Assembly (NCBI RefSeq): GCF_014695385.1
Contig: NZ_JACJOD010000034.1
Location: 62,001 to 126,000 of the forward strand
Origin: Trichocoleus sp. FACHB-46
GTDB taxonomy: Bacteria > Cyanobacteriota > Cyanobacteriia > FACHB-46
DNA length: 64,000 nt
Direction: 5' to 3'
Under the pieces are notes generated by a model that ran no database searches, was not told the DNA's origin, and was given only the letters and a program-made list of their open reading frames with translations. The position numbers and the translations under genes were made by a program. Positions 1 through 64,000 of the stretch are shown in pieces; the stretch's first letter is position 1, and each line of letters begins with the position of its first letter.

Positions 1-1248
1 GGGCAAGATCAACGGTTTCGGTTTGGGGGGGGCTTCTGGGGCATCTCGACGCGCTTGCTGCATCCGCCTCACGTCTTCAAACAGCGATCGAATGGTTTGG
101 TCACGAGTAGTCAACCCGCGCCAAAGCTGCACCAAACGAATTAATGCTTCTCGTTGCTCTTCAGTTTCTTGGTACTCACCCGGAATCCGCTCAATAAATT
201 CGAGCAGTTCGCGATCGAGCTGAGTCGCTGCGTCGGTGAGAGCAGTTTTATTGGTAGTGCTAGCAGACAATGTGTTTGGGTTAATGCCTAATGCAGCCAG
301 AGCCGTGGTGCGCGAATCAAGACCCCGCCACAGCCGAAAAGCTTCTGTTAGAGCATTTCGTTGCTCTCCTTTACCCTGGTAGTACTGAGGCAAACGCTGG
401 GCAAAGGCAACTAGAGCGGGATCAATGATTTTTAATCCTGGCTCTGGGGAGGTGTCTTTTTCTAGAGAGGCGATCGCAGCTTCCCGAGAATCGAGTTGTC
501 GCCACAGTTGAGTCAGGCGAACTAAAGCTTCGCGCTGATGAGGGTAGCCTGAATAGTTGCGAGAAATGCTTTGCATAAACTGAATCAGCGCTTTGTCTAG
601 GTAAGACTCGTCTACAGATTCAGGGTCAGCATTAACGGGCGTTTTCAGGTTGAGAGAGGCGATCGCAGCCTCACGGGAATCGAGTTTGCGCCAAATCCGT
701 AGGGCTTCTAGAAAAGCATCTCTTTGGTAAGGCAAGCTTCTGTAATAACTAGGTAGGCGATCGACTAAAGTCAGTAGTGCACTGTCTAGGTAAGCCAGGT
801 TTTGTGGCAATCCTTCGGCTTTGAAGTCAATGGCTAAATCGTCCAGGTAAGCTTGCAGCAGAGCTTGAGGGTTTGAGGATTCTAGGCGGGCGGAGGCTTC
901 GTTATTGGCTGGCGGTGTATAACCTGCTGCTACCGCTTGAATAAATCTGTTACCGTAGCGTCCTGCTTCGTTACTCCATAGGTCAGTGGCTTTCCAGCCT
1001 TGGGCGACTAGGCTATCGGTGATGCTGCGAATCGTGTTAGCGGCATATTGCACTTGAGCCGCAAAAGTATTGACTTGCCCGAGGGGAATCCGGTTGGCAG
1101 GTGCAATCCCTAGTCCAGTTTCGCCATCTTCCAGCGTTGGCTTACCTTGAACCTGATAAAGTGCTGCCAGGATGGGTTTATGAATTCCGGCTCGTTCTGC
1201 CTCTAATAAGTAAAGGTAGTTGCGCTGGTCTGGTGTCAGTTTTGCCAT
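1..1248 (-). CDS. Partial repeat protein of unknown function (3' end outside window)
   Basis: An open frame starts at ATG 1246-1248 on the minus strand and runs without a stop to base 1, giving 416 residues; the C-terminus is missing. The N-terminus begins MAKLTPDQRNYLYLLEAE. Residues about 155 to 395 hold four copies of a 60-70 residue unit with the pattern LP.YY, QR.AL, LWR.LDSR, AAIASL, separated by variable linkers. A Pro/Lys-rich stretch (PEAPPKPKP) follows. I see no signal peptide, membrane segment or catalytic motif. The helical repeats look like a scaffold or binding array, which is inference. It is divergent from the HAD gene, with 46 bases between the starts. I do not recognise the family. 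Confidence 0.75.
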   Translation of the reverse strand, partial: MAKLTPDQRNYLYLLEAERAGIHKPILAALYQVQGKPTLEDGETGLGIAPANRIPLGQVNTFAAQVQYAANTIRSITDSLVAQGWKATDLWSNEAGRYGNRFIQAVAAGYTPPANNEASARLESSNPQALLQAYLDDLAIDFKAEGLPQNLAYLDSALLTLVDRLPSYYRSLPYQRDAFLEALRIWRKLDSREAAIASLNLKTPVNADPESVDESYLDKALIQFMQSISRNYSGYPHQREALVRLTQLWRQLDSREAAIASLEKDTSPEPGLKIIDPALVAFAQRLPQYYQGKGEQRNALTEAFRLWRGLDSRTTALAALGINPNTLSASTTNKTALTDAATQLDRELLEFIERIPGEYQETEEQREALIRLVQLWRGLTTRDQTIRSLFEDVRRMQQARRDAPEAPPKPKPLILP

Positions 1249-1294
1249 AAGCTACAGCACTTAATTGACCTAATCATTACAGTTACTAACCAAA

Positions 1295-2068
1295 ATGCCT
1301 TTAACGCTACTGTCTCAGGCTTTAGTCGCTAATTCCCTTAAGAATGTTTGCCTAGTGGCCACCGACATGGACGGCACACTGACGCAGAATGGCAAATTTA
1401 CGCCCACCTTACTACAAGCTTTGGAGCAGTTAGCTGCGGCGGAAATCCAAGTTTTGATTGTCACTGGGCGATCGGCAGGTTGGGTGGGTGGCTTGGTCAA
1501 CTATTTGCCCATTTGGGGAGCGATCGCGGAAAACGGCGGTATGTTTTACGCTAGCCAAACTGAGACTCCAATCGCGTTGGTGACGATTCCTGATTTAGCC
1601 TTGCATCGCCAAAAGCTGGCCCAAACTTTTCAGCGCCTACAAGCCGATTTTCCGCAACTACAAGAATCTGCCGACAATCGTTTTCGCGTCACAGATTGGA
1701 CATTTGATATCGAGGGACTGAGCTTACCGGACATTCAAGCCATTAATGCCTACTGCCAAGATCAAGGCTGGGGCTTCACCTACAGCAATGTCCAAGGTCA
1801 CATCAAGCCAATTGAGCAGGACAAATCGACCGGGTTACGCCAAGTTCTAGGTCAGTACTTTCCTGAGCATACGGCTCAGCAGGTTGTCACAGTGGGCGAT
1901 AGTCCCAATGATGAAAGCTTGTTTGATGCCGACCAATTTCCCCTATCCGTGGGGGTCGCTAATGTTAAACACTATGCGGATCAACTCGTGCAGCAACCGA
2001 CTTACATCACACCAGAACCAGAAGGTAGAGGATTTTGTCAGCTCGCTGATTGGCTATGTCAGCATTAA
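1295..2068 (+). CDS. HAD-superfamily hydrolase (Cof/sucrose-phosphatase-like)
   Basis: The 257-residue protein carries HAD motif I, DMDGTLT (residues 24-30), with the two aspartates that act as nucleophile and acid/base. Motif II is the Thr of IVTGRS near residue 58, and motif IV is GDSPNDESLFD near residue 202, which binds magnesium. The long segment between motifs II and IV is a type-II cap as in Cof phosphatases, mannosyl-3-phosphoglycerate phosphatase and sucrose phosphatase. A sugar phosphate or phosphoglycerate substrate is therefore likely but cannot be named. It is cytoplasmic. It ends 6 bases before the convergent membrane-protein gene. Confidence 0.85.
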   Translation: MPLTLLSQALVANSLKNVCLVATDMDGTLTQNGKFTPTLLQALEQLAAAEIQVLIVTGRSAGWVGGLVNYLPIWGAIAENGGMFYASQTETPIALVTIPDLALHRQKLAQTFQRLQADFPQLQESADNRFRVTDWTFDIEGLSLPDIQAINAYCQDQGWGFTYSNVQGHIKPIEQDKSTGLRQVLGQYFPEHTAQQVVTVGDSPNDESLFDADQFPLSVGVANVKHYADQLVQQPTYITPEPEGRGFCQLADWLCQH

Positions 2069-2074
2069 AAATTT

Positions 2075-3427
2075 CTAATTAGAGCTTCTAGGTTGAGAAG
2101 GCTCATCACTAGAGCTAGTACCCTCCTCTGAGGCAACAGGCATTACCAAGACTTTATCGACGCGGTTTCCATCCATATCCATCACCTCAAAGCGTAGCCC
2201 TTGCCAGTCAAAGTGATCTGCGGCAGTGGGGATGTGGCCTAGATGCATGACTACAAAGCCACCTAGCGTATGATAATTACCTTTTTCCTCTCCAGGGATT
2301 TTATTAATTTCTAGAATGTCTTTGAACTCATCCACTGATAGCATTCCGTCTAGTAGCCAAGAACCATCCTCACGCTGGACGGCGTAGGGTTCTTCTAAGT
2401 CCTCGACTGAAGGAATGTCACCGACGATCGCTTCTAGAATATCATTGAGGGTCACGAGTCCTTGAATCACTCCATACTCATCCACGACAAACGCAATATG
2501 AGTACTGGATTTCTTGAACAACTCTAGAACTGAAAGGGCGCGAGTACTCTCTGGAATAAACAGCGGCTGGCGCAAGTTAGTGGCTAAATCGATTGGTTCT
2601 CCAACTAGACTCCGTACTAGCAAGTCATTGACATGCAAGACCCCTAAGACGCTATCGATACCACCCTGACACACCGGAAACCGGGAATGCACTCCTTCCG
2701 TGATTTTCTGACGGTTTTCTTCTAAGGAGTCTTCTAGGTCAAGCCAGACAATATCGGGGCGGGGTGTCATCAAGCCATTGGCGCGGCGATCGCCCAAGCG
2801 AAACACCCGCTCCACCATGTCTTGCTCAACTTCCTCAAAGGTGCCCGCTTCAGTTCCTTGTTGCAGTAAGACTTTGATTTCCTCTTCAGTCACCATTGGC
2901 TCATCGGAGGGTCGAATGCTGAGCAATCGCATCACCATATCTGTCGAGGCGCTCAGGAGATGGACCACTGGCGCGGCGAACATGGCCAACATCCGCATGG
3001 GGCCAGCCACGGAGGAAGCCACTCGTTCTGGGTTGTTGAGCGCCAATTGCTTGGGCACTAGCTCCCCAATAATTAGGGTGAGGTAGGTGACAATGACAAT
3101 TGCAATACCCGAAGCGATCGCCTCTCGGTATGGAGCTAGGGCGGGGATCAAGGCGAAGAGCGGCCCAATTCTTTTAGCCAGCGTGGATTCTCCCACAGCA
3201 CCAGACAGAATGACAATCAGCGTGATCCCAATCTGGACGGTTGCTAAGAATTGGTTTGGAGCACTTGCTAGGTCGAGGGCTGTGCGAGCTTTGGCATTCC
3301 CCTCATTGGCCATCTGCTGGAGTCGCACTTTGCGCACCGAAACAATCGCCATCTCCGAGAGCACGAAGACTCCGTTGGCAAAGGTCAGCAAGATAAGGAT
3401 GAGGAAATCAAAAAGAAAAGAGGACAT
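2075..3427 (-). CDS. Hemolysin-family membrane protein (DUF21-CBS-CorC_HlyC)
   Basis: This 450-residue protein has the full CNNM/CorC-type architecture. An N-terminal DUF21 region has four hydrophobic segments (residues 1-190, opening with a strong helix and the VLSEMAIVSVRK motif). A tandem CBS pair follows (about 205-330; MTPRPDIVWLD and HIAFVVDEYGVIQGLV), then a CorC_HlyC domain (about 345-435; EDGSWLLDGMLSVDEF). The family is linked to magnesium or other divalent-cation efflux; the older name hemolysin is historical. It sits in the inner membrane with cytoplasmic CBS and CorC domains. The length is normal and no key region is missing. The substrate is not determined by sequence. Confidence 0.88.
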   Translation of the reverse strand: MSSFLFDFLILILLTFANGVFVLSEMAIVSVRKVRLQQMANEGNAKARTALDLASAPNQFLATVQIGITLIVILSGAVGESTLAKRIGPLFALIPALAPYREAIASGIAIVIVTYLTLIIGELVPKQLALNNPERVASSVAGPMRMLAMFAAPVVHLLSASTDMVMRLLSIRPSDEPMVTEEEIKVLLQQGTEAGTFEEVEQDMVERVFRLGDRRANGLMTPRPDIVWLDLEDSLEENRQKITEGVHSRFPVCQGGIDSVLGVLHVNDLLVRSLVGEPIDLATNLRQPLFIPESTRALSVLELFKKSSTHIAFVVDEYGVIQGLVTLNDILEAIVGDIPSVEDLEEPYAVQREDGSWLLDGMLSVDEFKDILEINKIPGEEKGNYHTLGGFVVMHLGHIPTAADHFDWQGLRFEVMDMDGNRVDKVLVMPVASEEGTSSSDEPSQPRSSN

Positions 3428-3782
3428 TCCTGAGTTGCCTGTGATTGTGGCGAATCGCGCCTAATGTCTTAAGTATCTTAATATTCAGAATCAAAGGTTC
3501 TAAACATTCCAAGACTCTAAGGTGCAGTTTTTGCCCAAGCTTAACAAGTATCAGCCAACACGATTGAAGCAAATATTGTTGCGATCGCCTCACCTCTCAA
3601 CCATACAAGCAGATCGCGGTTAGCTTAGCTGCTTTGGCTTAGCCTTCTACAAGTACCGTCCATAATTAAAGCCTCCGACTCCCTTCTGATGGGGAGCGGA
3701 GGCAGTTGTTTCTAGCGTTGTGGCACGTTAGCTAAGTATCTCAGGGAATCAGATTAGACTTTACATTCCAGAGATAGGTCGC
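3428..3782. other. Intergenic stretch (355 bp)
   Basis: This stretch lies between two minus-strand genes. It holds the 5' region of the DUF21-CBS gene, one HIP1 octamer and a strong hairpin near 3671-3703 listed separately. I see no convincing small gene. Confidence 0.6.
3662..3703 (-). terminator. Rho-independent terminator after the glycine-zipper repeat gene
   Basis: On the minus strand, GCCTCCGCTCCCC and GGGAGTCGGAGGC form a 12-pair stem with a one-base bulge, followed by TTTAATTA. It lies 80 bases past the stop of the minus-strand gene at 3783-4913. Confidence 0.65.
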
Positions 3783-4913
3783 TTAGGACTGGTAACGCTT
3801 CTTGGTTTCTTCGTCAGTAGTCAAGGAATCAATGGAGCGATCGGTGATCAACTTTGGATTTGTTGCGGGCGGAGGCGTGATCACAGGTGTGGTGTTCACA
3901 TCAAGCAGGGGATCTACACCTAGTAGAGGATCTCTGTAGAGATCTCGGTTAACCGAGGTGGATGAAGTTGGGCTAGTCGAGGGTTGGCTACCTAAGACGG
4001 GCTTAGCTTTATCTGCGATCGCATCTTTAGCCTTGTCTGCGGTGCCTTTAACAGAATCCTTCACCGAGTCAGCCATGCCACGCACGTTCACGTCATCAAC
4101 TTTGCTCTTGACAGAGTCGCTGATCCCGCGAACATTCGCTTCATCGACCTTGCTCTTGACAGAGTTGCTGACGCCACGCACGTCAGCTTCTTCGATTTTG
4201 TGCTGCACAGAGTCAGTCACGCCACGCACGTTGGCTTCATCAATTTTGCTCTTGACAGAGTTGCTGACACCACGCACATCAGCTTCTTCGATCTTGTGCT
4301 GTACGGAGTCAGTCACGCCACGCACGTTGGCTTCATCAATTTTCTGTTTGACGGAAGCACTCACACCCTGAACGTCAGCTTCCTCAATTTTGTGCTGAAC
4401 AGAGTCAGTGACACCGCGAACATTCGCTTCGCTGATTTTCTGCTTCACAGAGTCCGTGATGCCATGAACATCAGCTTCCTCAATTTTCTGTTTGGCAGAA
4501 TTAACAGCACCCTTTAGGTCAGTCTCGTTGACTTTTTCTTTGACGGTTTCAACTACACCTTCTACTTGGTGAGTTACACCATCAACGGCGTCCTTCATGG
4601 TGTGGACTGCACTATCGAGCTTTTGGTCAATGCCTTCTGCGGCCTGGTTACCAATTGCTGCACCTGCGATCGCACCACCTACAGCACCGACGGCTGCACC
4701 TAGGCGTCCACCGACCATTTTACCAATTGTGGCTCCAGCAATACCACCACTAGCCGCGCCAATAGCTTCGGCGACGATGTGATTAGTCGCTTGACCTTTG
4801 TCAGAAGCAGACTCTTGGGGCTGAATCTCAGCGGTCGTCTCTACGATTTCCACGTCGATCGGCGCTAGATTGTCGTCATTACTCATGAATGGTGAGTTGT
4901 TGATACTAGTCAT
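3783..4913 (-). CDS. Glycine-zipper protein with 16-residue amphipathic repeats (LEA-like)
   Basis: The 376-residue protein has three parts. An acidic N-terminus (1-45) leads into a glycine-zipper segment (about 48-95; GGIAGATIGKMVGG, GAVGGAIAGAAIG) that could insert in a membrane. A long array of ten 16-residue units follows (about 133-290), typified by NVRGVTDSVQHKIEEA alternating with DVRGVSNSVKSKIDEA, so that a 32-residue superrepeat is visible. The C-terminus is Pro/Ser/Thr-rich. There is no signal peptide. The repeats would form a charged amphipathic helix resembling LEA or apolipoprotein-like proteins. A role in membrane or stress protection is inference. It is a single-gene unit with its own terminator. 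Confidence 0.8.
   Translation of the reverse strand: MTSINNSPFMSNDDNLAPIDVEIVETTAEIQPQESASDKGQATNHIVAEAIGAASGGIAGATIGKMVGGRLGAAVGAVGGAIAGAAIGNQAAEGIDQKLDSAVHTMKDAVDGVTHQVEGVVETVKEKVNETDLKGAVNSAKQKIEEADVHGITDSVKQKISEANVRGVTDSVQHKIEEADVQGVSASVKQKIDEANVRGVTDSVQHKIEEADVRGVSNSVKSKIDEANVRGVTDSVQHKIEEADVRGVSNSVKSKVDEANVRGISDSVKSKVDDVNVRGMADSVKDSVKGTADKAKDAIADKAKPVLGSQPSTSPTSSTSVNRDLYRDPLLGVDPLLDVNTTPVITPPPATNPKLITDRSIDSLTTDEETKKRYQS
4040..4525 (-). repeat. Tandem 48-bp repeats inside the glycine-zipper gene
   Basis: About ten in-frame copies of a 48-base unit (16 codons) lie head to tail, with alternate units more alike, giving a 96-base superperiod. The units sit in a coding frame and have no unique spacers, so this is not a CRISPR array. 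Such repeats can change copy number by slippage or recombination. Confidence 0.85.
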
Positions 4914-5129
4914 AAAAAACTCCCTGGCGATTCTATAAACTTTCCTTATTTCCTCTAAGCTTATCGATTAAAAAAGGAGCTGACCTCTCCAGGAGGGGGA
5001 GATCCAGCAGTTCGGATGTCCCCTGATAGAGGTATTCCGCCCTCGAAAAGCAACGGCTTCTGCTCAGGCTTCTACAATATAAAGATAGGTAAACACTCTT
5101 GGCTGTTCGCTGCTCCGGTTCCAGAATCT

Positions 5130-8100
5130 ATGGCTTTCTCCTCAATTATTCGTGCCCTTGGGCGATCGCCCCTCACTAACGAGCTATTAGCCAAGCTGAA
5201 ACAGCAACAACTTCTAAAGCTCAACGGTGTGTCTCGCATCCCTAAGGGCTTGGTAGCATCGGCTCTAGCTCAAGCTGGCCCCCGCAACTTGTTAGTAGTG
5301 ACTGCCACCCTAGAAGAAGCAGGCCGCTGGACTGCCCAACTAGAAGCAATGGGCTGGCAAACGGTTCATTTCTATCCCACCTCCGAGGGATCTCCCTACG
5401 AACCCTTTGACTTGGAGTCAGAGATGGCTTGGGGCCAGTTGCAAGTCTTAGCGGATTTGGTAGGTAGCCAAGGAGCTACCAGCAATGGGAATGGTCAAGG
5501 TGGGGAGACGAGCCGAACCGCGATCGTCGCCACAGAGAGAGCTTTACAGCCCCACTTACCCCCTATCGATGCCTTCCGCCCCTATTGTCTGAGATTGCAA
5601 CGAGGAGCCGAAGTTGATCTCGATGCTTTTAGCAGTGAACTGACCCGTTTAGGCTACGAGCGCGTTTCCCTCGTAGAAACAGAAGGCCAATGGAGCCGCC
5701 GGGGAGACATTGTTGATGTGTTTCCCGTCGCCGCCGAACTCCCGATTCGTCTGGAATGGTTTGGTGATGAGCTGGACAAAATGCGGGAGTTTGATCCAGC
5801 AACTCAGCGATCGCTCGACTCGATCAATCATCTTGTCCTCACACCCACCAGTTTTAGCCCCATTGTCAGAGCCGCTTTTACAGGCGAGAAGGCCACAGCG
5901 CTAAAAACCTATCTCAACCCTGCCGAACAAGAGAAATTTGAGCAAGACCAACCCTTAGCAGGTCTGCGTCGATTTCTGGGATTAGCCTTTGATCAGCCAG
6001 CTTCTTTGCTCGACTACTTGCCAGAAAATACCTTGATTGCCTTAGATGAACCGGAGCAGTGTCAGGCTCACGGCGATCGCTGGTTTGAGCATGTGGAGGA
6101 GCAGTGGAGGGATGAAGGAGGTAAGGGAAAGGATGAAGGAGGAGGGATGAAGGATGAAGGGGAGAGTTCTCTTCTGCCTAAGATCCATCGCTCCTTTCAA
6201 GAGTCACTCGCCGAAGTCGAATGTTTCGATCGCCTTTATCTATCAGAACTGGTCGAAGAAGTTGTAGGTGCTGCTCCATCCCTCAATCTTGCCAGTCGCC
6301 CGGTGAATGCCACTCCGCACCAGTTTGGTAAGTTGGCGGAGACGATTCGAGGAGAGCGCGATCGCGGTTTCTCGGTGTGGTTGGTGTCGGCGCAGCCTTC
6401 GCGATCGGTGTCGCTGTTGCAGGAGCACGATTGTCCGGCGCAGTTTGTCCCAAACTCACGCGACTATCCTGCGATCGAGAAACTTCAGATTCAGCGGGTG
6501 CCTGTAGCAGTCAAGTATTCGGGCCTCGCAGAGATTGAAGGGTTTGTTTTACCGACCTTCCGCTTGGTAGTGGTCACAGACCGAGAATTTTTTGGTCAGC
6601 ACACCCTAACCACCCCCAGCTATGTCCGGAAGCGGCGACGGGCGGCCTCTAAGCAGGTTGATCCGAATAAGCTGCAACCGGGGGACTTTGTCGTTCATAA
6701 GAGTCATGGCGTGGGCAAGTTCCTCAAACTAGAGAGCTTGACGATCAACCACGAAACTCGCGAATACCTGGTGTTGCAGTATGCCGATGGTTTGTTGCGG
6801 GTGGCCGCAGACCAAGTCGGATCATTGTCCCGGTTCCGAGGGGCTGGGGATGCGGTGCCAGAGCTGAACAAGATGTCCAGCAAGGCTTGGGAGAAAACTA
6901 AGAGCAAGGTCCGCAAGTCAATCAAAAAGTTGGCGGTGGATCTGCTGCAACTGTATGCTCAGCGATCGCAACAGCAAGGCTACACCTACCCCACAGACAT
7001 GCCTTGGCAGCAGGAAATGGAGGACTCCTTCCCCTACCAACCCACCCCTGACCAACTGAAAGCGACCCAGGATGTCAAACGGGATATGGAAAATTCCCGT
7101 CCGATGGATCGCTTGGTTTGCGGAGATGTTGGCTTCGGCAAAACAGAAGTAGCAATTAGAGCCATCTTCAAGGCAGTCACGGCGGGCAAGCAAGTCGCGC
7201 TACTAGCTCCCACCACGATCCTGACGCAGCAGCACTACCACACGCTGAAGGAACGCTTTGCCCCCTACCCGATTCAAGTGGGTCTACTGAATCGCTTCCG
7301 CACCGCTGAGGAACGCCGCCAAATTCAGCAACGCTTAACCACCGGAGAGCTAGATATTGTCGTGGGCACCCATCAACTCTTGGGTAAAGGCGTTGCTTTC
7401 CGAGATTTGGGCTTGTTGGTAGTGGATGAAGAACAGCGGTTTGGGGTGAACCAAAAGGAGAAGATCAAAAGCCTTAGAACCCAAGTGGATGTGCTGACCC
7501 TCAGCGCCACCCCGATTCCCCGAACGCTCTATATGGCGCTGTCTGGAGTGCGAGAAATGAGCCTGATTACCACACCACCGCCTTCTCGTCGTCCGATCAA
7601 AACTCACTTGTCTCCTTTTGACTCCGAAACGGTGCGAGCGGCGATTCGTCAAGAACTCGATCGCGGCGGTCAAATTTTTTATGTGGTTCCCAGGGTAGAG
7701 GGGATTGAGGAAACTTCAGCTAAAATCCGCGAAATGGTGCCAGGAGCAAGGCTCGCGATCGCCCACGGCCAAATGCCAGAGGCCGAGCTGGAATCCACCA
7801 TGCTCACCTTCAGCAATGGGGACGCGGATATTCTCCTTTGCACCACGATTATTGAATCGGGTTTGGATATCCCACGGGTTAACACCATCTTGATTGAGGA
7901 TGCTCAGCGCTTTGGCTTGTCGCAGCTTTATCAGTTGCGGGGCCGCGTCGGTCGAGCGGGGATTCAAGCTCATGCTTGGTTGCTCTATCCCAAGCAAAGC
8001 CAGCTCTCGGATACTGCCCGTCAGCGATTGCGGGCGATTCAGGAGTTTACTCAGCTTGGTTCTGGCTATCAACTGGCAATGCGGGATATGGAAATTCGGG

Positions 8101-8687
8101 GTGTGGGGAATTTGCTGGGGGCAGAACAGTCGGGTCAAATGGATGCGATCGGGTTCGACCTCTATATGGAGATGCTGGAGGAATCGATTCGGGAGATTCG
8201 TGGCCAAGAGATTCCCAAGGTGGACGATACGCAAATCGATCTCAGCGTGACTGCCTTTATTCCGGCTGATTACATTCCCGATCTCGATCAGAAGATGAGT
8301 GCTTATCGCGCGATCGCTGCAGCTAGTACCAAGGCGGAGTTGACGCAAACGGCGGCGGAATGGAGCGATCGCTATGGTGCGATCCCGCCTGCGGCTCTCC
8401 AACTGATTCGGATTGTGGAGCTGAAGCAGACGGCTAAGAAGCTAGGTTTCTCTCGCATCAAGCCAGAGGGCAATCAACATGTGGTGCTAGAAACGCCGAT
8501 GGAGGAGCCTGCCTGGAATTTGCTGAAGGCGAATCTGCCTGATCACTTGCAATCTCGGTTTGTCTATACGCCGGGTAAGGTGACGGTGCGGGGTTTAGGA
8601 GTGTTGGGTGTAGAGCAGCAGTTGTCTAATTTGATTGATTGGTTGGGGCGGATGCAGGGGGCTTTACCAGAGGCTGTTTTGGTTTAG
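5130..8687 (+). CDS. mfd: Transcription-repair coupling factor Mfd
   Basis: ATP-dependent translocase that removes RNA polymerase stalled at DNA lesions and recruits UvrA. The 1185-residue product has an N-terminal UvrB-like region with the [10 protein letters not shown] motif, and the CarD-like RNA-polymerase interaction domain (from about 516; [14 protein letters not shown]). The helicase core has Walker [15 protein letters not shown] (about 664), DEEQ box VVDEEQRFG (about 764) and motif [14 protein letters not shown]-terminal TRCF domain follows. I chose ATG 5130 because the family starts at this point; the open frame extends 38 codons upstream without similarity. Residues about 326-346 are a Gly/Lys/Glu-rich insert made by a purine-rich repeat (see 6102-6165). 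Confidence 0.95.
6102..6165 (+). repeat. Purine-rich GGATGAAGG element, in frame inside mfd
   Basis: A 60-base run of almost pure A/G with three GGATGAAGG cores encodes residues such as [18 protein letters not shown] in Mfd. Similar tracts occur at 8852-8918, 13732-13790, 16737-16789 and 47011-47050. Confidence 0.75.
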
Positions 8688-8692
8688 GTTTG

Positions 8693-8772
8693 GCTAAACC
8701 AAGAGCTTGGGGGCGCTTGCCCCCAAACCCCCGCTGAAGGACGGTTGCGTCCCTCAGACTCCCTCCAAACGA
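8693..8772 (+). repeat. Dispersed GC-rich 75-bp element, copy A
   Basis: The sequence begins near AAGAGCTTGGGGGCGC and ends near CTCCCTCCAAACGAG. It contains an inner GGGGGC...GCCCCC hairpin and the core CCCCCGCTGAAGGACGGTTG. It starts just after the mfd stop codon. It is nearly identical to the reverse complement of copy B (13842-13918). Confidence 0.85.
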
Positions 8773-8848
8773 GTTCTTTTGTGGGTGCTTCGAGTTTTTG
8801 GTTTGCTAATTTTGGCTCTGAATCTCCCAACTTTTGCCCTCTAACTGC

Positions 8849-9424
8849 TCACCCCTCTCTCCTCCCGCTTTTCCCTTTTCCTCCCTCCTCCTTCATCCTT
8901 CCATCTTCCTTCTCACAGCGGGAATCGTAATACAGCTGAATGAAGTCAGAAAACTGTTTGTAGCCCATTCGGGTGAAGCTGGTGGCGATGCCGTCTCCTA
9001 GGCAGTACTCATAGTCGTAGATGGTGGTGTTGCCTGTGAATTGGGTTGATAGTTCCTGCCATGTGGGGGGTTGGTAGCCGAAAACGAATTGAAAAAATTT
9101 GGCGGCTTCTGCTTGGTCGTATGTGAAGTCGTCAGCGTTGGGGTTGGTGGCTACGTTCAGGTTGACGTATTTAGCACGGTCGTTGACGAAGGTGATTGAC
9201 CACTCGGTCTGGGGAAATTGGGGAAACAGTTGGCGCAGTTGAGTTGCAGAGTAGGTGTAGGTCACGCCGTCTGGGGTGGTGAGGCGAGTCTGATAGGGGC
9301 CAAAGGTGTGCTCGATGGTTTGAGGGGTTTGGTTGAGCACGGGTTGCCCTGCTCTAGCTGGATCTGTCAGTAGACCTGTAAGGACTAATCCAGCTAAGGC
9401 AAGACTACAAAACCGAACGTTCAT
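8849..9424 (-). CDS. Secreted protein of unknown function with repeat-derived tail
   Basis: The 191-residue product starts with a clear signal peptide (MNVRFCSLALAGLVLTGLLT, cleavage likely after PARA near residue 25). The mature part is aromatic-rich (FGPYQTRL, FFQFVFGYQPPTW, YDYEYCLGDGIATSFTRMGY) and has two cysteines, at the YEYCLG motif and near YYDSRC, that could pair. The last 20 or so residues (EKEDGRMKEEGGKGKSGRREG) come from the purine-rich repeat and look like an acquired tail. Homologues would be expected to stop near YYDSRC. It lies alone, divergent from the gene at 9756. No function is recognised. Confidence 0.75.
   Translation of the reverse strand: MNVRFCSLALAGLVLTGLLTDPARAGQPVLNQTPQTIEHTFGPYQTRLTTPDGVTYTYSATQLRQLFPQFPQTEWSITFVNDRAKYVNLNVATNPNADDFTYDQAEAAKFFQFVFGYQPPTWQELSTQFTGNTTIYDYEYCLGDGIATSFTRMGYKQFSDFIQLYYDSRCEKEDGRMKEEGGKGKSGRREG
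8852..8918 (-). repeat. Purine-rich GGATGAAGG element forming a C-terminus
   Basis: On the minus strand this is an A/G-rich tract containing GGAAGGATGAAGGAGGAGGG. It supplies the last codons and the stop of the secreted protein at 8849-9424. Confidence 0.7.
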
Positions 9425-9755
9425 AATTTAAAGTCAAATTGCTGTTCATAAACTTCAACTGAACATCTAGTTTTTCAGGGCAGTAAAACGAAAGTTTTTC
9501 CTATTAAAAAATATACATCTGAATTGAAGAGGTTGCTGAGTATAGAAATCTGGTAGTTTTTGCTACAAATTTGTAGATTTCATCAGAGATTTATCAAAAA
9601 TCACCCGTTTATATTTGCCACTTTACGGAACAATTCGCTAGCATTTGTATCGTTATGTATGGGAATGTTAAGAGCGTCTGTTACCCGCGATCGCGCAAAG
9701 CATTGCTGAGAGCATCGCCGCCATTCCTAACTCTCTCTTACTTGGAACGCATGTT
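9425..9755. other. Divergent AT-rich intergenic region (331 bp)
   Basis: This is the shared upstream region of the secreted-protein gene (minus) and the nitrogenase-C-like gene (plus). It is clearly AT-rich from 9430 to 9640. It must hold both promoters, but I cannot place boxes with confidence. A 66-base open frame from 9655 overlaps the real gene out of frame and is not credible. Confidence 0.5.
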
Positions 9756-10097
9756 ATGGCGTCAACAAATCAAGTTAGTTTCGACCTGTTCCATGCAGCA
9801 GTGGCTCCCACCAAAAGCCCATCTACGTTTAAGGCTCAGTTTGATGCTCTCAAGCCTTTACGGCAGTGGCTGGATGGCATCGAAATCAAGACTCCTGAGT
9901 TAGCTCATTTTCTCGCTAAGACAATTCCTGCTCAATGCCCTTTTGAAAGAGACATTACTCTCTTTGGCCGCAAGGTGGCTCACATTCCGCCACTGTGCAA
10001 ACTCAATCCTCTATACGAGGAATTGGTGGGCCTCCGATTTCGTGCCCTCTGCTACTTAGTAGACGAGTGTGGTCAGGACATTCAAGCCTATTCTTAG
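9756..10097 (+). CDS. Mo-dependent nitrogenase C-terminal-domain family protein
   Basis: The 113-residue protein matches the small cyanobacterial family (Mo-nitro_C) that resembles the C-terminus of a nitrogenase subunit. Diagnostic stretches are LRQWLDGIEIKTPELAHFL, IPAQCPFERDITLFG, IPPLCKLNPLYEEL and LRFRALCYLVDECG. Four cysteines are spaced as in the family. The name does not show that the protein takes part in nitrogen fixation; members also occur in strains without nitrogenase. The function is unknown. ATG 9756 begins directly before the conserved region, and a terminator hairpin follows the stop. Confidence 0.85.
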   Translation: MASTNQVSFDLFHAAVAPTKSPSTFKAQFDALKPLRQWLDGIEIKTPELAHFLAKTIPAQCPFERDITLFGRKVAHIPPLCKLNPLYEELVGLRFRALCYLVDECGQDIQAYS

Positions 10098-10098
10098 A

Positions 10099-10120
10099 CC
10101 CTATTGCTAAATAGGGTTTT
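10099..10120 (+). terminator. Rho-independent terminator
   Basis: CCCTATT and AATAGGG form a 7-bp stem with loop GCTA, followed by TTTT. It begins two bases after the stop of the gene at 9756-10097. Confidence 0.7.
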
Positions 10121-10142
10121 GATTAGCTTTGCTCTAGGAGTT

Positions 10143-11315
10143 TTAATTAGTTTTCAACGCATCTGCTTGATTCTGCGCTGTGATCACAGCTTGCGGCGGC
10201 ACCTGGGTTCCGTCCCGTAGCGTCACTCCCACTACAATGGCTCCCGTGCCGATCGTGACGTTGTTACCGACTTGAGAGCGAAACAAGATTGCGTCGTCGG
10301 CGATCGCCAGGTTATCGCCAACTTCTAGAGGGCCGTGGAAGACAACGTTGTCGTCTGTATTTAAGTTTCTGCCAATTCGGATACTGGTGCTTTTGAGGGC
10401 ATGAAAGGTAACTCGGTCCTCGATCGCGGCATTCTCGCCAATGATGATTGGTGAACCTTCGTCGGCTCGAATCGAGGTACGCTGGCCCACCACACTATTA
10501 CGACCCAAACGCACGTCACCTACTATCCGCACAAATTGGTCGATTTGGACGTTCTGGCCTAATGTGGGTCGTACGGGTTGCTGATTCCAGGAGGTTTTTG
10601 GCGCGGCGCTAATGCCCGTGACGGCATCGAATCCTTGCGCTCGATAGAGTTCGCCGTAGTGCTCCGCAAACTCCTCGTTTACTTCTAAAACTTCTTTTTG
10701 AAACTCTGCGTTGTCTGCTGTTTTTAGCGGTAAAGCATCTGCTTGAGCTTGCGTGGTAACGACTGCACCAATGGGTACCAGGCGGTTTTTGCCAATTCGC
10801 ACGTTGGCAAGCTTGGCCCCATGCAGCACAAAGGCTCCATCTTCTAGAACGGTGTTTTTCAACTGAGCATGGAAACCGACGAAGGTGAAGTTACCAATTT
10901 TGGAATTCTCAATACTGGCTTGGTGAGCAATGCTGACTTGGTTTCCAGCGCTACTCGATCTACGGCCACAGGCACTAGTGGGAGCAGGAATGCGGCGACG
11001 GGCGATGAAGAGGATATTGTCTTGGAGATTCGTTTCATTGCCAATGCAGATGTGCGTATCAGGATCGGCCCTTAAAACGGTGTTGCCAGCCACAAACACC
11101 CGCTTGCCCACAGCAACATTGCCAAATAGCTCCACTAAGGGGCTGATAAAGCTGGAATTGACCACCACTGGGGTGGGACGAAACAAGCTGGTTAAGGAAC
11201 TTGGCGTTGCAGCCAAGGTAACAGCCGCAACCAACACAATGCCCAAAATAAAGCCAACGCTTAGAAAACTCTGTGGTAGCTTTTTTAAGCGTTGATTGAT
11301 AGAAACAAATTTCAC
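10143..11315 (-). CDS. Membrane-anchored double left-handed beta-helix protein (gamma-carbonic-anhydrase-like)
   Basis: The 390-residue protein starts with GTG at 11315. Residues about 15-36 form one hydrophobic signal-anchor (SVGFILGIVLVAAVTLAAT). Two hexapeptide-repeat domains follow. The first (about 55-195) has NLQDNILF, QVSIAHQASI and TFVGFHAQL. The second (about 245-385) has RIVGDVRLGRNSVVGQ, RVTFHAL and NVVFHGPL. Both resemble gamma-carbonic anhydrase and the CcmM N-terminus, and several histidines lie where zinc ligands would be, but the classical spacing is not fully kept. It has no RuBisCO-small-subunit-like repeats, so it is not CcmM. It would face the periplasm or lumen. Activity is uncertain. 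Confidence 0.7.
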   Translation of the reverse strand: MKFVSINQRLKKLPQSFLSVGFILGIVLVAAVTLAATPSSLTSLFRPTPVVVNSSFISPLVELFGNVAVGKRVFVAGNTVLRADPDTHICIGNETNLQDNILFIARRRIPAPTSACGRRSSSAGNQVSIAHQASIENSKIGNFTFVGFHAQLKNTVLEDGAFVLHGAKLANVRIGKNRLVPIGAVVTTQAQADALPLKTADNAEFQKEVLEVNEEFAEHYGELYRAQGFDAVTGISAAPKTSWNQQPVRPTLGQNVQIDQFVRIVGDVRLGRNSVVGQRTSIRADEGSPIIIGENAAIEDRVTFHALKSTSIRIGRNLNTDDNVVFHGPLEVGDNLAIADDAILFRSQVGNNVTIGTGAIVVGVTLRDGTQVPPQAVITAQNQADALKTN

Positions 11316-11387
11316 AGCGCAACCAATAAACGAGATACTAGCTATTTCTAGCTGACAGCTTAACTCTCAGGTTGGTTTCCTGCTGAT

Positions 11388-12458
11388 TTAGTTTGCCGCA
11401 GCTAGTAATTGCGACTCAATCTTGGCAGCATCGATCGCACGACCAATAAATACCAGGCGCGTCTCTGGAGTCTCATCGGCTTGCCAGGGGCGATCGTAAA
11501 AGCGCTCAAAGCGTTTACCCACACCTTGCAGCACCAACCGCATTGGCTTGTTGGGTACTGCCACAAATCCCTTAATTCGATAAATTTCTTGCTCTTGCAC
11601 CAGAGCTTCTAGTTGGCGTTGTAGTTGGTCTGGGTCAAAGCTTTGGTGTAGAACAACGTGAGTTGAGCTGATATCGTCATCATGGTCATGCTCTTCCTCG
11701 GTGTCGTGGTGACTGGGGCGCTCCTCCAGGTTGTCTTCCACCGCTGCTTGGAAGCCTAGTAACACATCTGGACTGAGTTGCCCGCGATCGCTCGCCACAA
11801 TCTTCACCGCTCTGGGCAATTCTTGCTGAATCAGTTCTAGGGCTTGAGTTTGGGCCTCAGCATCGACTAAATCCGTTTTGTTCAGCACCACCAGATCAGC
11901 ACAGGCGAGTTGATCTTCAAACAACTCTTGCAACGGTGTTTCATGATCCAGATTGGGGTCAGCTTGCCGCTGTGCTTCTAGGGCTTGCAAGTCACTCGCC
12001 AGCGTTCCCTGAGTCACTGCTTCACAATCCACCACCGTCACCACACCATCCACCGTCGCAGCATTGCGGATTTCGGGCCAGCGAAACGCTTGAATCAGTG
12101 GCTTAGGCAGCGCTAAACCAGAGGTTTCAATCAAAATACAATCCAGCTCATCTCGCCGTTTGATTAGCTCCAGCATCGTCGGCAAAAACTCTTCCTGCAC
12201 CGTGCAGCAGAGACAGCCATTCGTCAGCTCCACAATATTAAGGGCGTTGACCGCACTCACTGGCTGTTCCTCACCCGACTCATCTGGACACACTTGGCAA
12301 GAGCGTAGCAAATCGCCATCAATGCCCAACTCGCCAAACTCATTTACCAACACCGCAATTCGCCGACCTTGGTTGTTTTGCAACACATGGCGAATCAGGG
12401 TCGTTTTACCACTGCCAAGGAAGCCAGTAATGACAGTAACAGGAATTTTTGCAGCCAT
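11388..12458 (-). CDS. CobW/COG0523-family metal-chaperone GTPase
   Basis: The 356-residue P-loop GTPase begins at ATG 12458; an upstream TTG would add four residues. It has Walker A GFLGSGKTTL (residues 10-19), switch motif VNEFGELGIDG, the metal-binding GCLCCTVQEE (about 85), base-recognition NKTDLV, and a C-terminal CobW_C domain (from about 260) preceded by the His/Asp-rich EEEHDHDDD. Family members deliver zinc, cobalt or other metals to client proteins, coupled to GTP hydrolysis. The cofactor here is not evident; no cobalamin gene is adjacent. It is transcribed alone on the minus strand. Confidence 0.85.
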   Translation of the reverse strand: MAAKIPVTVITGFLGSGKTTLIRHVLQNNQGRRIAVLVNEFGELGIDGDLLRSCQVCPDESGEEQPVSAVNALNIVELTNGCLCCTVQEEFLPTMLELIKRRDELDCILIETSGLALPKPLIQAFRWPEIRNAATVDGVVTVVDCEAVTQGTLASDLQALEAQRQADPNLDHETPLQELFEDQLACADLVVLNKTDLVDAEAQTQALELIQQELPRAVKIVASDRGQLSPDVLLGFQAAVEDNLEERPSHHDTEEEHDHDDDISSTHVVLHQSFDPDQLQRQLEALVQEQEIYRIKGFVAVPNKPMRLVLQGVGKRFERFYDRPWQADETPETRLVFIGRAIDAAKIESQLLAAAN

Positions 12459-12715
12459 GCCTAAACTCAAAAAGGGCTTGAAAACGGTTCAAAGAGACTC
12501 GAAAAAGGGAGGCTCGAAAAGGGCGATCGCTTACCAAATACCGCTTGCTCAGGTTATCACTGCAAGCAGGATGCCTTCAAGCTAATAATCCTGCAAGCTC
12601 AGTGACTGCTTTACAACCACCAAGCCTCCAGGATTACAAGTTTGCTCACCAGGGAGACTAAATTTTAGATAGAGGATCGTTCCTCAAACTTAGCTAACTT
12701 TCTAGCTTAGCCAGC

Positions 12716-13459
12716 TTATTCAGCAGTCGCCATTTCGGTGCTGCCACGACCGCGACGACGAGTCAGCGTGTTAAACAGCATCACACCGATCGCCTTGATC
12801 AGATTACCTTCTAGCTCATTGAACAACTTCATGTTCATGCCGAAAGCTGCATTGGCTTCCTCAACAATCCGATCCGCAGTCGCCTCATCCACAGGCAACT
12901 CATTCATCGCTTGACGGTAGGTGTTTTTGAACGCCTTCTCGTCCGCAATATCTTCGAATTCGTAGAATGCCGTACCATTGCTCTCAAGATTCATGGCACG
13001 CTGAGCAATGCCCTTGAGGATCTGACCACCCGAGAGATCACCGAGGTAACGGGTGTAAGAATGGGCTGCTAGCAACTCAGGCTCAGTAGCCGCAATCTCG
13101 TGAATTCGTTGCACATAAGCTTGAGCCGCAGCCGAAGGAGCCACTTCCTCACGCCAGTTAGGACCGTAGTAGTAGTAAAGATCCTTCTCTAGACTGACCT
13201 TGCGATTCAGTTGAGGAAAGTAAAATTTCGAAACAATAGGGTGGTGCTGGAGCCGATCCATCTCTTCTTCGATCGCAGAATAAACGAAGTAGAGGTTAGC
13301 GACTAGCTTCCGGTAAGAGTTTTTCTCAACCACTCCCTTCAAAAAGCACTTCACAAAGCCGACATTCTCGGCCATAGTATGGGCTTTTTTAGTACCCTCA
13401 CGGAGTTTTGTTGCTAAATTACCGTTGCCCTCTAAATTGGTAGCGACAGTACTGGTCAT
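12716..13459 (-). CDS. ho1: Heme oxygenase (biliverdin-producing, ferredoxin-dependent type)
   Basis: It opens heme to biliverdin IX-alpha, CO and iron, the first step to phycocyanobilin for phycobilisomes and phytochromes. The 247-residue product has the proximal heme-ligand region LREGTKKAHTMAENV (His near residue 26), the conserved FVKCFLKG and YFVYSAIEEEM, and the distal glycine-rich helix YLGDLSGGQILKG (about 140). Length and sequence match cyanobacterial HO1. ATG 13459 is the only sensible start. A perfect palindrome lies about 210 bases upstream (13670-13693). It is soluble and cytoplasmic. Confidence 0.95.
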   Translation of the reverse strand: MTSTVATNLEGNGNLATKLREGTKKAHTMAENVGFVKCFLKGVVEKNSYRKLVANLYFVYSAIEEEMDRLQHHPIVSKFYFPQLNRKVSLEKDLYYYYGPNWREEVAPSAAAQAYVQRIHEIAATEPELLAAHSYTRYLGDLSGGQILKGIAQRAMNLESNGTAFYEFEDIADEKAFKNTYRQAMNELPVDEATADRIVEEANAAFGMNMKLFNELEGNLIKAIGVMLFNTLTRRRGRGSTEMATAE

Positions 13460-13669
13460 ACTAAATGTCCTGCTAAACTTCCCAACACTAAAGTTGCTTG
13501 CTGGAATGGCAATCCTTACGAAAAACTAAAAAGCCACCTAAATCGTTACAGTAAAACGATTTGATGAGAATTTGTGTTAAATATTCTGAAGCTCTATTGA
13601 GCCAGAAGCACCAAAAGCCACAGCAAGCCAACATTCACCCGAATTCAACCCATTACATCACAGGTTTTA

Positions 13670-13693
13670 CTTACATTTATTAATAAATGTAAG
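13670..13693. promoter_or_regulatory. Perfect 24-bp palindrome upstream of ho1
   Basis: The arms CTTACATTTAT and ATAAATGTAAG are exact inverted copies around a central TA. It could be an operator for a dimeric regulator of ho1 or a fold in a long leader. It lies about 210 bases upstream of the ho1 start, far for a simple repressor site. The role is inference. Confidence 0.4.
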
Positions 13694-13731
13694 CAGCCTG
13701 AACCATTGCTACATATCCTTTCAGGCAGAAC

Positions 13732-13790
13732 GGCAGGGAAGTAGAAGGGATGAAATAGGAAAAATGAAGGATGAAAAGGGAAGAGATAGA
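13732..13790 (+). repeat. Purine-rich GGATGAAGG element (intergenic)
   Basis: An A/G-rich tract contains GAAGGGATGAAATAGG and AATGAAGGATGAAAAGGG. It is the same family as the tracts in mfd and at 8852-8918. Confidence 0.65.
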
Positions 13791-13841
13791 AGCCAAAAAT
13801 TAGCAGCCAGAATCCAAAGACCCGAAACACTTATATTCAAG

Positions 13842-13918
13842 TTCGTTTGGAAGGGGTCCGGGAGACGCAACCGTCCCTCAGCGGGGGTCTGGGGGCAGGT
13901 GCCCCCAAGCTCTTGGTT
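13842..13918 (-). repeat. Dispersed GC-rich 75-bp element, copy B
   Basis: The reverse complement reads AAGAGCTTGGGGGCACC, then CCCCCGCTGAGGGACGGTTG, then CCCCTTCCAAACGAAC. It matches copy A over its whole length with few changes. It lies just past the treY stop codon. Confidence 0.85.
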
Positions 13919-13923
13919 CTGTT

Positions 13924-16713
13924 CTAACCAAACAACAAAGCCACAGGAAAATGCTGTAAAGCCTCCCCAACCAGTATCCTTCCCTCAGCTTGCAGGGATT
14001 GTGCCGTAATTGCATTGTGCCAAGAAGTAGGAGCCCCTTGAGGCAGCTCAATGGCCGTGTCCTCCCATACTTGTTGAGTCAGAGGATACTCCCCAGGTTG
14101 AATCACATTCGTGAGGAACCGAGGCGCGATCGCGATCGCTGTTTCATTTCCCTGCCTTCTCGCAAAAGCAATGATATGGTCTTGCAACTTACCAGTCACT
14201 TGGAGTGGCAAATAATCACCATCCTGGAACAGCTCGCTATGTTTAGCTCTAGCTTGCAGCCCTTGGAAAGTCAAAAACAGCTTAATTCTGCCATCTTCCT
14301 TCGTCTCTAATAGTTCAGTAATCAGCTCTGGAATATTGTTCGCGATCTTCTGTTTCAGATCATCTAAACAAGCCTGACGCTGCTCAAAATCTACAGGCCG
14401 ACGGTTATCAGGGTCCACCAAACTCAATTCCCAAAACTCAGTGCCTTGGTATATGTCAGGGATACCAGGAGAAGTCAGCTTCAGTAGCGTTTGTGATAGA
14501 GAGTTAAACATGCCATAGTAGGCCACTCGCTCTTGGAAAGGACGCAACTCCTTCAGGAACGGGTTATCTCCACCGGGTTGCAAGACTGATTCCACAAACT
14601 GAGCAAAGGCGTTTTCGTAGGCTGCATCCGGTCTGAGCCAAGCCGTATGTACCTTCGCCTCCCGTACGCCCTTAATCACATAATCCTTAACTCGCCCGAC
14701 GAACTGCTCAAATTCACCATCCTGGAAAGGAAACGCCCCAACCACGGTTTGGTAAAAGAAGTATTCATCATTCTCATCAGGCATGATTTCGCGCTGCCGA
14801 CGCACCTTCTGAGAGCGATTAATTTGGCTCCAAGTGCTGACTTGTTTCTCCCACTCATCTGGGATTTCGGAGAGGACATTGAGCCGAGCCCGGACATCTT
14901 CCCCACGCTTGGTGTCATGAGTCGCAGTGGCGCTCATAGCGTAAGGCCAATCGGTCTGCCGTTTGTGATTGAACTCATGGAAAGCATCAAGAGATAACCC
15001 AAAGTGGCTAGGGTCACCGCCGACTTCATTGAGGGATAGCAGGCGGTTGTAAACATAGAGGGTAGTGTCCTCGACCCCCTTAGCCATCAGAGGCCCGGTG
15101 TACTGCTGCAATCGCATGACGAAGTAGAGCCAGTAGTCTCTCTCGGCTTGAGTGAGAGAGTCTTCATATTCTAGGAGCAACAGTTTTTCGATGAAGTTCA
15201 GCTCATTTTGGAGCAGAGGCACCCGTTCCTTGGCGCTATCAATTACCTCTGTGATGTAGGCGCGATCGCGCTCAGGTAAGCCTTCCTGCGTGATGTAGGT
15301 GCGGTAAATCGGGAAGATGGTCAACACTTCCGCCAACGCCCGCTTCAAACCATTGATCGTAAAATCGTTGCCGTAGCGATACTTACTAGATATGTTTTTG
15401 AGCAAATAAGTTAGGTTCTCAATATCCCCAGCTAAATTCTTCTCCAGAATTAGCCGTTTATTTTGATTTACCAACTCACCATAGCTCGCTCTAGTACGAG
15501 TTAGTTTCGTATAGATCTCATCAAATCGCTGCTCATTATCAACCCGACAGAAAATGCCATTAACATAGTTCAAGTAGTCATAACCAGAAGTACCCTCAAT
15601 CGGCCAATTGCTGGGTAAATCTTCTCCTGCTTCCAGGATTTTTTCCACAGTGATATAAGTATCACCTGTTTTTTCGCGCAGACGCTCTAAATACTGGATT
15701 GGGTTATAGAGACCATCAATATGGTCAATTCTTAATCCAGTAAATTTACCCGATTCTACTAACTTGAAAATAAGGTTATGAGTATTGTTAAAAACCTTCA
15801 GTTCTTCGACTTTAACGGAAATTAATTCATTGACGGTAAAGAAGCGACGGTAATTAATTTCTTCCGCCCCTACTTTCCAGAAAGAAAGCCGAAAGAACTG
15901 GTCAGACAGCAAACTATCTAGTAGGTTAAAGCTCTCTGAATTGCCTGCTTCTCCATTAAAGGTCTGAATATTTTGTTCAATAAAAGCTTTGACTTCTTCA
16001 TTACTGGTGTATAACTCCCAAAGTAATCCTTTGACAAAAGCAATTTGGTCTTGTCGCTGCTTTCCAGTCACTTCTGAAGGAACGCTCTTGACCAAGTAAA
16101 GAATGCCAAGCAATTTAACGAAATCAGGATTATGCCTACCTAAAGTTCTAGCTAATTGTCCTAAATTTTGAGTCAGGAATTGTGCATAAGACTCTAATTT
16201 AAGCGGTAGCTTCAGGCTGTAATAATTAACACTCAGTCCTGTTTCATCGTAGTCAAGTTGAATCTGCCCGTTCTCTAAGCAACGTCCATAAAAATCACCT
16301 AACAAAGGTGCAAGAATCCGATCCTCACTATTGGCAAAGGGAGCATTCCAAGCGATATCAAAATACTCGACATAGTCAGAACTAGGACCATTTTCCAGCA
16401 CGTCCGTCAGGTACTGGTTTTCGCTGTCATAGGCCATGTGGTTGGGCACAATGTCTTGCAACCAACCCATCTGATGAGATTGCAATTCCTGCACCAGAGA
16501 TTCAAAAGCATCAGGGGTTCCTAGCTCTGGATTCAGTTGGCTGGGATCAACCACATCATAGCCGTGAGTACTACCAGCCCTCGCCTTGAAAATAGGAGAA
16601 GCATACAGGTCAGAAATACCCAAGTGAGCGAGGTAGGAAGCAATCTTTTGAGCATCCTCAAAACCGAAGGCGGAGTTGAACTGGATGCGATATGTAGCGC
16701 GAGGAATCCTCAT
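13924..16713 (-). CDS. treY: Malto-oligosyltrehalose synthase TreY
   Basis: It isomerises the reducing-end alpha-1,4 linkage of maltodextrins to an alpha-1,1 linkage, giving maltooligosyl-trehalose for TreZ. The 929-residue GH13 protein has the family N-terminus RATYRIQFNSAFGFEDA, the region STHGYDVVDPSQLNPELG, the nucleophile motif GLRIDHIDGLYNP, the acid/base region ITVEKILEAGEDLP and SATATHDTKRGEDVRARL with the transition-state residues. The large insertion between barrel elements is typical of TreY. It is cytoplasmic. treZ lies 105 bases upstream on the same strand, so the two are probably one operon. The 5' half is AT-richer and lacks HIP1 sites for 1.5 kb. Confidence 0.95.
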   Translation of the reverse strand: MRIPRATYRIQFNSAFGFEDAQKIASYLAHLGISDLYASPIFKARAGSTHGYDVVDPSQLNPELGTPDAFESLVQELQSHQMGWLQDIVPNHMAYDSENQYLTDVLENGPSSDYVEYFDIAWNAPFANSEDRILAPLLGDFYGRCLENGQIQLDYDETGLSVNYYSLKLPLKLESYAQFLTQNLGQLARTLGRHNPDFVKLLGILYLVKSVPSEVTGKQRQDQIAFVKGLLWELYTSNEEVKAFIEQNIQTFNGEAGNSESFNLLDSLLSDQFFRLSFWKVGAEEINYRRFFTVNELISVKVEELKVFNNTHNLIFKLVESGKFTGLRIDHIDGLYNPIQYLERLREKTGDTYITVEKILEAGEDLPSNWPIEGTSGYDYLNYVNGIFCRVDNEQRFDEIYTKLTRTRASYGELVNQNKRLILEKNLAGDIENLTYLLKNISSKYRYGNDFTINGLKRALAEVLTIFPIYRTYITQEGLPERDRAYITEVIDSAKERVPLLQNELNFIEKLLLLEYEDSLTQAERDYWLYFVMRLQQYTGPLMAKGVEDTTLYVYNRLLSLNEVGGDPSHFGLSLDAFHEFNHKRQTDWPYAMSATATHDTKRGEDVRARLNVLSEIPDEWEKQVSTWSQINRSQKVRRQREIMPDENDEYFFYQTVVGAFPFQDGEFEQFVGRVKDYVIKGVREAKVHTAWLRPDAAYENAFAQFVESVLQPGGDNPFLKELRPFQERVAYYGMFNSLSQTLLKLTSPGIPDIYQGTEFWELSLVDPDNRRPVDFEQRQACLDDLKQKIANNIPELITELLETKEDGRIKLFLTFQGLQARAKHSELFQDGDYLPLQVTGKLQDHIIAFARRQGNETAIAIAPRFLTNVIQPGEYPLTQQVWEDTAIELPQGAPTSWHNAITAQSLQAEGRILVGEALQHFPVALLFG

Positions 16714-16736
16714 AGGAAAGTTTTGGCTCCTGAGTC

Positions 16737-16789
16737 AGGGGGAATGAGGGAGAAGTGGGAGAGAAGTGAAGGAGGAGGGATGAAGGATA
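16737..16789 (+). repeat. Purine-rich GGATGAAGG element between treZ and treY
   Basis: An A/G tract with GAAGGAGGAGGGATGAAGG fills most of the gap between treZ and treY. It closely matches the tract inside mfd. Confidence 0.7.
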
Positions 16790-16818
16790 ACAATGCAAAA
16801 GCAGGAGAGGCAGTTACA

Positions 16819-18636
16819 TCAAGCGATCGCTTGGTAAACCACACAATTCCACGGTTGCAATGTCACGGATTGCTGAGATGCTAAAGCATCGGAGGCAGAG
16901 GCAGCAGAGCCTTGCCATTTTGAATCGGCTGAGTCGAGGATTTTGTGCCACTCAGCAGTTGGGATCTCTGGTTGGCAAGTAATAGGCTGGTCGCTGAAAT
17001 TCATTAAAGTTGCAATTTGCTCAGTTTCGCTCCAGCGCCGTAGCACGACCAAGGTTTCAGTACTGGTAGCACTGAGGCGATCGCGGCTGAGCTGAGTCAG
17101 GGCAGGAATGGTTTTCCGCAGTTGGATCAAATGTTTGTACCAATCCAACATGGTTTTGTTTTTGCCTTCGTGGCGCTTTTCCCAGTTCAGCTTGCACTTG
17201 TTAAAAGTTTCCGGAGCTTCTGGGTCGTCGGGTTCGCCTTCGCAGTGGAAAGCGGCAAATTCCTGCTTACGGCCTTCCCGTACCGCTTTGATCAAATCAG
17301 GATCGGAGTGGCTGACGAAGTAAACAAAAGGCGCTGGTTCGTCATATTCCTCGCCCATAAACAGCAACGGAATGTAAGGAGATAGTAGAACCGCAGCTGC
17401 CGTCAGTTTAGCCGCTTCGTAGGGGATCATATGGGAGAGCCGCTCACCCAACATGCGGTTGCCAATCTGGTCGTGGTTTTGGCTGCAAATCACGAACTGG
17501 GAGCAGGGGCGATCGGTGACGACATTGCCATGAAAGCGGTGGCGATGGGGTGAGTACTTCCAGTCGTAGACAAAGGTATCACTATAAGCTTTGGCCAGTT
17601 GCTCACATTCACCATAGTCTTGGTAATAGCCTTGGCGATCGTTGCTCACTAGGGCATGGAGAGCATGGTGAAAGTCATCACTCCACTGAGCATCCAGACC
17701 ATATCCTCCCTGCTCCACCGAACGAATCACCCGGGGATCGTTAAGGTCACTTTCGGCAATCAGATATAGCTCGCGACCCACTTGCTCGGATAGAGTTGCC
17801 ACATTCTCGCCTAGTTCTTGGAGAAAATGCTTGGCACCAAGATCGTAGATGGCATGGACAGCATCCAGGCGCAGGGCATCAATGTGATAGTCTCGCAGCC
17901 AATATAGGGTGTTTTCAATGAAATAATTGCGAACTCCAGGGCTATAAGCGTCATCGAAATTAATAGCGCTACCCCAGGGGGTCCGGTAGGTATTTGTAAA
18001 GTAAGGACCAAAGTGGCTGAGATAGTTACCTTCTGGGCCAAAGTGGTTGTAAACCACGTCCAGCACGACAGCTATTCCTTGCTGATGGCAGGCATCGACT
18101 AGTTTTTTTAAGCCTTCTGGTCCACCGTAAGAGTCTTGGACGGCAAAAGGATAAACTCCGTCGTACCCCCAGTTGCGATCGCCTGGGAACTGTGCCACTG
18201 GCATGATTTCGATCGCGTTGATCCCCAGATCTTTCAAATCGGGCAATCGGGAGATGGCAGCTTCAAACGTACCTTCCTGGGTAAAGGTGCCGACATGCAA
18301 TTCGTAGAGGATCATTGCCTCTAGAGGAACACCGCTCCAGTTGCGATCGCTCCAATTAAACTGGGGATCAACAACTTGCGAAGGACCATGTACACCTTGC
18401 GGTTGTAAATTTGAAGCAGGATCAGGGCGAGTTTCGCCGTCATTTAATTGGTACTGATAAAGAGTGCCTGGTTGCACGTCAGAGACTGCTACACGCCAAT
18501 ACCCACTCTCCTGTTGCTCCATCGCAATTTGCTGTTGTTTAGGAGCCAGTAGTTGCAAGGAGACGGTAGCGGCAGTAGGTGCCCACAAGATAAATTCACA
18601 TTGACCATTTCCTAAATATTGCGCCCCAAGTCTCAC
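16819..18636 (-). CDS. treZ: Malto-oligosyltrehalose trehalohydrolase TreZ
   Basis: It hydrolyses maltooligosyl-trehalose to free trehalose. The 605-residue GH13 protein has an N-terminal CBM48/isoamylase-type beta domain (1-100; YLGNGQCEFILWAPTA), then the barrel with VVLDVVYNHFGPEGNYL, nucleophile DALRLDAVHAI, acid/base YLIAESDLNDPR and SQNHDQIGNRM. The start is GTG 18636, supported by the strong Shine-Dalgarno AGGGAGGA about 8 bases upstream. With treY it makes the glycogen/maltodextrin route to trehalose, a solute tied to desiccation and salt tolerance in cyanobacteria. No treS or glgX lies next to it in this window. Confidence 0.95.
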   Translation of the reverse strand: MRLGAQYLGNGQCEFILWAPTAATVSLQLLAPKQQQIAMEQQESGYWRVAVSDVQPGTLYQYQLNDGETRPDPASNLQPQGVHGPSQVVDPQFNWSDRNWSGVPLEAMILYELHVGTFTQEGTFEAAISRLPDLKDLGINAIEIMPVAQFPGDRNWGYDGVYPFAVQDSYGGPEGLKKLVDACHQQGIAVVLDVVYNHFGPEGNYLSHFGPYFTNTYRTPWGSAINFDDAYSPGVRNYFIENTLYWLRDYHIDALRLDAVHAIYDLGAKHFLQELGENVATLSEQVGRELYLIAESDLNDPRVIRSVEQGGYGLDAQWSDDFHHALHALVSNDRQGYYQDYGECEQLAKAYSDTFVYDWKYSPHRHRFHGNVVTDRPCSQFVICSQNHDQIGNRMLGERLSHMIPYEAAKLTAAAVLLSPYIPLLFMGEEYDEPAPFVYFVSHSDPDLIKAVREGRKQEFAAFHCEGEPDDPEAPETFNKCKLNWEKRHEGKNKTMLDWYKHLIQLRKTIPALTQLSRDRLSATSTETLVVLRRWSETEQIATLMNFSDQPITCQPEIPTAEWHKILDSADSKWQGSAASASDALASQQSVTLQPWNCVVYQAIA

Positions 18637-18955
18637 CCTAAATGTCCTCCCTGAAAACGTAAAAAACTAGCGCACTGCTGATTAGAGCTGTGCGATCGCA
18701 GATGAATAAAAACATTAATAAAGCCGGTTCAACTAGGAATTGTGCTGGGAGGGAAACTATTGAGGCTAGTGCCGAAAGAGAGATCTTCTAGTTGTGATGC
18801 TTGCCACTTTGGAGACGAGAACCAAAAGCTTGGATGCACCTGCCCCAAACCCCAGCTAAAGCATGGTTGCATCCCCCAGACCCCTGCAAAAGCTTTTTAG
18901 GAGACAATTGAAGCCAGCGATCGCACCATATTTGCTCATATCCGCTCATATTCGC
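18637..18955. other. Divergent intergenic region treZ / aminotransferase (319 bp)
   Basis: It holds the treZ Shine-Dalgarno and upstream region, one HIP1 site and GC-rich element copy C (18820-18894). An open frame in phase with the aminotransferase continues up into copy C, which makes the start look longer than it is. Confidence 0.6.
18820..18894 (+). repeat. Dispersed GC-rich 75-bp element, copy C (diverged)
   Basis: It reads AAAAGCTTGGATGCACCTG, then CCCCAGCTAAAGCATGGTTG, then CAGACCCCTGCAAAAGC. It aligns to copy A end to end but is less GC-rich and has lost the perfect inner hairpin. Confidence 0.7.
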
Positions 18956-20122
18956 ATGGAAAATTTGATCTCTCGTATGCAGGCAGTCCAGTCTCCCATC
19001 ATTCCAATTGTGGGGGAACTGATTCGTCAATATCCTGGCACGATTTCCTTAGGGCAAGGAGTGGTTTACTATGGGCCTCCGCCGGAAGCGATCGCGCAGA
19101 TACCTCAGTTTCTATCTGACCCGACGAATCATTTATATAAAGCAAACGAGGGAATTCCACCCTTATTAGAGGCGATCGCGGCTAAGCTTCGCACCTTTAA
19201 TCGCATTGAGATCAACGAGCAAAACGCTGTGGTAGTGACAGCGGGCAGCAATATGGCCTTTATGCACGCCCTTCTCGCCATTACTTCCGTAGGCGATGAA
19301 GTTATTTTGCAAACGCCCTACTACTTCAACCACGACATGGCGATTACGATCGCTGGGTGCCGCCCTGTCTTTGTACCCACCGATGAGAATTACCAATTGC
19401 GTCCAGAAGCGATCGCTCAAGCGATTACAGAACGCACTCGTGCAGTCGTCACCATTTCTCCTAACAATCCCACGGGTGTCGTGTACCCCAAAGCGGCTTT
19501 ACAAGCAGTGAATCAGCTCTGTCGCGATCGCGGTATTTATCACATCAGCGACGAAGCTTACGAATACTTCACCTACAACGGTGTGCCGCACATCTCTCCA
19601 GGTTCCTTTGCAGGCAGCGATCCCCACACTATTTCTCTCTTCAGCCTTTCTAAGGCTTATGGCTTTGCCAGTTGGCGCATCGGCTACATGGTGATTCCAG
19701 CATCACTTTCCGTAGCTGTAAAAAAGGTGCAGGACACCATTCTGATTTGTCCCCCCGTCATCTCCCAGTACGCTGCTGTCGGAGCCTTACAGACAGGAAT
19801 TGCTTACTGCCAAGAGCATTTGCACGCGATCGCCGAAGTCCGCCGCTTAGTTCTCAGCGAACTCCAGCGTTTAGATAACCTGTGCACAGTTGCACCGACA
19901 GAAGGAGCTTTCTACTGCTTCCTCAAAGTTCATACAGACCTACCAGCATTGCAATTAATCGAACGCCTCATTCGCGAACATCGAGTCGCCGTCCTACCAG
20001 GAGACACCTTCGGCATGACAGAGGGATGTTACCTCCGCATAGGTTATGGAGCCTTGCAAAAAGAGACAGCCACCGCAGGGATCGAGCGGCTAGTAAAGGG
20101 TCTACAAAGCATTTTGTCCTAA
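18956..20122 (+). CDS. PLP-dependent class I/II aminotransferase
   Basis: A fold-type I aminotransferase of 388 residues. It has the PLP-contact motif SPNNPTGVVYP, the DEAYEYFTY segment (Asp and Tyr to the pyridine ring and O3'), the Schiff-base lysine in SLFSLSKAYGFASWRIGY, and the C-terminal Arg in YLRIGYGAL that binds the substrate carboxylate. I chose ATG 18956 (MENLISRMQAVQ); the frame continues 31 codons upstream but those codons fall in a dispersed repeat and look spurious. The AspC-like family covers aspartate, aromatic and kynurenine enzymes, and sequence alone does not pick the substrate. It stands alone on the plus strand. Confidence 0.88.
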   Translation: MENLISRMQAVQSPIIPIVGELIRQYPGTISLGQGVVYYGPPPEAIAQIPQFLSDPTNHLYKANEGIPPLLEAIAAKLRTFNRIEINEQNAVVVTAGSNMAFMHALLAITSVGDEVILQTPYYFNHDMAITIAGCRPVFVPTDENYQLRPEAIAQAITERTRAVVTISPNNPTGVVYPKAALQAVNQLCRDRGIYHISDEAYEYFTYNGVPHISPGSFAGSDPHTISLFSLSKAYGFASWRIGYMVIPASLSVAVKKVQDTILICPPVISQYAAVGALQTGIAYCQEHLHAIAEVRRLVLSELQRLDNLCTVAPTEGAFYCFLKVHTDLPALQLIERLIREHRVAVLPGDTFGMTEGCYLRIGYGALQKETATAGIERLVKGLQSILS

Positions 20123-20189
20123 GCTGCCTCTATAGCTACCTCTATAAATGTCTCAACACCTAAACCAAAACTGAGCAACCCAAGGTTAC

Positions 20190-20261
20190 CGCTGGAGGAG
20201 GTCTGGAGGACGCAAATCCTTCAGCGAGGGTTTGGGGGCGAGTGCCCCCAAGAGTCTTCCA
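20190..20261 (-). repeat. Dispersed GC-rich 75-bp element, copy D
   Basis: The reverse complement reads CTCTTGGGGGCACTCGCCCCC, then CTCGCTGAAGGATTTGCGTCC, then CCTCCTCCAGCGG. It follows the aminotransferase stop and matches copies A and B with moderate changes. Confidence 0.8.
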
Positions 20262-20287
20262 CAAAACAGTTAAACCAAACTAGAAAA

Positions 20288-20731
20288 ATGCCAATCGTCC
20301 ACAAACTAATCGAAATAAAAACCAGCCAAGGCATCAATATCCACGACATTACCCCACAAATCGAAGCAGTACTCGCTACAACTTCCATTCAAAATGGGCA
20401 GGTACTTGTGTTCTCCCGCCACACCACCACCGCTTTAGCCATCAACGAACACGAAGAACGACTCCTGCAAGACATCAAAAAATATCTTGAAAAACTAGCA
20501 CCCGAAAGCGATCGCTACTTACATAATGATCTGCACCTCAGACCCAACATTCCTGAAGACGAACCCATGAACGCTCACTCCCACCTCATGGCTATAACCT
20601 TAAGCACGAGTGAAGTGATTCCAGTGGTCAACGGCAAACTAGCTTTAGGAACTTACCAATCAATACTATTGTTCGAGTTAGACGGTCCTCGCGATCGCAC
20701 AGTCTTATGTCAAATCTCTGGCGAAGCCTAA
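20288..20731 (+). CDS. yjbQ: YjbQ/UPF0047 family protein (secondary thiamine-phosphate synthase)
   Basis: The 147-residue protein matches the small UPF0047 trimeric family. Conserved stretches are FSRHTTTALAINEHEERL, the histidine-rich HNDLHLRPNIPEDEPMNAHSHL, and LGTYQSILLFELDGPRDRTV. E. coli YjbQ has weak thiamine-phosphate synthase activity and the cluster of conserved histidines suggests a metal site; the true physiological role is unclear. It is full length with ATG 20288. Element copy D lies just upstream. Confidence 0.9.
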   Translation: MPIVHKLIEIKTSQGINIHDITPQIEAVLATTSIQNGQVLVFSRHTTTALAINEHEERLLQDIKKYLEKLAPESDRYLHNDLHLRPNIPEDEPMNAHSHLMAITLSTSEVIPVVNGKLALGTYQSILLFELDGPRDRTVLCQISGEA

Positions 20732-20936
20732 ATATTCTTCAATCCACTCTATGTATGGGTAGAGCTTAAAAAATTTAAGACTATTACTCAAGCATGAAGG
20801 GGTTTCCCTCTTCCGGTAGTGCCTCCAACCCTGGGTAACTCGCTAATCTATATACATTAAAGAACGCGCATCGCGAAATTTAGAACACTTTGTGCGGTTG
20901 TTGAATATTTAGTTTATTGATTTTGAGGAAATAACA

Positions 20937-21212
20937 ATGAATATTTTGGCTTGGATCGTATTAGGTTTGATTGCAGGTGCTATCGCAAAAGCTATTTACC
21001 CTGGTCGTCAAGGTGGCGGTATTCTTGGCACCATGCTGTTAGGAATTATCGGTGCTTTTCTGGGTGGAACCCTCTACAGCTTCTTGACCACAGGCACGTT
21101 AGCCTTGGGTGCGGCTGGCCTAAGCATTGGTGGTATCCTCGTTTCCGTCTTGGGTGCAATCGTCGCTCTGTTCATCTACTACGCTGTTACCAGCCGTCGT
21201 AGTGTTCACTAA
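20937..21212 (+). CDS. GlsB/YeaQ/YmgE-type small membrane protein
   Basis: The 91-residue protein has three hydrophobic, glycine-rich segments: MNILAWIVLGLIAGAIAKAI, the central GGGILGTMLLGIIGAFLGG, and a C-terminal SIGGILVSVLGAIVALFIYY. The motif YPGRQGGG after the first helix is diagnostic of the transglycosylase-associated (Tag) family. Members are often induced by stress, but no enzymatic function is established. A Shine-Dalgarno GAGGAA stands 8 bases before ATG 20937, and a strong terminator follows, so this is a one-gene unit in the inner membrane. Confidence 0.9.
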   Translation: MNILAWIVLGLIAGAIAKAIYPGRQGGGILGTMLLGIIGAFLGGTLYSFLTTGTLALGAAGLSIGGILVSVLGAIVALFIYYAVTSRRSVH

Positions 21213-21258
21213 GCTGTAAAGCTTCAAACGAAATAATTTCTTTCAACCCTTTCTAAGC

Positions 21259-21289
21259 AAAAAGCCTCTGTTAAACCCAGAGGCTTTTT
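21259..21289 (+). terminator. Bidirectional rho-independent terminator
   Basis: AAAAAGCCTCTG and CAGAGGCTTTTT form a perfect stem with a 7-base loop. The A-run and T-run mean it can work for the plus-strand GlsB-like gene and for gyrB on the minus strand. Confidence 0.85.
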
Positions 21290-21312
21290 GTTGTCTAGAG
21301 GCTTATAAGAAA

Positions 21313-21350
21313 TGTAGCTTCTATCGACTTAAAGCACGGTAGAAGCTACA
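21313..21350 (-). terminator. Hairpin downstream of gyrB, possible terminator
   Basis: TGTAGCTTCTA and TAGAAGCTACA are perfect 11-bp arms with a 16-base loop. On the minus strand the stem is followed by TTTCTTAT. It lies 167 bases past the gyrB stop. Confidence 0.5.
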
Positions 21351-21516
21351 AGAGAATGAACATTAATAGCTTGGAACCTTTAGGTTCTTTTACAAGTTAG
21401 ACCATTTGAGTCAGACTGTTCGTCTGTCGTTGGTTAAGTCAATCCCTCTAACTAATGATTAGGGGTAAGCCAATGAGTTGCCTCTCCGCCTCTGCCAAAA
21501 GATAACCAATACTTAC

Positions 21517-23493
<1,977 letters not shown>

Positions 23494-23576
23494 TCAAGCC
23501 TCAAGACACCAAAATCTATCAAAATTATAGCACAAAAGGGTTATAAGCGATTTTAGAGGCGTTTCCAGCGAGCTTT

Positions 23577-24536
23577 ATGGTAGGGATGGATCAAAAGGCG
23601 ATACAGGCACCTAGTTTAGTTGTGATTTGTGGCCCTACTGCCTCAGGTAAATCGGGGCTGGCGATCGCCCTAGCCCAACGCCTAGAATCCGCAGCCATCC
23701 TCAGTGCTGACTCCCGCCAAGTCTACCGGGAATTCGACATTGGCACCGCCAAACCCACCATAGCTGAGCAACAACAAATTCCCCACTATTTAATAGACAT
23801 TTGTGCCCCAACTGAAACCTTAACCCTGGCAGACTACCAGGAACAGGCCCAGGGCTTGATTGCTCAGTTTCACAGATCTCTTCCTATCCCTTTTCTTGTC
23901 GGTGGCACCGGACTCTACATTCGCTCGGTGGTGCAAGGGTTAATTATTCCTCGCGTACCGCCGCAACCAGAATTGCGATTGCAGCTTCAAGCGTTGGGTC
24001 AGCGCCAGATCTACAGCTTCTTACAGCAAGTTGATCCTGCTTCAGCAGCCCGAATTCACGCCAATGACCAAGTGCGGACTTTGCGGGCGCTAGAAGTGTT
24101 CTACACCACAGGCCGACCCATATCCGCCCAACAGGGTGAAAATCCGCCCAGTTATCCGATCTTGCAGATTGGGCTAGATGCCGAGGGCGATCGCCTGACT
24201 CGACGGATTGAGCAGCGTACTGATCAAATGCTCGCCGCTGGCTTTGTTGATGAGGTGGCAACCTTGTGCAATAAATACGGCCCTGACCTACCTTTGCTCA
24301 ATACTCTGGGCTACCAAGAGATCAAGCAGTATTTGGCAGGAGATATCTCACTTTCAGCAGCGCGAGATTTAACGGTGTTGCATACTCGACAGTTTGCCAA
24401 GCGCCAACGCACTTGGTTTCACGCTGACCCCGCCATTACCTGGTTCGATTCTGATGCCCCTGATTTAGTAGAACAGGTTTGGCAACAATTGCAGCAATTC
24501 TGGGAGAGATCAGAAACCGCGATCGCTGCTCCATAG
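23577..24536 (+). CDS. miaA: tRNA dimethylallyltransferase MiaA
   Basis: It transfers a dimethylallyl group to A37 of tRNAs reading UNN codons. The 319-residue product has P-loop GPTASGKSGLA (about residues 19-29), SADSRQVYREFDIGTAKPT with the catalytic Asp/Ser/Arg region, HYLIDICAPTETLTLADY, and FLVGGTGLYIRSVVQGL that binds the prenyl donor. Later motifs are ALEVFYTTGRPIS and TLGYQEIKQYL. The size is normal. ATG 23577 and the in-frame ATG 23586 are both possible starts; the difference is three residues. Confidence 0.95.
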   Translation: MVGMDQKAIQAPSLVVICGPTASGKSGLAIALAQRLESAAILSADSRQVYREFDIGTAKPTIAEQQQIPHYLIDICAPTETLTLADYQEQAQGLIAQFHRSLPIPFLVGGTGLYIRSVVQGLIIPRVPPQPELRLQLQALGQRQIYSFLQQVDPASAARIHANDQVRTLRALEVFYTTGRPISAQQGENPPSYPILQIGLDAEGDRLTRRIEQRTDQMLAAGFVDEVATLCNKYGPDLPLLNTLGYQEIKQYLAGDISLSAARDLTVLHTRQFAKRQRTWFHADPAITWFDSDAPDLVEQVWQQLQQFWERSETAIAAP

Positions 24537-24613
24537 CCTTGTCAGCCCAGCCAAAACTATCAGCTCTACAGTTCAATTGTACTAAATACTCTCAACTTAA
24601 GCCAAGCCAAAAC

Positions 24614-24691
24614 GTAGCGTGTGTTAGGCGCAGCCGTAACGCATGAGTTGCAAAGATTTGGTGCGTGACTCAAGGCTCACACATCCTACGC
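24614..24691. repeat. Imperfect inverted-repeat element
   Basis: The left end GTAGCGTGTGTTAGGCGCAG with CCGTAACGCA mirrors the right end GGTGCGTGACTCAAGGCTCA with CACATCCTACGC. Such pieces, with TAACGCA and CCTACG ends, are common in cyanobacterial intergenic DNA. It lies between miaA and the cold-shock/DUF1294 gene; no other copy was found in this window. Confidence 0.5.
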
Positions 24692-24773
24692 CTCTTATGT
24701 CTGGAATTTTGAGGTGGCGATCGCACCTGAAAGATGGGCACATTACAAGCAGTTATATATTTGCTGTTAATTA

Positions 24774-25451
24774 ATGAAACCCGTTTTGCGTAAAGGTCAG
24801 TTAGTGACATGGAAGGATGATCGTGGCTTTGGCTTCATCCAAGCAAGTGATAGTGACAAGCAGGTTTTCCTACATATCACTGCCTTGAAAGACCCCAGCC
24901 ACCGACCTCAAGTAGGGGATGTCATTTACTATCAGCTCAGCGTTGAGCAAAACGGAAAAGCCCGTGCTTCACATGCTTCTATTCAAGGAGTAGCGCCCAA
25001 GCAATCACCCCCTTCCTCAGTTTCTACGACAAAGGTAAAGACGACACCAAAGCTAACTCGCTGGTCTTCGTCCCTGGCCTTACAGATGTTCCTGTTATCT
25101 TTGCTACCTGGACTGGGATCGATTCACTTCATGCTGAAAACCGCTAACCCAATCCCGCTAATTCTTTACCCACTCATGAGTGGAATTACCTTTGCTCTAT
25201 ATGCCGATGACAAATCTCGTGCCCAACAAGGGCGATGGCGAATACCGGAAAAGACTTTACACCTGTGTGAATTGATGGGCGGATGGTTGGGAGCATTCAT
25301 TGCTCAGCGGAAGTTGCGTCACAAAAGTATTAAAGTTTCCTATCAATCTACCTTTTGTGCCATCACTGCGGTTCATCTATGTTTCTGGTTATACTGGTTT
25401 TTTGGTGAATCATTAGTCAATCTGTATTTAAGTAGTAGTTTCAGTAAATAG
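24774..25451 (+). CDS. Cold-shock domain / DUF1294 membrane fusion protein
   Basis: The 225-residue protein joins an N-terminal cold-shock-like OB domain (residues 5-72; GQLVTWKDDRGFGFIQ and QVFLHITAL, the RNP1- and RNP2-like motifs) to a C-terminal DUF1294 membrane domain (about 105-215) with several hydrophobic helices and the DUF1294 signature DKSRAQQGRWRIPEKTLHL...GGWLGAF. This fusion is a known bacterial architecture. It would tether a nucleic-acid-binding domain to the inner membrane; the function is not known. ATG 24774 is well placed. It is transcribed alone. Confidence 0.88.
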   Translation: MKPVLRKGQLVTWKDDRGFGFIQASDSDKQVFLHITALKDPSHRPQVGDVIYYQLSVEQNGKARASHASIQGVAPKQSPPSSVSTTKVKTTPKLTRWSSSLALQMFLLSLLPGLGSIHFMLKTANPIPLILYPLMSGITFALYADDKSRAQQGRWRIPEKTLHLCELMGGWLGAFIAQRKLRHKSIKVSYQSTFCAITAVHLCFWLYWFFGESLVNLYLSSSFSK

Positions 25452-25618
25452 TTGATTCAAAAGCTACTTTAGAACGAGAGCGATCGCCTCACTACACCTC
25501 CTTGGCTAAAACTGCTCAGCGTTCTAATTCACTAAAGCCTTTCATTAGGAACATTAATCAGAGTTGGGGCAGAAACCAACTAAAATTAATTACCTATGAT
25601 GGGAATCGAGCCGCCTTT

Positions 25619-26395
25619 ATGAAGAAATTGATCAAAGGTCTGCGGGAGTTTCAGGCCGGATATTTCAGCCAACACCAAGACCTGTTTGAACAACTCGCGC
25701 ATGGTCAGAAGCCGAGAGTGCTGTTTATCGCTTGCTCCGATTCCCGGATTGACCCCAACTTGATTACCCAAGCCCAGCTCGGGGAGCTGTTTGTTATCCG
25801 CAATGCAGGTAACTTAATTCCTCCCTTTGGGGCCGCGAATGGTGGAGAGGGCGCAGCCGTAGAATATGCAATTCACGCTTTGGGAATCGAGCAGGTCATT
25901 GTGTGTGGTCACTCGCACTGCGGAGCTATGAAAGGCTTACTCAAGCTCAGCAGCTTAGAAGAAGAGATGCCCCTGGTATACGAATGGCTCAAGCATGCCG
26001 AAGCCACTCGCCGTCTGCTCAGAGAGCATTACAGCGATCGCGAAGGGGAAGAACTTTTAGAATCGGCGATCGCGGAAAACGTGATTACTCAACTAGAAAA
26101 CCTAAAAACCTATCCAGTAATCCACTCTAAACTCCACGAAGGCAAGCTGGCCCTCCACGGGTGGGTCTACAGCATCGAAACTGGAGAAGTCTTGTCTTAC
26201 GATCCGGAGGAACACGAATTTCTGCCGCCTCACAGCAAAATCTCGTCGAGAACTTGGCCCAACTTTGCGGTTACCGAATCAAAGCCTGCGCCTCCAGAGC
26301 CCAAGCCTAGTCGTAATTTTCCAGAAGATGAATTGTCTGCTTATAGCTGGCTACCCCGCGAGCAAGCGCACCGGATTTATCGCGGCTCCTATTAA
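25619..26395 (+). CDS. ccaA: Beta-carbonic anhydrase, CcaA (IcfA) type
   Basis: It converts bicarbonate to CO2 for RuBisCO inside the beta-carboxysome. From ATG 25619 the product is 258 residues and starts MKKLIKGLREFQ as CcaA does. Zinc ligands are Cys39 (in FIACSDSRID), His98 and Cys101 (in CGHSHCGAM), with the Asp41/Arg43 dyad. The C-terminal extension beyond the catalytic domain ends PREQAHRIYRGSY, closely like the end of Synechocystis CcaA, a tail linked to carboxysome association. An in-frame TTG at 25502 would add 39 residues without similarity, so I rejected it. No ccm genes are in the window. Confidence 0.92.
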   Translation: MKKLIKGLREFQAGYFSQHQDLFEQLAHGQKPRVLFIACSDSRIDPNLITQAQLGELFVIRNAGNLIPPFGAANGGEGAAVEYAIHALGIEQVIVCGHSHCGAMKGLLKLSSLEEEMPLVYEWLKHAEATRRLLREHYSDREGEELLESAIAENVITQLENLKTYPVIHSKLHEGKLALHGWVYSIETGEVLSYDPEEHEFLPPHSKISSRTWPNFAVTESKPAPPEPKPSRNFPEDELSAYSWLPREQAHRIYRGSY

Positions 26396-26416
26396 TCGCT
26401 GATATTGAATCGCTGA

Positions 26417-26581
26417 TTAATGGATTGCCTGCCAAAAGGTCATTAAATCGCGCTGCTCCCACAACATCAGCATCCCAGCGATCGCCATACTCGCCATCAC
26501 TAATTGACGGAATTGGCGATCGCTGATTTTTTGGAGAATGTTTTGCCCAGCCCAAGTAGCCGGCTTATTTGAGTAGAGCTC
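26417..26581 (-). pseudogene. Remnant of a TauE/SafE-type transporter C-terminus
   Basis: A 54-codon minus-strand frame with no good start encodes GQNILQKISDRQFRQLVMAS, then MAIAGMLMLWEQRD. This resembles the last cytoplasmic loop and last helix of TauE/SafE sulfite-exporter-like permeases. An in-frame TAG at 26582-26584 blocks the frame upstream, and no further transporter sequence is visible. I read it as the decayed 3' end of a lost gene. The identification rests on a short match by eye. Confidence 0.4.
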
Positions 26582-27100
26582 CTACTGGTGGCGCTCGCCT
26601 CACCTTACTGGATGAGCTAGCCGCAGGAGGGCAATCGTTTTTTCGCTCAGTAAGCTAGAAGAAAGGTCAGATTGATCTTCCAAGCAACTAAAAGTCCCTG
26701 CGATCGCTTTTTTCAAGGGCTGAGAAAAAGCGATCGTTTTCTTATTGCTTTGAAGTGTGGCGATCGCTACTCGTTGAGAAAATCCAAGATACATTATTTC
26801 CAGTAAGAGCAATCAGAGAAGCGCCAACAGTCTACGACAAGAGTTTTCAACTACCAGAGCCACTACTTCAAGAAGTAAATGATTTATATCGATTTTTTGA
26901 AGGGGCAGTCCTGATAGTTTCGAGAGCAGCTTAGTGAAAGCAGGAAATTATCTAAGTCTGATTTCTCTAACTATTTGAGGAATTTAGAGAGTGAGCTCCT
27001 CTGTTTATTCTTCATAAGTTACAGAAAACAATAATTTCTCATGGAATTTGAGGTATAAACAAGTACTTCCGCATAAAAATAATCCTTGTTTTTGAGCCAG
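26582..27100. other. Intergenic stretch beside the TIR-like gene (519 bp)
   Basis: From 26640 to 26770 there are several GCGATCGC or GCGATCG sites in short order. From 26780 on the DNA turns AT-rich and HIP1-free, which continues into the TIR-like gene. A 70-codon minus-strand frame at 26600-26812 is dominated by the HIP1 sites and is not credible as a gene. Confidence 0.55.
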
Positions 27101-28210
27101 TCAAATATTTATGCGGGCACTTCCAATAAATGGTTGGACATGGTCATCCCACCAATAATCCCAATCCTGATGAGGTACTCGAATTGTTTTAGTCAAAGGC
27201 ACTAACTGATTGTAGACATCAATTAGTTCCAAAAAAAGCTCAACATGTTCTTTTACTGTTTTATTTATTTCTGAAAATGAGAATAAGTTACTGAATCTAG
27301 GAGCATTAATTACTTGTTTCGTGGATGCTTGAATATTAATCATCAATTGAATAAACTCTGAGTTTATTATTTCCTCTATAAGTTGCACAATAAGTGGTTC
27401 CAAATGAGAGGAATATCGATCTGACATTTGACCCAAAGCTGTCTTTAACCCTAAGCAGCCTGAGCAGATATAAGACTCCCAATCCTGTCGATATGAGCTA
27501 CCTCCATCTATAGCAATTTTAGAAATATCTAAAAATTTTATTTCAGAATAAAACGATTCATTAAAAAAAGATTTAACATTTTCATACTCATCATGCGGCT
27601 TAGCTTGCACAGAACCCTTAAGCATGTCAACAAGTAATTTAAGATGATTCAATATCTCACTTCTCAAAGAGTAGAAGGCGATTTCTTTGTGGCTTTTATT
27701 CGTGATATGAGGGATCATAAGATTTAAGGCATTTTTTATATCAGCAACAAGGCGATTTCTTGTATCAGCCTTATTTTCTGATTCTACCTTTAAATAATAA
27801 GTATATATTCTGCGACTGCGTAAATCAAAAGGCAGCTTTTCTATAGAGCAATGAGCAAGATTTAAAATGCAAATAACTCTATCCCAACCTAAGCAACTTG
27901 CCGCATAACCCAATTCTACTAAAACATTAGGGTTGGGGATAGCTCTAAGATCATTATGATCGCCAGTTAAAAAAGAAGTATTAATTGGTGTAATATCACA
28001 AACAAAAACATTGCTATTAGATATCTTTTGAAAGATGGAACTAGCAATATCTGGTGTTCCTGACAAGTCTTTTGTGTCTCTATCCACACGTACAATACTT
28101 AGCTCTTCTTGATTTATTGATTTAACGGACTTCATTAAAGCAGACTCTATAAATCCTCGATTAGTAGAATTTGGTAAATCCGATTGCCAGGAATAGAATA
28201 TATTAATCAT
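27101..28210 (-). CDS. TIR-like nucleotide-binding domain protein (putative defence gene)
   Basis: The 369-residue product begins MINIFYSWQSDLPNSTNRGF, a signature of a TIR-like family common in bacterial defence and signalling loci. The N-terminal domain (1-170) continues with VRVDRDTKDLSGTPDIASSI, NVFVCDITPI and NPNVLVELGYAA. The Glu of VELGYA sits where TIR NADases carry their catalytic glutamate. The C-terminal 200 residues are helical with no recognised domain. The gene is AT-rich, lacks HIP1 sites and differs from its neighbours in composition, which suggests transfer. NAD hydrolysis or abortive infection is inference; it has no obvious cyclase partner here. Confidence 0.65.
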   Translation of the reverse strand: MINIFYSWQSDLPNSTNRGFIESALMKSVKSINQEELSIVRVDRDTKDLSGTPDIASSIFQKISNSNVFVCDITPINTSFLTGDHNDLRAIPNPNVLVELGYAASCLGWDRVICILNLAHCSIEKLPFDLRSRRIYTYYLKVESENKADTRNRLVADIKNALNLMIPHITNKSHKEIAFYSLRSEILNHLKLLVDMLKGSVQAKPHDEYENVKSFFNESFYSEIKFLDISKIAIDGGSSYRQDWESYICSGCLGLKTALGQMSDRYSSHLEPLIVQLIEEIINSEFIQLMINIQASTKQVINAPRFSNLFSFSEINKTVKEHVELFLELIDVYNQLVPLTKTIRVPHQDWDYWWDDHVQPFIGSARINI

Positions 28211-28332
28211 TATCCTTAAAGTAATTTAAAATTGAATTATCTTGAAATAAGTTACCTGTATTTCTAAATATTCGTTTAAGCCATTATATGTACCTATTAA
28301 GGCTAATTTATACAATTCAATCACTAAGTAGC

Positions 28333-29481
28333 TTAATCGGAAATCACTTCCAAGCTTACTTTCACTTGATGCTGGCAAGTTTTATTAAAAGCTTCTTCAA
28401 TTTTGGGTAACCAGCGTTGATTCACCCGAAATAAGGCACTAGAGCTAATGCCAATTCTGGCTTGATGACCATCAAAAGATAAGAGGCGGCTCTGCTGACG
28501 TAGCAAAGATTGAGTACTAGGAGGCCGTAACTGGCCTAGAACTTTTTGCCAGAGTTGATTTAAATCTAAAGGTAGTTCTGCTGATGAGTGGGGAGGTAAT
28601 ACAGGAATCTGAGGCTCTTGTTGCTGAGCTTTTAGCTCTTGAATCGCTGCTTCTAAGCTGGTTAGTTGTTCCCAAGATAGAGGACACTGCCACGAACCAA
28701 TTTGAATAGAGAGTGAAGAATTAGCGGATTCTGAGGTGTAATCCAATTGAGCTTTGGAAGAGTTGAACTGTAAAGATTGGGCTTGAATAAACTCGATAAA
28801 ACTGCGTAGTCCCCCACTATACAGCAGGTCTTCTAAACCCAAAACTGCTTGTCCATCTTGTAATTGGATCATTCCAGTTGGCAGGAAACCCGCTAAAAAC
28901 AAATGGTATTCGGGTTGGGCTTCGTTCACTTCTTCCCGAATCCAAATACAAACCACTACAGAGTTTTTTTCAACTTCGGCTTTACTAACCACCCACTGAA
29001 TTTTGTTGGCTTTGGTGTGGCAAGCTTTGACCTGAATACTGATTGCTGGATTGGCGGCTAAACGCAAATATCCAATGGGAAATAAATCCCCCGTCAAATA
29101 ACGGCTGAGATATTGATAACTGCGAATATAGGTAATAAATAGCTTCCATTGCCGAGCATCAAAAGCCTCACTCGTATCATTACCTGTGATATCGCGATAG
29201 CTACCTTTCGCAACTAAATTACTCAACTGTCTTTTAATGACAGATTCACCCAGCTTCCCTGTTAAATGCTTAATAAAAACATCATGTACCGGGGCGGTGT
29301 TTTTATAACGCTCAGCCAACAGCCAGGAGGCATCTCGGAGTTGCTTAAGCTTTTGACTACTGACAAACGCTAATTCACTAAACTGATTTTCGACCTCGCA
29401 AAATAGCAGATTTTCTGTCCCAGACTTGAACCGCTTAATAAAGTCAGCCTGTTGGGATCTCAGCAATGTTTTCCAATCCAT
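28333..29481 (-). CDS. PD-(D/E)XK-like nuclease fused to DnaX-tau-like C-terminus (putative)
   Basis: ATG 29481 gives 382 residues (an upstream TTG is possible). The N-terminal half has GKLGESVIKRQL (an early Glu), a variable part, and AISIQVKACHTKANKIQWVV with the Q-x-K core, then VVVCIWIREE and HLFLAGFLPTGMI. This pattern is typical of restriction-endonuclease-like (Mrr/DUF4365-type) folds. The C-terminal 75 residues (LWQKVLGQLRPPSTQSLL, ARIGISSSALFRVN, LPKIEEAFNKTCQHQVKVSL) resemble the conserved end of cyanobacterial DnaX, the tau subunit of the clamp loader. No AAA+ domain is present. The gene follows ubiD by 49 bases on the same strand. Both assignments are by eye. Confidence 0.5.
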   Translation of the reverse strand: MDWKTLLRSQQADFIKRFKSGTENLLFCEVENQFSELAFVSSQKLKQLRDASWLLAERYKNTAPVHDVFIKHLTGKLGESVIKRQLSNLVAKGSYRDITGNDTSEAFDARQWKLFITYIRSYQYLSRYLTGDLFPIGYLRLAANPAISIQVKACHTKANKIQWVVSKAEVEKNSVVVCIWIREEVNEAQPEYHLFLAGFLPTGMIQLQDGQAVLGLEDLLYSGGLRSFIEFIQAQSLQFNSSKAQLDYTSESANSSLSIQIGSWQCPLSWEQLTSLEAAIQELKAQQQEPQIPVLPPHSSAELPLDLNQLWQKVLGQLRPPSTQSLLRQQSRLLSFDGHQARIGISSSALFRVNQRWLPKIEEAFNKTCQHQVKVSLEVISD

Positions 29482-29530
29482 GCTCAGGGGTCTCAGCGAT
29501 CGCAAATCTAGACTGAAAACTAGAGAGTAG

Positions 29531-31039
29531 CTAGCGCATATCGTAACCGAACAAGTTCGGATTCACCTCGCCCAATTGCAAATTTGCGAGACCATATTCT
29601 GCCCAACGGCGATCGACCATGGCTGCGGTATCTGGGTCAGACTCCAAAGCCGCGCCCCATTCATGGTTGGTTTCGGGTGGGATCTTGGTTGTGGCATCAA
29701 TGCCCATCCGACCGCCTAGCCCAATCTTTTCGCTAGCAAAATCGAGCGTATCGAAAGGCGTTTCCGGCAGAATAAACACATCCCGCACCGGATCAACTTT
29801 AGAAGTAATCGCCCAGACCACTTGGCGCGGATCACGAATATTGATGCTCTTATCCACCACAATCACAAATTTGGTGTAGGTGAACTGAGGCAGCGCACTC
29901 CAAAACGCCAACGCTGCCCGCCGCGCCTGACCTGGATAAGCTTTGTCAATGGAAATGATGGCCGCTTTGTAGCTCAGAGCTTCCATCGGCAAGAAGAAAT
30001 CGACAATCTCAGAAACTTGTTGTCGCAGAATCGGGGTGTAAATCCGGTTCAGCGCGATCGCCATCATCGCTTCTTCTTTGGGGGGGCGACCACTAAACGT
30101 GGTGAGGTAGATCGGGTCTTTGCGCTGGGTGACGCAGTGGAAGCGAACCAAAGGCGAATCTTCTACCCCGCCGTAATAACCCATGTGATCCCCAAAAGGC
30201 CCATCCGATAGCATTTCACCGGGGGTAATCGTACCTTCTAAGACAAATTCAGAATCCGCCGGAACTTCGAGGTCCACAGTTTTACACTTCGCCAGATTCA
30301 CCCCAGAACCGCCATACAGCCCTGCAAACAGCCATTCTGACAGGTCTACTGGGATTGGCGTAGCTGCTGCCATGATGATGAGTGGATCGACACCTAGGGC
30401 GATCGCCACTTCCAGCTTTTTGCCTCGCTCTGCCGCTTTGCGTAAATGACGTGCCCCACCCCGGACCGACAGCCAATGCACCGTCATCGTTTTGTTCGAT
30501 TGCAGTTGCAGCCGATAGACGCCGACATTGGGAGTCCCAGTTTCGCAGTCTTTGGTAATTACCAAGCCCAGCGTGATGATCTTGCCTGCATCCCCACAAT
30601 AGGGGCGAATCATTGGGATTTGGTTGAGGTCTAATTCATCTTCGTGGAGCACCACTTGCTGACAAGGCGGAAACAAATCTCGCCCTGGTTTGGCCCGCAA
30701 CACATCAAATAGAACTTTGCCGAACTCCACCGCTTGTGCAATCTTCTTAGGTGGCTTGGGTTGTTGCAACATACTGAGCTTTTTACCCAAAGCCTCTAGT
30801 TCTTCGGGTTGCTCCATGTTCATGGCCCAGCAGATGCGCTCCACCGTCCCCATCGTGTTGACAGCGACCGAATAGGGAGAACCTTTGACGTTCTCGAACA
30901 GTAGGGCTGGCCCGCCTTGCTGCAACATTCGATTAGAAATTTCAGCAATTTCTAGGTCTGGGTCAACCAGGGCAGAAATGCGTTTGAGTTGCCCTCGCTG
31001 CTCTAACTGTTTTAAGAATCCCCGCAGGTCTCGCGCCAT
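29531..31039 (-). CDS. ubiD: UbiD-family (prenylated-FMN) decarboxylase
   Basis: The 502-residue protein starts at ATG 31039 (MARDLRGFLKQLEQRGQLKR); ten upstream codons are not needed. It has UbiD landmarks: NVGVYRLQLQSNKTMTVHWL, VAIALGVDPLIIMAAATPIP, EFVLEGTITPGEMLSDGPFGDHMGYYGG and KIGLGGRMGIDATTKIPPE. The Arg and Glu residues around the prenylated flavin (R, E and the DGPFGDH region) are present. In cyanobacteria the enzyme is a candidate for removing the carboxylate of prenylated 4-hydroxybenzoate in plastoquinone synthesis. The partner flavin prenyltransferase ubiX is not in the window. The HPPD-like gene lies 2 kb away. Confidence 0.9.
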   Translation of the reverse strand: MARDLRGFLKQLEQRGQLKRISALVDPDLEIAEISNRMLQQGGPALLFENVKGSPYSVAVNTMGTVERICWAMNMEQPEELEALGKKLSMLQQPKPPKKIAQAVEFGKVLFDVLRAKPGRDLFPPCQQVVLHEDELDLNQIPMIRPYCGDAGKIITLGLVITKDCETGTPNVGVYRLQLQSNKTMTVHWLSVRGGARHLRKAAERGKKLEVAIALGVDPLIIMAAATPIPVDLSEWLFAGLYGGSGVNLAKCKTVDLEVPADSEFVLEGTITPGEMLSDGPFGDHMGYYGGVEDSPLVRFHCVTQRKDPIYLTTFSGRPPKEEAMMAIALNRIYTPILRQQVSEIVDFFLPMEALSYKAAIISIDKAYPGQARRAALAFWSALPQFTYTKFVIVVDKSINIRDPRQVVWAITSKVDPVRDVFILPETPFDTLDFASEKIGLGGRMGIDATTKIPPETNHEWGAALESDPDTAAMVDRRWAEYGLANLQLGEVNPNLFGYDMR

Positions 31040-31236
31040 GATTAAGATGTGTAAACCGTCCTCTCTCATTATGCGGCGAAACCTGGCTACTATTCGCTGA
31101 GAGAGGGAATTGAGCGTTTAATGATAAATTATGTCTCTCTAATGCCGTGCCAGACTGCGTGATGGGTAGCATAGTGCCAGATTCGTGCGCCTGATTGAGC
31201 GCTTTAGGTTCCCCTCTGGCAAGTGCGACGTTCGTT

Positions 31237-32028
31237 ATGACCATTCAAAAACTTCCGCTCGAAGCCGTACAGAAAGTCAGGCAGTACATCAAAAGCAACC
31301 TGGCACTTCCAGAATCAGAGAACTACCCCAAGCCTCAAACTTTGTTTGATACCAGCGAGGAACCGCCAGAGCCAGAGTCTCTAGACGCGCTGGGCGATTT
31401 GTTTAAGTTTGCCAGTCTTCCTGAAGAAGAAACCCCTTCACCCAATACAGAAGGGCATTGGTTTGTGAGCGCCGTCAATCCAGGCTCAACCTTGCTAAAG
31501 CTGCCAGGATTAAAGCTAAAACCAAACTTTCGCTTAGCTGGCTATCTGTATCGAGTCCCAGAAGGGGGAGCTGGATCGATTTGGGCTTTACCAGAAGAAT
31601 TTAGTACGACCGCCCAACTAGAACAAGCTTTGGCTGCTAGTGGCGATCGCGCTCAGCCACCTCAACCTAGCGGTGCTCTAGTAGATTTTATGGAGGCTGT
31701 GGAGGGCGATCGCTCGCCTTCGTCTTATCTAGTGGCTTCCATCCTCAGACGAGAACTCCAAGAGTTTGGCGTCCTCGGAAAATACTGTGAATGGAGCCAT
31801 CACCATCTGATCAATACGATTCCGCCTCAGATCAAATGGCAATGGCGTAAGGAAGCTCCCAAAGATCTAATGCCTAAAGTGGCAAGCTTCCCAGATGGTC
31901 GGGTCGCCGTTGAGTTCTTTACCTGTCGAGTTGTGCCTCCGGTGGCTATCTTCCGACATCTCGATCAATACGTAGCGGGTAACTACAAAGCTACCTGTGC
32001 CGATCAAGCCTTAGCGATCAAGGTTTGA
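31237..32028 (+). CDS. Conserved cyanobacterial protein of unknown function
   Basis: From ATG 31237 the protein has 263 residues (MTIQKLPLEAVQKVRQYIKS); an in-frame TTG upstream adds 14 residues and is unlikely. The sequence is soluble and acidic near residues 40-80 (EEPPEPESLDALGDLF). Later parts carry WFVSAVNPGSTLLKLPGL, GSIWALPEEFST, and the end KWQWRKEAPKDLMPKVASF...VEFFTCRVVPPVAIFRHLDQY. No signal peptide, membrane segment or catalytic motif is seen. It is divergent from ubiD and convergent with the RodZ-like gene (7 bases apart). I do not recognise the family. Confidence 0.75.
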   Translation: MTIQKLPLEAVQKVRQYIKSNLALPESENYPKPQTLFDTSEEPPEPESLDALGDLFKFASLPEEETPSPNTEGHWFVSAVNPGSTLLKLPGLKLKPNFRLAGYLYRVPEGGAGSIWALPEEFSTTAQLEQALAASGDRAQPPQPSGALVDFMEAVEGDRSPSSYLVASILRRELQEFGVLGKYCEWSHHHLINTIPPQIKWQWRKEAPKDLMPKVASFPDGRVAVEFFTCRVVPPVAIFRHLDQYVAGNYKATCADQALAIKV

Positions 32029-32035
32029 GATCACC

Positions 32036-32890
32036 TTAAAGCCGTGTCGGTTCAGCTAGAGAATTAGGCGTAACCGTTACCTGCTTGACTTCACCCACTT
32101 TGCCCAATGGCTGAGCGGGGCCGCGATTCATTGTCAGGACCACTCCCCCAGCATTTCCCGCTAGCAAGGTGAATTGTTTTTGAGCAGTCCAAGTTTTCTG
32201 AGTCCCTTGGGGTAAAGTGCCCTCGAAGGCTCTTTTGCCATCCACAGTCACTTCCACCCAAGATTCCTGGGTTAGGTTCACAGCAGCCTCAATGGGTGCA
32301 GCAGTGCGCGGAGTTGTGGGTGACTTAGCTGCTGTTGCAGGTTGAGTTGCTTTTTTGGCTGACTGCAAGGCTGCTGGTTTTTGCTCCGGTTTTTGCCCTA
32401 GCTTTTGACTTTGGACTTGTCCTGGTTTCTGCGCTGGCAAATTGGGTGTCGTGGGTTTGGGTCGGTTCAGCAGCGAGATTGCACCTAGGATTAGAACTGC
32501 GATCGCTAACCCCGCACTCCCCGCCAAAACTGTGGGGCGGGGCAGCTTTTCCAGCTTAGAGAGCACAGATTGTCCAGATAGTTTTGTCTGAGGCTCTGGT
32601 TCCGAAACTTCTGGTGGCGGTGGGGGAGCGGCTTCTAAAGGAAAGGTCTGAGCTAAAGCGGTACCATCTAAACCGACTAGATCGCCATAGCGACGAATAA
32701 ATCCTTGAATGAACACAGGTTCGGGCAACAGATCCGTCTCACCTGCATCTAATGCCCGTAGCAGCCGCAAAGGGATATAAGTTTTAGCCGCCACTTGTTC
32801 TAGGGTAATCCCCTGGGCTTCACGCGCTTGGCGCAACTGGGTGCTGATGGCTTGCAGCTTTTCAACCTGATTTGGATCTAAAGGATTCAC
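32036..32890 (-). CDS. RodZ-like helix-turn-helix membrane protein
   Basis: The 284-residue protein starts with GTG 32890. Its order is an N-terminal helix-turn-helix domain (residues 12-80; LRQAREAQGITLEQVAAKTYIPLRLLRALDAGE), a Pro-rich linker, one membrane helix (about 122-143; VLAGSAGLAIAVLILGAISLL), a long Pro/Lys/Gln linker and a C-terminal DUF4115-like beta domain (about 205-284; SWVEVTVDGKRAFEGTLPQGTQKTW). This is the RodZ architecture. RodZ links MreB to cell shape in rods. No mre genes are adjacent, so the shape role is by family only. Confidence 0.82.
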   Translation of the reverse strand: MNPLDPNQVEKLQAISTQLRQAREAQGITLEQVAAKTYIPLRLLRALDAGETDLLPEPVFIQGFIRRYGDLVGLDGTALAQTFPLEAAPPPPPEVSEPEPQTKLSGQSVLSKLEKLPRPTVLAGSAGLAIAVLILGAISLLNRPKPTTPNLPAQKPGQVQSQKLGQKPEQKPAALQSAKKATQPATAAKSPTTPRTAAPIEAAVNLTQESWVEVTVDGKRAFEGTLPQGTQKTWTAQKQFTLLAGNAGGVVLTMNRGPAQPLGKVGEVKQVTVTPNSLAEPTRL

Positions 32891-33150
32891 CGGATTTTCC
32901 TACCCAGGACTACACACAGCTGGTAATCGAGAATTCTAGCGACTCATCACTGACCTTTCTCCAGCAGGATACCAGTCTGAGGGATTAAAGGAAACACAAC
33001 TGCTAAGGCCTCACTGGATTTGACTGTATTTGGCCCAAACCAGTATTTAGCCGAAACAACAAACAGAATTATTTCTTGAGAGAGAACGCTGATTTCTGTA
33101 AACAAAGGGAGAATTTACAGGCAAGCTTGGGCACTGGGATTTCAGGGTTT

Positions 33151-34227
33151 ATGAAAATCGATCATGTCCATTTTTATGTGGAAGATGCTACAGCCTCACG
33201 GGACTGGTTTGAACAAACGTTAGGATTTCAATCTGTAGCTGCGATCGCTCAGTCAGACACCCTAACCGAAGTTGTACAGCATGGTTCGATTTACTTTGTG
33301 CTGTCTTCTCCCCTGAGTGACACTAGCCCCGTAGCTCAATTTTTACAGCAGCATCCTCCTGGTGTCGTGGATGTCGCCTTTCTGGTTCAGGATTTGGCGG
33401 AGGTCATGTCACGAGCGATCGCCCAGGGTGCTCAAGTGCTAGAACCTATGCAACAGCAGCAGCAAACACAAGGTTGTCTTCAGTGGAGCCAAATTGCGGC
33501 TTGGGGCAGTCTGAGACACACCTTGTTGCAGCGATCCGGTTTAACTTCGCTATTGCCGCTAGGAAACGAATTGGGAAACTGTGAGCCAGTCGCTTTAACT
33601 TTCACCCAAATTGATCACGCTGTTTTGAACGTTGGCATGAGTGAGCTAGAACCCGCGATCGCCTGGTATGAAAGAGTTTTAGGATTTCAGCCCCAACAGC
33701 AATTTGCCATTCAAACCGAGTACTCCGGGTTACGCAGCCAAGTATTGGTGCATCCAGAGGGGGGAGCCCAGCTGCCGATTAATGAACCCACCTCTGCCAG
33801 TTCACAAATTCAAGAGTTTCTCGACTTGAATCGTGGCCCTGGCATCCAACACATTGCTTTGCAAACGGATGATATTGTGGCCGCGATCGCTCAACTACGA
33901 CAAAGGGAGCTATCCCTGCTGTCAGTGCCCAAAACTTACTATACCCAGCTCCAGCAGCGCCCCGGATTTGATCTAGCTGCCACGGATTGGCAAGCGATTA
34001 CTAAGCAGCAAATTCTGGTGGATTGGCAATCGGAAGTCTCTCCAGCTCTACTGCTACAAACTTTTACCCAACCGATTTTTAGGCAACCCACTTTCTTTTT
34101 TGAGCTAATTGAGCGACAAATTTACAGCCGCAACGGCCAAGTACAACAAGCTCAGGGGTTTGGCGAAGGCAATTTTCGTGCCTTATTTGAAGCAGTAGAG
34201 CGAGAACAACTGAAACGCCTCTCTTAG
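33151..34227 (+). CDS. 4-hydroxyphenylpyruvate dioxygenase-like protein
   Basis: It would convert 4-hydroxyphenylpyruvate to homogentisate, the ring precursor of tocopherol. From ATG 33151 the protein has 358 residues in two vicinal-oxygen-chelate halves: IDHVHFYVEDATASRDWFEQTLGF at the N-terminus and QIDHAVLNVGMSELEPAIAWYERVLGF in the C-terminal half. Iron ligands are likely the His of QIDHAV, the His of GIQHIALQTDDI and the Glu of FFFELIERQ. The C-terminal motif FGEGNFRALFEAVEREQ is typical of HPPD. The family has relatives acting on other 2-oxoacids, such as hydroxymandelate synthase, so the substrate is a family-based inference. An upstream in-frame ATG at 33076 lacks similarity. Confidence 0.85.
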   Translation: MKIDHVHFYVEDATASRDWFEQTLGFQSVAAIAQSDTLTEVVQHGSIYFVLSSPLSDTSPVAQFLQQHPPGVVDVAFLVQDLAEVMSRAIAQGAQVLEPMQQQQQTQGCLQWSQIAAWGSLRHTLLQRSGLTSLLPLGNELGNCEPVALTFTQIDHAVLNVGMSELEPAIAWYERVLGFQPQQQFAIQTEYSGLRSQVLVHPEGGAQLPINEPTSASSQIQEFLDLNRGPGIQHIALQTDDIVAAIAQLRQRELSLLSVPKTYYTQLQQRPGFDLAATDWQAITKQQILVDWQSEVSPALLLQTFTQPIFRQPTFFFELIERQIYSRNGQVQQAQGFGEGNFRALFEAVEREQLKRLS

Positions 34228-34330
34228 CCTTAAATCGTTCCTTGGGGGGACATCCTTAGGCAGCCGTAGGCAGGTGATGAGATTTGCAGTACTGGGTACA
34301 AAAAGTTAACAGAATCTTTTCGCGCTGCCA

Positions 34331-35044
34331 ATGCTAAGGCTCATTACCGACTTCGACGGTCCGATCATGGATGTTTCCGATCGGTACTACCTCGTTTATC
34401 AATATTGCTTAAATCAGGCAAAACGCTCTGGACAAACAGTTCAGACACTTTCCAAAGCAGAATTTTGGCGGCTCAAGCGATCGCGCGTCCCTGAACCACA
34501 AATTGGTTTACGCTCCGGGTTAGACGCAGCCCAATCCGTCGAGTTTGCTAGGTTGCGTCGTACCACCATTCACACCTTGCCCTACTTAGCTTATGACAGC
34601 TTGATCCCCGGTTCTGTCGCCGCCTTAGAGCGCATCCAACAAGCAGGCGCTGACATTGCCATCATGACCATGCGCCGCACTTGGGAGCTGAAGTATGTCT
34701 TTCAGCGCTACGACTTAGAGCGATTCTTTCCTGCTGATCGCTGCTACTGCCTCAGCGACAACTACATCAAGAACAGCGATGTCAAAGAAAAGCCACTACT
34801 CATGGCCCAAGCGATCCAGGAGTTACCCCCCGCTAGCGAAACCTGGATGGTCGGCGATACTGAAGCAGATATTGTGGCGGCTCAGACCTATGGAGTCAAG
34901 GTAATTGCTGTCCTGAGTGGTATCCGCGATCGCGCCCAGCTTGAGCTATATCAGCCCACCTTGATTGTCAACAACCTGAGTGAAGCTGTAGAAGTGATGC
35001 TTGATCAGTTTTGGCAACAAACGGGGCAAATGAACATTGCCTAA
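34331..35044 (+). CDS. HAD-family hydrolase
   Basis: The 237-residue protein carries HAD motif I as ITDFDGPIMDVSD (nucleophile Asp near residue 8), motif II in IAIMTMRRTWE (Thr), a conserved Lys in KEKPLLMAQA, and motif IV MVGDTEADIVAAQTYG. The helical cap between motifs I and II is a type-I cap as in phosphoglycolate phosphatase-like enzymes. Motif I has Gly-Pro in place of the common Gly-Thr, which is tolerated in some relatives. The substrate is unknown. Its stop overlaps the convergent CPP1-like gene by four bases. Confidence 0.82.
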   Translation: MLRLITDFDGPIMDVSDRYYLVYQYCLNQAKRSGQTVQTLSKAEFWRLKRSRVPEPQIGLRSGLDAAQSVEFARLRRTTIHTLPYLAYDSLIPGSVAALERIQQAGADIAIMTMRRTWELKYVFQRYDLERFFPADRCYCLSDNYIKNSDVKEKPLLMAQAIQELPPASETWMVGDTEADIVAAQTYGVKVIAVLSGIRDRAQLELYQPTLIVNNLSEAVEVMLDQFWQQTGQMNIA

Positions 35045-35652
35045 CGCAAAAAGCTACTAATCAGCCAGAGCAGCAACAAAGTAACCCAAGATGCAAAAGC
35101 ATTGCTATCAATGCTGAGGGCAGCCAGTGGCGTTGCCAAGAAAGGAAATAGCTGTAGACCTATAACAATCCCTAAAGTAGAACCAACCAACGTCAGCAAG
35201 AAGACCCGAAAAAACTTGTGCTCCTTGCGGTTCAGAAAGTACAAACTTACCCCAACACCTAGAGCTAAAGCCAAACCAGGAGCGTACAAACTCAACGCAC
35301 CCAAACCCGCAAACAAAGTGGCAGGCCAGAGCACATCCGAGCGGCTAGGAGTATCTAAAACTAGAAGATTCTGTAACCAAGCTGGCGCTTTGGAAGCAGG
35401 CGCAGGCGCTACCGCAGGAGGAGCAGGCGTAATCTTCTCAGGAAACCGAATCCGATCGGGCACCTTGATCCGACCCTCTTGGCGCATCCGTAGGCGATCC
35501 ATCAAAATCGCATCATAGGATGCCTCAATCATTTCTACTCGCTTGCGATCGCTAGCATGCTCTTCTACTAGGCGATTGCGAGCATCTTGGATTTCATCAA
35601 ACGAAGCGCTCTCATTCAACCCAAGCGTTTCGTAGGGATTGTGATCACTCAT
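35041..35652 (-). CDS. CPP1-like J-domain-related membrane protein (DUF3353)
   Basis: The 203-residue protein has an N-terminal J-like region (residues 6-70; NPYETLGLNESASFDEIQDA) lacking the HPD tripeptide, so it should not stimulate Hsp70 in the usual way. A linker rich in Pro/Ala follows, then three or four membrane helices (about 103-200; LWPATLFAGLGALSLY, VFLLTLVGSTLGIVIG, ASWVTLLLLWLISSFL). This matches plant and cyanobacterial CPP1/CDF1-like proteins, in which the plant member stabilises protochlorophyllide oxidoreductase. The cyanobacterial role is inferred. It is probably a thylakoid or inner-membrane protein. Confidence 0.85.
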   Translation of the reverse strand: MSDHNPYETLGLNESASFDEIQDARNRLVEEHASDRKRVEMIEASYDAILMDRLRMRQEGRIKVPDRIRFPEKITPAPPAVAPAPASKAPAWLQNLLVLDTPSRSDVLWPATLFAGLGALSLYAPGLALALGVGVSLYFLNRKEHKFFRVFLLTLVGSTLGIVIGLQLFPFLATPLAALSIDSNAFASWVTLLLLWLISSFLR

Positions 35653-36141
35653 CTCAAACCTCCGAGACCCCCACTATACTCAATTATGATCTGCAACAGG
35701 AAAAATAAAATTAGCGAGCAGCCAGTGCAAGCCTCGATCGCCCCCGTCGGAACTTCTAGAAACAAGTGTAACCGCCAATCCCTATTCTCTGGCTAGAGTC
35801 TCACAGCGGCCACTGACAATTCATCACTTTAACTTCATTAATCGGGCCAAAGTAACGCGCAGACTTAATCAATTAGCAGAAAAATCTCCAAAAAATGTCA
35901 CAAATTAAAACATGAACCCCAGAAGGCAAAAAGATCAGTTAATTTGAGGTGTCCCACGACTGCTGATTTCGCCCAAACGATTGGCAGTCAGCCATTCCCT
36001 GTAGATAATTGTCTAAAATGCTAGTTGCATCATCCTAGTGCGACTTTATTGTCAATCTAAAGTCCCGAGTAGTGCCCCACTTCCTATCCTAATTGTTCCA
36101 GTAATTTGTTCTCTGTAGATCTACAGTTTTAGTGCAAAGTT
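35653..36141. other. Intergenic stretch upstream of the OmpR-type regulator (489 bp)
   Basis: It separates the divergent CPP1-like gene and response regulator. It contains two CTGTAGAT octamers (35999-36006 and within the 36113-36126 palindrome) and is otherwise AT-rich with no credible gene. The promoter of the regulator should lie in its last 150 bases. Confidence 0.55.
36113..36126. promoter_or_regulatory. Perfect 14-bp palindrome next to the response-regulator start
   Basis: CTGTAGATCTACAG ends 15 bases before ATG 36142, and a single CTGTAGAT half copy occurs at 35999-36006. It could be an operator or a leader hairpin. A link to the regulator itself is inference. Confidence 0.35.
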
Positions 36142-36867
36142 ATGGCCATGGCCCCCGCCAATAAAATTCTGGTTGTTGATGATGATCCTGCGGTTCGTAA
36201 TTTGATTCACCGCTTCTTAGCCAAACAGAACTACCAAATGGAGTCGGCAGAAGATGGTAAGACTGCCCTCACTCTCTTTGAACAGTTCGACCCTGACTTA
36301 GTAATTCTGGATGTCAATCTGCCCGATGCAAACGGCTACAACCTGTGCCAGGAAATGCAGGGTCGCACGAATGTGTTTGTCTTGATGCTGACGAGTCGCA
36401 CAGATGAGGCCGATAAAATTAGAGGCTTTTCTCAAGGGGCCGATGACTACATCACCAAGCCTTTCAGCTTGGGTGAGCTAGGCGTACGAGTCGAGGCACT
36501 TTTACGACGAATTCGAGAGCGCACCCCAGCAGAGCAACAGTGTCTAGTATTCGACAAACTAGTGATTGACCCCGTACGGCGCGAAGTCACCCTTAACAGC
36601 GATATTGTGCCGCTCACGGCTCTGGAATTTGACTTGCTACATTTTTTAGCCGCTCATCCCGGTCGGGTTTGGCGACGGGCAGAACTGATTCAAGAAGTTT
36701 GGGACTACGAGTATGTAGGGGATCAGCGGGTCGTTGATGTCCACATTGGTCAGATCCGCAAAAAAATCGAGGTGGACACGAGCCAACCTAATTTGATTCA
36801 GACAGTGCGGGGCGTGGGCTACAAGTTTGAAGCACCGCTGGCCGAGAAGCAAGCTGGAAGTGCTTAA
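36142..36867 (+). CDS. OmpR/PhoB-family response regulator
   Basis: The 241-residue protein has a receiver domain (residues 8-125; ILVVDDDPAVRN acidic pocket, phosphoacceptor Asp in LVILDVNLPDANG, Thr in MLTSRT, Lys in YITKPFSLGEL) and a winged-helix DNA-binding domain (about 140-232; LTALEFDLLHFLAAHPGRVWRRAEL, VVDVHIGQIRKKIE, IQTVRGVGYKF). Starts at ATG 36142 or 36148 are both possible. It is 124 bases from the stop of the convergent histidine kinase, which may or may not be its partner. I cannot tie it to RpaA, RpaB or another named regulator. Confidence 0.93.
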   Translation: MAMAPANKILVVDDDPAVRNLIHRFLAKQNYQMESAEDGKTALTLFEQFDPDLVILDVNLPDANGYNLCQEMQGRTNVFVLMLTSRTDEADKIRGFSQGADDYITKPFSLGELGVRVEALLRRIRERTPAEQQCLVFDKLVIDPVRREVTLNSDIVPLTALEFDLLHFLAAHPGRVWRRAELIQEVWDYEYVGDQRVVDVHIGQIRKKIEVDTSQPNLIQTVRGVGYKFEAPLAEKQAGSA

Positions 36868-36991
36868 GCGCCACCCACTATCAACCGAGTATCAGAGGAG
36901 CACGCATCACCAACTTGCGACTCACCTAACTTTTGAGCCTTGGCTCATTGCACTCTAAAAGGCGGAGATCAGGGTGTACTCCTCCTAACTC

Positions 36992-39316
36992 CTATTGCCA
37001 ACTCTTATTGCCTGACTCCATCTCTGGCCCGGAAGCTAGCGCTTGAGGCAGTTTTTCTGGTAGGCAAAGCGTAAAGCAGCTGCCCTTGCCGACTTCGGAT
37101 TGTAGCGTCAAATCTCCATCGTGTAGTTGTGCCAATTTTCTGGATAAGGCCAGACCGAGACCTGTGCCTTCGTATTTACGATCTAACCCTGCGTCTAATT
37201 GTTGGAAGGGTTGAAAGAGTAAAGCTTGGTCTGCGGCGGAAATACCGATTCCGGTATCGATTACGGAAAATTGGAGCATAACGCGATCGCCTGCTGCCGT
37301 TGGCATTAGTTGCTTCTGAACCTGCAAGGTAATGGAGCCAACTTCAGTAAACTTGACGGCATTGGAGAGCAGATTAAATAAGATTTGCTTTAGGCGACGA
37401 TGGTCAGCCACACAAGTGCTGACATCTGGCGCGATCGCCAAAATTAGTTGGAGTTGACGATTGTACGCTCGTTCTCGAATCAGCGACAGACAAGCCTGAC
37501 AAACATCCTCAACCACCATGGTTTCTAAGGCTAATTCTTCTTTGCCCGCTTCAATTTTAGAGAGATCTAGCAAATCGTTAATCAGCTCTAACAAATGTTC
37601 GCCGCAGGAGGTAATCCCCATAACGTACTGTTGTTGCTTCTCGTTTAAGGGGCCAAAAATTTGTTTGATTAAGAGATTGGAGAATCCTAGAATTCCGGTT
37701 AAAGGCGTGCGAAGTTCGTGGCTCATGGTCGCGAGGAACTCACTTTTAGCATGGTTGGCTGCCTCCGAAATTATTTTTTCTTCCTTTAGCTCTTGGGTCC
37801 GTACTTGCACCAGTTGCTCCAAGTTTTCATAGCTCTGGGCGTTATAGAGGGCGATCGCGGCTTGATTCGCAATTCGTTCAACCAAGCGGATTTCGTCGTC
37901 TGTAAAGGTGCGGTAGCAGGTCGTGGTTTGTAGGACTAAGCCTCCAAATAACTGGTCGCGAATAAAGATTGGCACTCGCAAAACCGAAAGCGTTTGGCTT
38001 GGCTCTACTTGATCTCGGTAAGTAGACGGTTCAACGGTATCGGCAAAGCGAGGCGCATGTAAAACTCTGCCCCAGAACACATCCGAGTTTGGATCTAAGC
38101 GATCGGCCCAAGTAGATAGAGGAGCCTTGAAATCTAGCATAGAAACGATTTGTTCATGCGCTCGCCATTCATTGAGCACATGAACATATTTTGGATCTAA
38201 GGCAAAAATGGTGACGCGATCAACCCCAAAGCACTCGCCGGTGCATTCCACAATCTCCTGCAAAATGTAGTTTGGATCGAGGCTGGAGTTGAGGTCACGG
38301 CTGATTTGATTCAACAACTGTTCGCGCTGGGCTTGCTGCTGAATTTGTTGGAAGAGTTGCGCTTGGTGAATGGCGATCGCACATTGATCTGCAACCGCTC
38401 GCACCAAAGACACTTCATTGACAGTCCAAGATCGTTCGCGATCGCACTGGTGTAGAGAAATAGCGCCCAAGCATTCCTCTTGGTAAAGCAGGGGCATCAT
38501 CAACAGCGATTGAATCCCAAACTGTTGCGCTAAAGTGCGAGGCTCAGGCCGTGAGATTTGACCCATGCAATCGACTTGCAGCGTTTGTCCCTGGTCGATA
38601 GACTCCCGATAAGAGGTGGAGATCGGACAGGTATAGCCTAGGATTTCTGCTCGATGAACCGTAGCAGCGCTGACATATTGGGCGGTCATGGCACCGTCAG
38701 CCTTGGGTTGCACAATCACGCAACGATCGGCCTTGAGAGCTGTGTGCAATTGGTCTGCGGTGGTTTGCAGCACCTCTTCTAGCACGAGCGTCCCCCGCAT
38801 CGCCTGCACAATGCGATTAATCATGGCTTCCTGCTGAGCTTGCTGCTGGATCTGGGCCATTGCGGCTTGCTGCTGTCGCCGGAGGGCAAATTCTTGCAGC
38901 GATCGCATCAGCACAGTGGGTAAGCGAAACAAACGCTCCTTCAACACATAATCCGTCATGCCTGATTTAATGCAGGCCACCGCAGCTTCTTCACCCAAGC
39001 TGCCTGTGACCAAAATAAACGGGATTTCTGGCTGAACTTGTTGCCATATCGGCAGCACCTGATAGGCCGTGAAACCGGGCATGCGATAGTCGGAGAGCAA
39101 GGCGTCAAAGGGTTGAGTATTCAGCAGCTGCTGACAAACCTCAATGGTGTCAGCGGCCTCGTAAGTAAAAATAATTCCTGCCGATTTCAAAGTACGGACG
39201 ATCAGCTGTAGATCTGCCCTCTCATCCTCCATAATTAACAAACACAGGGGAGAGGGCTGAGGTGAATCGGGCTGAGGTGAATCGGTTTGAGGCATCGCTT
39301 GAGCACAGTCGAGCAT
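36992..39316 (-). CDS. REC-GAF-GAF histidine kinase
   Basis: The 774-residue protein has an N-terminal receiver (residues 24-145; IMEDERADL, phosphoacceptor Asp76 in LLSDYRMPG, Lys in YVLKERLF), then a coiled Gln-rich linker, GAF1 (about 175-320), GAF2 (about 345-505), a HisKA domain with His533 in [15 protein letters not shown], and an HATPase (G1 box VIDTGIGISAADQ, G2 GTGLGLALSRKL). There is no signal peptide or membrane helix, so it is cytoplasmic. No bilin-binding cysteine motif is obvious in the GAFs. The receiver at the N-terminus suggests input from another kinase. It is transcribed alone, ending 124 bases from the convergent regulator. Confidence 0.93.
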   Translation of the reverse strand: MLDCAQAMPQTDSPQPDSPQPSPLCLLIMEDERADLQLIVRTLKSAGIIFTYEAADTIEVCQQLLNTQPFDALLSDYRMPGFTAYQVLPIWQQVQPEIPFILVTGSLGEEAAVACIKSGMTDYVLKERLFRLPTVLMRSLQEFALRRQQQAAMAQIQQQAQQEAMINRIVQAMRGTLVLEEVLQTTADQLHTALKADRCVIVQPKADGAMTAQYVSAATVHRAEILGYTCPISTSYRESIDQGQTLQVDCMGQISRPEPRTLAQQFGIQSLLMMPLLYQEECLGAISLHQCDRERSWTVNEVSLVRAVADQCAIAIHQAQLFQQIQQQAQREQLLNQISRDLNSSLDPNYILQEIVECTGECFGVDRVTIFALDPKYVHVLNEWRAHEQIVSMLDFKAPLSTWADRLDPNSDVFWGRVLHAPRFADTVEPSTYRDQVEPSQTLSVLRVPIFIRDQLFGGLVLQTTTCYRTFTDDEIRLVERIANQAAIALYNAQSYENLEQLVQVRTQELKEEKIISEAANHAKSEFLATMSHELRTPLTGILGFSNLLIKQIFGPLNEKQQQYVMGITSCGEHLLELINDLLDLSKIEAGKEELALETMVVEDVCQACLSLIRERAYNRQLQLILAIAPDVSTCVADHRRLKQILFNLLSNAVKFTEVGSITLQVQKQLMPTAAGDRVMLQFSVIDTGIGISAADQALLFQPFQQLDAGLDRKYEGTGLGLALSRKLAQLHDGDLTLQSEVGKGSCFTLCLPEKLPQALASGPEMESGNKSWQ

Positions 39317-39734
39317 ACAGCCGCAGAAACGTAAAATCGCAACGAAGTTAAACTGCCATCAGTTTAGTCAAGGCGCTGGACTCACTGAGGCATTCAAGCA
39401 CTCTCCCAAATCGTAGCAAGCATTGTCTACGGTTGGAGGTGCGCTCAGCAAGTAGCCACAAGTTGAGTTAGGATACTTGTACTATTGATGCTTAGTTGTT
39501 TTTCTATGTCCAGTTCTCATGAAAGCCCATCAGCGCTTCATTAAAACTGTTGCAATTAGCAATAAAAATTTAGTTTAAGTAGAAAGGCACAAGAGCATGT
39601 GCCTCCTACGTCAGGGTGAGTTGCCATAGACGGTGGCATCGAAAGAGATGAGTTGCGGAACTCATGCAGCCAATAATTGGGATTTGAGTCATATCTTGCA
39701 AGCCTTAGCTTGGGCGACCTATCGCGATCGCGGC
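39317..39734. other. Intergenic stretch between hetZ and the histidine kinase (418 bp)
   Basis: It holds the 3' flank of hetZ with a hairpin (39585-39604) and the 5' region of the kinase. Minus-strand frame 39556-39825 overlaps the hetZ 3' end out of phase and is not credible. Confidence 0.55.
39585..39604 (-). terminator. Probable terminator after hetZ
   Basis: AGGCACA and TGTGCCT form a perfect 7-bp stem with a 6-base loop. On the minus strand it is followed by TTCTACTT. It lies 130 bases past the hetZ stop. Confidence 0.4.
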
Positions 39735-41012
39735 TTAAGCTTGGCCCTCTGGATTGCGATTCCGCATCTGCCATGCTAGCTCTAGCATTTGGTACCAGCG
39801 CTTTTGCACTTGCTTGAGCGTACACTTAAGCGATTGGGCGATCGCTTGATCATTGGCTTGGTTGCGCTTGAGTTGCAGAATTTGCTGTTGCTCAGCTGAG
39901 AGTTGCGCCGTAAACGCTTCCCACTGTTGCGAGGACAAACCCAAGTTGGCATCCAGGTCAGCACCTAACCACTGATGCACCAGTTGCCAGTTGTTGGAGC
40001 GAGAGAACTTTTCCAGATGATACTTGAAGCGCTGTTGCAGATAATCACGTTGACGCGGAGTCAGGCCTAGGACCTCATCAATTTCGGGCACTGACATATC
40101 TTGCAGTTTCAGTACTAGGTAATCCACACAATCCGATTGACCTTGAGCATCCAAATACTCCACCAGCTCAGCAATTACGCGATCGCGCAATACCGCTTCT
40201 GAGGGGTCTACGGTATCTGCTACCATTTGCTCGCGCACCTGCTGCATCGCTGCCGAGCGACTGTAGGCTTCTGCTTCTTCACCCTTGGCTGACTCCACCG
40301 CCATCTCAATGTCCAGAGCCGTTTCAGGGGGTTGCCGCTTCGCAAAGCCTTGAGCTCGCAGCACAACTAGTTGTTGGTTGCGCCGACCGGGAAGCGTGAT
40401 CCGCCGCTTGGCATACTGCTCACTAAACGCCATATATTCGGCTAGTTCTAGCTGGGTGCGGGGAGTGTAGTCTGCTGGCAACTCGTTTTCCCGCCGAAAC
40501 GCTTTGAGCGATTCAATATAAAACTGTTGGAGAAAATCTTCAATCAAGTTGTAGCGGGCTTGAAAGCCTAGCTGAGTTCTAGCTGCCGCCACATGGCGAT
40601 ATACCATCGCACTCAGCGTTCCATGTAGCTCGACCCGACCCTGCCGAGAGCCTAAACGATAGTAAGAAAGGCACTTACGCAGACGATGTTGAGCCAGTGC
40701 CACTTGCCAAGACTGCACTCGACCGGATGTTTGGATGCGATCGCTCTTTTGGCAAATGCGTTCTGCCTCGCGGACAATCCGATCCACTACCGCTTGGGCT
40801 GTAGTACTAGCTGTCTTAATTTCGGGCCGCAGTTCTTTCAGCAGCAAGTGAGACAAGCTTTGAGTATCCATCTCACCCAAAGCATCAGACTCGGCCTGTA
40901 AGCCGTTCGAGTCGGCATGGAGATGAGAGTTAGTAAATTTTTCTGAAGCGTAATAAGTTCTAGATGCAGGTTGGCTGAAGGGGCTGAAGGAGTTTGTAGA
41001 TTCGGCGTTCAT
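39735..41012 (-). CDS. hetZ: HetZ-type heterocyst differentiation regulator
   Basis: In Anabaena, HetZ is an early transcriptional regulator of heterocyst differentiation, under HetR control. The 425-residue protein (ATG 41012, MNAESTNSFSPF) has the conserved core CQKSDRIQTSGRVQSWQ, RVELHGTLSAMVYRHV, NLIEDFLQQFYIESLKAFRRE, ELAEYMAFSEQYAKRRI, PGRRNQQLVVLRAQ and the helix-turn-helix-like LTPRQRDYLQQRFKYHLEKF. A sigma-like C-terminal segment follows (LKCTLKQVQKRWYQMLE). Homologues occur in filamentous strains that do not form heterocysts, so presence does not prove the trait. No hetR, patS or nitrogenase gene is in the window. The frame extends 29 codons upstream without similarity. Confidence 0.85.
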   Translation of the reverse strand: MNAESTNSFSPFSQPASRTYYASEKFTNSHLHADSNGLQAESDALGEMDTQSLSHLLLKELRPEIKTASTTAQAVVDRIVREAERICQKSDRIQTSGRVQSWQVALAQHRLRKCLSYYRLGSRQGRVELHGTLSAMVYRHVAAARTQLGFQARYNLIEDFLQQFYIESLKAFRRENELPADYTPRTQLELAEYMAFSEQYAKRRITLPGRRNQQLVVLRAQGFAKRQPPETALDIEMAVESAKGEEAEAYSRSAAMQQVREQMVADTVDPSEAVLRDRVIAELVEYLDAQGQSDCVDYLVLKLQDMSVPEIDEVLGLTPRQRDYLQQRFKYHLEKFSRSNNWQLVHQWLGADLDANLGLSSQQWEAFTAQLSAEQQQILQLKRNQANDQAIAQSLKCTLKQVQKRWYQMLELAWQMRNRNPEGQA

Positions 41013-41361
41013 GGATTTGACCCTGGTGATGCACAGCAGCGAAATGTAGCCCAACTCTAAGAGCAACTGGGGATAGCTTCTAGGTAGCTTGTGTCCCAAT
41101 CGCGCCTCAACGTTGTCTACACCTTGACTTTAAGAAGTCACAGTGAGCCGTAGATAGATGAATGTGTCACTCTTTCAAGTAACTGCTTGCCGTCTTGCAC
41201 CCTGATATAGCAGCGGTTATCTAGTCCATGCGTGCGAGCCCTGACTCCATCAGCAATAGAGGGATTTTGAGCTGTGGCGATCGCGTTGGATGCTGAAGAG
41301 TGTTATCTACTACATCCAGTGGACAATTCGTTAACTGGTTCGCCGAAGCTGAAGGAAAACT
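41013..41361. other. hetZ upstream region (349 bp)
   Basis: This is the 5' region of hetZ and the 3' flank of the YciO-like gene, which reads toward it. It contains one HIP1 site near 41277. I found no clear NtcA or HetR box by eye and no gene. Confidence 0.5.
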
Positions 41362-42030
41362 CTAACTAACTTCCGCTGCCCAAGCAGTTACCGCTTCCCA
41401 TCCCAGACCTTTACGCACTAGGATTGGTTCCTCTGATGTCAAATCCAAAATGCTGGAAACCTGGTACCCTGGTTCCGACCCATCATCGACAATGACATCG
41501 ACCAACTTGTCGAGTTGATCAAATAGCTCAAACCGCGAAATCCCTGGGTTAGTCTTGGTTTTAGGCTGACCGTCCGTTTCCTCATCAACCAAGTGAGCAG
41601 AGGTGGAAATAATTGGGTTGCCCAGCGCCTTGAGCATCGCAGAACAAACCGGATGGTCGGGCACTCGAATTCCTGTAGTCTTGCGCTTAGGATTCATGAC
41701 TAGTCGGGGCACCAACTTGGTCGCCGGAAGCAAGAAGGTGTAAGGCCCAGGAATCAAATGCCGCATGATGCGGTAAGCCGGATCACTCACATACGCATAG
41801 TCAGCAATATTGGAGAGAGAAGAACACAAAAAGGTCAAAGGCTTATCGTTCGATAACTGCTTGATGCGTCTCACTCGTTCCACTGCCGATTTTGCGTTCA
41901 AATCACAGCCAATTGCATAGACTGTGTCGGTAGGGTACAGCACTACTGCCCCTCGTTGTAACGCCTCCCTAATTTCTTCTATTCGCCTCACTTGAGGTGT
42001 ATCCGGATGGACGTTGTAGATTGTGGCCAT
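41362..42030 (-). CDS. Sua5/YciO/YrdC-family protein, YciO-like
   Basis: The 222-residue protein has the YrdC fold signatures VVLYPTDTVYAIGCDL, KQLSNDKPLTFLCSSL, PGPYTFLLPATK, KRKTTGIRVPDHPVC and PIISTSAHL. The order and the start IYNVHPDTPQVRRI resemble E. coli YciO more than TsaC. TsaC/Sua5 makes threonylcarbamoyl-AMP for t6A in tRNA; YciO is a related protein with weak or unclear activity. The Lys and Arg that bind substrates are kept (KDK region, RVP). It is divergent from larC with 115 bases between starts. Confidence 0.85.
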   Translation of the reverse strand: MATIYNVHPDTPQVRRIEEIREALQRGAVVLYPTDTVYAIGCDLNAKSAVERVRRIKQLSNDKPLTFLCSSLSNIADYAYVSDPAYRIMRHLIPGPYTFLLPATKLVPRLVMNPKRKTTGIRVPDHPVCSAMLKALGNPIISTSAHLVDEETDGQPKTKTNPGISRFELFDQLDKLVDVIVDDGSEPGYQVSSILDLTSEEPILVRKGLGWEAVTAWAAEVS

Positions 42031-42145
42031 AAAAATTTTTCTCCCTCAAACCCCACACTCAAGACAGCTTGATGCTGAATCAAGACTGAGTTTTAATAAT
42101 TTTGCTAATTTGGCTTGACTTAACCGATGGAAATTGGATTGGTGT

Positions 42146-43762
42146 ATGAGTAAGCTGGCTTACCTGGAATGCCCGACCGGAATTGCGGGAGATATGTGCT
42201 TAGGAGCGCTGATCCACGCAGGCGTATCCTTGGAGTACTTGATCGAGCAACTTAACCGTTTAGGAATTTCAGATGAATATCGGTTGCGGGCAGAGTCAGT
42301 GCAACGAAATGGACAGCAAGCAACCAAAGTTCATGTCGATTTGAGGCCCAACTCCAGTTCAGAGTTTGTTTCTGAACCAGTTGACCAACCGTACACTACG
42401 TTCGTCCATTCCCATTCTGCTACAGAACCTGCTCAAGCTGCCACGCATCATCACGCTGATTCTGGCTATGCTCACGCTGACCAGGTTCACACTCATCATG
42501 GTCACTCTGAGCATCCTCATCCTCACCCCAACTCACAACCCAGCCAGCCTGACGGTGACGAACCTCAAACAAAAAGTCACCACAGGCATGCTCGCCACTT
42601 ACCAGAGATTGAACGCCTGATTAAAGCTGCTCAGTTGCCTACGCGGGCCGAAGCTTGGAGTTTAGCCGTGTTTCAGTGCTTGGCCGTAGCGGAGGGGGCG
42701 GTACATGGAATTGCTCCAGAGCAAGTGCATTTTCACGAAGTGGGCGCGACCGATGCCATTGTGGACATTGTTGGCACTTGTCTGGGCCTAGATTGGCTCG
42801 GCATTGACCACCTTTACTGCTCACCCATGCCTACAGGTGGAGGCATTATCCGTGCGGCGCATGGTCGCTTGCCTGTACCCACTCCAGCCGTACTGAAGTT
42901 GTGGGAAATGCGCCAAGTGCCCATTTACAATAATGGCATCGATCGCGAACTGGTCACTCCCACGGGAGCCGCGATCGCTGTGACTCTAGCTACTCGTTTT
43001 GGCCCACCACCGACTATGACACTTCAACGGGTGGGCTTAGGCGCTGGTTCTCGTGATCTCTCTATTCCAAATATGGTGCGTCTGTGGCTAGGAGAAGGGG
43101 AAGCAAGTTCTACAGAAGCACAGCAGCATTGGCATTCTGGCGATCGCCCTAGCCATCTCGCTCAGGACCCCGAACTCAATAAAAATAACACCTCACCCCT
43201 AACCCTTCTCCCTAGGGAGAGGGGTGCCGCAGGAGGGGAGAGGTCAGGGCCTCCGCTAGAAACTGTGGAAGTGCTAGAAACCCAAATTGACGACTTAAAT
43301 CCCCAGGCAATCGGTTATGTCTTTAATGCTTTGTTAGCAGCGGGTGCCTTGGATGTGTTTACTCAAGCGATCGCGATGAAGAAATCACGGCCCGGAGTGC
43401 TATTAACCGCAATTTGCCATCCAGAGCAAGTAGCGGCTTGTGAAGCCGTGATGTTTCGCGAAACCAGCACTTTAGGAATTCGCCGTTCGACTCAGCAACG
43501 CCGAATTTTGGCTCGTGAAATTCAGCGAATCCAAACCGATTACGGGCCAGTTCGAGTTAAAGTTGCGTGGGCAGGGCCAGGGAAGGAAGGGGCGATCGCC
43601 AATGTTCAACCTGAATACGAAGACTGCGCCCAGATTGCTCAACAGCAGAATCTGCCCTGGCGAGAAGTTCACCGAGTCGCGCTGCAAGCTTGGTATCTCC
43701 AACAAAAGAAGGCCGCATCAGGTGGCACAATCCATACCTCACCTGACCGACCTTATCGCTGA
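42146..43762 (+). CDS. larC: LarC-family nickel-insertion protein
   Basis: LarC inserts nickel into the pincer cofactor of lactate racemase and relatives. From ATG 42146 the 538-residue protein has the N-terminal motif LECPTGIAGDMCLGALIHAG, the very His-rich segment at about residues 90-140 (THHHADSGYAHADQ, HTHHGHSEHPHPHP), VHFHEVGATDAIVDIVGTCL, GRLPVPTPAVL, TPTGAAIAVTLA, and the C-terminal LNPQAIGYVFNALLAAGA and VMFRETSTLGIRR. The His-rich part fits metal storage or delivery. About residues 349-368 (LTLLPRERGAAGGERSGPPL) come from a palindromic repeat. larA, larB and larE are not in the window, so the client enzyme is unknown. Confidence 0.88.
   Translation: MSKLAYLECPTGIAGDMCLGALIHAGVSLEYLIEQLNRLGISDEYRLRAESVQRNGQQATKVHVDLRPNSSSEFVSEPVDQPYTTFVHSHSATEPAQAATHHHADSGYAHADQVHTHHGHSEHPHPHPNSQPSQPDGDEPQTKSHHRHARHLPEIERLIKAAQLPTRAEAWSLAVFQCLAVAEGAVHGIAPEQVHFHEVGATDAIVDIVGTCLGLDWLGIDHLYCSPMPTGGGIIRAAHGRLPVPTPAVLKLWEMRQVPIYNNGIDRELVTPTGAAIAVTLATRFGPPPTMTLQRVGLGAGSRDLSIPNMVRLWLGEGEASSTEAQQHWHSGDRPSHLAQDPELNKNNTSPLTLLPRERGAAGGERSGPPLETVEVLETQIDDLNPQAIGYVFNALLAAGALDVFTQAIAMKKSRPGVLLTAICHPEQVAACEAVMFRETSTLGIRRSTQQRRILAREIQRIQTDYGPVRVKVAWAGPGKEGAIANVQPEYEDCAQIAQQQNLPWREVHRVALQAWYLQQKKAASGGTIHTSPDRPYR
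43190..43248 (+). repeat. Palindromic CTCCCTAGGGAG-type element, in frame inside larC
   Basis: The sequence around CTCACCCCTAACCCTTCTCC is followed by CTAGGGAGAGGGG and AGGAGGGGAGAGG. It folds on the CTCCCTAGGGAG palindrome. Elements with this wording are widespread between genes in cyanobacteria; here it is translated within larC without breaking the frame. Confidence 0.65.
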
Positions 43763-43819
43763 ATTGAAGAATGAAAGGTAGCTAGAGGAAATTAAATCCT
43801 ATTGTGGCGACTAGCAGCA

Positions 43820-44446
43820 CTAGCTAGCCTTATCGATCGCTCGTTGGGTGTTACGAGCCGCTTCGCTAGCTTTGTCTTGGACGTAGCTAGAAGTCTTGTT
43901 TACCGCTTGCTTCGCGTTACCAACTAGATCCTGATCTGCGACTTTGCTCAGGCCTTTGCTAGCACTCTTGGCATCATCGCGGATATTATCTGCTTGGTCT
44001 TTCACATTGCTGGTGACCCGGTCAGCTTTCTTGTCAAAAGATTTGCTATCTCGCTTGAGGTTGTCACCTAGCTGTTCCAAGTTCTCGCCTTTTTTGTCAA
44101 GAATCCGCTTGCTATTGGTGCCAATATCGTCAGTTTGGTCAATCACATTGCGCTCAGCATTATCTACCAAACCTTTGGCTTGAGTAGAAGTTCTGGATTG
44201 CACACCCTTGTTGTAGCGAGCATCCGTATCACTGTAGCCGTTCATGCCACCTTGGTAGTTTTGCTGGCGATGTCCAGGGATGCCTTGAGCAGGGCTGTTG
44301 CTGTCTCGGCCTTGAGTACCGCTGCTCTCTCTAGCTTGGGCACCACCTGAGCAAGCGGCAGTAGAAATCATTAGAACGCCTGCCAAAAATACCGCAAGAA
44401 CTTGGCTCAGGCGAATCTTTTTAAGTGCAGAAACCAATCTTTTCAT
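43820..44446 (-). CDS. Small lipoprotein with amphipathic C-terminus
   Basis: From ATG 44446 (MKRLVSALKKIRLSQVLAVF) the protein has 208 residues, a signal peptide and a lipobox ending STAAC near residue 32. The mature part is polar: a Ser/Gly/Gln-rich spacer, then a long charged helix region (KGLVDNAERNVIDQTDDIG, DQADNIRDDAKSASKGLS) with imperfect 11-residue periodicity, ending SEAARNTQRAIDKAS. It is likely tethered to the membrane. Thirteen upstream codons (MSIHSRKYNGVLH) are probably not translated. It shares its N-terminus with the gene at 44667-45236. Function unknown. Confidence 0.75.
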   Translation of the reverse strand: MKRLVSALKKIRLSQVLAVFLAGVLMISTAACSGGAQARESSGTQGRDSNSPAQGIPGHRQQNYQGGMNGYSDTDARYNKGVQSRTSTQAKGLVDNAERNVIDQTDDIGTNSKRILDKKGENLEQLGDNLKRDSKSFDKKADRVTSNVKDQADNIRDDAKSASKGLSKVADQDLVGNAKQAVNKTSSYVQDKASEAARNTQRAIDKAS

Positions 44447-44666
44447 ATGAAGTACTCCGTTGTATTTTCTTGAGTGAATTGACACTAAATTTCAAGGACT
44501 CCAACTAGCAACCCAGCAATTTTTAGGTGAACTTAAAGTCACGTTTCAGCACAACTTGGGCAACCTTATTGATACGAAAGCATTGCCTTTTTTTAAGGAA
44601 AAATTATGCTTCCTGCAATTAGTTCTGCACTGCTATCGCGTTGAAGTTGAAGTCCTAAAAGAAGAA

Positions 44667-45236
44667 TTAATAGCGTCGCTTGGCAGGGTCGGGGGCCAAT
44701 TCTGGCTTCTCTAGAGCAGAATCACCCGTTTCTTTCACGAAAGCAGAAGCGTCTTTGAACTGCTCGCCAATTCTTTCCATAATCTTTTCGCCCGGATCAC
44801 TGCGATCGATCACAGGTTGGCGCTCTTTAGGAAACTGTTTGACTTGCGCTTGCAGTTCTTTTTGTGCTCTGGTGCCGATCGCGGGATTGTTAGTACTACC
44901 AGCATTAGCACTAGGGTAAAGTACATCGTCCGAATTGCTCTGGATATCACCGATATTGCTAGCAGCGATCAATTGAGGAGCAACGAGTTGTAGATCCGCC
45001 CGATTACCGCGAACCGCTTTAGCATCAGTAGAGGCTTTGTAGTTGGTATAGCCGTCTCCACCACCCTTGTGCGGGTTGTTGTTACCACCCATTTGCACAG
45101 GAGGATTTTGGGGACGAGCGCCATTTACATCTCCACTGTTACAAGCAGTACTGATTACCAGTAGCACGCCTGCTATAAAGACAGTTAAAATTTGACGTAT
45201 TCGTACTTTTTCGAGAAAAGCGATTAAATTCTTCAC
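44667..45236 (-). CDS. Small lipoprotein, paralogue of the 43820 gene
   Basis: The 189-residue protein starts MKNLIAFLEKVRIRQILTVF, closely like the neighbour's N-terminus, and has a lipobox ending STAC near residue 32. The mature part is Asn/Gly/Pro-rich (GARPQNPPVQMGGNNNPHKGG, residues about 39-60), then ASTDAKAVRGNRADLQLV and a charged end KDASAFVKETGDSALEKPEL. The two genes lie in tandem 220 bases apart on the same strand, and their N-termini are much more alike than their bodies. Duplication followed by divergence is the simple reading. Function unknown. Confidence 0.75.
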   Translation of the reverse strand: MKNLIAFLEKVRIRQILTVFIAGVLLVISTACNSGDVNGARPQNPPVQMGGNNNPHKGGGDGYTNYKASTDAKAVRGNRADLQLVAPQLIAASNIGDIQSNSDDVLYPSANAGSTNNPAIGTRAQKELQAQVKQFPKERQPVIDRSDPGEKIMERIGEQFKDASAFVKETGDSALEKPELAPDPAKRRY

Positions 45237-45654
45237 AGAAGACTCCTTATTAGCTCAGTGCATAAGGGCTCATGCTTAATTAAAAGTGGCCCTCTTACAG
45301 AGAAATGACAGCTCAAAATTCCTACGGGCTGTTGCTGTAGGATCATCACAGGGGCAGTAGGAGTTGAGCTAGAAACTTTTTCACTGATACCTGTTCAGCT
45401 TACGCAGAGGGTTCGATCGCATCCTCTAGCCGAGGTCACATTCTCCACATCCGATCTCAGCTATTTTTCTCTAACCCTAGAGAGAGCGATTAGGAAGCGA
45501 GCGCAATTCAACGTATTGATTAACACATTCGAGACCTGGCTCGCTGGGGTGAAGACTCGGCTACAGAAGGTTTTTATGCTGTTGTGACTGGTCCCAGTCA
45601 CAAGCTGGTCACAGTAATAAGCATTGTGCAAACGGATCGGAGCAACTCTGAATC
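45237..45654. other. Divergent intergenic region with a conspicuous inverted repeat (418 bp)
   Basis: Upstream region of the lipoprotein gene (minus) and the flavoprotein gene (plus). It holds a TCTCT/AGAGA hairpin near 45465-45484 and the operator-like repeat at 45582-45614. No gene seen. Confidence 0.6.
45582..45614. promoter_or_regulatory. Operator-like inverted repeat with an extra half site
   Basis: TTGTGACTGG and CCAGTCACAA are exact 10-base inverted arms around TC (45582-45603). A third, partly matching half, CTGGTCACAG, follows at 45605-45614. The set ends 40 bases before ATG 45655 of the flavoprotein gene. Three half sites in one face suggest a dimeric regulator with an additional contact, or RNA folding in a leader. 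The regulator is not known. Confidence 0.5.
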
Positions 45655-46995
45655 ATGGCCTTTGACTACGATCTACTCGTCATCGGGGCGGGTTCTGGTG
45701 GCTTGGCAGCGGCTGAGCGGGCAACGACTTACGGAGCGCGAGTGGCGATCGCGGAATTAGCCGCAGTCGGAGGCACTTGCGTCAATCATGGCTGTGTTCC
45801 AGAAAGGCTACTGAACTACGCTGCTAGTTTTGCCGATGTTTGCTCGGATGCAGCGGGATATGGCTGGAACACCGCACCCGGTTCATTTAGTTGGGCCAAG
45901 TTTGTGCAAGCCAAAAACCAGCAAATTGAAAAGCTGCACCAAGTCCATCAGCGGCATCTTGACTCTGGCAAAATAGCTGTCATTCTAGGTCAAGCGGTCT
46001 TTGTAGATGCTCATACCTTGCAGGTGGGAGAGCAATCAGTGACAGCAGCCAAAATTTTGATCTCCGCGGGAGCTGAGTGGGATCAACTGCCCATCCCAGG
46101 CGCAGAACATTTGATAACTTCCCGTGAGCTGTTTAACTTACCTGAGTTGCCTCAACGCCTTGCGATCATTGGAGACAATTATATTGGGGTGAAATCGGCT
46201 AGCAGCTTGAACAGCTTGGGTTCCCAAGTTTTTCAAGTGATTTCATCCGACTCTATCTTGGCTGACTGTGACCATGAGCTAGCCAGTGCTGTGCAGGCAG
46301 GTCTAGCTCGACGCGGGGTCAGCTTCCGCTGTCACAGCCAGTTATTAAAAGTAGAGCGCGGTTCGGCAGGTTTGGAGCTAACGCTCTCCGATCGCGATGA
46401 GACTCTAACCGTTGATGTTGTGGTTGCAGCGACTCAGCGCCACCCCAAAACTCAAGGTTTGAAGCTAGAAAAAGCTGGAGTTCAGCTTACAGCTCAAGGC
46501 ACGGTCGCGGTGGATGAATATAGCCGCACGACCCAACCCAATATTTTCGCGATCGGAGATTGTACCTCTCGCACTAGTCTCACACCTGTCGCGATCGCCT
46601 CCGGGCGAGCCATGGCAGATACGGAATTTGGCCCCCAACCCCATGCAGTCGATTACAACTTAATTCCGGTTTCAGTGGGTTTTCAGCCTGAAGCGGCCAC
46701 GGTGGGTCTCAGCGAGGCTCAGGCACGTGCGCAATTCGGTGAAGCGGTGCAGTGCTACCGAAGCGAGATTCGGCCTCTCTCGCAAAAGTTAATTCCCCGC
46801 CATGAACCAGGGCTGCTGAAATTAGTGGTTGAAGCTCAATCGCAACGGGTGGTAGGAGCACATCTAATCGGTGAACATGCGACCGAAATTATTCAATGCC
46901 TAGCGATCGCCATGCGGCTCGGTGTCACGAAACCCCAACTCAATCAAACGATGGGTCTACATCCCTCGATCGCTGAAGAACTGATCAATTTATGA
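45655..46995 (+). CDS. Glutathione-reductase-like FAD disulfide oxidoreductase, divergent
   Basis: The 446-residue protein has the FAD Rossmann motif LLVIGAGSGGLAAAERA, the redox motif GGTCVNHGCVPERLL with both cysteines six residues apart, FAD motif TQPNIFAIGDCTSRTSLTP and the C-terminal interface motif LHPSIAEELI with the active-site His/Glu. Two features depart from glutathione reductase: the Lys after CVP is changed (PERLL for PKKLM), and the NAD(P)H-binding motif is degenerate (LAIIGDNYIGVKSAS where GGGYIGVE is expected). A divergent or altered electron-donor use is likely. A perfect inverted repeat lies just upstream. It is probably not ordinary glutathione reductase. Confidence 0.82.
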   Translation: MAFDYDLLVIGAGSGGLAAAERATTYGARVAIAELAAVGGTCVNHGCVPERLLNYAASFADVCSDAAGYGWNTAPGSFSWAKFVQAKNQQIEKLHQVHQRHLDSGKIAVILGQAVFVDAHTLQVGEQSVTAAKILISAGAEWDQLPIPGAEHLITSRELFNLPELPQRLAIIGDNYIGVKSASSLNSLGSQVFQVISSDSILADCDHELASAVQAGLARRGVSFRCHSQLLKVERGSAGLELTLSDRDETLTVDVVVAATQRHPKTQGLKLEKAGVQLTAQGTVAVDEYSRTTQPNIFAIGDCTSRTSLTPVAIASGRAMADTEFGPQPHAVDYNLIPVSVGFQPEAATVGLSEAQARAQFGEAVQCYRSEIRPLSQKLIPRHEPGLLKLVVEAQSQRVVGAHLIGEHATEIIQCLAIAMRLGVTKPQLNQTMGLHPSIAEELINL

Positions 46996-47010
46996 TTTAT
47001 CGGAAATCCC

Positions 47011-47050
47011 AGAGAAGGATGAGGGAAGAAATGCAAGAGATGAAGGTGAC
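47011..47050 (+). repeat. Purine-rich GGATGAGGG-type tract
   Basis: AGAGAAGGATGAGGGAAGAA followed by GAGATGAAGGTGAC lies just past the flavoprotein stop. It is a shorter, diverged relative of the GGATGAAGG element. Confidence 0.45.
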
Positions 47051-47134
47051 TAGGCAGGGGAGCAACGATTAAGATATGGCTGATTGCATTTAGCAGTATC
47101 TGGCGATCGCCCCTCTCCACCAAAGTCATACATC

Positions 47135-48043
47135 ATGAAGCAAATTGGTGCCCGCCTCAAGCCTTATCTACGATGGGTTGTCCTGGGTGGCACCCTGATT
47201 TTTTTAGCAAAAGCGCTGAAAGATCATTGGGAGGACGTGGTTGCCATTCGCCTAGAAGCAACAGGTTGGCTTTATTTGGCGATCGCGCTGGGCGTGACGT
47301 TGATTGCCCATGTTTGGTCGGGTTGGGTTTGGGGTTGGATTTTGCAGGAACTCAACCAACCCGTCAGCGGCTTCTGGGCAGTAGCGGTCTACCTCAGAAC
47401 CAACATTGCCAAATATCTTCCAGGCAACATCTGGCACTTTTATGGACGCACTCAAGCCGCTACCGCTGTAGGTATTTCGCTGGGTGCAGCCACTTTAAGC
47501 GTTTTACTAGAACCTCTATTAATGGCAGCGGCAGCCTTACTAATTGCTCTGGTCGGGAATCGCAGCGCTAGTTGGGGTTGGCAGATTGTCAGCTTATTCG
47601 TAGTGCTGGCGAGTGTTCACCCCAGAATTCTTAATCTCGGCATTCAATTGCTCAGCCGCTTGAAGGGTAAGGCGACTGATACTTCAAGCAATTCCTCCAA
47701 CCTTCGCATCGCTCGCTACCCAATCCGACCTTTACTGGGAGAGATGGGTTTTGTGGGCATCCGAGGTGCTGGTTTCCTTCTGACTTTCCTCGCCATTAGT
47801 CCTTTGAATACTAGCCAAATTCCTCCCCTCTTCAGCGCCTTTGCTCTAGCTTGGCTGTTAGGGTTGGTCGTGCCCGGAGCCCCTGGAGGAATTGGGGTTT
47901 TTGAAGCCACGGCGATCGCTTTATTAGGGCGGCAATTTTCTCCAGGTTTGCTTTTGAGCGTAGTTGCCTTGTATCGCCTGATTAGCATTCTGGCTGAGTC
48001 TATTGGCGCTGGGCTTGCTTGGTTCAGCACTCCTCGGAAATAA
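47135..48043 (+). CDS. Flippase-like membrane protein (lysylphosphatidylglycerol-synthase TM/UPF0104 family)
   Basis: From ATG 47135 the protein has 302 residues and about seven to eight membrane helices: WVVLGGTLIFLAKAL, WLYLAIALGVTLIAHVWSGWV, FWAVAVYLRTNIAKYLPGNIW, LSVLLEPLLMAAAALLIALV and others, ending SVVALYRLISILAESIGAGL. The YLPGN.WHF motif and the GAPGGIGVFEATAIALL region are typical of the family, which includes the transmembrane half of MprF. It may move lipids or a lipid-linked sugar; the substrate is unknown. The frame extends 17 codons upstream without support. Confidence 0.8.
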   Translation: MKQIGARLKPYLRWVVLGGTLIFLAKALKDHWEDVVAIRLEATGWLYLAIALGVTLIAHVWSGWVWGWILQELNQPVSGFWAVAVYLRTNIAKYLPGNIWHFYGRTQAATAVGISLGAATLSVLLEPLLMAAAALLIALVGNRSASWGWQIVSLFVVLASVHPRILNLGIQLLSRLKGKATDTSSNSSNLRIARYPIRPLLGEMGFVGIRGAGFLLTFLAISPLNTSQIPPLFSAFALAWLLGLVVPGAPGGIGVFEATAIALLGRQFSPGLLLSVVALYRLISILAESIGAGLAWFSTPRK

Positions 48044-48085
48044 AAACAATCCATATTCCGACTAAGCTCAATTCAAGGCTGCGCT

Positions 48086-49486
48086 CTACTTTCCATCTTG
48101 CAAATCGAGTTTATTGCTTTCGATTTCCGATGCTTCGGGCAGGAATTCAAGCTCAGCAGCTAGTTCTAAAGAGTTGTCACTCTTGAGTTGGGAGAAAATT
48201 TTGTAAGTGTCTAAATCGGTGTGAGATATTTCATAGGTATCTTGTTTTTTATGGTTCATTTTAATCAGGTTGTACTCAACATTCTCGGCATAAATAGCAA
48301 AAGTGATATTAAATACTTCCATGAAAGTAATCACCCACTGGCACTCTTCTTCCGAGAAACCCTCGTAGTAACGTACCAACTCAGCAATACAAGCTTCTAG
48401 GTGAGTCCGAGCGTGACTACAAATCAAAATCAACTTTAGTAAAACAATAACTAATGTGAGAGGATTGCCCTGAGATAGTAATAAGGCAAATAGGGGAGAG
48501 GGTTCTCCTTTTTGTTCAATTGTCAAATACTCAATGACTCGATTACAGGTTCTGAGCAAAAGCGCGCTGCTTAAAACTTCATCGTGGTAGTTTTCATAAA
48601 GAGAATCAAACTTCTCAGATAACCTTTTTCGTAGCGTATCCACAAAGTCTTGATTCTCAACTGCAAAGGCTAAATATTCTTGTAAGCTAGCCTTAAATTC
48701 TTTATAAGTTGATTGTTGAGTTTGCTTGAGAAAGATGTTAGCCACATTGGCATAATTAAAAGGCCCTCGTCTGGCAACAATCGCCTTCGTCAAGCGGATT
48801 ACTTCATCCCCTAAAGCGGTGGGGTTTTTGGGAGCTTTACTGCCTAAAGTAGATGACTGCGATCTAGCAATATACATCGCCAGATCAAACTTGAAGCGGT
48901 CTTTTAACTGCCTAGAAAGCGCTCTGGCTGCTTCTCGTTGCTCAATAGGATTTTTTAGGTCAACGAATTGAGGCACTAGGAGAAACGCGGTATACCTTTG
49001 TGTCCAGTGACCGTCCTGATCATCATACCGAGAGACAAATAACTTAAGCTCTTCAAAATCTTGGCTATTAACAAAGTTTAAAGTCCAGGTTCTCAACCGC
49101 TTTAAAGTTGGAGAAACTGTGTGTCGAGTAATTGATGGATCAGAAAAAACTTGAATTAAATCTTGAATTGCTTTGTGCTGCCGCTTCGTACCCCAGTTGT
49201 TAACCAGAATGTAGCAAGAGCGCTTTAGAGTATTTCTAAACTCTTCTTCGTTATTGGCAAAAACAATTTCGTATAAAGCAGGAACAACCGCAGAACTACT
49301 GGAATCGGCGTGATGAATGAAGAGACGCTGAAATTCTAAAAGAACATCTTCCGGGGGTCGCGCATTGACGATTTCCAGCAAAAAGTTGAACAAAACTTCC
49401 TGAGCTTGTTGCGTGCTGCGCTTGGATTTATGAAGCTTGCCAGAAGAGTCATTGTGGCGATCGCTTGTCAAAACGTCCCCAGTCAT
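48086..49486 (-). CDS. Conserved protein of unknown function
   Basis: From ATG 49486 the protein has 466 residues. It is soluble and mostly helical. Notable stretches are ALYEIVFANNEEEFRNTLKR, SCYILVNNWGTKRQHKAIQD, WTQRYTAFLLVPQFVD, EAARALSRQLKDRFKFDLAM, IVARRGPFNYANVANIFLKQ and a Leu-rich segment PLTLVIVLLKLILICSHART, which is hydrophobic but not a clear membrane helix. The acidic C-terminus ends EIESNKLDLQDGK. No catalytic motif is visible and I do not recognise the family. It is transcribed alone and is AT-richer than its neighbours with a single HIP1 site near its start. Confidence 0.75.
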   Translation of the reverse strand: MTGDVLTSDRHNDSSGKLHKSKRSTQQAQEVLFNFLLEIVNARPPEDVLLEFQRLFIHHADSSSSAVVPALYEIVFANNEEEFRNTLKRSCYILVNNWGTKRQHKAIQDLIQVFSDPSITRHTVSPTLKRLRTWTLNFVNSQDFEELKLFVSRYDDQDGHWTQRYTAFLLVPQFVDLKNPIEQREAARALSRQLKDRFKFDLAMYIARSQSSTLGSKAPKNPTALGDEVIRLTKAIVARRGPFNYANVANIFLKQTQQSTYKEFKASLQEYLAFAVENQDFVDTLRKRLSEKFDSLYENYHDEVLSSALLLRTCNRVIEYLTIEQKGEPSPLFALLLSQGNPLTLVIVLLKLILICSHARTHLEACIAELVRYYEGFSEEECQWVITFMEVFNITFAIYAENVEYNLIKMNHKKQDTYEISHTDLDTYKIFSQLKSDNSLELAAELEFLPEASEIESNKLDLQDGK

Positions 49487-50042
49487 TATTACAGAACTCA
49501 AATACGATTCGAGGTGAAAGAATAGTTGCTAAGAGTGCACTATTGGCACCTTGTATAAGAAGATATCAGCTTACTCTAAAGTCTTTTGTTTGCCCATTAT
49601 TTCCGCCAAAGTAGTGCAACCTGTAAGTTTGAGCCTAAAAAAGTGGCTCTTGAGTCGTAAGCAGTGAAGCCCTTATCAATCCAGTCTACCCGCTTCACTC
49701 TGGATGATGTGTTTTTTAGAACAGCCAGTTGTCAGTAGAGGTAAAGTTATTTAATTCATTAGCCATGATAGAGGAGAGCCTGCTGAAAGTAGTTCACCCC
49801 TTCGGACTAAGTGCAGTAGGTTCAGCCTGACTAACTTTAGGTGTAGCATTTAGGGCTTAAAGGATACCAACGAATGCCTGCAAGCCACCAGAATTACGGG
49901 CAGTTCAGCCCATTCTTCCAAGACGATCGCAACCTTACAATCCACCTGCAAAAAAGTGGAACACTTAAATTCGTAGTTCGGTGAAACTGCTGGGTTCGCT
50001 CTAGCAGTCGTAACTACTTGGCCGCGAACAACTTTGCTTTGA
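49487..50042. other. Intergenic stretch upstream of tRNA-Leu 3' end (556 bp)
   Basis: It holds the 5' region of the unknown gene, a candidate 36-codon frame (49874-49984) listed separately, and no other credible gene. Confidence 0.5.
49874..49984 (+). CDS. Possible small protein of 36 residues
   Basis: ATG 49874 opens a frame MPASHQNYGQFSPFFQDDR followed by NLTIHLQKSGTLKFVVR and stops at TGA 49984. AAAGGA stands about 9 bases before the start. The residue mix looks protein-like, with no low-complexity or HIP1 bias, but no family is recognised and chance cannot be ruled out. Confidence 0.3.
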   Translation: MPASHQNYGQFSPFFQDDRNLTIHLQKSGTLKFVVR

Positions 50043-50420
50043 TGGGGGTGGAGGGACTTGAACCCTCACGACCTTGCGGTCAACGGATTTTCATTCTCCT
50101 GTAGTTTTCACTACTACCCTCTATAAAAACTTAAGTTTCTACAGAGATGGGCTTTGAGAATTGGACCCTCCCTTTACCCTCGACTTAACGTTAGGGTAGC
50201 TCCCGTCGGGCCTCTGCACCTTCCGATTAGATTTGACAGATGAGAACAAGGTTAAGTTGCCACTCACTGCAATTTAATCGGCTTGGCTCAGGATTGCCAT
50301 GTCTACCGTTATCACGGTTAGATTTAGGTTTCCCTGAGTTTGAGAGCATCCACTTATCAAATTTCTCTGATAAGGCTCAATTTTTTAAGTCCGTAGCGTC
50401 TGCCATTCCGCCACACCCCC
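50043..50420 (-). tRNA. trnL-UAA: tRNA-Leu(UAA) interrupted by a group I intron
   Basis: On the minus strand the 5' exon (50387-50420, 34 nt) starts GGGGGTGTGGCGGAATGGCA and ends ACTT. The 3' exon (50043-50091, 49 nt) begins AAAATCCG and ends CCACCCCCA. The acceptor arm GGGGGTG pairs with CACCCCC, the T arm carries GGGTTCAAGTCCC and the extra arm GACCGCAAGGTC gives a class II tRNA. The split lies between U34 and A35 of the anticodon UAA. The CCA end is not encoded. Confidence 0.93.
50092..50386 (-). other. Group I intron in tRNA-Leu(UAA), 295 nt
   Basis: The intron starts AAAAAATTGAGCC on the minus strand after the U at the 5' splice site and ends with G (GGAGAATG), as group I introns do. 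The conserved P, Q, R, S-like strings are recognisable, for example CAATCCTGAGCCAAG and AGGTGCAGAGGCC, then GACGGGAGCTACCCTAACG. It matches the ancient cyanobacterial and plastid trnL intron. No homing-endonuclease frame is present, so it is a self-splicing ribozyme only. Confidence 0.9.
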
Positions 50421-50832
50421 GTTTGATGCGCCTTTAGCTCACTGAAAGTCAGTAAAGCACTGCTAAGTGTTGTGGATAGCATGTTCCACCTCAGCAGACC
50501 TGCAATTGTTTTTGCAGGGCACCTTGTTTATTGGACATCAAATGGGGAATTTATGCAAGATTTACGAGCAAAATTGCAGAAGTTTCTTCAATTACGGGTG
50601 GTTAGAGCGATCGCACCACTCATAACTCGTCGGACTAACTCGGACTAACACTGAGGCGATCGCCGAACCAGCTCAACAGTTCAGATCAGCCATGAGATCG
50701 ACAGCAAACGTCAAATCCACGTAGGATAATGAAAAAGATTGCAAGCAGCTTTCGTTGAGCTGACACCGCTCAGTCAGGTAACTAGCTGAGACGACTAGCG
50801 AGACCCCTATTGTTTAGTAGCTTCCAACCTCT
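50421..50832. other. Intergenic stretch between trnL and ndhL (412 bp)
   Basis: It contains a perfect CCTGCAA/TTGCAGG hairpin (50499-50518), a tandem CGGACTAACT repeat near 50632-50650 and two HIP1 sites. The ndhL and trnL promoters must lie here. No gene seen. Confidence 0.5.
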
Positions 50833-51072
50833 ATGTTGAGTGCACTTTCTTCGGACTCCATCCTGACTTTGTCTTTGTACGCAGCTTTAGGCGGCGCTTA
50901 CTTGGTTGTTGCCCCGTTAGCTTTGTTCTTTTACCTGCAAAAACGCTGGCATGTCGCAAGCTCTTTTGAGCGGGCTTTTATGTACTTTCTAGTTTTCTTC
51001 TTCTTTCCTGGCCTTTTGGTTTTAGCGCCGTTCCTCAACTTTCGGCCCCAGAAGCGGCAGATTGAAGCATAA
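50833..51072 (+). CDS. ndhL: NAD(P)H-quinone oxidoreductase subunit L (NDH-1)
   Basis: A 79-residue thylakoid membrane subunit of the photosynthetic NDH-1 complex, which takes part in cyclic electron flow, respiration and CO2 uptake. It has two membrane helices: [22 protein letters not shown] and the segment [21 protein letters not shown]. The end [10 protein letters not shown] is characteristic of the family. ATG 50833 gives the normal length. The next gene starts 24 bases after its stop, and trpA follows; this gene order is conserved in cyanobacteria. Confidence 0.95.
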
Positions 51073-51096
51073 ATGGGTTTTTATTGGCAGGCATAG

Positions 51097-51432
51097 ATGC
51101 GGCGCATTGACGTTCTTGGGATTGGTCTAGCCATTTTTGTGGCGGGTGGCCTGGTGTACTTGTTACTACAGTTCATCGGGCTAGATAGTGTAGAGGCAGG
51201 CATTTGGAGCCAAGCAGTGCTGGTGGCTGGACTGGTGGGTTGGTTGCTGACTTATCTGTCAAGAGCACTGACGCACAAGATGACGTTCAATCAGCAGGTC
51301 AAGGACTATCGAGAAGCAGTCTTGCAAAAGCGCTTGGAAGAACTGACTCCAGAAGAACTGGCGCAAATCCAGGCAGAGATTGAGCAAGAACAGCAATCCT
51401 CAGCTCAGGATTCAGCCCAAACGCAGATCTAA
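51097..51432 (+). CDS. DUF3007 family membrane protein
   Basis: The 111-residue protein has two membrane helices (VLGIGLAIFVAGGLVYLLLQ and AVLVAGLVGWLLTYLSRAL) and a charged C-terminus (KDYREAVLQKRLEELTPEEL...QAEIEQEQ) that would be a cytoplasmic coiled helix. It occurs beside ndhL in many cyanobacteria and in plastids of algae and plants as a protein linked to thylakoids; its function is not settled. The 24-base gap to ndhL suggests a common transcript. Confidence 0.9.
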   Translation: MRRIDVLGIGLAIFVAGGLVYLLLQFIGLDSVEAGIWSQAVLVAGLVGWLLTYLSRALTHKMTFNQQVKDYREAVLQKRLEELTPEELAQIQAEIEQEQQSSAQDSAQTQI

Positions 51433-51536
51433 ACCTTACACAGGCGCTGGGAAACTTACTGGCTGATCAAATTAGGTAACTTACCTAAAATCAGCTAGTT
51501 TTGATAGTTGGTTAACCTGTAAGCAGATTTATTCGG

Positions 51537-52337
51537 ATGACTTCGGTTTCTCAGTGTTTTGAATCCCTCCGCGATCGCGGTCAATGTGCTCTGATCCCCT
51601 TCATCACAGCCGGAGACCCTGATTTAGCCACAACGGCGGAAGCGCTCCGGGTCTTAGACCGTAGTGGGGCCGACTTAATTGAGTTGGGTGTGCCCTACTC
51701 TGATCCTCTGGCGGATGGTCCTGTCATCCAAGCGGCTGCGACTCGCGCCTTACAGCGGGGCACTCGGCTAGAGGCAGTCTTGGAAATGGTGCGACAAGTC
51801 AGCCCAGAATTGCGATCGCCAATCGTTTTGTTTACTTATTACAACCCGATCCTGAACCAAGGGATCGAGAACTTCCTCAAGCAGATTGCGGATGCTGGGG
51901 TCAAAGGCTTAGTGGTGCCAGATTTACCGTTAGAAGAATCGGAGACACTGATTCAAACAGCAGCCAATTTAGGGGTTGAGGTGGTGTTGTTGGTGGCTCC
52001 CACTAGCCCTAGAGAGCGGATTGAGGCGATCGCGCGACAAGCGCAAGGCTTTATTTATCTGGTGAGCGTCACAGGTGTGACCGGAATCCGCACCGAACTG
52101 GAGTCTCGCGCTCAAGACATCTTGATGGATTTGCGCACCATTACCGACAAACCGATTGGCGTGGGGTTTGGGATTTCCCAGCCAGAACATGCGCGGCAAG
52201 TCATGGATTGGGGCGCAGATGCAGTAATTGTCGGCAGCGCCTTCGTCAAGCGTTTAGCCGATGGCACGCCCGCTCAAGGTTTGCGAGCCATTGAGGAATT
52301 TTGTCGAAGCTTAAAGATAGTCATTAGTTCTGATTAG
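51537..52337 (+). CDS. trpA: Tryptophan synthase alpha subunit
   Basis: It cleaves indole-3-glycerol phosphate to indole and glyceraldehyde-3-phosphate, passing indole to TrpB. The 266-residue TIM-barrel protein has the catalytic Glu in [19 protein letters not shown] and catalytic Asp in the same string. PDLPLEES and the phosphate-binding [12 protein letters not shown] and [13 protein letters not shown] follow. The size is normal. It lies 104 bases after the DUF3007 gene, with trpB elsewhere. Confidence 0.96.
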
Positions 52338-52523
52338 AGAAGTAATAACTTCAGAACCCTTAATTTGGCGAGCGGTTTGAGGTAAGTGTGACCTCAGAGA
52401 GGCGCTAGCTTGCACCTACTGTGATCTTGCGGTAGGTTGAGGAGATTTGTAGCGATCGCCTTCCCGCCATCAGGGACTCTGCTAGGGAAATCACTTCAAC
52501 ATCTACGAGTTAGAACAAATCGA

Positions 52524-53495
52524 ATGAAAGGGTTGATACCGCTGTGGCAACACAGGCATTGGCTTTTGACCATGCTTCTACCCGGAGTAGCGCTACTTCA
52601 GGTTCTACCAGGCGTGACTCAGGAAACGCTACAAATATCTAACACAGGTTCTGTCATCTTCAGAGCACCCAATAGCGACACGCCTAGAACGGTGCCGTCC
52701 AATCCCACGACGTTCACCGCTGTAACGGATGTCGCAGATTTGGAAGTAGTGAAAACAGGCGATCGCTCTGCCGCCGAACCCGGAGATACTGTCACCTACC
52801 GATTGCTAGTTCGCAATACAGGTACAGCCGCTGTTAACAATTTAGTTGTGCAAGACGTGTTGCCATTGGGTATGCAATTCGTAGGTAAGTCTCTGCAAGG
52901 CACAGTGGGCAGCGGCACAACTTCGACCCCAGTCGCTCTGCCAGAACCAACTACTAACAATCGCACCATCGCGATCGCCGTTCCCAATGGTCTCGCGCCC
53001 CAGCAAACTCTTAACCTCACCTACTCAGTGGTCTTGACCCCTGACGCAATTCGGGGCAGTGGTCGCAACCTAGCTTCCGCGATCGGCAACACGGGTACCC
53101 GTGAGATCCGGAGCAACACTGCCAGTTTCCTGGTCAGGATTCGCCCTGGTATCCTGTCCGATTGCGGCACGATTCTGGGACGAGTCTTCGTGGACAAAAA
53201 CTTTGACGGCGAACAGCAACCTGGAGAACCGGGAGTTCCCAATGCGGTCGTCTTTATGGATGATGGCAATCGTATTGTCACCGACCCAAATGGCTTATTT
53301 TCAGTAGCTAATGTGATCGCTGGCAACCGCACCGGAGCCATTGATTTGAGCAGCTTACCAGGCTATACGCTCGCGCCCAATCTTTACCGAATTGAGGCCA
53401 ATAGCCAATCTCGGCTGGTTCGCTTGTCACCCGGTGGCTTAGCTCGCATGAATTTTGCAGTCACTCCAGCCTTTGGCGAACAATCCACTCGGTAG
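52524..53495 (+). CDS. Secreted DUF11 / SdrD-B-like surface protein
   Basis: From ATG 52524 the protein has 323 residues. A signal peptide (HWLLTMLLPGVALLQVLPG) leads to a DUF11 domain (about 70-210; DLEVVKTGDRSAAEPGDTVTY, VRNTGTAAVNNLVVQDVLP) and then a SdrD B-like beta domain (about 213-318; GTILGRVFVDKNFDGEQQPG, where D-x-N-x-D could bind calcium). There is no membrane anchor. The frame extends 29 codons upstream to a TTG without similarity. It opens the surface cluster and may be secreted or bound to the outer membrane. The role is inferred from the context. Confidence 0.8.
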   Translation: MKGLIPLWQHRHWLLTMLLPGVALLQVLPGVTQETLQISNTGSVIFRAPNSDTPRTVPSNPTTFTAVTDVADLEVVKTGDRSAAEPGDTVTYRLLVRNTGTAAVNNLVVQDVLPLGMQFVGKSLQGTVGSGTTSTPVALPEPTTNNRTIAIAVPNGLAPQQTLNLTYSVVLTPDAIRGSGRNLASAIGNTGTREIRSNTASFLVRIRPGILSDCGTILGRVFVDKNFDGEQQPGEPGVPNAVVFMDDGNRIVTDPNGLFSVANVIAGNRTGAIDLSSLPGYTLAPNLYRIEANSQSRLVRLSPGGLARMNFAVTPAFGEQSTR

Positions 53496-53752
53496 CCAAG
53501 TTTTGCCTAAATCTTTCGCAGCCCAGTTGCGGAGCAAACCCTTACAAGGTTTGACAGCAGTACACAGAGACTGATAGTCTATTGCCCTTGCTGCATCTCT
53601 CAGTGGATGTACTGGAACAGGAGCGCTGTCTTAGCTAGACTGCTTAACTGTTTTTGCTGATTGCCATCGGGTGTTCCTTCATTTCATGCTCGGCTCTGGG
53701 TTTTAGGAGCAGCATTTTTAGCGATTCGCTCTACTATTGGCGGACCAAATAT

Positions 53753-56700
53753 ATGAGAGGGACAGCTCTTTCGAGCAAGGCGATCATTCGTCTAAGTTTA
53801 TTGACCACTGCTGTAGGAGCGCTGGGCATTACGGCTCCTGTGCACGGCACTGAGGTGCTTCAGCCCTCAATACAATCTCAATCCTTACAGCTACCAGAGC
53901 CTCCAGGGCAGCCTGCTGGAGTTTCATTTATCTCTACAGACTCGATCCAGTTTGATCCGGACAAAACTGGTTTTGCGATCGCGAATTCTTCTGAACTAGC
54001 AGAGTTTCAAAGCGAACCTAGCTCAAACATCGGTGACGCTAAGCCCTCAACTTTGATTGCTCCTGTACCTAGCGGGGAGTTGCCGCCACTCACCGCGCAG
54101 ACGACTGAAAATTCCCCAGAATCTCAAAGTCCTGAGGCATCAGAAAACCCAGCTAGTAGTGGCCCAACGAGTCCAGCCAGCAGCTCCCCTGACGCTACGG
54201 TCCCCACTCTGCCAGCAGTTAGCTCTGACAAAACCAGCGCGATTCGCCTAGAAATCGCTTCGGTTGATGACCCTCGTGTGATTGCTGATGGTCGTTCTAT
54301 CGTGACGCTGCAAGGTCGCCTCTTAAATGAGCAAGGCGAATTACTTCCGATCAACGCGATCGCCACGCTCACGGCTAGCGCAGGTCAGTTTGTCGGAGCC
54401 GATCAAGACCGCGATCGCCCTGGTTTTCAGGTTGTGGTGCAGCAAGGGCAGTTCACCGCTCAACTGCAATCAACGCTAGAAGCCCAGAAAGTAAGAGTTC
54501 GAGCGGCTGTAGACCTAAAAGACGAGTCGGAGCGATCGCCAGAGACCGAAGCTTTACTGCAACCGACTGGAGGACTTGTCACTTCTACTTGGCAACCAGA
54601 AGAACTCGAAGCCTATACCCAGGTTGAGTTCATTACGAACCTACGTCCCTCCTTGGTCACGGGTTCGGTCAATCTGCGAATTGGGCCAGGGGGCACCGAC
54701 TTTTATGACAGTTTTCGCGACTTTTTAGACCCAGAACTGCTGGATGATGACACTCGCGTTGATGTGAATGCGGCGGTGTTTGGCATTGGTGCAGTCGGGG
54801 AGTGGTTGTTTACTGGAGCCTATAACAGCCAGCGATCGCTGAACGAAACTTGCGATGGCACTAATCGACTCTTCCGAGATATCCAGTTTTGTGAGCAGAA
54901 CTATCCAGTTTACGGCGACAGTTCTACCTCGACTTATCTCACGCCTTCTACCGATAGTGTGTATCTCCGCTTTGAGCGCACGTCTCCCGTGGCAGGAGCA
55001 GAGCCAGACTACGGCATGTGGGGCGATTACAACACCCTAGAGTTTGCTCGAACTTCGCAGTTGTTCACGGCGACGAATCGGCAGTTACATGGCTTTAAGG
55101 GCAACTACAACCTGGGCAATCTGCAAGCCACGCTGTTGTATGGCAACAACATCCAAGGGTTTCAGCGAGATACTTTGGTGCCAGATGGGACCAGTGGTTA
55201 CTACTTCTTGTCTCGGCGCTTAGTCATCCCTGGCAGCGAAAACGTTTTTCTCGAAACCGAAGAAATTAATCGTCCGGGCACCGTCCTAGAACGCAAATCT
55301 CTAAATCGCGGCCCTGATTACGAAATTGACTACGATCGCGGCTCTTTGATATTCCGTCGTCCGATTCTGGCGGTGGAGCTGAACCCTCTAGGCCAAAGCT
55401 TAGTTCGTCGCATTGTCGTCACCTACCAGCACGAAACCGCTGGCGACGGCGATACCAATCTCTACGCCGGACGACTCCAGTACAACTTCTCACGAGAGTT
55501 CGATCGCGAAAGTTGGACAGGGTTTAGCTATCTACGCGAAGACCAAGGGGCACAAGACTTTGAACTGTACGGCCTGGATTTCTTCTTTCCCCTCGGCACT
55601 GATGGGCAACTGGTGGGTGAGGTGGCGCGCTCTAATTATGACTCGCTATTTCGCGGCAACCTCACAGGATCGGCCTATCGCCTAGAACTTTCCGGCAAGA
55701 TCACCTCCGCGATCGCAGGCCAAGCTTACTATCGCTCGGTGGATGAAGGCTTCAATAACAACGCCACGGTGAGTTTCACGCCGGGACAAACCCGCTACGG
55801 TGCGGCATTAGCCACAGCCCTGAGCGACACCACAAAGCTCAGCTTCTTGTTCGATCGCGAAACCAACTACGGGATTGCGCCACTGGTACGCACCACCATT
55901 CCAGATTTGTTTAACCCTGCACCTGAGCCGATTCCAGGGAGCGCGGTCAACAATACCTTAACTACCTTCAGTGCAGGCATTCAGCAAAAGCTCGGCTCCG
56001 CAGATGTAAGCCTGGAATGGCTGAACCGCGATCGCGAAGACCGAGCTACCCCCGAACTCTTTGAGGGTGACGCTAGCCAACTGGTCTCTCGCTTCGGTCT
56101 GCCCTTAACGGAAAGCTTAACTTTCAAAGCCCAAAATGAACTGAATCTAGGCGACATTGACCCCCTTTATCCCGATCGCACCACCTTCGGCTTAGATTGG
56201 GCGGCTTATCCGGGTGTGACAGTTCGCTTAGCGCATCAATTCTCCTCCGGTGGCTTGTTGGGAGACACTTCCATTACCAGTCTCGATACGATTCTGGAGC
56301 ATTACTTCTCAGAAAACACCAGCATCACTGGACGCTATTCGGTTTTAAGCGGCTTCAATGGTTTTACTGGACAAGGGGCAGTTGGATTGAATCACCGCTG
56401 GGCGATCGCTCCTGGCTTGCGTCTGAACTTGAGCTATGAGCATATCTTTAGCAACTTATTTGGACGTACTGCCGCCGGAGAACGCTTTGCCCAACCCTTT
56501 GCTACAGGGCAAGGGGCTGCGGCATTAGGGTTGCTCTCTGGCGATAGTTATGGTGTAGGTCTGGAATACACCGACAACCCCAATCTCAAAGCCAGCGCCC
56601 GCTTTGAGCATCGCACCTCGTCAGCGGGAAGCAATACGGTGATTTCCGCCGCTGCCGCTGGGAAAGTTTCCCCTGCCCTTACGGCATTAGCGCGTTACCA

Positions 56701-57367
56701 ACAAGCCAGCGCTTCCAACCAACTTTTAGCAGTTTTGGGAGATACAGCCAATCTCAAGCTGGGTCTGGCCTACCGCGATCCTCGAAGCGATCGCTTTAAT
56801 GCTCTGCTGCGCTATGAGTACCGCCTTAACCCTGCTACTTCCCCAGAAACCTTTCTGTTTGGGCGACGCGATGATGACGCCACTGATCACTTATTTGCCG
56901 CAGAAGCCATTTACGCTCCCGATTGGCGCTGGGAGTTCTACGGTAAGTACGCGCTACGAAACAGCACCTCCTACCGCGCCCAAGACTTATCCAACACCAA
57001 CACCATTTCTTTGGCGCAATTACGCACCACTTACCGCTTGGGCTATCGCATGGATGTAGTTGGAGAAGTCCGTTGGCTCACTCAGCCTGCCACCGACTAC
57101 AGCGAACTGGGTTGGGTGGTGGAAGCGGGCTACTATCTCACCCCAAATCTACGACTGGCCGCTGGGTATAGTTTCGGTGATATAGATGATCGCGACTTCA
57201 ACGGCGCTCGTTCTCGCGGTGGCCTGTACTTGGGCTTAAACCTAAAACTAAATGAACTGTTTGATGGCTTTGGTCTGCAAAAAACTACTCCCCGTCAGCA
57301 GCAGGAATCCCAAGTGAACCCGACGGCCTTGGCTCCCGTTGCGCCCATGCCAAACACCAACCCATAG
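53753..57367 (+). CDS. Outer-membrane beta-barrel protein with Ig-like periplasmic domain
   Basis: From ATG 53753 the protein has 1204 residues and a signal peptide (IIRLSLLTTAVGALGITAPV). A Pro/Ser-rich stretch follows, then an invasin/Big-like Ig domain (about 160-260; AIRLEIASVDDPRVIADGRS), and a large C-terminal beta-barrel region (about 285-1190) of alternating, aromatic-rich strands such as TLLYGNNIQGFQRDTL, REDQGAQDFELYGLDFFFP, LRLNLSYEHIFSNLF and LRLAAGYSFGD. No plug domain or TonB box is seen. It could anchor or export the DUF11 partners on either side, which are 257 and 40 bases away. Confidence 0.75.
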   Translation: MRGTALSSKAIIRLSLLTTAVGALGITAPVHGTEVLQPSIQSQSLQLPEPPGQPAGVSFISTDSIQFDPDKTGFAIANSSELAEFQSEPSSNIGDAKPSTLIAPVPSGELPPLTAQTTENSPESQSPEASENPASSGPTSPASSSPDATVPTLPAVSSDKTSAIRLEIASVDDPRVIADGRSIVTLQGRLLNEQGELLPINAIATLTASAGQFVGADQDRDRPGFQVVVQQGQFTAQLQSTLEAQKVRVRAAVDLKDESERSPETEALLQPTGGLVTSTWQPEELEAYTQVEFITNLRPSLVTGSVNLRIGPGGTDFYDSFRDFLDPELLDDDTRVDVNAAVFGIGAVGEWLFTGAYNSQRSLNETCDGTNRLFRDIQFCEQNYPVYGDSSTSTYLTPSTDSVYLRFERTSPVAGAEPDYGMWGDYNTLEFARTSQLFTATNRQLHGFKGNYNLGNLQATLLYGNNIQGFQRDTLVPDGTSGYYFLSRRLVIPGSENVFLETEEINRPGTVLERKSLNRGPDYEIDYDRGSLIFRRPILAVELNPLGQSLVRRIVVTYQHETAGDGDTNLYAGRLQYNFSREFDRESWTGFSYLREDQGAQDFELYGLDFFFPLGTDGQLVGEVARSNYDSLFRGNLTGSAYRLELSGKITSAIAGQAYYRSVDEGFNNNATVSFTPGQTRYGAALATALSDTTKLSFLFDRETNYGIAPLVRTTIPDLFNPAPEPIPGSAVNNTLTTFSAGIQQKLGSADVSLEWLNRDREDRATPELFEGDASQLVSRFGLPLTESLTFKAQNELNLGDIDPLYPDRTTFGLDWAAYPGVTVRLAHQFSSGGLLGDTSITSLDTILEHYFSENTSITGRYSVLSGFNGFTGQGAVGLNHRWAIAPGLRLNLSYEHIFSNLFGRTAAGERFAQPFATGQGAAALGLLSGDSYGVGLEYTDNPNLKASARFEHRTSSAGSNTVISAAAAGKVSPALTALARYQQASASNQLLAVLGDTANLKLGLAYRDPRSDRFNALLRYEYRLNPATSPETFLFGRRDDDATDHLFAAEAIYAPDWRWEFYGKYALRNSTSYRAQDLSNTNTISLAQLRTTYRLGYRMDVVGEVRWLTQPATDYSELGWVVEAGYYLTPNLRLAAGYSFGDIDDRDFNGARSRGGLYLGLNLKLNELFDGFGLQKTTPRQQQESQVNPTALAPVAPMPNTNP

Positions 57368-57407
57368 CACCGCTAGCAACCAGTCAGAGGAGTGAATTAA
57401 TTTAGCT

Positions 57408-60224
57408 ATGTCTGCCGTACCCGCACTGCGTCGCCTAACTCGCGTAGCCCTCGTCATTCCCTTCGTTGTAGCTAGCCTCGAACCCTTTACAGAAAAAGCT
57501 TCCGCCCAAGCAACTTCCCTTGGATCCAAATGTCCAGCCGGTACCATTCTGAGTTCTGACAACTTAGTTTTTAATGGTAACTACAACATCCTAGGCGGGG
57601 GCTCTGAGCCAAACATTAACCCCGCCGCAGGCTTTAGGAGTGATTTGCCCTATCGAGGCGATGCGGTTTATCCCGACGACCGAGGAGTGAATGGTCCTTT
57701 GGGACCAAGGGGGCCCCTAGGCGGCATCTCCATTCAGACTGGGCCAGTTATCTATGCCAATGGCGTTGTAGTCAGTAGGCAAGCAACTCCGGTTTTTCCA
57801 GGCGACCCTGAGAATGGTGCACCACCATCCAACACATTTCTTTATTCCAATCCCAACGAAGATTTACAGGGAAACCGTATCGAACGTACACCGGGACGGG
57901 GACAATTCATAAATCCGACTATTTGGCAGCAAACAGTAACGGTTACTCCCAACACGACCTATAACTTTATTGCCTACTTTGATAATCTACTGAGCGCTAC
58001 CGCTAACGCCGAAGCAGCTAATCCACAAATTCAATTACAGATTAAACGGGGGATCACTGCCTCTGACCTGGGTCCGCAAATTTCTGTGCCTCGCAGCGTG
58101 CCCAATGGGTTAGGGGGTGAATGGCTACCTGTGCAATTCTCGTTTACGACGCTGCCGACGGATACCAGCATCACTTTGGCGATCGTCGATCGTGCCAATA
58201 CCGTGAATGGGGATGATTTCGGTCATACCGCGATCGGGCTGCGACAGTGCCTTCCGAACATCGGCATAGCCAAAGCAGCGGGCACAGCGGTTAGCAATCC
58301 CGATGGCACTTTTACCGTGCCCTACAGCCTCACCGTCCGTAACTATGGAACCGATGCTATCACCAATTTGCAAGTTACAGACGACCTAGCTACAACTTTT
58401 GCCAACGCGGCTGGCTTTGTCGTTTCTGGAGCCCAAAGCCCAACATTAAGCGTCAACCCCAACTTTAATGGCAGTAGCGATCGCAATATCCTCGCGCCTG
58501 GCAATACGCTAGCCGCAACCGGGCAACCAGGTGACACCGCTACCATTACCTTCAACGTCACCATTACGCCCGGAGCGGGTCCCCAAGGATTGGGTCCTTT
58601 CAACAACAGCGCGATCGCCACTGGGAATGCAGGCAACACCACTGTGCAAGATACGTCTGATGCAGGCACCAACCCTGACCCGAATGGCAATGGTATCCCA
58701 AATGAGCCCGGAGAAAATGACCCAACTCCAGTGACTCTTGTTGCCGCACCAAAGCTTGGCGTTGCTAAGCAAGCAGGGACAGTAGTTGACAATGGCAATG
58801 GGGTTTTCACCGTTCCCTATACCGTCACAGTCAGTAACCTGGGCAATGTACCAATCAATAGCCTGCAATTAGCCGAGAACCTGACGGAAACATTTGGACC
58901 TCCTAGCACTTTCACGGTTGCCGCTGCCCCAACGAGTTCTACCTTGGCAGTCAACCCTGCTTTTAACGGCAACAGTGACTCCAATCTCTTAGCTGCCAAT
59001 CAAACTTTGGCAGTTGGGCAGAGTGCTACCGTGACTTTTAGTGTTCAGGTTACAGCGAATGGTCAGCTAGGTCCTTTCAACAACACAGTTGTAGGCACCG
59101 GTACTGGGCCAGGAGGGATACCAGCTCAAGATGAATCCACCAATGGCACAAATCCTGACCCCAATAGTGATACCATCCCCGAGGAAAGACAACCAACTGT
59201 GGTTAGCCTTGGCGAAACTCCCAAGCTTGGTGTTGCGAAACAAGCAGGCGCAGTGGTTAACAGCGGTAACGGCGTGTTTACTGTGCCTTACACCGTCACC
59301 GTCAGCAACCTGGGCAATGTCCCCATCAATAATCTGCAACTCGTCGAAAACCTCACCAGCACGTTTGGGCCTCCCACTACCTTCACCATTGCTGCGGCTC
59401 CCACCAGCCCCACTCTAGCGGTTAACTCTGCTTTTAACGGCAACAGTGACTCCAATCTTTTAGCGGGCACTACTAATTTAGCGGTGGGACAAACTGCCAC
59501 GGTTACCTTTAGCGTTCAGGTGACAACGAATGGTCAGCCTGGCCCCTTTAGCAATACGGTCACAGGTAGTGGTACTAGCCCAGGAGGAACGCTAATCACG
59601 GATGAATCGACCAATGGTACCAACCCTGACCCCAACGGCGATACTAATCCCGATGAAGACCAACCGACTCCCGTTCAGCCAGAACCACTTCCTGTAGGAG
59701 AGCCCCAACTGCGCTTACTCAAACGAATTACAGCCGTAGAACAAGGAGGCAGAACTCAAACGTTCGATCGCTTTGTGGATGATCCTGCTGATACCACCGA
59801 TACGGCTCCTGGCTGGACTCAACTGTCTCCGGTTGGCGAGGTCAATCTACCAACTTCGCTGTCTTTACGTAGTGGAGATTCAGTTGAATATACGCTTTAC
59901 TTCCTGTCTGATGGCACAGCTCCTGCAACCGCTGCCAGCCTCTGCGATCCCATTCCTACTAGAACCACCTTTGCCCGCGATCGCTTTGGTACAGGTAGTG
60001 GGTTACAGCTGAACCGAGCCAGCGCCGAGAAATCGCTGACGAATAGTGCTGACACCGATGAGGGAAATTTCTTTACGCCTTTAGCGCCTTTACCCAATGG
60101 CAATGCTTGCCCGACTAATGCCCAGGCCAATGCCAACGGCTCTGTCATTGTCAACTTAGGAGAAATTTCTAATACTCCTGGCCAAAACTTTGGCTTTGTG
60201 CGCTTCCGCGTCAGGATTGATTAG
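57408..60224 (+). CDS. Large secreted DUF11 repeat protein
   Basis: The 938-residue protein has a signal peptide (RVALVIPFVVASLEPF, cleavage near ASAQ at 30-33), a jelly-roll-like N-terminal part (about 40-280; TTYNFIAYFDNL), and four DUF11 modules at about 284-443, 447-600, 604-758 and 765-938. Modules two and three are very alike (PKLGVAKQAG, FTVPYTVTVSNLGNVPIN, TSSTLAVNPAFNGNSDSNLL). Linkers carry Asp/Asn-rich calcium-type loops (GTNPDPNGDTNPDEDQPTP). A Shine-Dalgarno GAGGAG precedes ATG 57408. With the barrel protein 40 bases upstream it forms one transcription unit. Likely a surface-exposed adhesin or matrix protein; the function is inferred. Confidence 0.85.
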   Translation: MSAVPALRRLTRVALVIPFVVASLEPFTEKASAQATSLGSKCPAGTILSSDNLVFNGNYNILGGGSEPNINPAAGFRSDLPYRGDAVYPDDRGVNGPLGPRGPLGGISIQTGPVIYANGVVVSRQATPVFPGDPENGAPPSNTFLYSNPNEDLQGNRIERTPGRGQFINPTIWQQTVTVTPNTTYNFIAYFDNLLSATANAEAANPQIQLQIKRGITASDLGPQISVPRSVPNGLGGEWLPVQFSFTTLPTDTSITLAIVDRANTVNGDDFGHTAIGLRQCLPNIGIAKAAGTAVSNPDGTFTVPYSLTVRNYGTDAITNLQVTDDLATTFANAAGFVVSGAQSPTLSVNPNFNGSSDRNILAPGNTLAATGQPGDTATITFNVTITPGAGPQGLGPFNNSAIATGNAGNTTVQDTSDAGTNPDPNGNGIPNEPGENDPTPVTLVAAPKLGVAKQAGTVVDNGNGVFTVPYTVTVSNLGNVPINSLQLAENLTETFGPPSTFTVAAAPTSSTLAVNPAFNGNSDSNLLAANQTLAVGQSATVTFSVQVTANGQLGPFNNTVVGTGTGPGGIPAQDESTNGTNPDPNSDTIPEERQPTVVSLGETPKLGVAKQAGAVVNSGNGVFTVPYTVTVSNLGNVPINNLQLVENLTSTFGPPTTFTIAAAPTSPTLAVNSAFNGNSDSNLLAGTTNLAVGQTATVTFSVQVTTNGQPGPFSNTVTGSGTSPGGTLITDESTNGTNPDPNGDTNPDEDQPTPVQPEPLPVGEPQLRLLKRITAVEQGGRTQTFDRFVDDPADTTDTAPGWTQLSPVGEVNLPTSLSLRSGDSVEYTLYFLSDGTAPATAASLCDPIPTRTTFARDRFGTGSGLQLNRASAEKSLTNSADTDEGNFFTPLAPLPNGNACPTNAQANANGSVIVNLGEISNTPGQNFGFVRFRVRID
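58740..59690 (+). repeat. Tandem DUF11 module duplication within the repeat protein
   Basis: Two roughly 470-bp stretches (about 58748-59215 and 59219-59690) encode near-identical DUF11 modules ending in Asp/Asn-rich linkers. This points to a recent unequal exchange inside the gene. Confidence 0.7.
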
Positions 60225-60491
60225 GTTAGGTAGCGATCGCCCAACTAAAACATCTAATCCAAACGCTTGATGTATGTATTTCTTTACAGATTAAGTAAAG
60301 AATATAACAGCTTAAATGTAACCGTACGGTAACGACTGGGCATGATTAAAAGATGGTTAGTCCTCACTTCTGCACTCGCGAGATTGAGCTACACCAGCCT
60401 GAGCGTATTACTAACCTAAACAGCTTGTGGGACCATTGCTTGTGTCTATGTCGTCAATCACGTCAATAAGCTGAACACTGAGGAACGGGCT

Positions 60492-61331
60492 TTGAAACGG
60501 ACTTGGGTGCAATTACTTCTCCTATTCGTATTAGGAATTAGCCTGCTGACCATTGCTGACTTGGCGATCGCCCAATCCTTAAAGGTGCGGGTGAATCGTT
60601 GGTTGGAGGTGCGGCAGATTCAAGGGACAGTCAGCCTCTACCAAGGCCAAAAATCTCAACCCGCTCGCAATGGCAGTCGCATTCAAGCCGTAGGAGAGGG
60701 CATTCAAACGGGCGCGAAGTCTAGTGCAGTTTTAGCCGTAGATACTGGCATTGGTTTCATTAAAGTTGCAGAAAATACAAACATCCGCGTACTACAGCTA
60801 GAGCGGCTAGCGACTGGCGGCCAAGTCACCAAGCTGCAAGTGACCGGAGGACAAGCCCGCCTCCAAGTGAGAAAGTTTACCAATCCAGCGTCCCGCCTAG
60901 AAATCCTCTCCCCCGCTGGTTTAAGCGCAGTCCGTGGCACTGAGTTCGGGGTGAGTGTGCAACCAGACGGTAAAACTGGGGTTGCCACCTTGGAAGGTAA
61001 AGTGGCTGCGATCGCTCAAGGAGCCAGCGTGCCGATCCAAGCTGGGTTTCAAAGTTTAGTCATCCCTGGAGAAGCCCCCTTACCCCCAACGCCCTTACGG
61101 GAAGACACGCGGTTGCAACTCCAAGTTCTAGAGGCCGTTGGCAACAACCAAGCTCAAATTGCTGGTCAGGTGGATGTTGTTAATCTGGTATTAGTGAATG
61201 ATCAACCCCTGAGCCTCGATCGCGAAGGTCAGTTTGATGTCAGAGTTGCACTGCCGCGAGAGCGCCGGATTCGGGCCGTAGTCAGAACTCCCTTGGGGAA
61301 ACAGCAAATTTATGAATTGGCAGTTCCGTGA
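60492..61331 (+). CDS. FecR-domain periplasmic protein
   Basis: The 279-residue protein starts at TTG 60492 with GAGGAA about 7 bases before it. A signal peptide ([20 protein letters not shown]) is followed by a FecR domain (about 40-185; [59 protein letters not shown]) and a beta-rich C-terminus ([20 protein letters not shown]). It has no membrane anchor of its own. It overlaps the CHASE2 kinase gene by 20 bases, so they are translationally coupled. FecR-CHASE2 pairs recur in cyanobacteria; the FecR domain may sense or relay a periplasmic signal to the kinase. Confidence 0.88.
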
Positions 61332-64000
61332 ATGGGGGTTGCGACTGTTACCTGGTGGCATCACTGCTCTCCTTGTGGTTGGTCTACTAGAAGTAGGAGC
61401 TTGGCAGCCTTTAGAGCAATTATCCTATCGGTTGTTATTTCGCTTGCGGGGGGACCAAGCCTGGGATGAGCGCGTGGTCATCGTCGCGATCGATGAACCT
61501 AGTATCAAAAAATTTGGTCTCTTTCCTTGGCCTCGCCAGTACCACACGCAGTTATTGCAGCGATTAACGAAAGCCGAACCCAGCGCGATCGCCTTTGATG
61601 TGGTTTTGTCAGAACCCAGCCCGCAAGATGCCCAATTAGCAGCCGCAATGCAGGAACAAGGCCAAGTTCTGTTAGCCCAAGGATGGGACTATCTTGGCGC
61701 TCTCTTGCATATTAGTCCCCCCTTAAAGACTGCTGCACTTGATGTCGGCCATGTACTCAAACAAGAAGATGCCGACGGTGTCACTCGCAGTATTAAACCC
61801 CAAGTCAGAGGAGTGCTAGCTCTGGGTTTAGCGACGGTGCAAGTATATTCCTTAGTTCAGGAACCTGTCCGCCTCCCACCTTTAGACCAACCACTTTGGG
61901 TCAATTGGCCTGGTTCAGTGCGTGGCCTCAAGCACTACTCCTATGCAGCCGTCTTAGCGGGACAAGTGCCTGACACGGCTTTCCAGGGCAAAATTGTCTT
62001 AGTCGGCATGACTGCGATCGGCTTTGATCCCCTGCCTACTCCCTTCAATCGCAATCCCTCTGCTAGTGGTGTTCATCTCCATGCTGCTGTGGTCAGTAAT
62101 CTGTTGCAGCAAAATTGGCTATACCGTCCGGCTCAAGGCTGGAGTTGGTTGTTACTAGTTGCTGGACCTGGCCTCAGTTGGATCCTGAGTCGTGGGAATA
62201 CCAGTCAGCAAATTGGCATCTGGATCGGTGCTTGTTTGAGCTGGGGTATGGTCAGCCTGCTACTGTTTGAAGCAGGTTACTGGGTGCCAGTGGCAGCTCC
62301 TTTGGTCCTAGCTACGGTAACCACAGGAGCTGTCGTTCTGCACGATCGCCTCAGGGTTAACTCCTTGCTAAAAGCAAGAAGTGAGTTTCTGGCAACGATG
62401 AGCCACGAAATTCGGACACCAATGAATGCCGTGATTGGGATGACAGGGTTGTTGCTGGATACACCATTGACCGAGCAACAGCGGGACTTTGTGGAAACGA
62501 TCCGCAGCAGTGGCGACGCCCTCCTGACCATTATTAATGACATTCTGGACTTCTCTAAGATTGAGTCAGGCAAGTTAGAGCTAGAGGAGCAACCATTCCA
62601 ACTACGCACCTGCATTGAAGAGTGCCTGGATCTGCTTGCTGCCAGAGCTTCGGAGAAAAATTTAGAGCTAGCGTACTGGATTGATCCAGAAGTGCCTCAG
62701 TACTTGGTCGGCGACATCACCCGTATTCGGCAGATCTTGGTTAATTTGCTGAGTAACGCAGTCAAGTTTACTCACGCTGGAGAAGTCGTGGTTTCAGTTA
62801 AGGCGGGGGTAGCCACCCATTCACGATTGCAGCGGATTGATCGGCGACAGACACCAAAAGACAGCAGCAAAAAATATGAGATCTGCTTTGCGGTCAAAGA
62901 TACAGGCATTGGTATTCCACCCGATCGCCTCGATCGTTTGTTTAAATCCTTCAGCCAAGCGGACTCTTCTACCACGCGCCAATATGGTGGAACTGGGCTA
63001 GGTCTCGTGATCAGTCAACGGCTCACCCAGATGATGGGGGGGCGCATGTGGGTAGAAACTCAGTTAAATCAAGGTTCAACATTCTATTTCACCTTTTTAG
63101 CCCAAGCCGTACCAGAGCTAGTTCCCAGCCAAGTGGCATCCGCTCCAGATCAGTTGGCTGGCAAGCGATTGCTGATTGTGGATGACAACGCGACCAATCG
63201 CCAGATTTTGTCCTTGCAAGCGCAGTCTTGGGAGATGTTGCCTGAGACAGTTGAGTCTGGAGCGGCCACGCTCGATCGCCTACGGCAAGAAGTATTTGAT
63301 CTAGTCATTCTAGATATGCAGATGCCAGAGATGGATGGGGTCACGTTGGCAGGAGAAATTCGCAAGCTACCCGGATGCCAATACTTACCGTTGGTGATGC
63401 TTACATCTTTGGGTCGCCCAGAAGGTAATGCTCAGACGATCGCTGCCAAGTTTGCTGCCTTTTTAACAAAGCCAGTAAAACAAACACAGCTTTACAATGC
63501 GCTTTTGCAAGTGATGGGAGCCCAACCGATTCCGATTAGCGGTACTCAGCCAACTCCTACTTTTGATCGAGGCTTAGGCGATCGCCATCCCCTCCGCCTC
63601 CTACTGGCTGAGGACAATGTAGTTAACCAGAAAGTAGCCTTACGTCTGCTCGAAAAAATGGGTTACCGCGCCGATGTCGCTGGCAATGGCTTGGAAGTGC
63701 TAGACGCGCTGCATCGTCAAACCTATGATGTCGTGCTGATGGATGTGCAAATGCCCGAAATGGATGGTTTGATGGCGACTCGGCATATCTGTCGATTATG
63801 GTCACCGAGCCAGCGACCGCGACTAGTCGCCATGACCGCTAATGCTATGCAGGGCGATCGCGAAGCCTGTCTCCGGGCAGGAATGGACGACTATATCACT
63901 AAACCGATTCGGACCGAAGAATTAATTCAGGCGTTACTCCGCTGTCCACCTCAGGCAGGCTTAGAAACACATGAGTCAACCGTAGAATCTACAGTCGTGA
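61312..64000 (+). CDS. CHASE2 hybrid histidine kinase with two receivers (3' end outside window)
   Basis: Starts at ATG 61312, inside the end of the FecR gene, and stays open to base 64000, giving 896 residues. Order: membrane helix (about 13-28), periplasmic CHASE2 domain (about 40-265; [37 protein letters not shown]), three further helices (about 275-340), HisKA with His365 in [14 protein letters not shown], HATPase ([24 protein letters not shown]), receiver 1 (Asp668 in [13 protein letters not shown]) and receiver 2 (Asp811 in [13 protein letters not shown]). The ends of such kinases often carry an Hpt domain, not visible here. A multi-step phosphorelay is expected. Confidence 0.93.

Follow-up and report, generated by a model that had tools for sequence, protein, structure and literature searches.

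A dispersed cyanobacterial intergenic repeat whose linked changes in three strands suggest two consecutive foldback triple helices

Introduction

The intrastrand triplex repeats PIT, BoxC and TM_ECO (Hoyne et al., 2000; Holder et al., 2015) are short, GC-rich intergenic repeats that carry purine, pyrimidine and third-strand blocks on one strand, with a second loop of 3 nt. They offer a purine motif on the G-rich strand and a pyrimidine motif on the C-rich strand, show no strand bias and are found with unstable gene order. Holder et al. (2015, PMC4666352) report numerous G/C-rich triplex motifs in Anabaena, Nostoc and Microcystis. Triplex structure in other bacterial repeats is known only from sequence and test-tube work, and footprinting of a related motif in E. 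coli gave no triplex signal in vivo (PMC4666352). A second described group, the GTAG/CGTC REPs and REPINs, comprises dispersed intergenic palindromic repeats that sometimes form inverted pairs (PMC3733652, PMC3116915).

The repeat described in this study shares the sequence layout and genomic placement of the PIT/BoxC/TM repeats, which appear to be its closest known kind; the relationship is one of kind, and descent is not claimed. TM_ECO is built from a single 9-nt module (Y-R-R), whereas the present repeat has two modules in the order R-R-Y on the G-rich strand, with 5 and ~8 triplets, and, unlike TM_ECO, a covarying loop-tail pairing. The evidence of Holder et al. consisted of motif matching and in-vitro folding (PMC4666352), whereas ours is triplet covariation, a comparison that concerns the kind of evidence and not the sequences in their database. 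The present repeat is likewise dispersed, intergenic and palindromic, as are the REPs and REPINs, and occurs as inverted pairs in two genomes (G076 and G134). Sklenar and Feigon are said to have presented in 1990 a folded DNA triplex oligonucleotide model of the order R-loop-Y-loop-Y, which is the strand order and topology of each module on the C-rich strand; such oligonucleotides were designed, whereas this is a natural repeat family. Elhai et al. reportedly described in 2008 small dispersed repeats of Nostoc of 21-27 nt, which are also very small, mobile-looking repeats of cyanobacterial intergenic DNA and differ from the present family in that reported size.

We consider it somewhat probable that the element, a dispersed intergenic repeat, folds back transiently into triplexes when single-stranded and, with less confidence, that this fold is selected via a putative protein.

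Results and Discussion

Four copies in the window

The window, a 64-kb stretch of DNA analysed as a whole, was scanned with a covariance model built from the repeat family. Exactly four strong matches were obtained (Table 1), with E-values of 1e-39 to 1e-24 that are inflated, since the model seed already contained all four copies, two entered as genome loci and two as stretches of the window. The matches lie where the earlier note put the copies, and strands and motifs also agree with it, except that copy C is decayed and lacks both GAGCTTGGGGGC and an intact first hairpin.

Table 1. Copies of the repeat in the window and features of copies A and B
Feature	Positions	Strand	Description
Copy A	8693-8772	+	complete head; model match 8690-8776, E 1.4e-39
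Copy A, first module			purine arm 8709-8713, pyrimidine arm 8720-8724, linker AAA 8725-8727, third tract 8728-8732
Copy A, second module			8734-8743 and 8748-8757 form the stem; third tract 8759-8763
Copy A, downstream extension	8773-8902	+	GTG(T/C)TTCGA block, then pyrimidine-rich stretch with (TTCATCC)-like heptamers
Copy B, downstream extension	13744-13841	-	GTTTCG block and purine/pyrimidine-rich repeat
Copy B	13842-13918	-	complete head; model match 13839-13925, E 2.4e-36
Copy C	18820-18894	+	degenerate head, first hairpin broken; model match 18813-18898, E 9.1e-25
Copy D	20190-20261	-	head with 2-nt deletion in second loop; model match 20184-20268, E 7.3e-27

All four copies had been placed beside gene ends, which holds for three of them. 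Copy A begins 6 bp past the stop of the gene at 5016-8687, copy B begins 6 bp past 13924, where the minus-strand gene at 13924-16713 stops, and copy D lies ~70 bp past a stop at 20122 in antisense orientation. Copy C sits between two divergent gene starts. The orthologous site of copy A is occupied in both sister species, and copies B and D each lie at a gene-order break relative to both. Regarding the downstream extensions, sequence matches to that of copy A run as far as position 8902, and the GTTTCGA block is present in 19/53 copies and the pyrimidine stretch in 15/53.

Genome-wide distribution and gene context

The copies had been described as spread in one 12-kb part, which is correct within the window, but the family is genome-wide, and its reading as a repeat scattered near gene ends is borne out. 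Independently of the covariance model, a BLAST search with copy A alone scored 40 copies genome-wide, with E-values down to 5e-19. In total, the source genome holds at least 87 copies, ruling out the local duplication that the earlier note would have accepted had no further copies existed. The two sister species hold at least 78 and 80, most of those checked being at the same orthologous sites, and related elements occur across the class, in 47 of the 194 genomes sampled. No carried copies were found in phage records, and Nostoc plasmids gave two weak partial matches only. A known structured RNA was rejected, as none of the Rfam families scores up to its gathering threshold there.

None of the 51 placed copies is inside a gene. 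The upstream gene is on the same strand in 35 of them, most of these starting <30 bp from its stop, and divergent gene pairs are avoided (4/51). This placement is what would be seen if the element worked as RNA, namely as a structured 3'-UTR element past stop codons that blocks exonucleases or aids transcription end in bacteria without Rho, and canonical terminators account for a minority of cyanobacterial transcript ends (2026 study, PMC13289151). We nevertheless regard such a role as unlikely. The same-strand excess is largely expected from convergent and co-directional gaps once promoter regions are avoided, and the orientation between co-directional genes is 19:12 (p = 0.28, not significant), without the strong bias of an RNA element. 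The suggestion that the element is terminator-like was not borne out: the intrinsic-terminator pattern of a GC-rich hairpin with an immediate U-tract is absent at copies A and B, and TTTT stands just downstream in 16/53 copies. The triplex repeat of E. coli has neither promoter nor terminator activity (cited in PMC4666352).

A non-autonomous mobile element of the REPIN or MITE type, whose fold matters only for copying and whose resident copies are functionless, would owe its covariation to descent from few structured source copies. The copies are dispersed with unrelated flanks, some are decayed (e.g. copy C), inverted head pairs lie 260-310 bp apart in G076, and the heads of the distant genome G134 lie within a ~370-bp unit with 42-bp inverted ends, one such unit carrying a second, inverted head by model. 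To this extent the MITE-like label given earlier has partial support. It does not extend to the single heads of the genus, around which terminal inverted repeats were not seen. Most of the tested genus copies are common to orthologous sister sites, indicating that the spread is mostly old, and the joint structural switches described below recur at resident copies. No target-site duplication was shown, the one tidy presence/absence pair (L020 vs G001) giving no clear one. Thirty Y1/RAYT transposase loci in eight genomes, spanning ~1.5 kb either side, contained no head, which rules out a RAYT/Y1 partner. Unlike the GTAG/CGTC REPs, the repeat has two different hairpins with C-tracts and no unpaired tag beside a hairpin; the consensus has no GTAG beside either hairpin, and CGTC lies within the paired stem. 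Membership in the REP/RAYT group fails on the missing tag and on these transposase loci, and a purely mobile origin of the covariation appears doubtful to us.

Gene order is broken at 19/57 head junctions and at 0/24 nearby junctions, although the position of heads at operon ends may bias this control. Orthologous heads are 91.9% identical and paralogues 89.9%; gene conversion may therefore have played a part, and it is uncertain how many of the joint events were independent.

Architecture of the head

The head consists of two modules, each with a purine arm, a loop, a pyrimidine arm, a 3-nt linker and a third tract, also of pyrimidines, which is the mirror image of the pyrimidine arm. The inner hairpin noticed earlier is an incomplete description, which missed the third C-tracts and the covariation of the triples. 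In copy A, pairing is also possible between loop 8745-8747 and 8766-8768.

In the PIT/TM block test, both consensus modules show three consecutive same-strand blocks that fit one triplex class. The stems are short. The ITxF rule takes stems of 6-15 triplets, with one mismatch allowed from 7, and loops of 1-6; the first module (5 triplets) is too short for it, and the second (~8, with one inversion) fits only with T49/T55 or a GGGGG arm. The TM_ECO pattern CCCTCNCCC N3-6 GGGNGAGGG N3 GGGNGAGGG is not matched, the sequence and the block order being different, and membership of TM_ECO fails on both.

Covariation of three strands

Covariation was scored for 2,211 column pairs over 136 genus heads, and again with one head per locus group (67 groups). 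The three strands of each module covary as base triples, and the second loop covaries with the 3' end. With one head per group, the top eight pairs are the loop-tail pair 40-63, the mirror pairs 49-55, 18-24 and 48-56, the purine-third pairs 5-24 and 33-56, and the Watson-Crick pairs 33-48 and 5-18. Seven of the eight thus join Watson-Crick, mirror or purine-arm/third-tract positions, and the eighth joins the second loop to the 3' end. Seven of them are also the top seven over all 136 heads, with 33-56 ninth. The chance of at least five mirror or purine-third pairs among eight is 2e-9, a value for columns that are not independent. In 500 column shuffles the observed covariation score was never reached, whether hairpins and loop-tail pairs together or the purine-third pairs were scored, and sliding the register abolishes it.

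In 53 copies of one genome, the triple 5/18/24 reads GCC in 41 and ATT in 6, and the triple 33/48/56 reads GCC in 42 and ATT in 7, i.e. joint switches from G-C.C to A-T.T. The pair 49/55 is CC in 46 and TT in 7 (T.T jointly), the loop-tail pair 40/63 is TA in 31 and CG in 22, with no mixed state in either, and 36/45/59 is A-T.T in 53/53. The constant offset 55-32 = 56-33 = 23 places the third tract parallel to the purine arm, in Hoogsteen orientation; the antiparallel alternative would give no constant offset and is ruled out. Nearly all genus copies carry A at position 32, and 49/55 is mostly C,C, so that the common state of 32/49/55 contains an A.C mismatch, seen from the opposite strand as a T.G wobble, which counts against a triplex.

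The same couplings could arise with no triple helix at all, from linkage in few founder haplotypes homogenised by gene conversion. Paralogues are nearly as alike as orthologues, loop inversions and one hairpin-2 deletion point to active local recombination, and the coupled sites are only 6-23 nt apart. However, linkage of this kind gives no reason for the strongest couplings to concentrate on the mirror, Watson-Crick and purine-third positions. Copies with double or triple changes outnumber intermediates with a single change, and joint switches recur inside locus groups (ACC/ATT in 6 groups). Furthermore, the TT/CC pair at 49/55 lies between 40 and 63 but is found together with TA as well as with CG, which speaks against a single conversion tract spanning them. 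Founder linkage is thus an improbable source of the pattern in our judgement.

A G-quadruplex on the G-rich strand, in which the mirror coupling would reflect tetrad layers, is very improbable. The minus strand does carry four G5 tracts, arranged as two pairs around TTT and TCT loops, and mirror positions lie in one layer of an antiparallel pair. However, guanine in a G-tetrad is not normally replaced by adenine, the tracts couple within modules (18-24; 48-56, 49-55) and not across all four, and a quadruplex does not predict that the Watson-Crick partners (5, 33) change as well.

Proposed triplex fold

The linked mutations in three strands suggest that evolution keeps the copies able to form two small triple helices. 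In the proposed fold, a strand that becomes single, whether during lagging-strand replication, in a transcription bubble or as a transposition intermediate, would fold back into a pair of short triple helices in succession, and the loop-tail pairing would close the second into a triplex pseudoknot. On the C-rich strand the fold would use C+.G-C and T.A-T triplets and require acid, and runs of C+.G-C triplets are unfavourable at neutral pH. On the G-rich strand it would use G.G-C and A.A-T triplets, which are workable at neutral pH with Mg2+, and the G-rich DNA strand was therefore chosen as the putative folding strand.

Selection on the fold, perhaps through a DNA-binding or strand-processing protein, might keep the copies structured, and neighbouring gene order might break more often, as reported for triplex repeats in E. 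coli. The analysis, which included the Y1/RAYT loci, revealed no protein partner. If the class-wide reading given below is true, covarying base triples would be evolutionary evidence for a foldback triplex under selection in cells and would imply a cellular factor that reads or needs the triplex fold. Compensatory base-triple changes, with dozens of copies per genome and class-wide relatives, would provide an evolutionary test of the use of the fold, and the defined copies in three sister species would form a system in which to seek the protein needing it.

Relatives outside the genus

It is possible, and proposed here only tentatively, that a class-wide cyanobacterial repeat is conserved as a tandem triple-helix pseudoknot. 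Beyond the genus the covariation is thin: only two lineages show A-T.T, two others show A-T.C, and A-C.C is commoner. The layout of the head recurs in other genera. For example, GAGGG/CCCTC/CTCCC forms the first module in G172; in G162 it forms the second module, where the linker has 2 nt.

Copies in the window and extent of the family

Four GC-rich copies (A to D) are present in the window at the positions reported in the earlier note, and a covariance model gives four strong matches there (101.6 to 65.9 bits in the order A, B, D, C, in the 64-kb window). The model was seeded with 32 heads, including all four window copies; the independent evidence is BLAST with copy A alone. The head is the element core of two modules, each consisting of a purine arm, a loop, a pyrimidine arm, a 3-nt linker and a third pyrimidine tract. 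All copies had been described as beside gene ends, which holds for A, B and D, each located after a stop codon, but not for C.

Table. Features identified in the window
Feature	Position	Strand	Description
Copy A	8693-8772	+	complete; sense, 6 bp past stop codon
Copy B	13842-13918	-	complete; sense, 6 bp past stop codon
Copy C	18820-18894	+	first hairpin lost; between two divergent gene starts
Copy D	20190-20261	-	2-nt deletion in second loop; antisense, ~70 bp past stop
Weak family-model match	35622-35685	+	14.9 bits, E 0.0013; may be a decayed copy
GGATGAAGGAGGAGGGATGAAGGATGAA-type heptamer repeats	6106-6158; 8878-8913; 13744-13775; 16760-16791
Tandem array of 48-bp units	4059-4538		within ORF 3783-4913 (-)
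Group I catalytic intron	50139-50396	-	68.9 bits, well above Rfam threshold

The elements had also been placed in one 12-kb part of the window. All four window copies lie there, but the family is genome-wide, with at least 87 copies found by covariance-model search in this genome (6.56 Mb, 92 contigs). Copies in related strains, a check named beforehand, are present, with at least 78 and at least 80 in two congeneric species; these three counts are lower bounds, as 150 candidates per genome were scored. Related elements were identified in 47 of 194 sampled genomes of the class (E ≤ 1e-6); many of these have at least ten matches, and 12 of the 47, from families other than that of the window, have 4 to 36 matches each at E ≤ 1e-9. 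The layout is the same across families: CTTGGGGG...CCCCC AAA CCCCC ... GGGGGACG...CGTCCCCC AGA CCCCC TCC. In several genomes of other genera (e.g., loci L146, L147 and L149), another conserved block, containing GCGCTTCGCAT, lies 20-40 bases past the head; GTGTTTCGA may be its equivalent in the window's genus.

Triple covariation of the heads

Mutual information was calculated over all 2,211 column pairs of the aligned 67-nt core of 136 genus heads, and the analysis was repeated with one head drawn from each of 67 locus groups, an imperfect grouping in which one group merges 23 heads, probably via similar downstream sequence. The analysis plan was not preset; we spotted the covariation when inspecting the alignment visually, and the larger set used for testing includes those copies. 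In the per-locus analysis, the strongest eight pairs are 40-63, three mirror pairs around the 3-nt linkers (49-55, 18-24 and 48-56), two pairs of purine arm and third tract (5-24 and 33-56) and two Watson-Crick pairs (33-48 and 5-18). With all heads, seven of these rank 1-7 and 33-56 is ninth, after the loop pair 10-13.

Within one genome, the 53 copies read GCC 41, ATT 6, GTC 3 and ACC 2 at columns 5/18/24; GCC 42, ATT 7, ACC 3 and GCT 1 at 33/48/56; ACC 46 and ATT 7 at 32/49/55; and TA 31 and CG 22 at 40/63. Fisher tests give p = 2e-15 for 40-63 and p = 4e-6 to 6e-9 for the mirror pairs, but they assume independence, which does not hold for these copies. Controls with shuffled columns and slid registers agree with this, both for the covariation score and for cells with both sides changed. 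T59 lies opposite A36-T45 in all 53 copies, and the third tract of module 2 runs on as CTCC.

Outside the genus, the architecture is conserved and the covariation is thin. Few heads there combine a purine-arm A with a matched T. Full A-T.T was found in module 1 of genome G172 (L339) and in several copies of G162 with a 2-nt linker (L157, L309-L311), whose register was read by eye. A-T.C was found in G088 (L297) and G134 (L153), and A-C.C is commoner than either.

Predicted fold

The third tract is a mirror image of the pyrimidine arm and is oriented parallel to the purine arm, which is the order of strands in a foldback triplex of the pyrimidine motif; the complementary strand of the same sequence would form a triplex of the purine motif, with the third strand antiparallel. 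Replacement of G-C.C by A-T.T, or of C-G.G by T-A.A, preserves triplex motifs. Past T59, the module 2 chain would reach the hairpin loop, where C61-A63 could pair with T40-G42. Since this pairing includes 40-63, the strongest covarying pair per locus, the third-tract and loop-tail couplings both fit one model, a predicted triplex pseudoknot, in which we infer the three-dimensional position of the loop-tail pairing. RNA folding of the four window copies is only moderately better than that of shuffles (z -1.3 to -2.4), so ordinary secondary structure is not the striking feature.

Acidic conditions are not required for purine-motif triplexes, and the frequent A.C mismatch at 32-49 (112 of 136 cells) would correspond on the G-rich strand to a T.G wobble. 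Together these points favour the G-rich DNA strand as the folding strand, a reading we hold lightly, as the wobble argument rests mainly on one conserved position.

Intrastrand triplex repeats have been described that are always intergenic in E. coli, show no strand bias and have unstable surroundings; the search required stems of at least 6 and found many G/C-rich triplex motifs in cyanobacteria (Holder et al., 2015; PMC4666352). In the papers examined, we found no description of the double module, of the loop-tail pairing or of the covariation.

Placement, mobility and age

For 51 copies in the window's genome, ORFs were called mechanically and small head-covering ORFs set aside as spurious; by these calls no copy lies inside a gene. 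The left neighbour is on the same strand in 35 of 51 copies, mostly ≤30 bp from its stop. Neighbours are convergent for 16 copies, co-directional for 31 and divergent for 4. The divergent share (4/51, versus 10/30 gaps in the window; p = 0.006) indicates that promoter regions are avoided. Orientation is not clearly constrained (19 sense and 12 antisense between co-directional genes, p = 0.28).

Breaks in gene order occur at 19 of 57 head junctions versus none of the 24 nearest other junctions (29 loci). B and D coincide with breaks relative to the sister species G001 and G002, and G001 is collinear with the window from 21.5 to 61.3 kb, a stretch that lacks strong heads. The link may not be causal, because heads sit at operon ends. 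In G134, heads are part of a ~370-bp unit that has inverted ends of 42 bp (L153 716-1089, L154 770-1165), a candidate MITE; the L154 unit has a second, inverted head at 984-1068. Inverted head pairs also occur in G076. No heads were found at Y1 transposase loci (RAYT-type partners of REP repeats) at any locus checked. Membership of the REP families reviewed in PMC3733652 was rejected, as these do not fit the heads.

Both flanks were found in 38 locus-by-species comparisons, and most of these keep the head at the orthologous site. Heads at L005, L006 and L020 are absent from G001, and at L022 in G002 (L095 1394-1449) a precise deletion between ACCCCC repeats has removed the second hairpin, leaving CCCCCAAACCCCCTCC. 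Mean identity is similar for orthologous heads (91.9%) and paralogues (89.9%), so constraint, conversion or both keep the copies alike in form. Some loops are inverted relative to the family, as at L001 and L007 in G001. Inverted hairpin loops in single copies (L040 5159-5245, L104 1330-1416, L119 1334-1420 and L079 1683-1769; e.g., GGACGCAACCGTCC for GGACGGTTGCGTCC) are a footprint of recombination within the palindrome.

Other features of the window

ARAGORN detected no tRNA in the window that could host the group I intron. One of the heptamer arrays lies in frame inside an mfd-like gene, coding for 12 residues, and several heads are followed by a pyrimidine-rich tail of the same GGATGAAGGAGGAGGGATGAAGGATGAA-type sequence. 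The tandem array comprises eight overlapping 144-nt matches at 48-bp spacing, 61-78% alike to the first.
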